Shown here: piece by piece, positions 1 through 64,000 of the stretch
Numbering within the stretch: position 1 is the first letter of the stretch
Layout: each line of letters opens with the position of its first letter
Origin: Xestospongia muta
Taxonomy: Eukaryota > Porifera > Demospongiae > Haplosclerida > Petrosiidae
Direction of reading: 5' to 3'
Assembly (NCBI GenBank): GCA_963693285.1
Contig: OY848929.1
Span: forward strand, 5,024,501-5,088,500
DNA: 64,000 nt
Notes under the pieces: generated by a model
Database searches by the model: none
Told to the model about the DNA's origin: nothing
Seen by the model: only the letters and a program-made list of their open reading frames with translations
Position numbers and translations under genes: made by a program

Positions 1-424
1 GTGGTTAGGATTCGGAGAAGAAAGAGACCAATCTAAAAAGTCAAGATAAATCAAGAACTCTCACAAACAGTAGTACGTAGTTTCTTTTAGTTTTCTCATG
101 TCAGTGCTATGTAACATAATATATATTATTATTACTATTAGGCATATACCCATTATTAGCATTGTGTTGATATAATTTAATTATTAATTGGTTATCATTT
201 TGTTTATGTACAAATACATAAAATATTCTAAAGAAATCCTGAAATGTAGGAATGGCATTATAAACATCAAAAATAAGACATAAACCTACCTACCTATAGG
301 TATAAAAATATGTACATAGTAGCTACAACTTTGAATGCTTGTACAAAGATGTATTTAGTTAATAAGACTTTGCTTCAAAGCATTATTATTATACTCTAGA
401 TATTACATTAATTGTGATAATTGA
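1..424. other. Intergenic, AT-rich, no gene seen
   Basis: AT-rich sequence downstream of the stop codon of the NPHP3-like gene. It would contain that gene's 3' UTR. I see no coding exon, RNA gene or repeat family in it. Confidence 0.5.
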
Positions 425-3400
425 TTATTGTTGTCTAAGATTGTCAGCTGCTAGTTGTCTGTTTGTAATCGTGTCTTGTACCAAAGAGTGGTCACTGCCA
501 TAATGTTGTTTATAGATCTCAATAGCTCGATCATAATAGGGCACAGCATTGTAGTATTCCTTCTATTGTCATCAAAGAGAAGTAATCAAGACATGTTGAG
601 TGCTGTATATACCTTGAAGCAATAAAATACTGCTAAATTGTTGATTGCAGCTGCCACACTGGTATGTTGTGGTCCCATTTCTTTCTCTTTCAATTCAATT
701 ATATGCCTGTAAATAGAGTGTAATAAGCGAGATCGTTTTGTTTAGTACTAACTGTTGCAAAGCTATAGCATCGTCAAATCTATATTTGAAGGAATTAAAA
801 TTGGAGGATGAGTTGAATATGACATACTTGTTCATTTGAATGCATAAAGTTGTTAGATTCTTTAGAAGTAAAAGAGTAACAGAGTGATGTTCACCTAACA
901 CATGTTCACTGCTCTGTAAAGCAGTAAATAAATACTCTTCAGCTATACTGTAATCAGACGGTAAACATTCAGTAATGTGATTTTAACTTACCTCTTGTCA
1001 CCAAACGATGCGTGTATCAAGGACCATTCATTCAATGCTAAAATATCTGATTGTGTTGGAATATGATTCTCTTCAAAACTTGTCAATAAATTCTCAAGTT
1101 CATCTGCTCTCCTCTTGAGTAAAGTTAGAGCCTACCACCACAAATAAGGGTGTAAGTGACAGAATTAAAAAGTCATTTTGCTTACATTAGGTTTAGAAAG
1201 ATTTCTTTGTTCTCGGAGACAATACAATCTTGTAGTCACTGTATCTAAGAGATCAGGTCTATGGAAAGACACTAATAAAAAAATATCAGTTATTGTTACA
1301 CATGTACCTTTTCATGTATTCATAAAGTGTGGACAGTGAACTTAATACCTATATAATGTTAGCACTATGATCAATAATATTAATATATATTAATATATAT
1401 TAATAATATATGTTATTATTATATAACTCAATACCTATATAATATTAGCACTATGATCAATTCAATAATAACACTACCTTCAAAGCCTGATCTGAGTCTT
1501 CACCCTGAGTGTGCTCATATACTTCAATAGCTTGTTTATAAAAACTCTCAGCAGCACTATAAAATAAAATATTATAATTATTAAATTACTTAAATATTTT
1601 AATATCTCCAGTTGGAGACTGATGGACTATATCTAAAAGTAAAAGTATATTTATTTATGACACATATTTGTATTACCTGTAACGTTCTAAGTCACTGTAC
1701 AGGTTAGCTAGCTCAAACATAACTGTAGCAACTTCACTGCTATCAGGATCAGAATTACATTCATACAATTCCAAACTGTGTTGAAGAAGAGGCTGTGACT
1801 GAAGGGAACAAACAACACACCCTATCGGAATTTTATCAGAGTATATCACTGACCTCTATCCCTAATCCTAGATTGTGTAGTATCTTCCCAACAGTACATA
1901 ACACCATTGCTATGTACAGCAAACAGGATTGGTCAGTGGAGGCTACATGTAATAAAAGAAAATGTCATTATTGTGAATTGTTTTAATAAATAAAGAGACA
2001 AGCAAAATTTCTAGTTCAAGGTAGGAGAATTTGATACAGGACCTTGTCAAATGCTCTATCATCTGAACCACTGGTCCTGAATAAAGGGGGGCACTATATA
2101 TACACATATTGGATATGATTAGGTCAGATAAATTCAGTACGGTCTCTCTCTTTGTATTAAAATGTAACCTTGTTCCTCCATTGTAGATAATTCTTTATAA
2201 TACTCATCAGCAATGTCACTAAAGTTGACACCAATTGTTCGCCAGAGTCTCAACAACAATGCACCCTCACCGCTAATAATAGTACATAGTTACATGACAT
2301 CATCATTATGTTACTATATATAGTACCTGCAATACAGTTGTATAAGTATATCAACATTAAGAAGGACATTGAGTAATTCTTGATGAAGATCTGCTCTTTT
2401 CAGTAACCATGGTAACTCGCTTGCACAGCGAGCAAGAGGTAGACTAGCAAAAAACATTACATTAATAATTTCATAAATTACATCTGTCAGAACAAACTTT
2501 GAAAGATCAGAGAAAAGAGTAAGTAGAGGTTGTGTCCAATTTAAAATGTGTTCAGACGTCGATTCCACGTCATACCTGATATGAACAAGCTCCTGAACCT
2601 GTGAAAGTAGACCCTACCCATTACCAATAGTAGCATTGTAACCACGTACAGATTCGTTAGTAAATTGTAGGAGACCGGCTATCTCCCATATGATATGTCT
2701 CCTCTCTAACTCGGATACCAAATACAACAAAACAACGTAAGGTACTTGCAATATCTAAAAATATAGACAACATTTTAGTTACCATACTGTAACAAAAAAA
2801 CTACTTACTTGGTTCAGTTCAAAGAGGGATAACCCATTTCTACTCCAATATAGTAATTGTAATATCTAAAACAAACAAGAGAATAATAATTAATATTAAC
2901 ATTAACAATACTTTATCAAGATGTGGTGTAAGGACAGTACATCGTGCATTCATATCATCAACCATAACTTTGGCCAATTCAGAAATATCCTAAGAGAGAC
3001 TATAGCAATAGCACCCTTATATATAAATACCTCAAGTTGCTCCAGGGACTCAATCATTTCGTCAATTTCAGACTCTTTCATACCACTAGAACAACTAAAT
3101 TGAAAACATAAATTTTATTATAGTGCATCTTTTTTTTTAAAACCTGAGAACAAATTTTGCAGCCATGATACACCAAAGTTGAGAAGAGTTAGAAGGAGTT
3201 GATACTGCCAGTGCTGTGCTCTGCAATACATTTAAAAATAACATTAAGAGTAAAATGTTAGAGAACTGTACCTGATCTTCTGTAAGCATTCTTTGTCTAG
3301 AGCCATAATTAACACTATTGATGACTTCTTGAAGATCAGTTGCCGTAGGAGATGGAAGAGTACACGTAGGTAGAGCTCTATTGAGATGGTTAAATGTACC

Positions 3401-6191
3401 TCAGGTTTTAATAAATACCTCCATGAGTCTGGATAAGAGGACAATTCATTTGCTGTGAGGACAACACGTACATTTTGAGGAAGTGGTTTCAAAATCCAGC
3501 CAAAACTGTCTGCTTCCTATGATATTCAAATAAAAATAATATCGCTACTTGTTGTCGTATCATTCTTCCATACCAAAAGTAGCTCTGCATTATCAATTAA
3601 AATAAATAGTAAACAATAGCCAAGAGATTGCAAACGTGCCGAAGTTACATCAAGTAATTGAACAAAGCATTCTTCTAGTTTGTTAGGATCTGTTGGTACA
3701 GTGGAGCCTCCCTCGGCACAGAGATGAATTAACTAAGAGAGATCAGTGTTGAGAGATGGAAGAAAGGAACACTTTAGCCTACCTTGAAGATAAACCTACG
3801 ATACATCAAACACGTTTCAGAAGACGAAGAACAAGCTCGTGATACAAAATGGTGCATAACTTTCACTTCATCTTCATATTCCTCTTTGATATATTGACTC
3901 CTATATGATGCAACACCACACAAACAATCACATGAAAATCACATGATATCCAATAAGAAATTACCACTTTGCCAAGAGAGTTGATTTTCCCGCTCCAGGT
4001 GGAGCTGTAATCAAGTATGGTGCTACACTGGTGTTGTCTTCCCTCATGTAAGCAATCAAACTGTCAAATGTCTAGAAATCAAAAAGAACAAGGTAATTTG
4101 ATTAGAATGATATCTTTATACAGTCTAACCACATCAATGCCAGTTGGTTTGTCAGGTGAATTCAACAATACTGCATTCATTAAGTTTGTCTGCTCATACT
4201 CAACTCTCATATCAGAGAGGAGAGAGAGATGATCAAACATGACATCCTGGTCACTTCCATTACTTTCTACAACATCATAATTCTAATGAGAGAGCATGTG
4301 TGTGTTTATATCTAATTTGTGTAGATAAGATCTTGACTTACATTTGTAAGAATGCGCTTAATTTCATTAACTAATTGTATTTCTACTGTTTCATTAAATG
4401 AATTGTCTTCAATTATCTATTGACATTGAGCATCCAGTACATGATCTCACAACTGCTAAATTTTAAAATCACCTTTGTTTTATCTGATATTTTCTTAACT
4501 CTCTGTTTTAATTTGATTACTTCAGAACTAATTCCAGATCTACACAAGTTTAGCATTTATTATGCACATTACTATCAAGCTGAAGTACACTACTTTGAAT
4601 CAAGGAAAATAAAAATGGAGGGTCTTGCTGTGGGATTGTTGAGGAACCCGTGCTCAACTTCCAATTTTGTAATGCTAAATTTAAAAATAATTACAGAGTG
4701 TGAGAGTTAGAAACAACTAACTTGTGATGTGTGTCAGAATCTGCCTCCAATATGCAGAGAAAGATGTCACATTTTGAGACATCGTTCAGGCACAATTCCA
4801 ACATCAGATCTTCATTCTAAAATGGAAAAAATTAGCACTGTTATGTACAATGATAAAGACCGACCAGACCAATTCTCTCTGCATCATTTAAAGAAACATT
4901 CACCATAGATAAAGAGCAACCACCTGCTCTACATAATGTCTCTAATTCAGGCAGGACTGCCTGTGGCAAAAGATAAATAAAAACATTATTATTAATAGGT
5001 CTGTGTGTTTACAGTATATAGCTGGTTGTATAGAGAGCCTGAGATGTAAATACGAAGGTGAGGCTTCCATTTACAAGTCCACGGAGTACCAGGTTTCCAA
5101 TGGAGTTTCCCTAGAAACAACAATAACCTCAATAATTGAGAGTTACATTGTTATAACAATTCTGACCTTGTTCCTCCTTAAGAAGATCATTAAATAATAA
5201 AACAGTTCCCTCCACTCCTTCCCACTTCTTTAAACTCTCAACAGCCTCTGTACAAGTTAACTGTGGACCTGAACCGTGAGACCACCAAGCTAAAGTATGT
5301 TGACAATAGCTAGTATTCATTAGTATCAATGATGACACATGTACTGTATTATTCTGTGTAGGTAACCAGTATCTGTCAATATAATATTGTGAATTCCATG
5401 AGAGGCCAATAATAGTACTTATAAATATTCAATAAATAATGAGATATAATAAAAGCTAAACTAAAAATAATCATTGCAAATGAAATAACTAAAAAAATTG
5501 AAAGTTAATAAACAAATTAAACCCTAAAACAATAATCTTTTTAAGGACCAAAATTACTAAAATTTATTCAATTTAAATGAACTGAAGATCAATTTTAGTT
5601 GTTAATTACAAACTTGTCTTAGTATAAAAACATGTAACTAACCTTGACTCCTATTTAAAGAAAGATTCAATCTAGTAGGAACATTGACATTTGATAATCC
5701 ATTATCATCGATTTCTAATGCACTCTGAAGTCGGACCTAATGAATAATGAGTAATTTGTGAATAATATATATCCATCCATTTATCTGTCTGTACATGTAT
5801 TTATTTTATCTTAATACACAATGTTAGGGATTATATAACAATAACATACAATAATATGACCATTAAGTAAATAAGTATGTTCTAATTATTTACCTGTAAA
5901 TCACTTTTAATCTTCAATAGTTCGTCATAGTCTTTTTCTTTAGTTTCTCGATATTCTGAGAACAGTCTCTCTTTCATATCTAAATCTCCATAGAGTTTTT
6001 TAATCTGCTCATGAGCTTTACCAAGATCCTGTGAATGTTGTTAAAGACAATGCATTAGCTCACATTAGTTTAATTATCAGAACCTTTTCCAGTTCATCTT
6101 TTTCTTTTTGAAGTTTATTGTAAGCCATTTTGTTTGCTCTAAGTTCTGATTTAAGTCGAAACACTTCTGCTTTCAAATTTTCCAACTCCAT
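425..6191 (-). CDS. NPHP3: Nephrocystin-3-like protein (coiled coil, NTPase, TPR)
   Basis: Multi-exon gene read right to left. The start Met at 6191 opens a coiled coil (MELENLKAEVFRLKSEL...) over about 5900-6191. A divergent linker resembling the region before the NTPase in vertebrate NPHP3 follows. The P-loop is at about 3960-4020 (APPGAGKST, Walker A), preceded by no other nucleotide-binding motif. Downstream come HHFVSR (near 3840) and LLFILIDNAE (Walker B, about 3600), then WILKPLPQNVRVVLTANE (about 3430-3500), which closely matches human NPHP3 (WLIDPLPVNVRVIVSVN). The 3' half (about 430-2300) encodes TPR-like helices; the last exon ends YYDRAIEIYKQHYGSDH...LRQQ-stop. In animals NPHP3 acts at the ciliary inversin compartment, which fits a ciliated choanocyte-bearing animal. 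Exact exon borders between 4270 and 5700 are uncertain. The 5' end is shared head to head with UBA3. Confidence 0.85.
1344..1461. repeat. Direct repeat of 32 bp flanking an AT-rich spacer
   Basis: A 32-bp unit (starts AATACCTATATAATGTTAGC) at 1344-1375 recurs at 1430-1461 with one mismatch, separated by TAATATAT-type sequence. It lies in an intron of the NPHP3-like gene. Confidence 0.85.
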
Positions 6192-6243
6192 TGCTCACAG
6201 CCCTCCCTCTAAACCACACCTAGTTGAGCTTGCTATATAATAC
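6192..6243. promoter_or_regulatory. Compact bidirectional promoter NPHP3 / UBA3
   Basis: Only 52 bp separate the two divergent start codons (6191 on the minus strand and 6244 on the plus strand), so both 5' UTRs and core promoters must overlap or lie within the genes. No TATA box is obvious, as expected for a housekeeping bidirectional promoter. This is inference from spacing. Confidence 0.5.
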
Positions 6244-9015
<2,772 letters not shown>

Positions 9016-9160
9016 TGTTTGTATTGACAGTTTATTGAAAACTAATGTGTTGTGTTTTCATGAGTAACAACAATTATTTCTAGTAATTGATAAAAAAATG
9101 CTATATTACAATATTATACACTACAGTACAATTATAGTAAAACCGTCTTGAAAACCTTTG

Positions 9161-11137
9161 TTACGAAGTATTTGGACTCCTTGTAATGTCCACGATATTT
9201 TGCAAATTTTGGGGGTCTTGGGTCGAAAATGCTTGCAGACCTTGGCTACGATTTGTTAACGTGTTATTAGTAGTTCGATCAGTAGATCTGTTATCTGTTG
9301 TATTAGTGTTAGTAGTGGTGTGTTCAGTTGTAGTTGTATTAGTACCAGTTGGTGTATCATAGTACTCCAAATACTCAGCAGATAATTCTATTTCACTGTC
9401 AGATCTTTCACGATTCAATAATCCTTCTATGTCATCTAGCTGAGAGTTACGTTGAAGACTTTGGACAGTTTGAATGACTCGACCAATAGGAGTATTGGCT
9501 CTTCCTTCTTCATTGACCGGTATATGTAAATTCTTAATGTACAAATCATGAATTTTCTTTAAAAGCCAAATTGACGTGTAAACTCCCATATAAATGGCAG
9601 GTATGAAGAAAAGAAAATAGAAAATTATTTGGAAGGCAAGAGAAGGTTTGTTGGCGTATATTATAAGTATATTGTTGTGTATGGCTGTTGAAATGACAAA
9701 GGCAAAAAAAAGATACATAATAGGATCTAATTTGTTGAAAATTTCTCTTTTGTATGGTCTAAAAGTGATAACCAAAGCTAGCCAGATTAAAATAAGAATG
9801 TTTAAACAGTAATAAAGAATGAAGTAGTTCACAACAAAAGCATACAAACCAAATATCAAGATTCGAAACGTGAAGTATATACCGGAAAAAAATCGATAAT
9901 CTTTAGTACCTTCACTACCATCCTTATAATCAGATTGAAAAGCATTGACAAATAAATTTAATGTGTGACTGTTCAAATGACAGCAGTGCAGCATTATCTG
10001 AAACCATCTTTTGTTGTAAAAGAAGAGAAGAACAGGAAGAGGAATGACAAAAATTAATAAAACAATGATAGCTAATGCACCATAATATCTGTGTTGGTCT
10101 TTAAAATAATCGATATTGCCATCATAAAGTAGTACTAACGTACGAGTGCCATTAATATCATATGATGGAGTAGGTGCTAATAGAATCATTGATATATGTA
10201 CAAACTTTGTATATGAAAGAGAAATAAAGGTGGCAAATGCATCAATAATTGTTATCTTGGGATCAATACGGCGGCGAAATCGTATACAGCAGTTGCGAAA
10301 CAATGCCCATACTAAAGTAACCAGTTTACAGTTACGTTCGTACAGTTTGATAAAAATGTAAACTATAAATATTAAAGATAATGGAAAAGCAGCTGTTGGA
10401 TATTTCACAGCGAATGCTTCCAACGAAGTAGTATTTTCACTCGGACACATTTTATATATAATACCTGATGGAACATTTAAGCTCCAAATGCCATAAATAA
10501 TTTCGATAATCCAGGCCAAGTATGATCCAGCTTTATTGTTGTTACCAAGGACAACATCCCAATCACGTTGAATAGTTAAAACATTAATTGGCAATGTTAT
10601 TATCTGTGCAAAGAGAATGAAGGCGTTGGCACTGTCAGAATTTGCTCGGATATTAAAGATAATTACTATTAGACAAAAAAGTGTCAACACAGTGTACTCC
10701 ACAATAAAATACACTACCCACATGTAAGAGTGGCAACGTGATCCTGGTATGCATTCAAGACCAAACGTATTAATAGCCAGACCAGTCCCTTCTTGACAGT
10801 TACCACATAGTTTACCACCTCTATTAGCAGCGCCGCAAATATCTTGGGTAAGATTTGAAATATTCTGTACTAGTTGGCGTTTTTTTAGATTCTGACCTGT
10901 GAAAGGACACTCACCAGCTCTAATTGTACCATTACTATTGGTAACGCACATCAAAGGTCCTATATGTGCAACTACATGGTCACAAGTTACAATCCCATTA
11001 AAAGGACGGTTAATTCCAGATTGACAAAAACAGTAACTAGTACTGTAATCTCTTTCCATACACATCTCAAATTTCCCACCTGCATCACTCAAAGAACAGA
11101 AGAACAGGACAATGACACAACCAGCAACAACTTCCAT
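9161..11137 (-). CDS. Intronless polytopic membrane protein with Cys-rich ectodomain
   Basis: A single uninterrupted 658-codon frame. It has a signal peptide (VVAGCVIVLFFCSLSDAGG, residues 3-21) and a Cys-rich, N-glycosylatable ectodomain to about residue 140 with the motif GGKLCGNCQEGTGLAINTFG. About eight or nine hydrophobic segments follow between residues 140 and 545. A conserved-looking stretch, YKDGSEGTKDYRFFSGIYF, lies near residue 415. The cytoplasmic tail is Thr/Asn-rich (TNTTTTEHTTTNTNTTDNRS). I recall similar proteins as an expanded uncharacterised family in sponges and some cnidarians, but no function can be assigned. It is intronless among intron-rich neighbours, which fits either a family trait or retroposition. 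It converges on UBA3 with 145 bp between stop codons. Confidence 0.85.
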   Translation of the reverse strand: MEVVAGCVIVLFFCSLSDAGGKFEMCMERDYSTSYCFCQSGINRPFNGIVTCDHVVAHIGPLMCVTNSNGTIRAGECPFTGQNLKKRQLVQNISNLTQDICGAANRGGKLCGNCQEGTGLAINTFGLECIPGSRCHSYMWVVYFIVEYTVLTLFCLIVIIFNIRANSDSANAFILFAQIITLPINVLTIQRDWDVVLGNNNKAGSYLAWIIEIIYGIWSLNVPSGIIYKMCPSENTTSLEAFAVKYPTAAFPLSLIFIVYIFIKLYERNCKLVTLVWALFRNCCIRFRRRIDPKITIIDAFATFISLSYTKFVHISMILLAPTPSYDINGTRTLVLLYDGNIDYFKDQHRYYGALAIIVLLIFVIPLPVLLFFYNKRWFQIMLHCCHLNSHTLNLFVNAFQSDYKDGSEGTKDYRFFSGIYFTFRILIFGLYAFVVNYFILYYCLNILILIWLALVITFRPYKREIFNKLDPIMYLFFAFVISTAIHNNILIIYANKPSLAFQIIFYFLFFIPAIYMGVYTSIWLLKKIHDLYIKNLHIPVNEEGRANTPIGRVIQTVQSLQRNSQLDDIEGLLNRERSDSEIELSAEYLEYYDTPTGTNTTTTEHTTTNTNTTDNRSTDRTTNNTLTNRSQGLQAFSTQDPQNLQNIVDITRSPNTS

Positions 11138-11372
11138 AACAGTTTTCTACATGAATGAGTACAGTAGCTAACAATTGATAGAAATACATTAAACTACTTA
11201 CATTCATCTTATTTGGTTTCTCTTTGAGTTGAATGTTATAGTTGAAAGAGAAAACAACATTGTTTAGATACTTTTGCAATCATGTGACCTAGCTAACCCA
11301 AAATTGTGAATCATTAGAAATTAATTTCAGAAGTCTTATTAATACCACACAAAGAACAAAAAAAAATTTAAA

Positions 11373-12195
11373 TCAATACACATAAGGCATCAGTCTATAA
11401 CTGGAGCTCATGTACTCCATAAACTGAGGATTATCTTTCCAACGCTTCAGAGCTCGTCGTTCCAGGAAAGGAATACCAGACAATTTAGCAAGTAGCAATG
11501 CTACAAAGATTGGAGATAAAATGGCAAGGTGTTCTCTACCTTGGAATGTAGAAGAGGCCGAGATGTACAAACCAAACCACATAATAATTTCTCCAAGGTA
11601 ATTTGGATGTCGTACAATAGACCACAATCCACTTGTTATCCACTTGTTGTTATTAGCTGGATCACTTCTAAAGATGTACTTTTGATAATCAGAAACAGCT
11701 TCAATAATGAATCCTACCGCCCACATGGACCACCCAATGTAATCACGAGTTGTAAGTGCTTGATCTCTTTGCTTTGTATTGAGGATCAAAGTAGGATAAA
11801 GGGTTAAAAATGCCCACAGTGCTACAAAGGAAGTACCCATTCAATATACATGTACAAGTAAGTGTTAAAGGCTTACCCTGTACAAGCCAAAATACAAGGA
11901 ATAGTCTTGGATTACCACGGACTTTATCAAATCGTCCATCTTTTCCATCACGTAAAATCCTTGTCACGAGAAACAGTCCCAGCCTCACAGCCCACACACT
12001 AACCAAACTGGATTGAATAACTTGTCTAGGAAAGAAGTAGCCGTTGCTTAGCAACGACTGGATAATTAAAATTACAAAAGTGGATGTTCCAGTCGCATCA
12101 AAAAATTTCTCTGTCTGCAACCTGGAGGCAATAAACCAACCCACTATCTGGATTCCCACATCAAGAAGAGCTGCTTTGGTGAGATTATTTCCCAT
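11373..12195 (-). CDS. DUF1295 / steroid 5-alpha-reductase-like membrane protein
   Basis: Two exons, 11877-12195 and 11373-11821, with a 55-bp intron; the split codon gives LVQ-A-LWAFLTLYPTLILN. The start Met at 12195 opens MGNNLTKAALLDVGIQIVGW. The family signature is plain: RLGLFLVTRILRDGKDGRFD, then LVQALW, DYIGWSMWAVGFIIEAVSD and the C-terminal WSIVRHPNYLGEIIMWFG, followed by GIPFLERRALKRWKDNPQF. The His-Pro-Asn-Tyr region is the conserved cofactor-binding part in isoprenylcysteine methyltransferase and steroid reductase relatives. Five or six membrane segments are expected, probably in the ER. The substrate is unknown; members are often annotated as oxidoreductases without proof. Confidence 0.9.
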
Positions 12196-12274
12196 TCTGG
12201 AAATTATTAATTAGATGTGTGTGGCTTGTTATTATTAAGGGTGTGGCTGAGCTAATAGTGAGAGGAAGTGTAAT

Positions 12275-14568
12275 ATGGAGAAGGCAGGTGAGCTTGTAAC
12301 AAGCTTTGAAATAAATTTTGCTTGTTTGTCCTATTTAGTTCCCGATGTCAGTGTAATAGTAGAGGAATTTCAAGTAATTTGTTATAATATAGATTGTAAT
12401 TTTATAGTAATGTGTATATGATATCAATAGAAGAGAAAAAAGACTAGTATTAGAGAAGCAGAGAATTATCTATTCGATAATGAAACAGCTGTCAAAAGCA
12501 CAAGACAAGCATTAGAAGATCAGTTGAAAGAAGTATGTATGAATGGAAACACAAATACATGGATGGATGGATAGATGGAGACACCAATAAATGGATGGAT
12601 GGATAGATGGAGACACAAATAAATGGATGGATGGATGGATAGATGGAGACACAAATAAATGGATGGATGGATAGATGGAGACACAAATACATGGATGAAT
12701 GGATAGATGGAGACACAAATACATGGATGAATGGATAGATGGAGACACCAATACATGGATGGATGGATGGTTGGAGACACAAATACATGGATGGATGGAT
12801 AGATGGAGACACCAATACATGGATGGATGATCATTGAGTAATAATATATATTAATGAGATAGTTGTTGTAGTTAACAGGTTTGCATTCTTCATTAGTTAT
12901 CACCCAGTGTGTTTCAATGGCTATATAACTGTGCCAGAGCTACTAGAGAGAGCAAAAAATTCCTTTACTTTGTTGTCCAATTCGTCCCTGACCTTATTTA
13001 TCTCTATCTACATTGTAATGCTGAGAACCTGAGAGAAGTAATCACTCATTGTAATGATATCTTCATGTATTATTTCTCTGCTTTTTTTAGCTCAAAGCAT
13101 CAACAGAAGCTCTCTTACTGGGAATTATTAAAGAAGCAGAGAGAGAAAAACCTTCTCCTATACAAGTACCTCTTTTGTCTCGTCCTTCAATCTATCACCA
13201 GGTATGGAAACATATCCATCCCTTGATTATAAAACATTATTACTTTTTGCTTTCTGTAGACCACGTCAACTGTATCTCCACTTAGTTTGACTGAAGCTGC
13301 ATTAAATCGTCATAATCAAACAGAAATTCCTCAGTCTAGGCCTGTCTTCTCTAGTAGTGAAGTCAATGTTGCTAACAGGTCTCTTTATTAACACATAATA
13401 CATCAACATTTCCATAATGTTAGGTTGCTCTTTCTGACAAATGTTAGTATGGCTTGCACTGACAATATGACCACTTTCTCTGATTCTTCACAGACAGTTT
13501 TTTGTCAGACTTGTACCAAGTAAGTATGTGGACTTAATTTTACATTTTTCATTTGTCTAATATTGTCTCTTAGACTTGCTGTTAGAGGCATGCCTAATCA
13601 ATTTTTATCACAGCTAAAAGACTGTAGTTCTAGTAATGACTGTGTTTCAATGGATGACTTGATAGTTCTCAGCAAAGAGAAACGATTCACTGTTAATGAT
13701 GATCTGTTCATTTCTTTATTGCAAGGAGTTAGGCTCTGTTTGTGAGTTATATAGTGAGTTATCTTCAAGATATCTATCGTCTGTTTGGTTAGGTGCCAAC
13801 CATGTCATTTTGCAGCTAAGCAAGCACTACAAGCACTAAAGTCAAGAGCCCAATATGAACTGTTACCTTTAGCAGTACAAGTAGGAGAAATTAAAGTTAA
13901 AAAGTGTATATCACTTTTGGCTCTTTCTAAACAGATTAGTTCCACTCTGGAGCGATTCAGTTCTGAGATGCATCCATTGCGACTGCCTTTTGATCCTGAG
14001 AGCCACAAAACATACTCTTCCAGAGGTAAATGTATTTTTTTGAATTGCCCTGAGCTTTATTGGTTCTTTAGATAAGACACATTGGCCTTCTAGACCAACA
14101 ACAGTCTTACGTACCTTTACTGGTCAAGTACTCCAGCACCACCTCTTTCCATCTTCATCCACTGCTCTTCAAGACCAGCTGTATGAATCTAGTCCAGATA
14201 GGCTCAGCTGTGATGCTGAGCACTATCTTTCAGAATCATTTGCAGAGTACGGGAATCAGTCTTTACAACCACCCACAATGAGGGAGCGCGAGGCTGTGTC
14301 TACAGACAGATCTGAGAACGAGTCTTTAGACAGTGGTGGATTACTAGATACCTCTCACATGGACAACGAAGAAAATGCAGAGGTAGAAGAAAGCAATATA
14401 TCACCTGCTCAAGTTGTCATAACAATATCTAGTCCACGACCATCTACATCTCCTGTTAGTGAAAATGATGCTTTAGAAATTATGTCATCGACACCACCAT
14501 CTCTGCAGACTAAAAATACAGATGACCTACCTGTTACATCTAGTTCATTTAAAACGACAGCATTATAA
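12275..14568 (+). CDS. Unrecognised protein with two CxxC pairs and acidic Ser-rich tail
   Basis: I assembled this from at least eight exons with consistent phases: 12275-12287 (MEKA), 12339-, about 12433-12530, 13090-13200, 13260-13378, 13424-13518, 13574-13740, 13793-14025 and 14072-14568. The N-terminal part is helical and charged ([20 protein letters not shown]). The middle carries FCQTC and, about 60 residues later, LCQPC, so C-x2-C...C-x2-C could bind zinc. Then comes a helical block ([20 protein letters not shown]) and a low-complexity acidic/Ser-rich tail ([16 protein letters not shown]). I do not recognise the family. Phase-consistent splicing and the continuous frame make it a real gene. 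Intron 3 holds a large minisatellite. Confidence 0.7.
12541..12832. repeat. Minisatellite of ATGGATGGATAGATGGAGACAC units
   Basis: About eight tandem copies of a 30-40 bp unit built from GATG/GATA tetranucleotides followed by GGAGACACAAATA or GGAGACACCAATA. Copy length varies through the number of GGAT tetramers. It lies inside an intron of the 12275-14568 gene. The open frames across it on the minus strand (repeats of S-I-H-P) are not genes. Confidence 0.95.
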
Positions 14569-14696
14569 TATTTTAATCACATATTGTATTAATATCAAAT
14601 AATAATTATGCAGGTATTGCATGTATTATGTTGTCATGACAACTGTGTTACAGTCATTTTAAGACCAATTCTGTATTGGACGAAAGTAGGTGTTAT

Positions 14697-15906
14697 TTAT
14701 TCTACGTACACTCCAAAACTTCCACTCCAAGTTTCTCCATCACTAAGAACAGTCAAACCATCGTGATTATTATAAGCATCTGCCATTCCAGACATTGGTT
14801 CCATAGCAACAGAGTCTTCGTGGAACATAGAGGATGACCCTGTAAAAATATGAACATAATGAAAAGCAGCATTGTGCCAGAGAATAACTGCTTGGTTGGT
14901 AGCAGTATCAAAAAGTTTAGTACGTCCATTTTCACATAAAAGAGGTCCTGCCAAAGGCTTGTATTCATCATCATAAAAGGTAGGGTCTGTTTTGTTACCA
15001 CCAATGACTACTGAGCCATCAAACATGTATGTTCTCTGAGTTATACCCGTTGGATTCATATTATCGTTCAATTGGACATGTGCCCACTTTTGACATGGAT
15101 CTAATGTCACATATGATGTATAAGCTGTACATTTGAAGTATGGATGCCAACCCATATAAAATGGTAAAGGCATACCATCACCATTAGTATTAGTTGCATT
15201 GACTATTATACTAAAGCCATATTTATTTAAAGTATATGTTATGACTACATCAAGAGAGAATGGGTATCCAGGCTCATTACTAATCTGCGTTGAGGCAACA
15301 AAAGAGCCATGATCATTATCCCATTCCATGTCAATAACTTTAAGAATCTTTCCGGCCATAAAACCATGTAAAGAGTTTTTCCGAGGTGGATCATTAAGGG
15401 GAAGGATATAAGTACCATTGTAAAAGGTGTATTGACCCTAAAGTAATTAGAGAAATAAAGTATATAGCATATATATATAGTATTTGCTTACATAGGCAAT
15501 ACGATTTGCCCATGGTATTAACAACATGCCTCTCCAAAATTGATTCTCAACAATGGAACTGCTGTTACCATGGTGACCTAACAGAACATCCCTTGTAACA
15601 CCAGTTGTTTGTGAATTGAGGACAAGTTTTTCCACACGTCCACCAAAATCAGTTACAATTTCAACCATTTCATCTAGTAAAAAAAACTTCCTATCAACTG
15701 CTGTTTATTGAAAGAATTGATTTATTAAGCTACATACAGCTGTACGTACTAGTTAAAACATTTGAGATAACCATTGTCTTCAAATCTCCAATACTACCTT
15801 CATTAACATTGTATGCTGATGTTGACTTTTTGTACGCAAAAATCGGTATTGTTAACACCAACATGACAAAGACAATCTCAGCAGGTAACTTTTTTAAAGG
15901 AGCCAT
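14697..15906 (-). CDS. Secreted aldose 1-epimerase-like protein
   Basis: Three exons: about 15750-15906 (leader), about 15490-15685 and 14697-15436. The first codes MAPLKKLPAEIVFVMLVLTI..., a signal peptide or anchor. Splicing gives VLTNEMVEIVTDFGGRVEKL and then NRIAYGQYTFYNGTYILPL. Mutarotase hallmarks are visible: NSLHGF near 15370, MGWHPYF (the conserved His) near 15150 and VAMEPMSGMADAYN with the likely catalytic Glu near 14800. The usual family interconverts alpha and beta anomers of aldoses in the cytosol, so the hydrophobic leader and Asn-x-Ser/Thr sites suggest an extracellular or luminal form. It converges with no neighbour and lies 78 bp from MRPL10's stop. Substrate unknown. Confidence 0.9.
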
Positions 15907-15984
15907 GGCTCAATTGACCAGAAGATTATAAAGCCACACCTTCAATATTATTAACTATAATAATAGCTAGTTATAATCTAGTTA

Positions 15985-16652
15985 TTACTTATGCTCAGAT
16001 GCATGGTGACCTAATAACTGTACTAATCTCCTTGAACTATCTAGTAGTATATTACTAAGAGTTGCTTGAGGTATTGTTAAAGTTGTTAATAGCTGTTGTT
16101 GTAGGACAGTCTTTTCTGGTAAGTTGGCATATTTATAAAGAGCACGAGGAGTTAGTAAACTTTCTTCTACCAGACCTCCCAAGAGATGAAGTTTTGGCTC
16201 TAATTTTGTGACTAATAAAAGTTTTGAAAGATTGGGTGCTTGAGAATAAGCGATGGCCGTGCTTCCATGAAGAAGTGGACGCATGTTTTGGTATTTTGTT
16301 CCTTCAAGTGCCTTTTTAGCTATCTTTGATGGCAAGACCTTCATCAAAATGTCATTTTTGTCAAGTTGCTGTCGAAGACCATTCCACTCTTGAACAGACA
16401 GGTCGTTGTGGTGGAAGACAGCTACAAATTGACTGGATGTAAATATGGTTCGTATGTCATTGAAGATTAGGACTTTTCTTGGATGAGGCTATGATAAAAG
16501 AAAAAAACTTTTATTTTTTTTGCATGACAACTCACTTTCCTAGCTCCTTTGTGACTTCTGGGATGATTTTTGAAACATGATCTTGATTTTAATCTTAATA
16601 TTTGCCTGCTCACTAATGACGTCTTTCCCTGTATTGACAAAAGAAAAGCCAT
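15985..16652 (-). CDS. MRPL10: Mitochondrial ribosomal protein L10 (uL10m)
   Basis: Two exons joined ARK-PHPRKVLIFND across a roughly 60-bp intron (about 16489-16536). The first 60 residues are Arg/Lys/Ser-rich and fit a mitochondrial targeting sequence (MAFLLSIQGKTSLVSRQILR). The uL10 domain follows: VFHHNDLSVQEWNGLRQQL, DILMKVLPSKIAKKALEGTK, LHLLGGLVEESLLTPRALY and LLTTLTIPQ, closely paralleling vertebrate MRPL10. uL10m anchors the L7/L12 stalk of the mitoribosomal large subunit. The start at 16652 lies 117 bp from the divergent RNF170 start, so they probably share a promoter. Confidence 0.93.
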
Positions 16653-16769
16653 TATTGTACACGTGGATAATACTATACGGACGTATACGGAAACGTTCTG
16701 AAAATTATATATGAATGTAATATTAACAAATTAATTTAACTCCGTATACTAGGTAGTAGGTAATATAAC

Positions 16770-17478
16770 ATGCCTGAATGCCCTATCTGTTTGCAGGCTT
16801 CACCTAAAGATCCTGTAGAGACTAACTGTGGTCACAAATACTGTGGTAACTGTATTATACGCTATTGGCAAACTACTCATACCCATCCTTTACCATGTCA
16901 TTGTCCATACTGTCGAAGAGAGGTGTATATAATGTCTTAAAATATCAATGTACACGTTCTATATATGTACCAGTTTGTATTTGTAGTTTTTAGCAGACAA
17001 AAATCATCATTACTAGTAAATAAATAACGGTAGCTATAACTTAATTCCTTTTAATATTATTTAGATCAATCTTCTGATACCAGTAAATCGTGTTATTAGA
17101 GATCAGCAACTTCGGGAGAAAATTAATGACTATAATAGACGAATGAATAATGCATCAATCCCTGTGAGTAAAGGAACAATTAGACTAAGAATTGACATAT
17201 TTCCTTTTCAGATTAGAACACAACTACGAGACACGCCTACTCTTGTACCACATGTTCTCAGAGAGCTGATTGCTTTAAGAGGCCTCTCGTGTTGTAACCG
17301 TCTCTTGGTTTCAATGTTATTGCTATTTGCTATAGTCTACTTGATATCTCCTATTGACCTTTTACCTGAGCTAATACTTGGTCCATTTGGATATATTGAC
17401 GATATTATGTCTATTGTTATGGCATTAGTGTATGTAGTTCAAATCTATCGTCAAGATATAATGAGAAGAACACTTTAA
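16770..17478 (+). CDS. RNF170: RNF170-like RING E3 ligase with DUF1232
   Basis: Two exons, 16770-16922 and 17065-17478, giving 188 residues. The RING finger begins at the initiator Met: MPECPICLQA...VETNCGHKYCGNCIIRYW...CPYCRRE. The second part has NDYNRRMNN, then DTPTLVPHVLRELIALRGL and the DUF1232 hairpin AIVYLISPIDLLPELILGPF / GYIDDIMSIVMALVYVVQIY with two membrane segments. This order and sequence match vertebrate RNF170, an ER E3 ligase acting on IP3 receptors. An in-frame TAA nine bases before the ATG fixes the start, so the N-terminal membrane segment of vertebrate RNF170 is absent here. Confidence 0.92.
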
Positions 17479-18576
17479 GTATTTTATGCATATACTACAC
17501 TGATCTTATCATATTTCCATTTAATATCCTCATCTCATTATAAGGAAATATTAAGGAAATGTCATGTGACTAAAGTGTTATATGAATTATACTCCAAGCA
17601 AAAATTAAAGTGTACTCAAGAATGTCTATGTGTAGTTGGAATACTACTAGTATGCATTCTCTTTATATTGTATGTAAGTGTATTTACTGATATGATTACA
17701 GACAATATTCTATGCCAATCTCTTTGCATCCACCAGCAGACTAAACCAAATCAAATTGCATTGATTCCTGTGAAGATTATTTTTGTCTGATTAAATCTTT
17801 TTAACATCAATCTTCGCTATGCTCTTTGTTTTTATAATAGTATGACAGAACTTGCTAAGGCATTTTGCAGTTTGTTTTTCCATTGTATCTTATTTTATAA
17901 GTCTTGTGTTTAGACAAACCTCTCACTATTCTGTCCAGGTGTTGGCTACTCTAGTTTTCTTATCTTACTCCAAGTGGTAAATTCGATTGTATAAACATTA
18001 CAATTCATTACCATGGAAACACACTAGATGATAGTGTTGGAAATGTCCTGTGTTTTGAAGATGTAGGACTTTGTCTGTTAGCTTTGACAGCTATCATCTA
18101 ACTATTTTTGTTGTAATTTAAACTTATAATAAAGCCATTTCGTAGTCAGGCAGTGAACATTTTAGAATTGATTGTGATGACCAATTTCATTATATCTTTG
18201 ATAATGACAACGAGGACACCTTTACTGGAAGTCAAATGGGTGTGGCTATTAAGTCGGATTTGGTTGGTTTTGTGTTCTTATTGTTTTATGCTATCATATT
18301 ACAATATATTAAGATGGCAAAGACACTTGAGAAAAATCTACTCTTCAAAGCAATAGCCTAAAGTAGCAATATCAATCAGAAGTGACAAATGCAACTGTTT
18401 CTAAACCTAACAAATACAATGATTTGAATGGTGTGATGTTAGATATTTCACATGGACTACCAGAACTAAGAATCACTGCTTTTCTGATAAGTATATAAAT
18501 TAAACTTTTTACTATAATAATTTTTAATAACTGCTAGTTATAAAGTGCAATGCTGTCAATTCTATGCTAGTACGAA
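17479..18576 (+). other. Gene-poor stretch with possible membrane-protein fragment
   Basis: No gene is firmly supported. Two weak signals exist. A frame near 17600-17680 encodes a hydrophobic stretch (LCVVGILLVCILFILY) ending at a GTAAG. After an acceptor-like CAG at 18149 a frame runs to the TAA at 18359-18361, with acidic residues (CDDQFHYIFDNDNEDTF) then a membrane-like segment (LVGFVFLLFYAIILQYI). A further open stretch (18374-18490, VTNATVSKPNKYNDLNG) follows. They may be a decayed or unannotated small receptor. A TATATAAAT at about 18491 probably serves the next gene. Confidence 0.3.
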
Positions 18577-20478
18577 ATGAGTTGGATAATACTTTCCCTC
18601 TTTTTCATGATATCAGTGATATCCATTCCACTATGGGCAGATGAATGTAAGAATTGTCCATCAAATATTAGACTACATGTCTACATTTATCAATTATCAT
18701 GTATTTTTTTCTTTAGATTCATGTATACCACCAAGTCGCAATGGTTGTTATAAATGTGGTCCAGTTTATCAAGGGACCACCCTTGTTATTCCATGTGGTA
18801 ATAAAAAGGAGAATAGTACTACATTATTCACTTATTTTAATGAAACAACAACATTAATTAATAACACTACAATGTTTCTAAGAAAGCACACAACAAGCAA
18901 TGACAACAATACAACAATTACTTGTAAAGTACATGATGAAGGGTCCTATTGCTATCAATTGAACATACACTGTAAGTCAAGTTCATAAAAAAGTAAGTTA
19001 TGAGATGTTTGTTAATTCTAATAGTTCCACCAATTCATCATAAATACCAAGACTTAAGAAACCCACCCTCTCCAACAACGGGAGTCCGTTTCACTCAAAA
19101 ATGTCCTGTCATTGCTAATCCACTCCCAACCTGTACTTGGAGCTTTTCAAAGCCATATAATGTAATAGTTAAGACATTGCCAAATCTCCAATTCACTCAC
19201 AATAACTGCACTATGATAGTTGATCCATTGACTACTGCTTATGAAGATGTTGATTATCATTGTAATGCAACTAATAAGTATGGATATAAAACTGGGTTTC
19301 TCACAGCTATTATAATTTTAAGTAAGCTATTAATTTATAGACTAGAGTTCTATCTATTTCTTGTCTTATTATAGATTGTGGATCCATTTCACGTCAACTG
19401 ACCATTAATGATAGTACCAACTATACTGTAAGTGTTAATGTTGGAGACAATGTTACTTTTCAGTGTAAAGCCACTGGTACAATGAATCATTGGAATATGC
19501 TTTGGTATCACAACAATACATACATCCCTACGGACAATAATGTATATAACAAGTCGCAATGTACCCAAACCAGTGTGTATAAGCTGACTGATGTCACATA
19601 CAATGACAGCGGGAATTATTCTTGTAAGTTTCCTTCCTATGAAGAAGTTCATGCTTATCTGACTGTACTACCAAGACCACATTCAAGTTAGTTACTATTC
19701 CTTGTTTCCTTCATTACGTCTTTATTTGCTTTTAGATCCTTTACTATTACAACAGAATCATATTGTGTGGTCCGGCTCTTTAGGCTTAGTGCTACTGATT
19801 GTAATAATAGTAGCAATAGTAGCAACAATAGTTATTAGTTATTGCTATCTTCAAAAAAATAGATGGAAATGGAGAGACCCAGGACCAGGTAAGCTCAACT
19901 AATACCAGGACTATTAATATCTTGATGCTATTTCTTTTTCTCTACTATCATATCAGCTAATTATGATTTGTTTCTGTCTTATGCTCGTGAAGATGAGGAG
20001 ATAGTAGAGACTGAGATTCGACAGCCTTTGATGCAAAAAGGTTATAATGTTTTCTGGCATCACAGAGACTTTATTGGTGGAGTACCCATAACGGACAATA
20101 TTGAGAATGCTGTGGAGAACAGTCGTTTTACAGTGACAGTATTGTCAAATTCGTTCCTTCAAAGTGAATACTGTAATAAAGAACTACACTGTGCATTGAC
20201 AAAGAAGAGAACAACTGGTACTAGATGCCTTATACCGGTTCTACTGGAAGAAGGCTGTCCAATTCCTAAAGAACTGAAACCATTCACATATATCAAGTTA
20301 TTTGACGCTAACTTTATTGACAAACTCTGCAAGGATATGGGTATGTAAGAGATGACATACTCCATCTTTATTTTCTTCTTACTTAGGTGATCCTTGTTAT
20401 CATGAGGCCCCCATTGTGATTACCAATAGCATGACCCTGATGGACTACAGGAGTGCAGTCTACCCAATAAACATATAA
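18577..20478 (+). CDS. IgTIR receptor 1 (3 Ig, TM, TIR)
   Basis: Seven coding exons in phase. Leader 18577-about 18645 (MSWIILSLFFMISVISIPLW); Ig1 about 18718-18971; Ig2 19024-19321; Ig3 19374-19687 with WYHNNT and DSGNYSCKF; membrane exon 19736-19890 (LVLLIVIIVAIVATIVISYC); TIR exon about 19958-20343 (YDLFLSYAREDEEIVETEI, box 1); last exon 20385-20478 ending YPINI-stop. The TIR BB-loop reads RDFIGGVPITDNIENAVENS, then VLSNSFLQSEYCNKEL, closely parallel to Toll-like receptors. The architecture equals IL-1 receptors and the AmqIgTIR proteins described from Amphimedon. It is expected to signal through MyD88-type adaptors to NF-kB; the ligand is unknown. A tandem paralogue follows 252 bp downstream. 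Confidence 0.93.
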
Positions 20479-20730
20479 TACTATTTTTATCTGTATAAAC
20501 ATTTTTATAGTGGTGTAAATGTTCAGTGTTGAGTTTATTACATATTAGAGATACCAAGTCACGATCAGTAGTAGATATTGAGCGCTCACATCCTCTATGA
20601 TGTCAAATTGTCACTACAGTTTTGATAAGGGTAATTTTGAAGCATTAACCACTACTGTCAACATTGAATAGTGAACCATCTGTTATACTATAGTATAAGA
20701 ACGTCACTAAGTTCAGCCCATATTAAGATC

Positions 20731-22691
20731 ATGAAGTGTGTCTTAAACATACTATGTCTGCTGTCTTTGTGGTTTCTCTTCAGATCAAATTGTGCACAAG
20801 GTAAATTAGAGCTATCTTCTGTAATATCATGTTTATTGACTGGGTCTAGGATGTGGATCTATTTGGTGTGATAATGACAGCTGTAGTGCTCACGTGGGTA
20901 CTGAGATAACAGTACCCTGTGGGACAAAGCAACCAAATACTGATGTGACTTTCACTTACAAAAATGAAAGTGGAAATTTTGACCACTTACTTGCCAGCAA
21001 CCAAACTAACTGTCTACAGTTGAACTTGACTGTTTTTGATAATGAAATATCTATCACTTGTGAACCCAGTGATTCAATGGGAGCTAAATATGAATACTCT
21101 ATCAATGTGACATGTAAGTAAAGTATGAAAAATTAATATTTAAATACTTTTGTAAGATTCTCCTAGAGTCCTTGGTGAACCTATAAGACCTACTGCCTAC
21201 TATGGAGAACCCTATTCTCTCAGATGTCCTATTAGTGCTAACCCTGACCCTTCTTGTACTTGGGATATTTTTTGGTGCTTAAATGGAAGTTTTGTTACTG
21301 ATCTCTCAGAAATTAATTACAGAAATAATAATTGTACTCTGGATATTACCCGTCTTACAACACAGTTTGCATCCATTTGTTATATATGTAATGCAAGCAA
21401 TGACTTAGGAAGAGAAATGTATTATTGGACTCCTATAGATTTGTCATGTGAGTGAGATATTTAATAGTGAAAGAGTCGACAAATTTAGCAATTTTCTTTT
21501 TTTCTAGTCTGTAAAGCTCCAAAAAAAGAGATTATCATTAGATCTTCTGAAGGATCAAACAGATCTTTATTTCTTAATGCAAACATTACTCTATCCTGTG
21601 ATATTACTGGAGTTCCAAGGCGCCATCCATCTATACGTTGGTCACACAACATTACAAATTACACACAACTGCTATCAGCTGACATAATTGAGAGTAGTAC
21701 CAATAATTACAATCGTCAAACCTGCTACCTTTCAGAAACGCTAGTTCTTGTGAACTTGACTTTCAATGACTCAGGAAGTTATACCTGTTTTTATGACTCA
21801 GGTACCATTTCTAAGACAATATACTTACATATTGTTCCAAGGCCTGGTAAGTGGACACACCATTACCTTATGATGTTATTAGTCTATTAACTTAGAAATA
21901 CCAGACAACACTCCATCATCCCAGGTTACAATGTCTACAACCACTGCATTTGTTTTTGACATCAACTATGCTCTCCCTGTAGCATCTGCATTGTTCTTTC
22001 TTTTGATTGTTCTCTGTGTCATTGTGACAACAATTATAATACTCTATATACGAAACAATCACCAAAGATCCTTCAAGAATCTACAATCACTACAAAGTGA
22101 GTTTTAAATACTAACAGACAAGATTTATCAGTACTGACTCTGAAACAAGTGTTTAGATGTTCATTGTTTAATGCTATTTTTTACTTGACATTTTGTTTTT
22201 TTAGCGGACTATATTTTAAAAGATCCAGATTATGACATATTTGTTTCTTTTGCTGAAGAAGACAAAAACTATGCCGAGAATGAAATTAAAATGAAACTAG
22301 AAAAGAAAGGCTACAAGATATCATGGCATCATGAGGTCTTCGTTCCTGGCTGTTCAATAGTAGAGAATATGGAGAAATTCATTTTTCAAAGTCGCATGAT
22401 AATAGTGTTAATATCAGATTTCTTCATTACTAGTGACTTTTGTAAGCAGGAATTACATATTGCTAAACGTAAAGAGAACCAAACATCAGTTCGGTGTATA
22501 ATACCAATTCTTCTACACAACTCAGAAAATGTGCCCCAGGAATTAATAAAGATAACGTATCTCACAGCTGGAGATAAAAATTTCATGGAAAGACTGTGTA
22601 CTGCATTAGGTAAGTAGTATTTGGTTAATAGTATAGCATTATGTGCTTACAATTTTCTATTATAGGTGAGCCATTAGATCCAAGTCCCTGA
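20731..22691 (+). CDS. IgTIR receptor 2 (3 Ig, TM, TIR)
   Basis: Same exon plan as its upstream neighbour. Leader 20731-about 20800 (MKCVLNILCLLSLWFLFRSN); Ig1 from about 20850 to 21113 (GTEITVPCGTK); Ig2 about 21164-21448; Ig3 about 21507-21845 with IRWSHN and NDSGSYTCFY; membrane exon about 21896-22096 (VASALFFLLIVLCVIVTTII); TIR about 22205-22611; a tiny last exon encodes GEPLDPSP-stop. TIR box 1 is YDIFVSFAEEDKNYAE, the BB-loop region FVPGCSIVENMEK, and box 2 continues SDFFITSDFCKQEL. The RD of the canonical RDxxPG BB loop is EV here, while the Pro-Gly is kept. A TATAGTATAAG lies about 40 bp upstream of the start. Likely a membrane innate-immune-type receptor; partner and ligand unknown. 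Confidence 0.93.
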
Positions 22692-22899
22692 ATCAAAAAT
22701 GTGTGTATGTGTATGTGTATGTCTCTGTAGTGTCAAGTTTTCATAAAAGATTTATTATTACAAAACAAAGTGTATATATAAATATATATATACATGCATA
22801 TATATAATATACATGAAGAAATAGACCACTAAACATCTAAAAAATAAGTTATAGATATGTATATATTTACAACAATATTACAAGGGTATTCGATGATCT

Positions 22900-25800
22900 T
22901 TACAAGTGAGAATCTTCATCCTTTGAAATCTCAAACTCAGATGTAGATTTCACAGTACTAAGATTTCTTGATCCTGCCGTAGAATGCTGTAAAAGAGTTA
23001 AACTGTAGCTTAAAATATTATTTATCAAAAACATATACCCGTATTGAACTTTTCTGTACTCTCTTTCTTTGTTTATGCCATTTCTTTATCCTACCCCAAA
23101 CCTACAGAGTAGTAATATAGTTACCACATACGTCATATAGCCAATATGAACATTGACTTACCAATGGAGTTTTAACAACATGAAAGAAAAAAATAAATGC
23201 TCCCTATAAAAAAAAGTCAATGATGGTCAGGTGGTATAACAACTACTTGTCAATGAAGTTAAGCAAGTATGAAGACCATTAATATGATAAGAGACAGTTC
23301 ATACACTTAAACTCTTAACTAATAACTAACCTGAAGAGAGTTCAATACAACAAAGAGCCAAGCAAATACACTTGTACTACTATTAACAGCAAAAATACCA
23401 ATGATCCAAGTCACACCAAGGAGAGGTAATAATATCACCATTCCTTTCACTATGTCACTGATAAAAATAAAACAACAGTAACAGTTTACATGCATACAAA
23501 ATGTGTTTACATTAGAGTTTTTTGTCCATCTTCTGTTTTCTTTTCAAAGTGAGTTGTGGGTCTCTTTGTAATAGTTCGTCGTCTCCTTTTTCCATACCGT
23601 GCCTGTCCTATTCTTATGAGGACTATCATTAATATCACTGTGTTTGCCTACACAAATTACATAGTGAAGCACTGTTTACACATCACCATCACAATCACAA
23701 CTTACACATATAATTCCTAACATAGGGCCAACAAAACCCCATATCACACCATAGTCTGTATTCAGCCAACATCTGAACAAAAAATGTAGTCAAGAATATT
23801 AATATTTATATTATTTATGATACAATTAATGACATCAAATATAATTATCACCCTTGAACTCTGGGTACTATCAAACCACAAGGACTTAATAAAAATAACT
23901 TACAGACTATTGGATGTATAGTGATTGAACCGAATTCCTAAAGTGACACCTACTGGTATGACAGGCAGGCCCCATCCCAATATGAAATAGATCCAGAGTT
24001 TCTTAGCAACTCGACTAAAGATGACAACAATTAGTAAATATAACATGATGCCTTCACAAAGCATCCATGAAAAAACAGACAAGAAGAGATAATGCAGTAC
24101 AACTGTAATTGTCATACAGAGTTCCTAGAACAAAAACATGTAATAACATGTACAAAGCTCAGTGCTATTTACTGGTATAGAAGTTGCTGTTTCTGTTCCT
24201 GCAACAAACACAATTAGTGCCAGCATCAAAGCAACAGCTAAGTTGAGATGAATAAAATTAAAAGGCTTTTCAAACAATTCCTTCCTAATTAGGAATAAAT
24301 GTCACACAATTTTATATACAAATGCTAACTTTAATGTCAGTAAACAGACTATAGTAGCCATTAGACAAACAATAGAGATAGAACATCCAACATAAGAAAC
24401 AATAGACAAAAGATTATCTTCTAAGCTAACGATTGTTGGTGTTGTCTCATTGGTCTGATTGGTAGCATTGTTGTCATCAATTGTAACTGGTTCATCAAGG
24501 TCTACAACACTAACTAGCACAGCAAAACTGGTCAAGTGATAAGAGAGACAACGGACCATTGTATCATTGATAAATGCATCAACTTTAATAGTATCATCAG
24601 ATACCCATCTACCATATGAAGTAGAGCTGTGGTATATTGTGAATAAAGGAGATGATTGAACTGATATCATTACTTGAAATCAGATGTAAAATTCCAGTAT
24701 ACACAGCGAGGAACAAGTCGTTTGCTAGATGAGTTGTAAGATACCTAGAAAAAAAGAGACAAAAATTGATACAAATTTAGAAATAATCTGCTTACATTAA
24801 GAGAGAATGTCAACTCAATTGGTGATTCCAGTAACACTTCTTCAGCAGAGACATTGGTATTAGCAGAAGTGACCACTTGACTTGATATTATCACACTTGC
24901 TGGCATACTCTCACTGTATTCAAACAAATATAATCAGTTAGTGTACATTACAACATCTCCCTTAGCTCACTTATCAGCTGAAGGAAGAAAGTCTTGAAGA
25001 GATGGAAACAACATATGAACTACTGACACATCACCTATTATTGTATGAAATAAATTTTTGAATCTTTTTGACTTATAAGATACCTTGATTTGCTTTAGCT
25101 TCAAGGTATGCAGCTGGTATAACAATACTGTTAGTAGTGTCAGTATTAGAGGAATTCACTAGATCACTCTTTGATGGAAATCTACTATTTTCAAAATTTC
25201 TTTTTTTTGCTGAAAACCGTCTGGCACGAATTGCTAAAATATCATGTAATTATAAAATACTAGCTATGAACACAAACCAAGATTTTCTCGAGAGAAGACA
25301 GCAGTTTCATTTGCATCACTAATAGTAGAAGCCAAATACTGTGCATAGGTTTCTGCATTACTCAAAAGTTCTTCGCTACCTGATTGAGATTGTTGGAGTT
25401 CAGACCACCCAGCCTCATTATTAGGGCTGAGTGCGTTATTCATAACATCAATTATATCCTGAAATGTGATGTCAAGATTTATAGCAACAATTGTAAGACA
25501 ATACCTGTCCCTGGTTTCCACCCGGCCCTCCCTGTTGCATCAACAAGGACAATGTTTGTCCCACAACAAAATTTAAAGTATTTAAATCACTCGGAGGAAG
25601 GGTCATATTATTATGAGGTATTGTCAAATTTGACAACTGATTCACAAGAAATAAGGCACCATCAAGATCAGGTTCTCCACCAAATGAATCATTGCCTTGT
25701 CCATTTCCATTAAAGAAAGTGTTTGCCTATCCAGATGATATCTGTGAACAATCTCAAGTACATTATAACTACACCTGCTCAGTAATGCCTTGTATATTGT

Positions 25801-26408
25801 CACCAACACATCCTGTCAAGTTAGGCATTAGCCATATACCAATGAAAGTACATCTTCTACGTGCATGTCCTGTACAAGAATTATAGTCAAACTATTGTCT
25901 CTAGAGTAAACTAACCTTCAAATTCAGGCGGGCATGGTATTTGTGCCAATTCACCAGCAGGAGTGTTGGGCCATATGAAGCCCCATTGTGGATCGTGTTG
26001 AGCATGACACATCAGTACTAATTTATAGAGTAATTTATCATACACTATATTACTGATAATATTACCTGGTAATGAAGTATGAAAAGGAATTGGTATTGGA
26101 TTGGGAAATAGTATGGTATTCAAGTTATATTGAGTAGTGGATGAAGTAGAGATGACCTGACTCTGTGATACTGTCATTTTGTTATGTGAAGTCATTGGTT
26201 GTTGTTGTAGCTGTGAGGATAGAGTCTGTACTACATTTTGAGATGTCTGTTGTTGTTGAGCACTAGAACCAGTGGTAGCAGTAACTGTTGGTGCTATAGC
26301 AGTTGATGGTAGTATAGGAGTATTGATAAGAGGAGGAGGAGGTAATTGGCTAGAAGGCGCTGCTAAGACAGCAACAAGTAGAACAAACTCGAATAGATAT
26401 TCTTCCAT
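22900..26408 (-). CDS. Adhesion GPCR copy A (HRM, GAIN/GPS, 7TM)
   Basis: Read right to left. The signal peptide at 26408 (EEYLFEFVLLVAVLAAPSSQ) is followed by a Pro/Ser/Thr/Gln-rich stretch. The HRM domain is split over two exons: WGFIWPNTPAGELAQIPCPP (about 25919-26020) and RRRCTFIGIWLMPNLTGC (about 25790-25865). GAIN exons run about 24780-25700. The GPS has RCVYWNFTSDF at about 24670-24705, then CLSYHLTSFAVLV with the His-Leu-Thr cleavage triplet. The 7TM region includes the TM3 block LHYLFLSVFSWMLCEGIMLY (24030-24090), GWGLPVIPVGVTLG and, near 23350-23460, LLPLLGVTWIIG. The tail ends DEDSHL-stop. The protein is a self-cleaving class B2 receptor at the plasma membrane; ligand unknown. A nearly identical tandem copy lies immediately upstream (26948-30293). 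Confidence 0.92.
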
Positions 26409-26801
26409 GTTTACAGCTTGTTTGTTAACTAGGAAATCTCATGTGGCTGTTATATCACAAGTAGTACAAGTAGTTATTTCCTTTCACGTCTATATATGGT
26501 AGTATGAATAATGTTGAAATGTAGGAAGTTCCAATTATAAAGAGTTAATATAATTTTATAACTATCATGTGAAATAAAAAAATTAGATTCATAGTTTAGC
26601 ACCATGTCGTTAATAGATATCCCATAGTCACGTGATAAGTATTGTTTTTGTTTTTTTATTTCTTTTTTTGTTTTTTAACAGATATCATGCAATAATAATT
26701 ATAATAATAATTATAACAATTATACGATTTCCTAAATTTAACATAAACCAGTCTCAGCTATTTTTGTTGTATTTCAAGCTTATATAAGACCATTTATCAC
26801 T

Positions 26802-26860
<59 letters not shown>

Positions 26861-26947
26861 CATAAATATATGAAACAATACAATACAAACAGTCTAATAA
26901 AATAAGTGACACATATTAGAACTTATACAAGGATGTTCTGACTGTCT
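26409..26947. other. Intergenic with (AT)n microsatellite
   Basis: This spacer separates the two adhesion GPCR copies. It contains T-rich runs (about 26640-26680), an (AATAAT) stretch (about 26690-26720) and an alternating AT run at about 26808-26852. A TATATAGACG on the minus strand near 26490 is a plausible core promoter for copy A. No coding exon is seen. Confidence 0.6.
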
Positions 26948-29900
26948 TTACAAGTAAACATCATCCTTTGAAATCTCAAATATTGATGTGTCTTTTTGAG
27001 TGCTAAGATTTCTTGATCCTGCCATAGAATACTGTAAAAGAGTAAAACTGTAACTTAAAATATTATATATCAACAACATATACCCGTATTGAACTTTTCT
27101 GTACTCTCTTTCTTTGTTTATACCATTTCTTTATCCTACCCCAAATCTACAGAGTAGTAATATAGTTACCACATATTTCATATAGCTAATATGAACATTG
27201 ACTTACCAATGGAGTTCTAACAACATGGAAGAAAAAAATAAATGCTCCCTATAAAAAAAAAGTCAGTAATGGTCAGGTGGTATAACAACTACTTGTCAAT
27301 GAAGTTCAACAACATTGAAAAAAAACATTAATATGACAGGAGACAGTTCATACAATTAAACTCTTAACTAATAACTAACCTGAAGAGAGTTCAATACAAC
27401 AAAGAGCCAAGCAAATAGACTTGTACTGCTATTAACAGCAAAAATACCAATGATCCAAGTCACACCAAGGAGAGGTAATAATATCACCATTCCTTTCACT
27501 ATGTCACTGATAAAAATAAAACAACAGTAACAGTTTACATGTATACAAAATATGTTTACATTAGAGTTTTTTGTCCATCTTCCATTTTCTTTTCAAAGTT
27601 AGCTATGGGTCTCTTCGTAATTGTTTGTCGTTTCCATTTTCCATACCGTGCCTGTCCTGCTTTTATGAGGACTATCACTAATATCACTGTGTTCACCTAC
27701 ACAAATTACATAGTGAAGCACTGTTTACATATCACCATCACAACTTACACATATAATTCCTAACATAGGGCCAACAAAACCCCATATCACACCATAGTCT
27801 GTATTCAGCCAACATCTGAACAAAAAATGTAATCATATTAATATTTATATTATTTATGATACAATTAATGACATCAAATATAATTATCACCCTTGAACTC
27901 TGGGTACTATCAAACCACAAGGACTTAATAAAAATAACTTACAGACTATTGGATGTATAGTGATTGAACCGAATTCCTAAAGTGACACCTACTGGTATGA
28001 TGGGCAGGCCCCATCCCAATATGAAATAGATCCATAGTTTCTCAGCTACTTGACTAAAGACGACAACAATTAGTAGATATAACATGATGCCTTCACAAAG
28101 CATCCATGAAAAAACAGACAAGAAAAGATAATGCAGTACAACTGTAATTGTCATACAGAGTTCCTAGAACAAAAACATGTAATAACATGTACAAAGACCA
28201 GTGCTATTTACTGGTATAGAAGGTGCTGTTTTTGTTCCTGCAACAAACACAATTAGTGCCAGCATCAAAGCAAGAGCCAGGTTGAGATGAATAAAATTAA
28301 AAGGCTTTTCAAACAATTCCTTCCTATAAAAATTAGGAATAAATGTCACACAATTTTATATACAAATGCTAACTTTAATGTCAGTAAACAGACTATAGTA
28401 GCCATTAGACAAACAATAGAGATAGAACACCCAACATAAGAAACAATAGACAAAAGATTATCTTCTAAGCTAACGATTGTTGGTGTTGTCTCATTGGTCT
28501 GATTGGTAGCATTGTTGTCATCAATTGTAACTGGTTCATCAAGGTCTACAACACTAACTAGCACAGCAAAACTGGTCAAGTGATAAGAGAGACAACGGAC
28601 TGTTGTATCATTGATAAGTGCATCAACTTTAACAGTATCATCAGATACCCATCTACCATATGAAGTAGAGCTGTGGTATATTGTGAATAAAGGAGATGAT
28701 CGAACTGATATCATTACTTGAAATCAGATGTAAAATTCCAGTATACACAGCGAGGAACAAGTCGTTTGCTAGATGAGTTGTAAGATACCTATAAAGAAAG
28801 AGACAAAAATTGATATAAATTTAGAAATAATCTGCTTACATTAAGAGAGAATGTCAACTCAATTGGTGATTCCAGTAACACGTCTTCAGCAGAGACATTG
28901 GTATTAGCAGAAGTGACCACTTGACTTGATATTATCACACTTGCTGGTATACTCTCACTGTATTCAAACAAGTATAATCAGTTAGTGTACATTACAACAT
29001 CTCCCTTAGCTCACTTATCAGCTGAAGGAAGAAAGTCTTGAAGAGATGGAAACAACATATGAACTACTGACACATCACCTATTATTGTATGAAATAAATT
29101 TTTGAATCTTTGTGACTTATAAGATACCTTGATTTGCTTTAGCTTCAAGGTATGCAGCTGGTATAACAATACTGTTAGTAGTGTCAGTATTAGAGGAATT
29201 CACTAGATCACTCTTTGATGGAAATCTACTATTTTCAAAATTTCTTTTTTTTGCTGAAAACCGTCTGGCACGAATTGCTAAAATATCATGTAATTATAAA
29301 ATACTAGCTATGAACACAAACCAAGATTTTTTCGCGAGAAGACAGCAGTTTCATTTGTGTCATTAGTAGTAGAAGCCAAATACTGTGCATAGCTTTCAGC
29401 ATTACTCAAAAGTTCTTCACTACCTGATTGAGATTGTTGGAGTTCAGACCACCCAGCCTCATTATTAGGGCTGAGTGCGTTATTCATAACATCAATTATA
29501 TCCTGAAATGTGATGTCAAGAATTATAGCAACAATTGTAAGAGAATACCTGTCCCTGGTTTCCACCTGGTCCTCCCTCTTCCCTCAACAACGGCAATGTT
29601 TGTCTCACAACAAAATTTAAAGTATTTAAATCACTCGGAGGAAGGGTCATATTATTATGAGGCATTGTCAAATTTGACAGCTGATTCACAAGAAATAAGG
29701 CACCATCAAGATCAGGTTCTCCACCAAATGAATCATTGCCTTGTCTATTTCCATTAAAGAAAGTGTTTGCCTATCCAGATGATATCTGTGAACAATCTCA
29801 AGTACATTATAACTACACCTGCTCAGTAATGCCTTTTATCTTGATAGCAACACATCTATTTAAGTTAGGCTTTAACCATTCACCATTGACAGAACATCTT

Positions 29901-30293
29901 CTGCGTGCATGTCCTGTATAAGAACTATAATCAAACTATTGTCTCTAGAGTAAACTAACCTCGAAATTGAGGTGGGCATGGTATTATTGCCCTTTTACCA
30001 GCAGGAGTATTGGGCCATATGAAGCCCCACCGTCGATCTCGTCGAGCAGGACACTTTAGTACTACGAGTTAATAGAGTAATTTATGATACACTATATTAT
30101 TGATAATATTACCTGGTGATGAAGTAGGATTTGGAACCTTACCAATGGTAGCAGTAACTGTTGGTGCTATAGCAGTTGATGGCAGTATTGGAGTAGTGAT
30201 AAGATGAGGACTAGGAGGAGGAGGAAGAAATTGATTAGAAGACGCTGCTAAGACAGCAACAAATAGAACAAACTCGAACAGATATCTTTCCAT
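26948..30293 (-). CDS. Adhesion GPCR copy B (HRM, GAIN/GPS, 7TM)
   Basis: Tandem paralogue of the gene at 22900-26408 with the same exon plan. Start at 30293 (MERYLFEFVLFVAVLAASSN); the Gln/Ser-rich segment after the leader is about 53 codons shorter. The HRM exons encode WGFIWPNTPAGKRAIIPCPP (about 29960-30060) and RRRCSVNGEWLKPNLNRC (about 29840-29910). These differ heavily from copy A while the flanking GAIN, GPS (CLSYHLTSFAVLV) and 7TM segments differ at only a few percent of positions. The tail ends KDDVYL-stop instead of KDEDSHL-stop. No frame breaks were found in the exons I followed, so both copies look functional. A TATAAG lies about 55 bp upstream of the start on the minus strand. 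Confidence 0.92.
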
Positions 30294-30693
30294 GTTTACA
30301 ACTTGCTTGTAAAATTATTGTAATGTAGTAGCTCTTCATATATACTTATAGACCACAAATTAAAGTTATTAATAATTTGTTAATAAAAATCCTTTGATGT
30401 GGTCAACATATGTCACCATTACATGTTTCATACGGTATCCTTCCATCCTGCTTGGGCTACGTAATATCCTCGAGTCACCGATAAATTGGATGACATCTAA
30501 AAATGCCTTCCTGCTAGGGCTTTCATGTACTTACATAATATCCTTGGGTCAGTTTTTATATATATTAAAGTGTAAGAAGTTCAAATTAGAAACAATTGAG
30601 TAGTTTTATTACTAACATGCAAGAAACAACTTTACAGTTACCAAATTCTATACGATGTTTAATATTGGAACTAGTTAATATCCAGGTGCTACT

Positions 30694-30786
30694 TGATGTA
30701 ACTTGACTGAGGATGTAACAACTTGTCCTATGATGACATCACTATGTGTCATTTCATTATGATGTCATCATAGTCAAGTTACACCA
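30694..30786. repeat. Fold-back inverted repeat
   Basis: TGATGTAACTTGACT (30694-30708) is the reverse complement, with one mismatch, of 30772-30786. CTATGATGACATCA (30728-30741) is the exact reverse complement of 30760-30773. Together they form a long stem with a 19-nt bulge and an 18-nt loop. It lies in the spacer 30294-30795, which otherwise holds no gene I can see. Confidence 0.8.
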
Positions 30787-30795
30787 AGAACCACC

Positions 30796-31861
30796 CTAAT
30801 CTCCATAGTCATATGATAATTTGGTCCCAGATAGTTTTTTGACTATCATTGCATCAACTAGAGATGATTGTTCTTCAGTAAATAAAGCTTTCCAATCACC
30901 TATCTCTCCTTTACGCATAAATGCAGAGCCTTCTCGACGATATAGATCCATCCAGCTATTATTAGCTAAAGAGTTTGACTTCATTTTATCAAAACAGGTA
31001 GCCTCTACAATTGTTTGGATGATTTCTTCAGAGAAATCATACCCCAGAAAGGTAGACACTGTAGTGATAGCTCTGAGAGGATTTCTTTTTAGGCTTTCAT
31101 AGCTAACAGGAAGAATATTTGGAGCATCTGATACAAAGAGATCTTATCATTTTAAAGACTATTATCTCACAAAGTACCTTTAATGTACCATCCTTTGACA
31201 TGATCTAGAATTTGACCATAATAAACGTCTCCATCTATCATCATTTTGAAATAATCATCCCATGATACATCTTTAGGGAAAAACTTGATTGAAAAGTGGT
31301 AGTTCGACACCATAGCATCTTTTGGGTTACGATATACATATATATACTTAGCTGGACTCTGACAAGGGTCACCTCCAGGACAGAGATGGTACGGAAGGTG
31401 TGTCTTGAACCCTCGAGGTGAAGGTAATACCTAGAAAAACTGATCAAACTAGTTTTTAATTTTATCAATAGTTGAACCTTGATTTCTTCTGGTGTCATTG
31501 GGTCGACCCATGGCAAAGCAGCATCAATGTCACGTCCATCCTCTTCTCCCTTGTTCCAAATTAGTTTGACTATCTGTTGCATCCAGGTTGTACCAGATTT
31601 AGGAAAAGTGGCAATAAATACATCATCTTGTCGTGGTTTCAAGTGTTCTCTTAAATTAAAAATATCTCGAGGAACAATGCCTGTTGGCAATCGGATACCA
31701 TCTATACAATCACCTCTGATAGTGTTGTCATCATCCTCAGGCTTAGAACTGTTTAGAGCTTTTGTATGGTCAACAAGCTTTAGAAAATATCTCCTTGATG
31801 AAGTATCCAGCTCATCTGGTGCAGCCCTTGTGATAGACTCTGGTAGATTTCTGGGAAGCAT
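30796..31861 (-). CDS. Cytosolic sulfotransferase (SULT family)
   Basis: Three exons. The first (about 31477-31861) starts MLPRNLPESITRAAPDELDT and holds the 5'-phosphosulfate loop FIATFPKSGTTWMQQIVKLI. The second (about 31180-31432) has FKTHLPYHL, including the conserved catalytic-region His, and the 3'-phosphate-binding YRNPKDAMVSNYHF. The third (30796-about 31130) has VSYESLKRNP and the C-terminal PAPS motif RKGEIGDWKALFT, ending KLSYDYGD-stop. All parts needed to move sulfate from PAPS to a small acceptor are present and the length (about 300 residues) is usual. The acceptor cannot be read from sequence. Confidence 0.93.
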
Positions 31862-31969
31862 GACTGAGAAGAGTATATCAAATTACTTGTTATAACCATA
31901 TAACTTCAATAATCAACAAAATTGACTTATAATATTATAAATATTTGCTACACTTATAGATATTCTAAT

Positions 31970-34900
31970 TCAAGCCTTTTCCTCATCATTATTTAACACT
32001 TGTGAAGTTCTGTTGGTGACCTTATTAGCAAGTTGGCTAATCCTTACTGCCAGGAAAAGCAAAACCATTAGTGTGGCCAACATGTTTATTGAATAATAGG
32101 AGGGAAAAAGATAGAGAAGACCTCTAGTATTGTTGGAGAGCATGAGATGTTGAAACAAAACATAAAACTATCAGAGAGAGAGAGAGAGAGATAACATTTA
32201 TAGCAGTTTATAAGATACCTCAATGGACATAGAACCAAAATACTTGAAAATTACACTGTAGTTGGCCCTCATATGATTATTCCAGTTTCTAATAATCAAA
32301 TATGCTACAATCTAAAATACAAAATTATCTGGTCATCATTAATTCAAATATGATAACTCACAACCAATGGAGACAAAATAGAATGAAGTACTTGCAAAAG
32401 AAATGTTACATTAGCTAACACGATGAAGAGACTATAACTCTATTTATCAAAGACAGTAACAATGTTAATACGCTAGTGTAAAATTTACCACTAAAATAAT
32501 GACAACAAGGAGTAGTTTTAAAAGATGAAATGAAAGAGACATAGTGAAAGAAGACTGGTTAGTCTTCACAAAATATCCTATGCTCACACCTAGAATGGAC
32601 ATCTAGGGAGAGGGAGAGGGAGAGAGGGGAAACGAGGAGGGAAGAAAGAAGAGAGGGAAGGAAAGGAGGAAATTAGTGATACTGATTATATACTTACAAT
32701 TCTAATAATATATGGCATAGTCCATAATTGACCATTTCTAAAGTTACTGTCTAAACCCAAGAAATAAACAGACAATGGTTGCCAGTCTAAGGATAGCTAT
32801 AGCAGAAAGATGATATCAAAATGATGTCATAATAATCTGACCTCTATAACTGTCAATATTATCAGAATGAAACCAACACAGCTGAGCTTAAGAGCAATAT
32901 ACACTTTAGAATTATCTACAACAATTACAGCATAATTATAATATTAAATAATATAGATTATTACTCTTCATATTTCCTCCTGATAGTTTAGATATGGTTG
33001 CCATGGTGATATAAACAATGACAAAGACTATTGTCATGACAACTGGTACAAGGTAGAGACCATATGAAGAACGAAGTACCAGACAGAACCAAATTGTCAG
33101 ATAATTCTGACAAAATAATACCTTAAAAGGAAATTTAATGGAACAAAGAACAACAGAAGTGAAAGAAAAGTTAGCAGTTGACAATAGAGTAAGAGAATAA
33201 GTAGTCTCATTACTTTTATTACTCTCTTCCAGGAGAAGTCCCCATTGTCCCAAAACCAGTTGAAGTGGGTATAAGCAGAACTACAAGCTACACATGATAT
33301 CATTAACAACCATAACCACGATCCTACATTTGTCTAACAGACACCATAATTAATGTACAATGTAAAATGTGCATACCTCTGCCATATCTGTATATTCTAG
33401 AGCTACTAATACTAAAACACTCCAACCTCTCCACTCAATCACTTGTTCTTTACATAGTAGCTCTGAGGGCTGTGACTAAAGGGAGAAACATTGTTACCAT
33501 AGCAACAGCAAAATGCATTATGATGCTAGTCATAAGTAATAATACATAATACTACCAGTTCAGTTCATTGGTAGTACAATTGGATTACCAGTTCATTGTA
33601 TCACAATTAAATATACCTGATTAGCTGTATCTCTCATCATAAATCCAAGACATACAACAGCTATTAATAATAAATAACACAACAATGAAGACCGCCACGG
33701 ACTGGCACTAAAAAAGAACTCTAATCTATATAAAAACAACATGGTATGAGAACACAACAACCATGCCTACTTATCAGTTATACAGGAATAGAAGAGAGCT
33801 AGAGCAATCATTCCACTTAAATGTATGACAGTATAGACTTGACTCAAGTCAATGGAAGCTGCTTCAAAATATGGCTCTAATGCTAATAATAAAGAAAACA
33901 TTATCATTATTAATGAAACGAGAGACATACGTATTAAAGTTCCAGTTGCTCTTAGAAATACTAAAGCAATATAAACACTTAATCTATAGAAGGAAAGATA
34001 TGAAATTATAATAAATATTTCTCAATTGACTCACATAACTACTAATACAGGAACTACAATGGATTGATAAAAAGATTTGTCAGAACTCAGACAGCAATTG
34101 CCATATGTTTTAGAATTACAAACAAAATGTAGTATTACTTCAAGTCCCTGTTATTAAAAGAGTTAACTACAAGTAATGAGTTACGTCTAGATACCTGAAG
34201 AGATGATGGTTTGTTAAATTGATTGGAATCAACATTAAGTAAAATGACATGATCTTTAATAACAGAATTGGCCTCAGAGTATAAATTTTGAACTATCTTC
34301 TGACAACTATCTTCATTTCCTAAGGCATCTACATAATAGAAGTATTGAAGACATCTAGTGACTATGTTACTGCATATGTTTTAATAAAACAACTGCTATA
34401 TACGGACATAACTCTGATTGTTGTGCATATCCTGATCATTCTTACCATTCCTCATTAAATATATTATTGTAGGACGTAATCTGGTTGTATTAGAGTTAAA
34501 TTTTGTGATGTATGATGTTTGAACACTCATCAATTGTTTCACAAGACCTGTTACTTAATTAAACAGAGATGTTATATAATGACTAACTAACTTGAGCATC
34601 TTTCTTTGATATTTTGAGCTGACTCTTTTGTCATATATTTTAAGTGTTGATGTACAATTACATTAGGAAGAGAAGAGAGAGGTGCCTAATGCGTGAAAAC
34701 AAGAGGTTAGATTAAAACAACATCACACTAGAAGAAACACACATCATGTGTAAACTACATACCTTTAATATGTTGTGATATTGTTCTAGTATAACAGAGT
34801 TAAACTCTTCCTTCCATACATACTCCTATACCAAAGGAAATAAGTCTAGACATTGTTTATGTTGTCTTGGTGATGTCATACTGTCTGTAGTAGTATAGTG

Positions 34901-35934
34901 GTCATGATCAATATTATTGTAGAGTAAGAAAATGATTATTAATTGTACATACATATAATGTACACACAATTTAATGTAATTTAATGTAACAAGTACATTA
35001 TAGGTTAAAGTACATGTACCTTATACATTAAATTACATGTAAATTATACATTAAATTACATGTACATTATACATTGCACATTAAATTACATGTATGTTAT
35101 ACATTAATTACATGTACATTATACATGATATAATATATAATGTACATGTACTAATTTAGTAATATTAAACAAGTAATTAGTAGCTGACTTACTAAATTAT
35201 AGGTTTTATCAAGTGATGTAAAACTTAATGGAAAGTTCTATAATAAAGAAGTTAAAAGATCAAAAAGATAGTGGAGAGGCTATACTTTGTCAATTTCATC
35301 AGGTAAATTAATATCTTGATCAGCATTGGTTAACAGAGCAATAACTTTGAAATATTCAAGAAGGCTAGTGTCACCAATAAATAATAGATTACGAGACAAA
35401 GGAGATAACTCAGAAGAACAATCAGGAAGCAATCTGCAGCATTAATAGTTGAAACTTTTCGATGAAACATCACTTCTAACCTTTTATTGGGATATCTATT
35501 CAGCACACATTGATAAGGATACCACCTATTACTAACCCACTGACCAGCAGCCATCAAGGTAAAGCAATCAACAGTATTAACTAAAAATAAAATAAGTAAA
35601 TACATTTAAAGTGTGTGCAAAATTTACAGGTGGTGCTAAGAGTTAATTTTATGTATTAACAATTAGTCTTGTTGTGCAATGTGTCAGTAATGATGTAAAA
35701 TGACATCATTTAAGTCCAGTATTAATTGATACACACACACATACATACACACACACACAACTACTGTCATTTGAAGATTCACAGTGACGGTAAAAGATAA
35801 TCACCTAGGAGATGTGATCGATAGAGCATTGCAGCTCCTATAATCACTACTGAAACAAACCCAACAGTTCTCAGTGACAGCACATGTCCACCAACTCTCT
35901 CTAGAGGGGTAATTCTTGTTGTAGAGACTTCCAT
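31970..35934 (-). CDS. CASD1: CASD1-like sialate O-acetyltransferase homologue, degenerate SGNH triad
   Basis: Many short exons. Start at 35934 (MEVSTTRITPLERVGGHVLS) with an N-terminal membrane anchor. The luminal SGNH-like region follows: GQWVSNRWYPYQCVLNRYP then LLFIGDTSLLEYF (about 35370-35410), VDSNQFNKPSSLQGLEVILH (about 34120-34230) and CNSKTYGNCC. The C-terminal Cas1p acyltransferase membrane domain has YTHFNWFWDNGDFSWKRVIK (about 33170-33260), LYLVPVVMTIVFVIVYITMA and LMLSNNTRGLLYLFPSYYSI (about 32100-32150), all aligning with human CASD1. The enzyme in vertebrates 9-O-acetylates CMP-sialic acid in the Golgi. Here the family GDS is GDT and the DGLH triplet region reads DSNQ, so nucleophile and His are both replaced. 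Whether another activity remains is open. Confidence 0.85.
34935..35160. repeat. Palindrome-rich tandem repeat (ATTACATGTACATTATACATTA)
   Basis: About six imperfect copies of a unit built from TTACATGTA, ACATTATACATTA and AAATTACATGTA. Each copy contains the palindrome TACATGTA. It lies in an intron of the CASD1-like gene. A separate (CA)n-like run lies at about 35732-35759. Confidence 0.85.
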
Positions 35935-36049
35935 GATGTCAACCGTTAATAGATATCTGCCCTAATTACTTGCTTATTGGTTTTTCAAAAAAATTTAAAT
36001 TAACCACGCCCATTATCGTATACTATTAATTAGTATACACACGTCTTGT

Positions 36050-36213
36050 TTTGCAGTACTGTCTGAGATCATTCAGAGCAGGTCGCTGTTGAGACAGTCT
36101 AGAACAAAGTTACAAATTCAAATATTGAATTGAATCTAGAAGAGCAAAGAAAGAGAAGAAACTCAGATCTTCGGCGCGAAGTGTTAAATTGAAAGGTAAG
36201 CAGCTAGATCTAT

Positions 36214-36259
<46 letters not shown>

Positions 36260-36850
36260 GTTTTCTCTGTTCTTAGTTCTTTCTAGCTCTCTTCCTCTCT
36301 ATCTGTTTGTATCTATATACTTTTTGTTCTCCCATGCTACACACAAACACACACAATACCCGATTCATAGAAACCTTTTACTTGTGAATCAATCCAGTCT
36401 TCTTTGAACTAGAACCTAACACACAACACTACAATCAGTTCTCTATAACCTAAGGGTACTCTTACATGGCATAGTGTAATAGAGTACAGTCCATGACGTG
36501 ACTTGCAAGTGCCTTTGTAGATACAGGTCATTAGCTTAGGTGTTCATTGACACCATGTTGTAGTACACTTTGTTGATTCAGAATTAAATTTATTATTTTT
36601 ATCTTGTTTTAATACGTCATATGTTGTTATTAAAGTATAAAAAAGGTAATTTTTGACACTTTTGTTTGTTAGTGTGTAGTGTGTTTACTCTGTGTTGCTT
36701 TTACATAGCTGTCACAAACTTGGTAATGTTACAATGTTTTCATCTTGTTTCATCTAATACAGTGTCGGTTTCATCACCTCAAGAAATTTTACACCTGATC
36801 TTCATAAAGTTAAGAAACATTTCTCGTGGTCAATCCTGGTTGTTGTGGAA
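36050..36850 (+). promoter_or_regulatory. 5' UTR exon and intron of beta-catenin gene
   Basis: A purine-rich exon-like stretch ends at AAAG|GTAAGC (about 36194-36200), a strong donor, and is followed by (CT)n at about 36217-36249. No reading frame fits, so I take it as a non-coding first exon with a roughly 600-bp first intron. The exact cap site and the acceptor before the ATG at 36851 were not fixed. The CASD1-like gene diverges from here at 35934. Confidence 0.5.
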
Positions 36851-39800
36851 ATGGATAACCATAGTAAGTAATTCCTTTTGTTCTTTTGTGCCAGCAGCCT
36901 CTGGTGTCCTTTTACTATTAAGCACACAAATCTTCTAGCTTGTTACCATAGTGATTTAGATCCACATCCAGACTCTATTGTAAATGGTTTACTTAGAGAG
37001 TGATGTCATTTTAATCTCCATGACAACAAACTTTTAAGTAATTAGATTTGATGGACAGTAACTAATTCAAATGAGCTATTGCCATAAGCTGCCAATAATC
37101 CATTATCTTATTTATCATAATCCTAATTACTATTACTTCCAATGTCTCTCTGTTCCATTAGCAACCTAGTTATTATTCCATATATTTTAGGTTATCCTCA
37201 GCCTTCATCAATATTTGATACTGACCATCAGGTACAATATATTATTAATAGTTATAATGTGTGATGTCAATATCTATTTGATAGGAAATTGAGGCTCACT
37301 TGAGAAATCTATATGATCGTCGTGAGAAATTAGTGGCCAACTTTCATAGTAATCCTTATCAACAGTAAGTGAGGCCTTTTGTCCTCTTTGGTGTATTAAT
37401 GTGGGAAGCTTTTGATCTGCTGTGGGCTTTTTGTTGTTCATCCTCTTCCCTGCCCTAGTTATTTATTGTGGTAGAATTAGACTATCTATTAAAAGGTTTC
37501 TACAAAGTTCCTAGAAGAGTAATTGTCTGTGATTGTTTGTTCACTAGCAATGCCTGTGTCTCATGCTTATATTTCTATACCATTAGGAACGAGATTGAGT
37601 CTCAGTTAACAGCATTAAATCAAGAGATCCAATACTATTTACTGAGACAACAACCATTGACTCCTCATACTCCACTTCCTGGATCAACACCAATTACGCC
37701 AACAACAATGGACAACTCTGGATTTCCTAATGGTAAGTAGCGAAGGAAACACTACTTGGATAGCAATCTATAATAGCTATTAATAGTTTAATTGTTATCT
37801 TCTACATAATACTACCACCTCTATTTTCAGGTTATGGTAAACAAGGTCCTTTCATGTCTCCAGGAGACTCAGCTTTTGTGAGTGGAGTGACCACTAAAGC
37901 TCCTTCAGTTGTGGGTGATATGGATGACTTAGATCAACAACTAGAGGATTTCCAACCTCCCAATGCAACTATCCCTCCTGGGTCAGCTCATGCTCCTGTT
38001 GGTACAGTTCATCATCCTTATACATCCTTTGAACAGTATCAGGAACAAAAAGTACTTGGTATGCTTTCATTAAAGTAGCTTATTTTACTGATTATTGCTT
38101 GTTGATTTAGTTATCATTCTTTAGTGTATAGGGTCCAAATCTTTAGAGCTCTGTCAAGTATTTAGCCAGATAGTCTAGAAATTTGTATAACAAACAGTTT
38201 CTAATTAGATAGCCAGTGTTTGACTGTACTGTACTGTACTGTAGGTATATGATTTAATAAGCCTCATCTAACAGATGGTTGTTATGAGAAACCAAAGCAA
38301 TGTGTGATCTGAGAGACTGATCTCATATCCAGCTGATGTGTAGTATTATATTATGATACTGGGGGTTAGTAAACAGCCTGTGAATACGTAGGATATTATC
38401 AATTCACTAGTTCCCATGTCATGAATATTGTTATGATCTCTCTCTCTCTCTCTCTCTCTCTCCCCTTAGCTAATGAACAAATAATGCAACCTAATGCCAG
38501 TGGGTAAGTAACAAATATTTTTATGATGTTTTAATTCTAAGGAAACATTTTCAATGCCTACTCCCTATGGAATTGCCATGACAACCTCTTGTTGCCATTA
38601 GTGGTGGCAATATATATTATGTCTATACTGTGTACTTGTGCTAGTTAGTGACATTTCTTAGTATGTTAGTAATTATAGTTGAGTAGGTACAGCAGACTAA
38701 AATAGTAGGCAGTGTAGAGATAATGACATCCAATAAATCTTTGATATAGTCACTGTGTCTCCTTTGTGTTAACTGAAGTCTTAATGTCCTCATTACTGGG
38801 GCCAAGTGTTAATAGAAGTGTTAAATGATGTGCTAACTTTTAAAAGAATAGTCAGTTTTAGGTGATTATTCTAGCCTTTGTTGTATTAGGGATCGTGTTA
38901 GAATGACAATGTTTCCTGATACTTCTGGTGATGGAGAGGAAGTCCCCAGTACTCAAGTTGTGCCAGACAGACAGACAAATCTGCAAAAAATGGCTCAACC
39001 AGCTCAAATCTTACGTGCAGCTGTTCAGAATCTTGTGAACTATCAGGTACAGTTTATGAAAACGAACAGACTGAGGTTCCTGTTTTGAAAGTTGCTAGAA
39101 TTGTCAATTTATTGTTGTTTCTTTTGTCAACAGAGTAATACTGAATTAACAGCTAAAGCTTTAGTAGAGATCGTTCCACTTCTAGCTCATCAAGACCAAT
39201 CCGTAGTAACTGAGGCAGCAAAATTGATCCATGATCTCAGCAAAAAAGAACCAAGTCTACATGCCATCATTGCTAATTCAAATGCAGTACACACTATTAT
39301 ACAAACTCTTGCTAACAATAACAATCCAGAGATACAAAAAACTCTCACAGGAGCTGTTCATAATTTATCAAGCAACAAGTGAGATGTTATTATGATATTA
39401 ATAATATATTTTATATTATTATTACTATAGTCAAGGACTTGCAATGATTTATAATTGCAATGGAATACCTTTCCTTGTCCGTCTCTTGACATCTCAAGTT
39501 GATGCAGTCTTGTTTTATGCTGTAACTACTATCCACAATATGTTGCTGCATTACGAACCAGCCAAAATGGATGTCAGATTAGCAGGTACATCACTTGACT
39601 ATTAGTAAAGATTTAATTTGTATCTAATACTATGTAGTACATATATATGTCTTTGATAGTAAACTGTAGTAACCCTTTGTGTCATACTTGTTAGTGGTTA
39701 TTGATGGTAATGCATGAAGTAAGTTGCCCTGTCACTCCTAAGGTTACATGTCATGCATAGCTGTCATATTTAGAAGACATATGATTGGATATATTTGTTG

Positions 39801-42246
39801 TACGATACTCATCTGTTGTAGATAGATCAAAGTGAGTTGTGTAATGATTGTTTCTTGTCCTAACAGGTGGTCTAGAGAAAATGGTCGCTCTTCTCGTTAA
39901 AGACAATGTTAAATTTCTGGCTATTACAGCAGACTGTCTTCATATTTTAGCTTATGGCCATCAAGATAGCAAGGTAAAGCAACCACAATACTTTTTTAAC
40001 AGTTTTCATATATTCTTTGTTATTAGTTGATAATTTTAGCCAGTGGAGGACCGGCTTTGCTCGTGAGGATAATGCGAATATACACTTATGAGAAACTACT
40101 TTGGACTGTTAGTCGTCTCCTCAAAGCTCTCTCTGTCTGTCCAAGTAACAAACCTGAAATCGTTCAAGCTGGTGGTATGCAAGTTCTCTCGTTACATTTG
40201 GGTCATCGATCAACTCGATTAGTCCAAAATATCTTATTTACATTGAGAAATCTCTCTGATGCTGCGACCAAACAGGTATACAATATACCTCAACATGTGT
40301 TATCATGTGATTGACACGTGTTTTATTACTAGGACAATTTAGATGAATTACTTCTCCAGTTAATTGGTCTACTTACATCCACTGATACTAACAGTGTCAC
40401 ATGTTCTGCTGGTGTCCTTTCAAACCTGACCTGCAACAATGCTAAGAACAAAGTCAGTATCTCTGAATGTTAACTCATCCTTACTGTTACTTGTCTTCCA
40501 TATAGACTATAATGTGTCAGTTACATGGAGTGGAAGCTTTATTGAGAGCCATCAGTAACAATGGAGACAAAATGGAGATAGTCGAGAGATGTGTGTGTTC
40601 ATTGCGTCATATCACAAGTCGTCATCCTGGTGCTGAAATGGCTCAGAATTCTATCCGTGAACTGAATGGTATTCCAATGCTAATGAACCTCTTACAACCA
40701 CAGACAAGATGGCCTCTTATTAAGGTATATCTACTTGTTAATATTTATTTTTCTATGCTATCCAAATGATACGGATTACCTCATTATTTGAATTATTAAG
40801 ATAACTTAACACAGTCTGGTTAGGTAGCAATATCATATGTCACTACACTAAACAGACTGTTAGTAATTATTGCCTTTCCTGTAGGCTCTAATTGGATTGT
40901 TTCGTAACCTTGCTCTCAGTCATGACAACCATACTGTCCTCAGAGAACAAGGATGTATTCCTAAACTGTGGCAGCTCTTGAACCGATCCTTTCAAGAACT
41001 GCAGAGAAGAGCAGGACAACCTGGCATGTCACTTGGTCTAGTGGTAAGTAGTTAAACCACACATATAATACATTTTCTCTATTGCTTCCGCATGAGTATT
41101 ATTATTTTATGATGTCTGACTCTTTTCTAGGATGGTGTATCTATGAATGAAGTGGTAGAGTGTAGTACAGCAGCGTTACATCTTTTAGCACGAGATCCAT
41201 ATAACAGACTCATTATGAGACAACTCAACGTTATACCAATGTTCGTTCAAGTAAGTTATCGTATTTTGAGGAGTAATTTTAAATTGAGTTTTTATAGCTT
41301 TTATATATGAGAAATGAAGGTATCCAACGTGCTGCAGTCGGAGCACTCAGTGAACTAGCTTTGGATTCAGAGGGTGCTGAACAGATTGAGAGAGAAGGTG
41401 CAACAACGCCGTTAACTGACTTGCTTCATTCCAACAATGAAGGAATTGGTATGACAAGGTGTTGATTTTTCTTGCTTATGTTCTTTTTGCCTTTACAGCT
41501 GCTTATGCTGCTGCTGTTCTGTTCTGCCTCAGTGAAGATAAACACATGGATCCTCATCGTTTGCCTGTTGGAGAAATAGGTGGAATGCCTGGTTATAGAA
41601 GCGACATACATGTATGTAGTATTTGACTCACATTACACTAGGTTATCGTGTTCTTGCTTTTTTATAGGCTATGGATAGTCATGTTAATCCACATTTTTAT
41701 TCTGGAGCAAATCCTATGTTCTCTGTTCATCGTTCTGCACCTATAAACTATTCCAATCCAGGCTCTCATCCCGGGAGTGTGCCCGGGAGTCAACCATTCA
41801 CACCAAATATGTCAGAACCACCATCAGGACTTATGACACCTCACTCTGAATTTGAACTTCCCCTAGACTTTGATGATTTGAGTCATCCAGGTTCAGGGTT
41901 TCATTCCACTCACCATTCAGGAATTCACACACCCAACCACCCTCATTCAGCCATTCACACCCCTGGCCACCATTCAGGAGTCCACACTCCTAACCATCAT
42001 TCTGGAGTTCACACCCCTAACCACTCGGGTATGCATACCCCCAATCATTATCCTATTACACAGCATCCGAGTCATACTCCACCTATCCAGCAAATTCCTC
42101 AACCATTAGCACAAGGTCATCCGTATCCTCAACAGGGTGGCTCAGCAATGGCACCTAATTTTTATCGTGTACAGCAGGCTAGTTACAATCCTCCTTCTCC
42201 TGCCCTTATGGATACTGGAACTGCTTGGCTTGATACTGACCTCTAA
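36851..42246 (+). CDS. CTNNB1: Beta-catenin
   Basis: About 17 exons with consistent phases. N-terminus [14 protein letters not shown], an exon with [17 protein letters not shown], then the GSK3/CK1 region [20 protein letters not shown] (37858-37917). Armadillo repeats run from about 38990 to 41600 and are easily aligned with vertebrates: [111 protein letters not shown] and [18 protein letters not shown]. The groove lysines equivalent to K312 and K435 are kept. The C-terminal tail contains five HTPNH-type repeats and ends AWLDTDL-stop, the conserved PDZ-binding terminus. It is a Wnt effector and cadherin partner. The degron Gly is Ala. Confidence 0.97.
38437..38464. repeat. (CT)n at 3' splice site in beta-catenin intron
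   Basis: CT dinucleotides lead through CCCCTTAG directly into the short exon starting at 38470 (CTAATGAACAAATAATGC), providing its polypyrimidine tract. Confidence 0.9.
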
Positions 42247-42620
42247 CTTTGTCTTTCTGTTTTGTTTCTTTTCCCTCTAAGAATTATTTTTTGTGATTTT
42301 ACTTTTTTTTCATAAGTAACTAGCATTGATGTGTTATTAATTAGAATATTGTCAACTGTCTTGTAACTATTATCTTTCTTCTTTAAAAACTGGCTTTATT
42401 ACAAGTCATTTTAATAGTTCAAGCAATGGTTTTTCTATTATATTTAATACTGTATTATCACTTGTATTATATGCATTGTAATTGTTGTTAATATAAGTAG
42501 AACCCCCCTGGTGCTTGTCACTTCCATTAAGTGTACCTCCATATGTTCAGCTATATGTGTACATGGTTGAATTTTAAGATAATATACAGAAATGAGGAAA
42601 AAGTAAACAGTTACTATTGA
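42247..42620. other. Intergenic between convergent genes
   Basis: Holds the 3' UTR of beta-catenin and of the convergent C7orf25-like gene. It is T-rich and AT-rich with no exon seen. Confidence 0.6.
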
Positions 42621-45027
42621 TTATTGTTTCTGGTGAAATATATGGTCATTTTCAACAGATACCATCATGTCTGTAGAATTACATATACCAGCTGCTGTAT
42701 TGTCAGTCTCGTCCTCTGTTTTGTCAATGTTCTCTGTTGTTTCAGTTTCCTGTTCACTGCTACATTGTCTTTCTCTTTTGCTACTAACATTTGTATCATT
42801 ATTTTGTCTGTATTCTAATTCTGCTAATGCTCGACATGGATGGACAATAGTATTGAAGTGTACTCCCTAGATGAAAAAATGACTTGAAACATTTTACCAT
42901 TAACTCCAATTCACTCAATGTCTAACCCTTCCTGATGCTGCTCGTACAAATCCTTCATTAGCTGTCAATGTAACTGCTTTTAATGTGTCTCCAGTCCCAA
43001 AAATAATCTGTAAAATTATTTTATTTTAAATATTTAGAGAGGTAAGTTTTATGTTCGTCTGAGAGTCTTTTATACAAACAGGTGTAAAATGTACAGTTTG
43101 AGGATAAAAATGGTCCTCACAACAAATCTATCTCAGCCAAATAGCTACACCACCTGACAACCACTGGACCTCTAATTTCTTTCTCTCACCTTTGCTCTCT
43201 CTTTGATTTTTCCACTACAATGTAGTTTTTGTGCTCGATCAGATGGATTGTCCTCAACAACTTGAATTCTAGATAAAAGTTCTCTACAGAAACAAGTCCA
43301 TGATAGGTAAAAAACTTTGTAGTGTCACCAACTTAGCTCTTTCTTGTTCAGTAGGTCCTCCAACAACAGCAACAATTGATTTGAAGTCTTTCAATGCCGT
43401 TTTACATACTAGTAAAGTTTTACCTAAAAAATATGAACAGGATAAATAAATACTAATCTTTAGTACCTTCTGTGGCTCTTTGTAATTTTGGCCATAATGG
43501 ATCGCGTAATTCTTGCTGTGCCTGTTCAGACAAGACCCGATCCTGAATACATAGATTTGTGGTAGTGACTACATTCTGTTACTGTATCTGTATAGTGACT
43601 ACAGTATCTTAGTGTAATATATGTATATGCGATAGTGACTATAGCCTGCTATGCGTGGTACAGATTACTGTCTGTTACTGTATCTGTATAGTGACTGCGG
43701 GTCTCTTAGTGTAATGTGATAGTGACTATAGCCTGCTACTGTATGCATGGTACAGATTACTGTCTGTTACTATATGTGTGGTAGTGACTACAGTCTCTTA
43801 GTGTAGTATATAGTAATGACTGCTGTCTGTTAACATTATAGTTTGATGTTGCTGATGTAGAGTGAGTGAGTGATGAGATCCATGCTAACATTGAGGAAAT
43901 ATCAAGATTAATAAGTGAACTACAGGAAAAGAAAGGGAAGATCCAATTAATGAAGATATTGACTATATTATGACATTTTAGTTCATTTTTACCACTCATT
44001 TTCAGGGTCATCTTTTGGTAAGATAATAGGTTCTGCAGTTACAGACAATGAATGTTTGAACATTGCCGCTATTTGAAGAGGAGATGGTGCATCCTCCATA
44101 CTGTCGTTGGGATATATAGGACCGACTACTTTAATAGACATCTCCTGTAGTTCAGCTGTAACCACAAGATGTACTTAGTTTTATTCGGCTTTAATAAACC
44201 CTTACCTGCTATACTTTCAGTGATACCATCAAAGAAAACAAACACAAAAGATGGAGTATTGAAATTGTGTGGGTTTTCTTGACCAGCTTTTAAATATTCT
44301 TCAGCAAAATCAATCACTGATTTGTCACCAAAGTTGCACTCACCTGAGAGAGGATGAGAGAGAGAGAATGAGTGAGTGGGAGATCTGAATCCGTTACAAG
44401 GATTTCTTCTTGTTCATTTCTGTAAGGTATCTCTCCTTACCTAACCATTTCTTATGTAATGCCTTCCTTTTCCTGGCAAATAGTTTGACCCACATGCTTC
44501 CATGGCCACATATTATATCTACCATAACAGTCTGTACTACTCTACTTCTATCAGTATACTTAAAGAATCTCTCGACAGCTATTACACCAGAAATATTCTC
44601 ACAGATATGTAAGACACCCTCCAAATGAAGGAGATTAGTACTGTTTAAGTGATGTTCCTTGATGATTTGAGATCCTGATATTAACTAGACAAGGGAGAGA
44701 GAACGAAAGAGAGAAAGAGAGAAAGAGAGAGAGAGATATATATATAGAGAGAGAGAGAGATAGAGAGAGATTTTCAAGAGACAAAAAGACACTCCATATA
44801 ATACTAATCCCACACTTATCATTTCCTACTTCTCACACTACGAATGATGACATAACTACCTTTTCCAACATGGCCATCTCTGACTTGATCTGTTTCTCAA
44901 TTCTTTGCATTCCTCTAATATGATCTCTGGACTTAAATAGGCTAGCTTTGTCCAATAAAGTCTGAGCTAGTAATATCCTTTGTTTGAGACGATCAATAAT
45001 GGTAGTAGAGCTGCTAGCAGTAGCCAT
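42621..45027 (-). CDS. C7orf25 / UPF0415 family protein
   Basis: About eight exons. Start at 45027: [20 protein letters not shown]; exon 2 (about 44450-44685) has [20 protein letters not shown] and [20 protein letters not shown], matching human C7orf25 (ESHLQSTNLTHLRAIVESA, VDVVANGGHTWVKAIGRK). Exon 3 encodes [20 protein letters not shown] and [10 protein letters not shown]; later exons have [37 protein letters not shown] and the highly conserved [24 protein letters not shown] (about 42900-43010). The last exon adds a divergent Glu/Thr-rich tail. The family (DUF1308) is widespread in eukaryotes with no settled biochemical role, so none is given. Start lies about 216 bp from the divergent TRIO-like start. 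One intron holds a degenerate minisatellite. Confidence 0.9.
43560..43835. repeat. Degenerate minisatellite (TAGTGACTA... / CTGTCTGTTACTGT)
   Basis: Imperfect units of roughly 50-110 bp built from GTGACTACAG, TCTTAGTGTAATAT, GGTACAGATTACTG and TCTGTTACTGTATC recur at least three times. Located in an intron of the C7orf25-like gene. Confidence 0.8.
44694..44771. repeat. (GA)n tract; CT on coding strand at an acceptor
   Basis: GA/GAAA repeats with an internal TATATATA. On the minus, coding strand this is a CT-rich tract leading into TTGTCTAG, the acceptor of exon 2 of the C7orf25-like gene. Confidence 0.85.
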
Positions 45028-45242
45028 TGCAGAATGTTAGAGGCGTGGCTGGGAGCTGCATCTAGCCCCACCTCCTTGTAATGTTCTTTCCTCCTTTTGC
45101 TCAATAACAACCATTCTGTTTTGAAAGTGTCTTTATAGTTTTTCTTTTGTCGAATGAATCGTATGAAGACAACAATAAGTCATTGAGTACCTTTAAAAGG
45201 CTAAAAGGACGAACTAAGCGTTCTTTACTTCCTCAACTAGTC

Positions 45243-48200
45243 ATGGCTACTGGTAGTACTCCTCTCTCTCCAAATCCTTCTGAATGTCAGGAGATCTCTG
45301 GGAGCTGGATGAATCTAACCACACATAGTGAAGCTAAAGGTGAGTATTAGTTTGCACTTTAATGTCATGTAGACAGAACTGCAATGACTTAAACTATTTC
45401 TACAAGGTGTTAGTGTAATACAAGCAACTCTATAGTAATCTGATTGTAAAGTCTAAACATTACCAAATGATATTATGATACATCATTAACATTAGTGAGT
45501 ACTATACCTACTTGTTAGTGCATATACATGGGTCATGTTTACTTGTAGTAAAAATACATGTTGATTACAAATAGAACATGATAATTTGTACTTTGTTACA
45601 AATTTATTGTAATTCTTCACATTATGTATACAGCTATATCTATAAGAGTGAGGAATAGATATGATGCAGCTGTTTTTTTAAATGTAAAAAATGTTTGTGG
45701 AATACACCTTGTAGGTATGACATTGTACTGATGAACACCACACCTGTCAATGTTATTTCTTTAGTATGACATTGTACTGATGAACACCACACCTGTCTAT
45801 GTTATTTCTTTCCTTCTTCTCACTCAAAGCCACAAGTTTGTTTTCTAACATTGTAATAGAGTGAGAGTTAGTCTTTATATGATGTAACACAAGTTAATAA
45901 TTGTAAAGGATTGATACTAATATCCTTGTCTATGTTGCATCATCATCACCATCATGACAGTGATGTTAGTATAGTCGAAAGAATTTGTTACAGAGAATGT
46001 TAACATTCTTTGTTTGGTTACTTTCAGTGAATATAGTAACAAAATTTAGATGACTAAGTTGTCGTTAGTATGTAATCACGACACTTGTATAACCTCACAT
46101 AATAACATTATAATTTTATAAGTGGGTATTGGTTTGTTGGTTTGTGGGTGTGTTGTCAAGATATTTTGTTCACTTAATGGGTCAGTTATATAGTATATAT
46201 GTTACTAATATGTGTAGGGGTGGACATATTGTATGTGTGAAGTGTGTGACTTGTACTACTTGAGGTAGTAAGGATGATCTCGGCATTATATTACTATATC
46301 TATATATAGATATATATATATGTGTGTGTGTTACTGCTAAACCCCACTGAGGGTATCTGGTGTCTTCTTTTAAACTCTTGTTGGGGGGAGTGATATGTAC
46401 TGTTGGTGTTATTTGATTAATATGTGAGGTCTAGTTTTTTTATGGTCTATTAATTACTCTCATAGTTTTGTTAGTAATCATTTACACTCATATAGCTTCC
46501 TGAGATAATACTATTATCACTGACTATAATTGCAGCTGTTCTTTTTCCAATGTAGATGTTAATCAATTAACATCATGTTTAACACTGTTTATTATCCAGA
46601 TCAAAGTTCACTAATGAATCTATTATAGATACTTAGAATGTGTCCTGTGGGCAAGTCTGGTGAACTATCATATATTCATAGACTTGTTTGGTACAGATAA
46701 TGTAATATGATGTGTACTTGTCTGTAGTGTGTGTTATGATATATATACATATATGTAGTGACAGATATGAATATTTTAAAGAACCAGACTCTATTAGAAG
46801 TTACTTGATACTCTTATTGTTAGCAATAAAATGTCTATGTTCTTTTTGTAATACTATTACAATTACATTTATTATAATGACCTTATTTCACTAGTCAATT
46901 TTCCAAGAAGAGTACGTGACATTTTACCTACCCTTCGCTTAAAACTGGCTATCTTATCAGGTTAATAATTTTTCTTGTTTATTTGATTTTAATATTGATA
47001 TATTTGCAGGTGGACGTGATGAGAACGGACGTGAAATTATTACATTTCCTGGCAAACCTCGTGGTTTTGAATATAATCATTCTAAACTATTGCAAACACT
47101 TCAATATCTCTCCATTGTACCAAGGTAAAACAATAACTTTGATTAGCACTTTTTTACTTTAATTCTATTGTTTTCTTGTAGTCCTGAGGCCTGTGAGTTG
47201 GGGTTTGCTATTATCGTGGATGGTAGAGCTCTGTCTTGGGCAGAAATTAAACTCATTCTTCGTACTTCTCAAGAAGCTCTACCTGGGCAGGTCCACATAG
47301 CATATGTAATCCAACCTACACAGTTTGTTCACAGACAACAAATGACAATGGCATTATCGAAAGAGAAAGACAAGTTAGAATTTGCTGTGAGTTGAGTGTG
47401 TGCAAGTGAGAGAGAGAGAGAGAGAATGAGTATGTTTTTCCTTTTTATAGATTATCAAGGTGAATTCTATTGAGAAACTTCTTCGTAACATAGACAGTAG
47501 ACAAGTGACCTTTGACCTTGGAGGAGTTCTAGGTTACAAACACGATGAATGGCTTGACCTCAGAACTGTATGAAAACGCTTCAATATGTCTAAATGTGTT
47601 ATATATATTGTTCTAGAAACTTGAAGATCTAACTGATGCCTATCAGACTTACTCAGAGAAAGTCACCGAACTTGAAAGTCATTTTAAAGATGATTTCGTA
47701 CCTCCAGAGAAACTCTTAGATCTTCAGAATGAGTTGAGTACTGTGGAAGTACTCAAACCACAAATTGAATCAGCTGATGAGTCTGTCAAACACTTGGGAG
47801 CTGATTTAAAAACATTTATTGAAACTATATCTGGTTCTATTGGGTAAAGTAGTAGCATATAATGTATTAACTCAACTATCTCTCTATATGTAGTATGACT
47901 CCAGAGATGGTTAACTGTTTGGCTAAAGTTAATAGAATACTAACAGTTGTTAGTCAGCAACGTTACTCTCTATTAGAATTGTATGAAGAACGTCATCGTT
48001 CACTATCTCAATCTTATTCTCTGAAACAATTTGATTTGGGTCTCACAAAAGTGAGGAACATATTAACACTCCTAAGATATAATGAGCAATTTTGTTTCTC
48101 TCTCCTCTGTTTGTCTGTCTTTTTGTTTTGTTTTTCTGACATTAGGTCATACATTGGATTAAATCCAAAGGTATGTCAGAGGTATGTAGTGTAGATATTG

Positions 48201-51200
48201 GAGATTCTTTGGCAACTGCACGATCACTACAAGAGAAATTACAAAAATTGGGCACCAAAGTTGAGGTGAGAAATAAATCTGAGAGTAAAAGTCAGAATGT
48301 CTTCTTTCTCTCTCAATCTCTAGTCTATGGCAGAGGATGTCACTGAATTAAAAAGGATGGCTGATGTAATGCTTGGATCAGAACATTTTGATCGAGATAA
48401 AGTCAAGTCTAAATTAAGCAAGATGAATGCTAAACATTCTAAATTTATGTCCATTTACGAACAAAGAAAGACACTCACAACTAGAGGAGTAGCTATGTAC
48501 ACAGCACTTGAAGAGGTACATATAACACACATTAAAATTTTTTAATATATCATTATGTTGTCTATAGTGGCGTCAGTTGTATGACAAATTAACTGTGGAA
48601 TGGACTCGTGTGAAAAATACAGAAGCAGAGACTGGAAGTGCTGACCAACTCATACAATCATTAGAAGCACAACATCAAAATTTGAAAGAGTCTGCACAGA
48701 CTGTACTTAAAGAAGGACAAGAGTTAGTTAAAGCTCTCAAGCAAAGTGGTGTATCACAAGGTAAGAGTTTCTTATAATGTCTTATGTTATAAGTTATTGT
48801 TTGCATAAGGTGATCCAGAGTTTAGACGATCGTTAAGATACATTTCCCGAACAACGGAGGAGGTGACAGACAAATCTAGACGCTCACAAGAAATGGCATC
48901 TGCTAAGCATGCTCGTCTAGACCAGTATTCTCAACTATTATTATGTGAACAAGATGGCCAAGAGGTGAGCATATATTTTTAAATGAAAATATTTACTGAC
49001 TTACTCTAAAGAGTATTAGAAAACTTCAAACGCTTCATTCAATTTTGGAATCAAAACTTTATGACGTTGGAAGAAGTCTTGAAGAAACCAAATCACAACT
49101 AAATGAACTACAACAGTATAAAGAGGAATTTGAAGTAAGTAATTCTACTAAAATTTACTTGTTTCATGATCAGTCTTATTAGCATACAAAGGAATATGGT
49201 ACCAGATTGCTTCAATCAGCTTTGCAGCAAAGGCAGCTGTTACGTGTTGAAATTCAAACTAATCAAACATTGCAGTCTGAACTAGACCAAGTGTCACATC
49301 AACTTCAGGACAAACTAAAAGGATTAGAAAACCAACTTCAACTCACTCAACGTTTTCAAGCTCTTTACGAGAGCAATGAAACTATTGTTCAACATTGGAC
49401 TAATGCCAGTGTGACATCAACGTCAAGTGTTACGAGTGATGAACTTGCAGTAGAGATAGAAGAGAGAGGAAAAGAAGTAATCTCTTCTTTTGATGAATGT
49501 CTTCGTAAGTAATTAATAATAGCATAAATATTCCTAATGAAGTACTATACCATTAGGCATGTTTTCATTTCTAATAGTTATTTCAGGCTGTGTTATGAAA
49601 AATCTGTTGCTTTATAACATTTTTACTATAAAAATATCACAGGACTATATTTGGACAATTATAATTGTTTTTGTTCTTGTAGAGTTAGGAACTCAGCTGA
49701 AGGAAATGTTACTATCTTATGGATCTAGTGAAATACAAAAACAATCAGTATGCTACATTGATAAGTTGACTGAGTCAGTAACTAGACAAAAGTCAACACT
49801 ATTACATCTGTTGAGTCAAAGAAAAAATGAACTAAAAAGTCATGGACGACTTGCTACAATAGAACAATCAGCAGAAGATGTAAGATAAAACTATTTTAAA
49901 TCTCTTGTTAATTTTAATTAATTTTAATACATAAAAATTATGGATGGTTTATCTGGTTGGACATTTCCAGTAATAATGAAACATTTTCTCTTATATTGCA
50001 GCTATTGATATGGCTAAGAGAGCATGGGTTACCAAAACTGACTGAATTCTGTTCTCTTGAGTTTACTTTGAAAGCTGTAGAGGAGCAAAGAACAAAGTTT
50101 CTATCTTTCCAGGAGACTTGCAATGTAAGGTTTATCAAAGTGCCCCTCCCTCCCACTTGATATTGTTTACTCTTTAGGATTTGACGGCTCAAATTGATAT
50201 ACTTTCAGAAGATATACAAAAAGAACAGAAAGAAAGTTTGAACGAAAGGTCAACGCTGACTCGGGTGTCCAAACGAGTTACTGACTTACAAAACCTCTGG
50301 AAACGATTTCTTATTCGTATTCAGAACCGAGAGAGGGCAATATCTTCATTGTATCAATTTTTAAATGAAGCAATGAAGGTATTTAGAGATATGAATTTTC
50401 AAATGATATTATTTTTGTTGTCTTTCAGGTGACATCAGCCATGTCTGAATATATTCATGCATCAAGCACTCATTATGACAAAAGTGTCCTTGAATTATCG
50501 TATCAATCAACATTAACTGAAGGACGCAAGTTGATAGATTTACTACAATATTCTCCAGATGGAACTCAAGACTCTTATGTTGCTGACCAAGTCACAGAGA
50601 GAATGGGTGAACTCTCCCATTTACATGATCAACTTGTACCACTTATAAATGGTATCGATAGTACTGCCAATGGCAGTAGTCATGGAGACATTATTGTTAA
50701 AAATGGAAGTAAGAATAAACTACCAAAAACCTTAGTGAACAATCAGAAAGAGCTAACAGCGATCGGAAATCATTTAGAGTCAATTTCAACTCCTATGTCT
50801 CTTCCAGAGCCATCACATAAGTTAGATGATTTTCAAGTATTAGAAGAAAATACAGACAAGGTTTAGTTGAAAAAAATAACACTATCCACTTATCCTTACC
50901 TTTTTTATTACAGCTGCTACAGAAACTCTTACAGTGTATAAGCAATTTCCTAAAAGCTCACAGTGTGTTTCCGTCAACTGTTGTTGATGCTGAAATGGAA
51001 CATAAAGAACACAAAGATTTTCTTAACTCCATTCAAACTTCTATAGCCGAGCTGCACACAATGGCAGACTCACTTAAAACCTACACTACATCTCGGGCCA
51101 AAAAGAACAAAGTATTATATCTTGTGGACAGAATTGATGGCCGTGTACAAGAGCGTGTCTCTATTATTGAGAAACGTATTGCTGCATTAGATTTGATGTG

Positions 51201-54200
51201 TCAACTACACTCCATGAATACTGAGGTAAAAGATATTGTAACTAGTACTACTTTTAATGGCCATATTCTCTTGTAGTGTCACAAAGAGAGAGACATACTT
51301 GATATGCTAATATCTAATCCTCATGACCCTAATCTCTCTGATGAAGATGCAAGGGAACTGTTGGACCAGCATGATGCTCAACTTGCTCGACTTGACTCTG
51401 CTGTAGAGAAATACGTTACTGAGACACGCTCTTTTACATCTGTAAGTTCTGAGCTTGAGACAAGTGGAGCGGATGCAAGAAGAACAGTACGTGGTATGCT
51501 AAGAAAGTTAGAGGAATCTGTATCTGCTACTCATAAGAAGTCCAGTAAATGGAAGTCTGAACTTGAAATGATTTTGAAAAAAAGTGGAACAGATCTAAAG
51601 TTGAGAAAGGTACAGCAACACAAAAAAATATTTTAAGAATTATATTATTCTGTCTTTTTAGCTGTTGTTATGGGTGACCGAAGTAGGACTTCCTTTTGTG
51701 AGTGTAATAACATTAGGAACTTCTCTTGAAGAGAGCAAAGTCCTGTTTGAGGAGGTTCAGCAATTTGCTGAGAAAGCCAAGGTATTGTAGTATTGGACTA
51801 TGTTCTATTAACATATATTATTATGTTTAGGATGTAACTGATGATATTACTGGTACTTTGAATGATGTCAAGAGACTACTGACACACTCTACTGGTGTGA
51901 AAGAAACTGCACAAACGCAAAATTTATTTGCAGAATTAAAATCGAATCACGAAATGTTTCAAGAAAAACTCTCGAACAGACAAAAAACACTTAAAACAAC
52001 TTATGATTTCTTCAAATCTGGTGATTCCCTCTCACTTGAATTGTCTGTAGTTCTAGATCCCTTAGCATCACCCACTGACACTTTTAATCCTATAGTAGCT
52101 GAGAAACTTTACACAGTTCTTTGTGCTCAGGCTAAACAGGTATGTCAGTTAGCACAGGCTCATCTTGATACTCAACCTACTATAATAAGTGCTAACAATA
52201 TATTACGAAAAGTTGATGAGAAAATTAGCACTTACTTAGTTGTATGCAAGAAAGCAGCCGAAGATCTTGAAGTATCTTTGTTAGAACTAGATGATCTTTT
52301 GAAAGAAATAGAAGCAAATGTACAGGAAGAGATCTTTATCGCAACAGGTCAAAAAGACAATTTACATTCTGAACTAACTAAATCTTCAAAAGCCCAACAA
52401 AGATTAGGGGCTTTTCGAGACCTTCACTCTCGTCGTCTAGGCTCAGTACTTGAACTGAAAAAGAAATTTGAGTCTCCAACATCATCTCCATTATCTCAGA
52501 AGAAAACATTATTACATTCAGCTGCTCCTGAAAAACCTTTGTCTGCTCCTGCTACACCTATAACATCTAGTCGAATAATTTCTACGTCTACTCATGTGAT
52601 TGTACAAGAACCTAAGAGTGCCACAGTAAAGACTTCCTTTCATGACTCTAAAGGAAATGATGTGTTTGTTCCTGCTTCACCAGCTTCCACTATGACTCCA
52701 CCCCCTCCCACACCACCTCCACCGTCAAAAGAGAGAGCACACTTAATCCAGTCTTTTGATTCAAAGGAAGACAATATAGAATCTCCTATTTCAACTCCAC
52801 CCCCTCCCACACCTCCTCCTCCTAAGGAAGTAGAACCACCTGTTCGACCTCCACTTCCTGTTGAATCCGAATCATCAGATAGTGCTCCACCTACTCCTCC
52901 CCCTCCTTCTATTATCCCAACTCGAACTGCCCCTCCTACTGATACCCTTACATCTGAGTCAGACAGTGCTCCACCTGTTCCTTCACTTCCTGCAATTCCA
53001 CCTCGACCGTCCCCTCCAGCCAATACTTCATACCCCAATTATAAGAGCAAGAATGAAATCACGGAACAATTCATAGAAAACATGTCATCACAGTCATCCT
53101 CTGGTTCAATGTCTCCACATGATGAAGAGAAGGAAAATATTGAAGCTAACAGCTCTCAATCTTCTATTGACGAACTCACTGATGTTCGCTATGACAGTCC
53201 TGATCCACCTGTCATTCAACCAGTAGAGTCTGATCACCATGGTAACTCTAATGGTCATTTTAATGAGTGGATGTTTATTGATGAAGAACTCACTCTTCCG
53301 TTAGAAGGAGAGGAAGAAGATGCATTTCAAGAGGAGTTCCCAAGAGCTAGAATTTTGTCTCCAGTTTTTGAGGAACTGGATGAAGAAGGAGATCGTCCCG
53401 ATATTGGATGGAGTAGTTTCCCACGTCGTAGTAAACGAATTAGCTCTGATGAAAGAGCACAGTGGGTACAAGCTCATAAACAAAGTTTACAATCTATGAG
53501 GTAATGTTACTATTATTAGTAACAAGTAATATGCATGGTCAAAAATATAATACTTGGCGCATACACATGTGTGAGGGAGTGTGTATGTACACATGTACAT
53601 GTAAGAATGTGCCAAAAATACTGATTGCTCTTTTTGATTACGAAATGTTATGACAATATTTAATTTTTGTTTATTCTAGAGCAATATTAAGTGATTTCTA
53701 TAATGATGAAATAGAGTATACAAAAACAGTCAACAAATTAGTGCAGGTAATTATAAATGATGTGTTATTACATTAAACTTAAATTACCACTAACAGGTCT
53801 ACTCTCCTATACTACAGTACACTGGTGCTTTTGTACACTTATCTGACTTAGCTGATTTCCAAACGTATGGAACCACCTATACTTAAATAAATGACATTAA
53901 CTGTCTCATATTATTTATTTTATTGTTATAGATTTTTTATGGAACAGATAACTGCCTCACTGTCTGATATACCTACTCTGTGTAAATGTTTTCAAGAGAA
54001 TGTAAGAATCAATTCCATTACTAATTAGTATTATGTTGTCTTTGTTGTTAGATAAACTCATTTAAGCTTTATTTTCCTTACGTTATCAATTACGATAATT
54101 CCTTGAATGCATTGTCTATGTGTAAATCAGAAGAGTTGGCTCTTCTCACACAAAATGAGGCCACTAGTGATGGCGAGTTGATAGTTGACTATAGTGCTCC

Positions 54201-54496
54201 TTACCAACGTCTTGAGATCTACTGTAACCTCTTTCAAGTACATTTAGACAATTCATGTTGCGATACTTAACTTTTTTTCTCTAGCAACTTCTTCAAGCTG
54301 CTTATAAAGAAGATTTGATGAGTCTAGCTGCCCTCTCGGTTAGTGCAGTCTTTATACTATTTTGTTATTAATAAATTTATTTTTAGGAAACTTTGGAATC
54401 ATTACTAAATATTTTAAAACTATTATCAATAGAGTTAATCACTTCAAAACTACAAAACTGTCCAGTATGTTTCCACTCATTCCTTCTTAGTACATT

Positions 54497-54568
<72 letters not shown>

Positions 54569-57500
54569 AGTTCTCCATTAAAGCTTCTGATATTATCACA
54601 ACTAATCCATTTTTGGTTCACTTGGCTAATCGTGAGAGAGAAGTGTTCATGTACACATGTTTCCTTCATCCTGATGCTATTGTTCTAGCAGAGAGACGTT
54701 TAAATGATTCAAAAGAAAGAATATATTATGAATATATAATGCACATACCAGTTAGTAAGATGGATGACTTACTGTATAATATTTACTTCTTTTAATTGAT
54801 AGACATCAGGGTTACTTCTTATTAAGAATTATCATGGACTCTACGATCGGTTTGCTGTTTGTGAGAGAGGTCAAACAAGCCAAGAAAATATTGTAGTATT
54901 CAGAGTGAGTTATATTAAAAATAGTGTTCATTTAAAATATTCAATTCTTTAGGCTTGTGAAGATACTTCAGTAAAAGATTTTTGGGTAATAGAATTGGAC
55001 AAGCTATTAAAAAATCAAGCCAATGAACTAACTCGTAAGTCAAATAATTTTTATTTAAAGTTAGCAAGTAATGTTTTCTTTAGCTCGAGAGACATTACAA
55101 CCTGAACAAGTTGAACAGCTAGCTTATCTGATTCCAACAACTGCTCCACCTCCTCCAGCACCTAGCGATAGACTTCAGCCATTAAGACATAAAAGTATGC
55201 ACTCTAAAGTTGAGTTCACCACACTTATGTATATATTGCACAGGACGAAAACGTTTTTCAAAGACAAGTCAAGATTCTATAGATGGATATGAAGTAAGAA
55301 TATTATTGCTAGTTGTTCTTTAATATAATATTTGTTTAGGATATTCATATTGCTTCTGACTATACCAACATTCATCGTGTTGTAATGGACCACACTGCAC
55401 CTCCTGGTAACCCTTACAACTACCTCTCTGTACAAGAAGGAGATCTAGTGGATGTGATTGAAGAGAAAGGTTTAAACTATCTAGTTATAACCATCCCTTT
55501 GGAGTCCTCTGACAAAGAAGAAGAAGGCTACATTCCACAATGCTGTGTAGAACCTATATATCGTCAAGAGGAGATATCTCAACTCAATCTCAATAGTAAC
55601 AACTCACATGAGATTTTATCTCCAGTTAGATTGGAAAGGGTAGTAGAGCCTTACAATGATACTAACTACCCTAACAATAAAGATTCCGAGGAAGAGTTTT
55701 ATTCAGAATCTGATTCAAATAATGATGAAGAAGAGATATCACATAGTCAGACAGAGTTACATAGTGACTGGATGTCATTTTGTGCAAAAATTGGACATTT
55801 TGTTTCCTTTCCAAATTGCCACACGGAAGATGAACTGCTTCAAGCTAAAATGGAAGTGCTTATCAAGTACCATTCTAGTCTTGGAGAGCCTCATAAATCC
55901 ACTGCATCAGAAGACTGGGTAGACAGACCTCATGATATCAGGTTGGTCAGTCAATCTACTGTTTAATAAACTTATTGTCATTATTGTGTTTAATTAGTTC
56001 ACTTCCTAGTACAAAACGAAAACAGTTATATGAGGCCTCATTTCTTGGTAATGAAGAACCATCCAATGCTCAACTTAATGGGGTAAGCAATAAATAAAAA
56101 AATAAATTATAATTTTAAATAATAACCATTAAATAATATAAACTAAGGATGATGAATTATTACTTAGAAGAATACCATGCTTTATTTTGTTATCTTTTGG
56201 TAAGCAATGGTATTGTCCCTCTTACTAAGATCAACTATAGCATACACTTTCCCCTCGATTGTTTTAATGGGAGGTGTATGATAAGGTGTGCCACTGTGTT
56301 TAGGTTGTGGGCAGACAGGTTGGACATAAAAGGGACCTTCACCCACTCTTCCATTATCAACACAAACATAGAAAGGATGTGTTGATTCTTCATTACCATA
56401 ACAGTCAATGTAATCATCTGTTGAGTTTTGTAGATGGATTTGTGGAGTTATTTTAGTATCTGAAATATCAGAGAGTCCAGTTGACAAAGTAGTTTGTTGC
56501 AATGACTTTTTACAAGTGTCAGCAGGTGTACCTATAAATAGAAATAAAGCAATAAAAAACAAAAATATATATAATAAAAAATAAAACAATTATTGTATCT
56601 TGAGTATATGCCTACCACTTTTGTTATCTTCTGACAAATTATGTTTGCACTTTTTAAATGTAATCATGATCGTGGTACAAGCCAGTAAAATAAGCAATAG
56701 GACTAGAGCTAAGATAGATACTGCCACAAACCCAGCTATCCACACAATTTCAGGTTTGTTGTCTGCAGAAATGGATGACTGACATATGAATGGAGAAGGA
56801 ACTTGATGCTTTTTAGTTTTTGTAGTAATACTATTTAAGTCTGCACATTTAACTGTGGGTGTGCTGTCAAAGACTACAGATGGACAAAGAGATAGACCTT
56901 GGTAGTAAGCTGGTTCTTGAATAAAGAGTTTATTGGAAGGCTTCAGTGGTATTTTCTCAAAACCTGTTGTGTTGCTAACTTGGCAAAAATATTCACCTGT
57001 TGAACTCTCATTGAATGGATTTTTTAGGGACAATGTGGTAAAGTACAGACCGGAAATCGATACTGTGATACCAGAATTAAGTTTGGTTGTTTCACCTTTA
57101 GTATCATTATGATACCAGCTCACAATTAAGTTATCTGTTCCTCTTGTACGAACAACAATGCATAGGAAACGTGGCAACAATATTGGAGGATTAACTGTCT
57201 CATTAAAGGGATTACAATTCAGTTTTGTTGGAGGCTCATTAACATAGTGAATTCTACATTCCCTTAATGGTCAAGAAAAGATGGTATCAATACAAATAGT
57301 ACTATACTATATGTGTTTACCTTGAGTTAGGGAAAATAACACAGCCACTTTGATGCAGATACACAAGACTGGCTTCATCACTGATCTGCTATTCTCTTCT
57401 CTATCTAGTAATAGAGTACTTCTTTTATAGACTCTAGTAATAAGTGATCATTGTGCGTTTATATTTATTACAGCATTGCTTTATATGGCATAGCGTGGGT

Positions 57501-60500
57501 GTTCTGGATTACTTTCAACTTAGTTGTAACTTTTGTCTATTACAATTTGTGATGTCATTGATGATGTATCGTGCAATGAATACCAATCTTTAATTGATTT
57601 TAATAAGCGATAAATAGATTAAAATTATTAAAATTAATGATAGAAACTGTACACTTCACAATCAACACTTATCACATGAATTATTGTAGAAATTAAATTA
57701 AATGAATATTGATAAGCTATTTCTTAATTTTTTGGTAAGACACGCGATTGTCCCTCTTATTGATATCAGCTATAGCATAGACCTTTCCCTCAACTGTTTT
57801 AATTGGAGGTTCAGGACACGTTGTGTTGCTGTGATTAGGTTGTGGAGAGTTAGGATTGATGTACACAGGACTATTAATATTATCAGAGTGAACATATGAA
57901 GACTGAAGCTCTTCAGAAGTGGACCAATCAACATAATCGTAAGACTCTGCTGAATGTTCTTGATGAATTAGTACTGGTTTGGGTTGTGGTGTGATGTTAC
58001 TATCTGAAACAGAAGGAATTGTGGTTATTCCAGTTTGTGATGAGGTTAATATCTCAGATTCCAGTGGCTTTGTTTTCTTGTAAATGATAGGCATATCTAA
58101 AGAAAGGACATTGAAATGATTGTCTCTTGTTATTAGTAAGCTTACTGTATTTTGACATACTAGACAAATTTGTCTGGTATTTCCTGCAAATAATCATTAT
58201 GATGCAAATTAGTAAAATTAGTAATAACAATAGAGCTAAAAAAAGTACTACAACAAATCCGACTATCCATCTGACTTCACTGTCACTGTCCATAGAGACT
58301 GCTGTTGTTGGTGAACAAGAAAATAATGCAGTTGTTTTTGCAGTAGCAGAAGAAAGAGGTAATGAGGAGAGTATAGTGGCTGTTAATTTTGAACTATTTA
58401 AGTCTGCACATTTAACTGTCGGTGTACTGTCGAGGACTACAGGTGGGCAGGGGTAAGCACCTTGGTAGAATTCTGGCTCTTGGATGTAGAGCTTATTGGA
58501 TGGATTGAGTTCCATACTGTCATTGTCTGTTGTATTAGTAGCTTGACAGAAATACTCACCTATTGTACTCTCGTTGAACGAATCAAAGACTAACCTGGTG
58601 ACATAAATGGTTGAGTCTAGTGTTATGCCATTAGTGGCAATCTTGGTTACAGAACCATTAGTATTATTATGATACCAGTCCACACTGAAAGTGTCTTCTC
58701 CACTTGCACGGACAAGAACACACAAAACACTTACTGAGCTAACAGTCTCATTGAAAGGATTGCAATCCAATTCAGATGGAGGCTCATTAATAAATTGAAG
58801 TCTGCACTGCCCTAACAGTTAGGAAGATTGCATCAGTATAGCTAATACTAAGGATTGAAAACTTATAATTAAATACCTTGAATTAAGGGGAACAGCATGG
58901 CCACTTGAATACAGATGCACAATAATGGTTTCATCACCAATCCTACTCTACTATCATTTGGCAGTAGTAAATGTCCTTATATACTAGAGTATATGCTATG
59001 TAGTGAATGATCACTGATGACTTATAACTGCTACAATATTTCCATATTAGGAATAGAGGGACTTTCTTAAAATGTTTATTAACAGGTTGTTATACTTTTT
59101 AATGACAACTTTTCGTTTCAGTATTGATGATTTGATAAATACATGTTTTGTATCAACTTGTTCCCTAACGCAAACATTACTTAGAAACGGTACATAACAT
59201 AAAATGATAAAGTCATTTAGTCTACGATAATAGTAAGTGGAGTATACTTAGTAGTAACTATACTGCTTTGATCAACAGGTGTATATGTATTATCTTGTGT
59301 ACTAGACACAACCATAGAGTCATTTTTCTTATAACTTTCTTCTTCGTCATCTTTAGTTGATGTTCTCTTGTCATTAAGCATAGAGTATAAACTGATATAG
59401 TCTGTATTATTGACATTTAGACATTGATACACAGTGTCTGTTACTGGTGACGAGGGTATATTATCTATATAGTCATATATTGGTAGTTTTATCATAGAAG
59501 ATCGAGGGATTGTTAATATGTCAGGATCAACATATTCGGGTTCAGTGGTTTGAATATAGGTCTTGTTATTAATATCAATTGAACTATTAGATCTGTTATC
59601 TAAGGAAAGAAATAGAAAATTACTACTAAGGACTACACTACATATTAGATATTAGTTTTAATAGAACTTAGAATAATTTATTACTCATTGGGGACATTCG
59701 TTTGTGTACGATAGCTATCGCACACAAATCATTTAGACTAAATATCAAATGTGGCCTTAATTCTAACATTAGCTAAGTATCAATGAGTATAATTGGTTGC
59801 ACATGATGTTCCTAATTAACAGATTTTTCCCAACTAGATAGTGAGTACATTTGGAGATGAGCCAAATAACAGGATGTGTAATCTTACCAGTTGTGAGTTT
59901 GGACTTCCTGTTAAAATACGCAACAATGAATACCGCAAGTCCAAGGATGATCATTAATACCACACCCACACTAATTGATACTATGACACCCAATCGGATA
60001 GCATTATTGTTTTCGGTGGGATCATTAGACATTGGATAATCTAGAGTGTGCACAATGACATGAGATTCAGTTATTAATAAATTCTTCACTTACTAGAATT
60101 TTGGGCCAAATTTGCAATTACAGTCAAACTAGGTTGGTATTTTTCTGTAATTTGTACCATTGTTTGTAATTTGATGTTGAGTGATTCTATTGTTCTAGAA
60201 GGAAGAGTTGTAGTTGTCTGAAATAATTTCTTGGAATTACTGCTCGTGGTTTGACTTATTATTGTGTCATATTTATTAATAATGATTGTTGCCATGGCAA
60301 CACTAGTAGCACTAATTGTAGAAGCAATAGTGGTTCTCCTTGTTGTGGTGATGGCATCTTTGAGGCTTGATGTCGTAATTTCTGAACTATGACAAGTTAG
60401 TGATGTCACCATTGTAGAACTATCTTTTACTATTGTTGATATTACGATTCCTGTTGTTGTAAGTTTTTGGTTAATACTTTTGCTGTTCAATCTAATATCA

Positions 60501-63500
60501 TGTATACATGTGAACTCAGCAACATTTACAACATCAGTACATGTTGGAAGGTTGCCATAGGATTGTGGATATTGTACATATAAGATATTACTTGTTGCTA
60601 TAGCAATATTATCCCAAAACACTTGACAGTAATAACCACCAACCATACTCTCCACAAAAGGCATATTAAGTCTATCATTGCCGTACAATGATTTTATTTC
60701 ACCAGCATTTTTCTCCCAGGTTCCTGTTCCTAAATTTTCTCTTTCTAATTGAGGGATTATCTGGAACCAGCGAATTTCCCAATTATTAGAATAACTTGTC
60801 TGAGTCCACTTCATTCTACAACTCATTTGTAGCACCCATTTTGAATCATTAAAAGAATTACAGTCTAAAGTGGATTGGGTTATCCCATTAACTAGACACA
60901 TACCTAACAAAACAGAAAAGTAAGACTTGTATTGCATCATCCACATACAAGATATTTCTTGATAAAAGAGTTGACATATTAGAACTATAAAAAATATCAT
61001 CTCTGAGGGCTTGCCAGTCTTCTGAATGAGGTGATTGTACATACTGCGCAAGTCTAGTTTTTATATGTATAACGGTTTCCATCCCATCGTTAAGTTCATG
61101 CAACCACAAGTTAGAGAAAAGAGCTGACTAACTTTGTTAACAACCCACATAGTCAAAGCATGTAGCTATTGAGAAACACTAAAATGGTGTGTGTACTAAC
61201 TTTGTGGTTTGGATGAGTGACAAATGAAAGGGAGCCTTACATCAACATCAAAATGGTGCACGTGTGTAAATTTACTGACGCGATTTTCATAACAAAGAAT
61301 AAAGTACTCTGTTAATGCAGAACACACTTAAGTAATGTACTATTAAAAATAAAACAGGTTTGTCGTTAATATTACTAAAAATACATCTCTTCACTTTTTA
61401 TACTGTCTGGTACATGTGAGAGCTCCAGAGCTTCATACAAATCCGATATTTGTTTGTCGGTTTCTTTAGAAGCAAAGGTACGCATAGCTATGTTTACTTT
61501 GTTATCTACTTCCTCATAATCTTCCTGGTTAAGATCATCATCAATGATAGTTGTAGTGACATCATCATAAATGCCTTGTTCTTCGTCAAATGAATTGGAA
61601 TCATAAACATCATCTTTTAGGGAACTATCAGGAGGAGGTGGTGGAGGCACCAAAGTAGGAGGAGGTGCTGAAGTAGGAGGAGGAGGAGGGAATTTTATTT
61701 TACTTGCTGTAGGAGGTGGTAGTACTGAGGGTGGAGCAGGGGATGGTGTCTTAGGAAGTTGAGTTGGAACGGGTTGGGGTTTTGGTACTACCGGGAGGTG
61801 ACTTTGAGTGGTGCCTTTTTTTGGACATTTGGGTAACTCTGTACCTACAGGACTGGTGTTTCTTTTTACACTTTTAACTGGTTTGATGTATGGTGTTGCA
61901 GTTTTGGACATGGCGGTTTGGCTGTCATTGAGAAAAGGATCTGTGTATATACCAACCTCCTTGATTGATGGAGTTTGAACTGTTTGTGACTTATGACAGG
62001 AAGATGGCTCTGGATGTAAATGTCTTTTTTTATTTGTGTTAGTTGTTTTTATTGCTCTCTCTTCTTCTCCCAAAATTGGAGTAACAAATTCATCTTGATC
62101 ATTAGAATGTATTAACTGGACTAATTCTGTATTGTCTACATAAAAGACAAATATCTCAAATTATATATACAAGCACAACAATATTACAAGTATTCTTGGT
62201 CTTACCTTCTTTTTCTATCCTGTACACCTGCTTCTTTTTTATTATATATCTCACGTGTAACATAAGGCAAGCCAACATTACTAGCAGACAGAATATCATT
62301 AGTGTGACTACTAGAGCAGTTCCCCCTGCTCCTATGGCTATGATTTCATATATATTTGGAAAATACTGAGGATCTGAAGTTTGGGTACTGCTTGGCATCT
62401 GTGATATTGTACTCTCTACACTGATACTGGAGATGGAAAGGAACCCCGAACTATCATTGCTCATCTTTGTGCTCTGCTAATATGTCTTTATTTTGATTAC
62501 TTCAAGACTCTCTGCCAAAGATAATCCTACTCTGACTTCAACAAGGAGGAAAATGAGAATATTATGAGATGACACTCGACTATATAATTACATTTGATAT
62601 TATAGAAGTAACTAAATAAACTGTAAATTGTCAATTGGGATGCTTTCTTTACTTATTTCCTTTTCTCTTTTTACAGTTATTTGCCCTTCGTCATCCATAT
62701 GTGACTACTGAGCTTATTGAGGCCTCAGATACATACCAACTCTCATTGAGAGGGGGACAGTTAGTGAAAATATTGGACAGCAAAAGAGATGATTGGTGGT
62801 TAGTGAGCACTTTCCCAGAGGGAGAAATAGCTCCAGAAGAGGGATGGGTTCAGCGTCATCTTCTCCAACACCCAGAATGTTAGTTGTATATGTATTTAGT
62901 CATCTTAAGCAGTAAAGTGTTAATAAGTGATATAAGTAATAGCTAGTTGACAAAGGAATTTTTCACTTATATTTACTTACTTGCTTTAGGTGTCAATTTA
63001 AATTGTTGCTATGGTGATAGTGTTTCATACAGATAAATGCTATATAGTTTACTTATTGTAGAGGCAGTGTTTTTCTTAATGTTGTGTTATGAATAGACAC
63101 AGATTAAGTAGACTGTTCAGTTATAAGAGAGCAAGTCGACTTGCCTTTCATCGATTGTCTTTTTTTTCTATGCCAGACATTCGGGAAGAGGTCACTGATG
63201 AGCCAGCATCCAATGTAAGTGATGTATTCCATTAAAGAAAAAATGATATTGAGTTTTATTGTTTAGCCTTCTTTCACAGTTCCTGCTCTGTGGTTGGTCT
63301 TGGAAGACTATTTAGCAGCTGAGAATGGTACAATTTCAGTTACTAGAGAAGAATTAGTAGAAGTTATTGACAATGCACACAACTGTTGGTCTCTAGTAAG
63401 AACTATTGGTAGACGACCTCGAGAAGGCTGGATTCCAACTGAATTCATAAAACCATATAATTTCTCTGATCATCAAGGTTCAGTCAAAGTTGCCTAATAT

Positions 63501-64000
63501 GAACTCTAATTGTCATTTTAATATGTCCTCTCTTTTAGAATCAGGGTCTCCGCTCATAGCTGGACCTGTAATTCGTCCTGGCAGTGCTGGAGCTGATTCT
63601 TCTTCCACAGAAGGAGTGTTTGATTCACCATCACCACTATCACCTTGTCTAAGTGTTGGAGAACTCACTGATGAGGATAAAAGAAGAGAAGCTGCTGAAC
63701 ACAGAGAGTGAGGAGACGATCTTTAAGATTAATATTTTCATTCTTTTGTTTCTAGTTTCACTCTTTCTGAATTTCTTGAAACTGAGAAACAGTATTTGGA
63801 AAGATTAGAGTATTGTCTTTTGAACTACAAGGCAACTATTGAAGGAAGTAGTACTTCGGTTCCAAAATCATTGAAATCTGTGTCTGACGAACTATTTGGA
63901 AACATTCAAGACATATACAATTACCACAAACAGTAAGAGATAGAAACTGAAAATATATTGACTTCTAGGGTGTGTCATCCATGCAGGGAGATCTTGCCAC
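45243..64000 (+). CDS. TRIO/Kalirin-type RhoGEF (partial at right edge)
   Basis: A giant multi-exon gene that runs off the window. From the ATG at 45243 (MATGSTPLSPNPSECQEISG) it encodes a Sec14/CRAL-TRIO domain (46895-47570: LKLAILSGGRDENGREIITF, CELGFAIIVDGRALSWAEIK, matching TRIO FVSGGRD...ILTF), spectrin repeats (about 47617-52480), a proline-rich linker (52690-53020, TPPPPTPPPP), a divergent DH1 (53682-54400, with SAPYQRLEIYCNLFQQLL for the usual KPVQRITKYQLLLKELL), PH1 (54571-55035) and three SH3 domains (55385-55560, 62678-62880, 63270-63478). DH2 starts at 63757 (FTLSEFLETEKQYLERLEYC, LFGNIQDIYNYHK). The order equals TRIO, a Rac/RhoG/RhoA exchange factor guiding migration and adhesion. 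An intron from 56084 to 62677 houses four antisense genes. Phase 0 on both sides supports one gene. Confidence 0.85.
45715..45812. repeat. 49-bp tandem duplication in TRIO-like intron 1
   Basis: GTATGACATTGTACTGATGA... at 45715-45763 is repeated at 45764-45812 with one or two differences. The surrounding 1.55-kb intron (45341-46893) shows no exon. Confidence 0.9.
54498..54567. repeat. (CT)n at 3' splice site of TRIO-like PH1 exon
   Basis: Seventy bases of CT end in AAG at 54568-54570 and are followed by the exon FSIKASDIITTNPFLVHLAN. The tract doubles as the polypyrimidine tract. Confidence 0.95.
56182..57378 (-). pseudogene. Nested Ig receptor 1 (ITIM-like tail), apparent frame break
   Basis: Lies in the big TRIO-like intron, antisense. 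Leader exon MKPVLCICIKVAVLFSLTQ (57320-57378). Exon 2 (about 56617-57267) has one V-like Ig domain (WYHNDTKG, TGEYFCQVSNTTGF), a Cys-containing stalk (STPTVKCADLNS) and a membrane segment (VAVSILALVLLLILLACTTI). Exon 3 (56182-about 56531) is a tyrosine-bearing tail with PPIKTIEGKVYAIVDLSKRD and ends IAYQKITK-stop, an ITIM-type I-x-Y-x-x-I. With the canonical donor CAAG|GTAAAC and acceptor TTAAG|GGAATG the Ig frame is off by one base, unlike the intact paralogue at 57717-58934. It may be a frameshifted pseudogene, a sequence error in the GGG run, or use an unusual splice. Confidence 0.7.
57422..57429 (-). promoter_or_regulatory. TATA box of nested receptor 1
   Basis: CTATAAAAGA on the minus strand, about 45-50 bp before the leader ATG at 57378. 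Confidence 0.6.
57717..58934 (-). CDS. Nested Ig receptor 2 (ITIM-like tail)
   Basis: Intact paralogue of the gene at 56182-57378. Leader exon MKPLLCICIQVAMLFPLIQ (about 58877-58934) joins in phase to GQCRLQFINEPPSELDCNPF. The Ig domain has Cys, FSVDWYHNNTNG and STIGEYFCQATNTT; then comes a stalk (DSTPTVKCADLNSS, Ser/Thr-rich) and a membrane segment (VVLFLALLLLLILLICIIMI). The last exon (57717-about 58097) encodes a tail with YDYVDW, VYINPN (a YxN, GRB2-type site) and the shared PPIKTVEGKVYAIADINKRD ending VSYQKIKK-stop, a V-x-Y-x-x-I ITIM. Likely an inhibitory-type surface receptor recruiting SH2 phosphatases; this is inference from the motif alone. It has its own TATA box. Confidence 0.85.
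58977..58984 (-). promoter_or_regulatory. TATA box of nested receptor 2
   Basis: AGTATATAAGG on the minus strand about 45 bp before the start at 58934, at the same spacing as in receptor 1. Confidence 0.6.
59217..61000 (-). CDS. Nested Ig receptor 3 (ITAM-bearing tail)
   Basis: The leader MIFFIVLICQLFYQEIS (from 61000) probably splices over a 45-bp intron to CMCLVNGITQSTLDCNSFN; an unspliced reading through MQYKSYFSVLLG is also open. One V-like Ig domain (EIRWFQII, VGGYYCQVFWDN), a Cys pair stalk (YGNLPTCTDVVNVAEFTC) and a long mucin-like Ser/Thr region follow. The membrane exon at about 59888-60047 has IVSISVGVVLMIILGLAVFI. The last exon (59217-about 59599) carries eight or more tyrosines, including DTVYQCLNVNNTDYISL, which fits the ITAM consensus D-x-x-Y-x-x-L-x6-Y-x-x-L exactly, and the overlapping SLYSML, an ITIM-like hexamer. 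Stop after TPLTIIVD. Antisense within the TRIO-like intron; TATAAAAA lies about 60 bp upstream. Confidence 0.82.
61058..61065 (-). promoter_or_regulatory. TATA box of nested receptor 3
   Basis: CATATAAAAACTAG on the minus strand, about 60 bp before the start codon chosen at 61000. Confidence 0.55.
61375..62464 (-). CDS. Proline/tyrosine-rich transmembrane adaptor-like protein
   Basis: Two exons, 62206-62464 and 61375-62135, in phase (EKEG split to E-DNTELVQLIHS). There is no signal peptide. A Ser-rich 40-residue N-terminus is followed by one membrane segment (IAIGAGGTALVVTLMIFCLL), a basic KKKQVYRIEK and a cytoplasmic region of about 270 residues. This has proline-rich stretches (KIKFPPPPPTSAPPPTLVPP) that could bind SH3, WW or EVH1 domains, and acidic-tyrosine sites (KDDVYDSNS, GIYDDV, EDYEEVDN, DLYEALEL). 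The build resembles vertebrate LAT/PAG-type adaptors: tiny ectodomain, membrane span, phosphotyrosine tail. No homologue is recognised by sequence. It neighbours ITIM/ITAM receptors, so a role as their scaffold is a fair inference. A TATATAG lies about 110 bp upstream. Confidence 0.78.

What the first reader, a model, noticed from the sequence alone, without database searches (positions are those of the whole stretch)
56182..62464. Receptor-adaptor gene cluster nested antisense in one intron of a TRIO-like gene
Four genes on the minus strand fill nearly all of the 6.6-kb intron between TRIO-like exons ending at 56083 and starting at 62678. Three encode single-Ig transmembrane receptors with shared sequence (C...W-Y-H...Y-F-C-Q, stalk STPTVKCADLNS) and one encodes a proline/tyrosine-rich membrane adaptor. 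Tails combine ITIM-like and ITAM motifs. The arrangement resembles vertebrate paired-receptor clusters, but in a sponge-like genome and locked inside a cytoskeletal GEF gene.
Basis: partly seen in the sequence, partly recalled or inferred. Interest (0 to 1): 0.9.

Follow-up and report, generated by a model that had tools for sequence, protein, structure and literature searches.

The report
Sponge immune-type receptor genes inside TRIO intron
Inside one large intron of a sponge-like TRIO gene sit three single-Ig membrane receptors and a membrane adaptor; the receptor tails carry the tyrosine switches used by vertebrate immune receptors, and although such nesting is ordinary, the receptors belong to a large family that could push this type of signalling back to sponges.

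Summary
A 6,594-bp phase-0 intron (56083-62676) of a TRIO-like gene contains four antisense genes; the model's 17 other introns are 46-298 bp. A and B (ectodomains 55% identical, omega 0.38) and C (25%) are single V-type-Ig membrane receptors; D is a Pro/Tyr-rich membrane adaptor. The stalk motif STPTVKCADLNS is in A and B only. A and B end in an ITIM; C carries an ITAM (YQCL-x6-YISL). As assembled, A lacks a splice acceptor (AA for AG). The quartet is a small part of a larger family: ten more receptors in two C13 clusters (ITAM in 8 of 10 tails) and about 30 tandem Ig exons on C10, where five tails examined carry ITIMs and no ITAM. The genome encodes a Syk/ZAP-70-like tandem-SH2 protein and five SHP-2-like loci. 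Two receptor pairs share ectodomains (67%, 82%) but not tails. Best reading: inhibitory (A, B) and activating (C) ITIM/ITAM-type receptors; expression, signalling and ligand are untested. Nesting itself is common in Amphimedon.

The parts
56083..62676 (+). Host intron of the TRIO-like gene (6,594 bp, phase 0, GT..AG)
   Evidence: the 17 other introns in the model are 46-298 bp
55998..56082 (+). TRIO-like exon before the intron (..SNAQLNG)
   Evidence: read-through past 56082 meets a stop after 4 codons
62677..62878 (+). TRIO-like exon after the intron; starts at an SH3 domain (LFALRHP..), no Met before the domain
   Evidence: Pfam SH3_2 best stretch of the stitched piece lies here
51831..55941 (+). 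TRIO-like exons upstream: linker, DH1, PH1-like, SH3-like
   Evidence: RhoGEF 6e-10; PH 5e-4, below its cut-off; one search counts a second SH3_2 stretch in the piece
63177..63932 (+). TRIO-like exons downstream: SH3 and start of DH2 (continues in L023)
   Evidence: DH2-PH2 best PDB match Trio, 1.3e-40
56182..57378 (-). Gene A: signal peptide, V-type Ig, stalk, TM, tail with C-terminal ITIM IAYQKI. Exons 57321-57378, 56616-57263 (non-canonical acceptor), 56182-56531
57263..57265 (-). Gene A acceptor: AA (57265-57264) where B has AG; the next AG, 1 nt on, shifts the frame
57717..58934 (-). Gene B: signal peptide, V-type Ig, stalk, TM, tail with C-terminal ITIM VSYQKI. Exons 58877-58934, 58161-58811, 57717-58096
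59217..60940 (-). Gene C: family ectodomain, long S/T-rich stalk, TM, tail with ITAM YQCL-x6-YISL. Exons 60094-60940, 59888-60040, 59217-59599
61375..62464 (-). Gene D: short N-terminal ectodomain, TM, proline-rich and tyrosine-rich tail (adaptor-like). Exons 62206-62464, 61375-62135
   Evidence: no family above cut-off; tail exon: no second match in the genome at E<=0.01

Best explanation
Genes A, B and C are members of a large family of single-V-type-Ig transmembrane receptors that signal through tyrosine motifs in their own tails; D is a scaffold-type transmembrane adaptor. A ligand at the cell surface clusters a receptor and a Src-type kinase phosphorylates tail tyrosines. A and B (terminal [IV]xYQKI ITIM) then recruit an SHP-2-like tandem-SH2 phosphatase and dampen signalling. 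C (YQCL-x6-YISL ITAM) recruits the Syk/ZAP-70-like tandem-SH2 kinase and activates. D's tyrosine motifs and polyproline stretches gather SH2 and SH3 proteins, as LAT does. Shown: gene structures, motifs, family, and the presence of Syk-like and SHP-like genes. Inferred: phosphorylation, SH2 binding, sign of the signal, ligand, expression. The receptors sit in the TRIO intron most likely because a piece of a C13 receptor cluster moved or duplicated there (inference), and they are transcribed independently (inference).
Against: No expression, phosphorylation or binding data. In the nested genes alone the motif excess is modest (p 0.014-0.016) and the number of genes with a motif is not significant (p 0.14, 0.11). 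Over all 13 tails the number with an ITIM is not significant either (9 of 13, p 0.087). C holds 4 ITIM matches as well as its ITAM, so its sign is ambiguous. Identity around the tyrosines shared by the A and B tails is barely higher than elsewhere in the tail (15/32 against 37/87). Related tails are not independent, so shuffles overstate significance. A may be broken. Other long frames of the window gave 17 ITAM matches in 7 of 47 frames, most of them hydrophobic or simple-repeat; among 10 hydrophilic frames, 1 match. R6, R7 and R10 tails and the C10 link are divergent.
Confidence: 0.6

Rival explanations
1. They are general IgSF adhesion or developmental receptors whose tail tyrosines recruit assorted SH2 adaptors (Crk/Nck/Grb2-type); the ITIM/ITAM regex matches are incidental and there is no opposed activating/inhibitory set.
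For: Many tail tyrosines are of other kinds (YINP, YVQP, YDYVD; read). A and B lack ITAM. B is only slightly less conserved than a TRIO exon between two sponges (85% against 88%), unlike a highly diversified recognition gene. A review read in passages describes sponge IgSF mainly as adhesion molecules (PMC11999971).
Against: ITAM excess in the related C13 tails and ITIM excess in five C10 tails; ectodomain sharing with different tails.
Confidence: 0.27
2. The TRIO-like exons on the two sides belong to two separate genes and the receptor cluster is intergenic.
For: The intron is over 20 times longer than the longest of the other 17 in the model. No RNA was available, and a query spanning the junction found no homologue.
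Against: Both splice sites are canonical and phase 0, the reading is open across the junction, read-through of the upstream exon ends after 4 codons, and the downstream exon opens at an SH3 domain with no Met before it. The order DH-PH-SH3 then SH3-SH3-DH-PH resembles TRIO/kalirin.
Confidence: 0.05
3. The nested copies are decaying relics of the family.
For: A's acceptor is AA. Family fragments with stops exist on C11 (10 of 11 rows) and C14 (3 of 3 rows).
Against: B, C and D have intact canonical models; A and B show omega 0.38 and B is conserved in another assembly.
Confidence: 0.08

Closest known systems
Hydractinia Alr and Botryllus fuhc IgSF receptors with ITIM/ITAM/hemITAM tails (PMC12065747, passages read)
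   Same: Invertebrate IgSF transmembrane receptors at clustered loci, ITIM/ITAM-type motifs in their own tails, Syk/SHP machinery in the genome
   Different: Phylum; single V-type Ig with extra conserved Cys; no evidence here for allorecognition, polymorphism or homotypic binding; that review calls the sponge, cnidarian and ascidian candidates unrelated. No sequence comparison was made
Vertebrate paired receptors (KIR, LILR, CD300, PIR; general facts recalled)
   Same: Ig receptors in clusters; some members share ectodomains but differ in tails; ITIM and ITAM logic
   Different: Here the ITAM lies in the receptor's own tail, and no charged TM residue or DAP12-type partner was seen; profile matches to solved structures are at general Ig level
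CgIgIT2 of oyster, an Ig receptor with ITAM (PMC11999971, passages read)
   Same: Invertebrate Ig receptor with an ITAM in its own tail
   Different: Five Ig domains and reported ligand binding; here one Ig domain and gene clusters
LAT-type transmembrane adaptors (for gene D; recalled)
   Same: Short ectodomain, one TM, long tail with several tyrosine motifs
   Different: Large polyproline stretch; no Pfam family above cut-off
Nested genes of sponges (PMC10282587, passages read)
   Same: Genes inside introns; 3,358 counted in A. queenslandica, 2,432 in Aphrocallistes vastus
   Different: Here four genes fill one intron; how often that occurs was not looked up

Membership tests
Immunoglobulin superfamily, V-type | Disulphide Cys pair, core Trp, Y-x-C signature | tested here: met
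   Invariant C31, W46, C89 (B ectodomain numbering) in 12 of 12 aligned ectodomains; Y87 in 90% or more
Immunoglobulin superfamily, V-type | Pfam Ig match above the curated cut-off | tested here: inconclusive
   A: ig 22.4 against 21.8; B: I-set 24.7 against 23.7 for the ectodomain alone, below as full length; C: none; 4 of 12 members match PF00047 at E<=0.1
Immunoglobulin superfamily, V-type | V-type Ig fold | tested here: met
ITAM receptor (gene C) | YxxL/I-x6-12-YxxL/I in the cytoplasmic tail | tested here: met
   C, and 8 of 10 C13 relatives
ITAM receptor (genes A, B) | YxxL/I-x6-12-YxxL/I in the cytoplasmic tail | tested here: not met
   No match in A or B
ITAM receptor | Phosphorylation and Syk-type tandem SH2 binding | not testable with these tools
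   Only the presence of a Syk/ZAP-70-like gene was shown
ITIM receptor (genes A, B) | [SIVLT]xYxx[LIV] in the cytoplasmic tail | tested here: met
   A IAYQKI, B VSYQKI
ITIM receptor | SHP recruitment | not testable with these tools
   Only SHP-2-like genes were shown
Paired receptors (C13 relatives) | Very similar ectodomains with different signalling tails | tested here: met
   R4/R9 82% and R3/R10 67% ectodomain identity, tails do not align
Paired receptors (nested A, B, C) | Very similar ectodomains with different signalling tails | tested here: not met
   A and B have similar tails as well as ectodomains; C differs in both
Paired receptors | Opposite signalling of the partners | not testable with these tools
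   Motifs only
Paired receptors (vertebrate type) | Activating member with charged TM residue and ITAM adaptor | tested here: not met
   No charged residue inside the TM segments of A, B, C, by reading the models; D has no ITAM match
Hydractinia Alr family | Sequence relationship to Alr proteins; polymorphism; allorecognition role | not tested
   No Alr sequence was compared here
TRIO/kalirin family (host gene) | Two DH-PH modules with SH3 | tested here: met
   DH1 6e-10 (its PH below cut-off), DH2-PH2 6.5e-29 and 3.9e-16, best PDB match Trio, SH3_2 above cut-off
TRIO/kalirin family (host gene) | Spectrin repeats N-terminal | tested here: inconclusive
   One 359-aa upstream piece gave no Pfam family; the rest was not scanned
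LAT family (gene D) | Sequence relationship to LAT | tested here: inconclusive
   No Pfam family above cut-off; no direct comparison made

The most novel reading that the evidence does not exclude
Sponges possess a large germline-encoded ITAM/ITIM immunoreceptor system: tens of single-V-Ig receptors, an inhibitory ITIM-type tandem array on one chromosome and activating ITAM-type clusters on another, working through Syk and an expanded SHP-2 set. If so, the signalling logic of NK/T-cell receptors predates the split of sponges from other animals, and these receptors are candidates for sponge self/non-self or microbe recognition.
Probability: 0.35. Interest if true: 0.9.

Novelty: new variant of a known kind. 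Interest (0 to 1): 0.7.

Why it matters
The review read in passages (PMC12065747) traces ITAM/ITIM use in recognition receptors from cnidarians to mammals and names unrelated candidates in sponges. A sponge family with both motif types, both effectors and shared ectodomains would move that origin earlier and give sponge immunology concrete receptor genes to test. The nesting itself matters mainly as a trap for gene annotation.

Tried and rejected
Rejected: nesting as the main surprise. Rejected: two separate TRIO-like genes. Rejected: the stalk motif as a mark of all three receptors. Rejected for A: another acceptor that restores the frame; I saw none when reading the intron. D as a family gene: its tail exon has no second match at E<=0.01; its first exon was not searched. 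A TRIO query spanning the intron found no homologue at E<=1e-5, perhaps because that collection holds mostly single-exon frames of such genomes; so continuity in other species could not be tested, while the large TRIO exon alone found 4 entries. In some searches only about 8,000 candidates were scored, so counts are lower bounds. Motif conservation around A/B tail tyrosines is barely above the rest. A first count of control ITAM matches looked high (17 in 47 frames) and came from 7 frames, most hydrophobic or simple-repeat. Foldseek alone gave no match at E<=0.001, and its top three rows are bacterial adhesin repeats. Literature: ten searches, of which 9, 57, 58, 63, 87 and 88 bear on sponge ITAM/ITIM or Ig receptors; among the rows listed (20 of 22, 12 of 22, 4 of 4, 3 of 3, 10 of 130, 3 of 3) I saw no title or abstract on ITAM/ITIM receptors of sponges. 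Only open-access papers are held. Grice et al. 2017 is not held. Six papers were seen in passages only. Recalled, from no call: vertebrate paired-receptor, DAP12 and LAT facts and the name AmqIgTIR.
Full report
Setting. The window is C13:5024501-5088500 of a 158-Mb genome in 28 contigs. Short introns and Ig-TIR-like genes fit a demosponge such as Amphimedon queenslandica; the species was not established by any search.

Host gene. A 19-exon model (51831-63932, all AG/GT, 1,400 codons, no stop) runs across the intron 56083-62676 in phase 0; its other 17 introns are 46-298 bp. Upstream are DH1 (RhoGEF 6e-10), a PH-like stretch below its cut-off and an SH3-like stretch; downstream are SH3 (two) and DH2-PH2, whose best solved relative is Trio (1.3e-40). 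By reading alone, L023 then shows Ig, FN3 and kinase segments, apparently twice; these were not scanned. The exon after the intron starts at an SH3 domain with no Met before it. Two separate genes are therefore unlikely, but no RNA was available.

Nested genes. A and B share signal peptide, Ig, stalk, TM and tail with phase-1 introns (ectodomains 55% identical). C's ectodomain is 25% identical to B's. D is a single-pass adaptor-like protein whose tail exon has no second match. A against B: dS 1.02, dN 0.39, omega 0.38; Ig 0.35, stalk 0.62, tail 0.51, so both have long been kept as proteins. A, however, carries AA instead of AG at the acceptor of its Ig exon; the AG one base on breaks the frame. 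It may be a null allele, an assembly error or a non-canonical splice; I cannot tell.

Family. Single-exon searches of the whole genome found relatives on C13 at 4.626-4.635 Mb and 5.446-5.463 Mb. I read five genes in each (R1-R5, R6-R10; R8 by eye only). Twelve ectodomains (without R8) align with 9 invariant columns. Further searches reached a tandem array on C10 at 1.311-1.420 Mb, C1 at 17.43-17.50 Mb (5 rows, 8), and fragments on C11 (10 of 11 rows with stops) and C14 (3 of 3 with stops). One search lists 51 matches; 30 of them are C10 exons covering most of the 144-residue query, 27 of these without stops. The link between C13 and C10 is weak and runs mainly through R7 (1.3e-7, 2.3e-7) and R6 (8e-5).

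Motifs. With ITAM = YxxL/I-x6-12-YxxL/I and ITIM = [SIVLT]xYxx[LIV], 13 receptor tails hold 12 ITAM matches (some overlapping) against 0.66 in 5,000 within-tail shuffles, in 9 of 13 tails (8 of 12 without R8); 5 of 5 tails of the 4.63-Mb cluster and 3 of 5 of the 5.45-Mb cluster have one. R2, R3 and R4 share one module (YAAINP..Y[TS]SL), so they are not independent. ITIM matches: 18 against 8.3 (p 0.0012), but the number of tails with one is not significant (9 of 13, p 0.087). Nested A and B have one ITIM each at the C terminus; C has the ITAM plus 4 ITIM matches; D has neither. Five C10 tails, close paralogues, hold 14 ITIM matches against 2.2 and no ITAM. Controls: no ITAM in the TRIO-like model piece (its last part was misread in that call); 17 matches in 7 of 47 other long frames of the window, most of those frames hydrophobic or simple-repeat; 1 match among 10 hydrophilic frames.

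Effectors. Of 76 SH2 matches in the genome, I read four loci where they lie in tandem. C7 has two SH2 domains followed by kinase segments; the tandem-SH2 piece best matches SYK and ZAP-70 (7e-48). C5, C3 (three) and C8 have SH2-SH2-PTP genes; the C5 protein matches PTPN11 over residues 1-517 of 560 (1e-196), the other four are by reading. A Syk-family kinase from A. queenslandica is already in print (PMC9601881, passages read).

Paired-receptor hallmark. R4 and R9 ectodomains are 82% identical and R3 and R10 67%, yet their tails do not align. I infer that ectodomains and tails have been recombined or converted independently. This is not seen within the nested trio, where A and B have similar tails.

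Relatives elsewhere. The protein collection lists 10 entries; P0005 is the window's own B frame, and P0001 and P0002 read as this genome's R4 and R2 frames. P0008 is 85% identical to B's frame over 237 residues. P0006 (R2-like by eye), P0008 and the TRIO exon relative P0013 (88%) are each reported with a longest contig of exactly 2,305,611 bases, so most likely one contig of another sponge carries all three. This fits conserved nesting but does not show it. B is only slightly less conserved than the TRIO exon, which speaks against extreme diversification of B.

Mechanism and status. I favour inhibitory A/B and activating C receptors using SHP-like and Syk-like effectors, with D as a scaffold; the steps after gene structure and motif are inference. 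Nesting is ordinary: 3,358 nested genes among 43,615 are counted for A. queenslandica. IgSF receptors with ITIM/ITAM-type tails are known from Hydractinia and Botryllus and an ITAM Ig receptor from oyster, so the kind is known; I saw no sponge family of this sort in the rows listed by the literature searches, which cover open-access papers only.

Noticed in passing
G000 C10:1.311-1.420 Mb (L031, L032 examined): Tandem array of about 30 related single-Ig receptor exons, all matches on one strand; five tails read carry ITIM motifs. Probably the main seat of the family.
   Followed up: partly
window 18571-22617: Two adjacent genes with Ig-like frames followed by TIR-like frames; TIR with extracellular Ig is known in sponges (PMC12909245, passages).
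   Followed up: no
L023 2000-6400: TRIO-like gene seems to end in Ig-FN3-kinase twice, an obscurin-like tail on a TRIO-like GEF (read by eye).
   Followed up: no
G000 C3:11.956-11.961 Mb, C5:8.742 Mb, C8:8.078 Mb (L026-L028): Five SHP-2-like SH2-SH2-PTP loci, four of them open in one frame, three in tandem on C3: an expanded set.
   Followed up: partly
G000 C8:6.53-6.58 Mb and C6:0.115-0.238 Mb: Dense groups of SH2 matches, eight on each chromosome stretch, nature unknown.
   Followed up: no
L021 1101-2920 and 3486-5269: Two further Tyr-rich transmembrane adaptor-like genes in the 5.45-Mb receptor cluster, one with repeated TYDEV and polyproline units; similar in build to D by eye, D's tail found no sequence match.
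   Followed up: partly
G000 C11:2.95-3.11 Mb and C14:2.88 Mb: Repeated fragments of the receptor Ig exon, nearly all with stops, possibly carried by a repeat.
   Followed up: no
window 24302-24679 and 28346-28723: Two nearly identical minus-strand frames (YHSSTSYGRWVSDDT..) of a duplicated membrane receptor, adhesion-GPCR-like by eye.
   Followed up: no
window 8213-8710 and 54490-54570: Long CT/GA microsatellites, one ending just before a TRIO-like exon acceptor.
   Followed up: no
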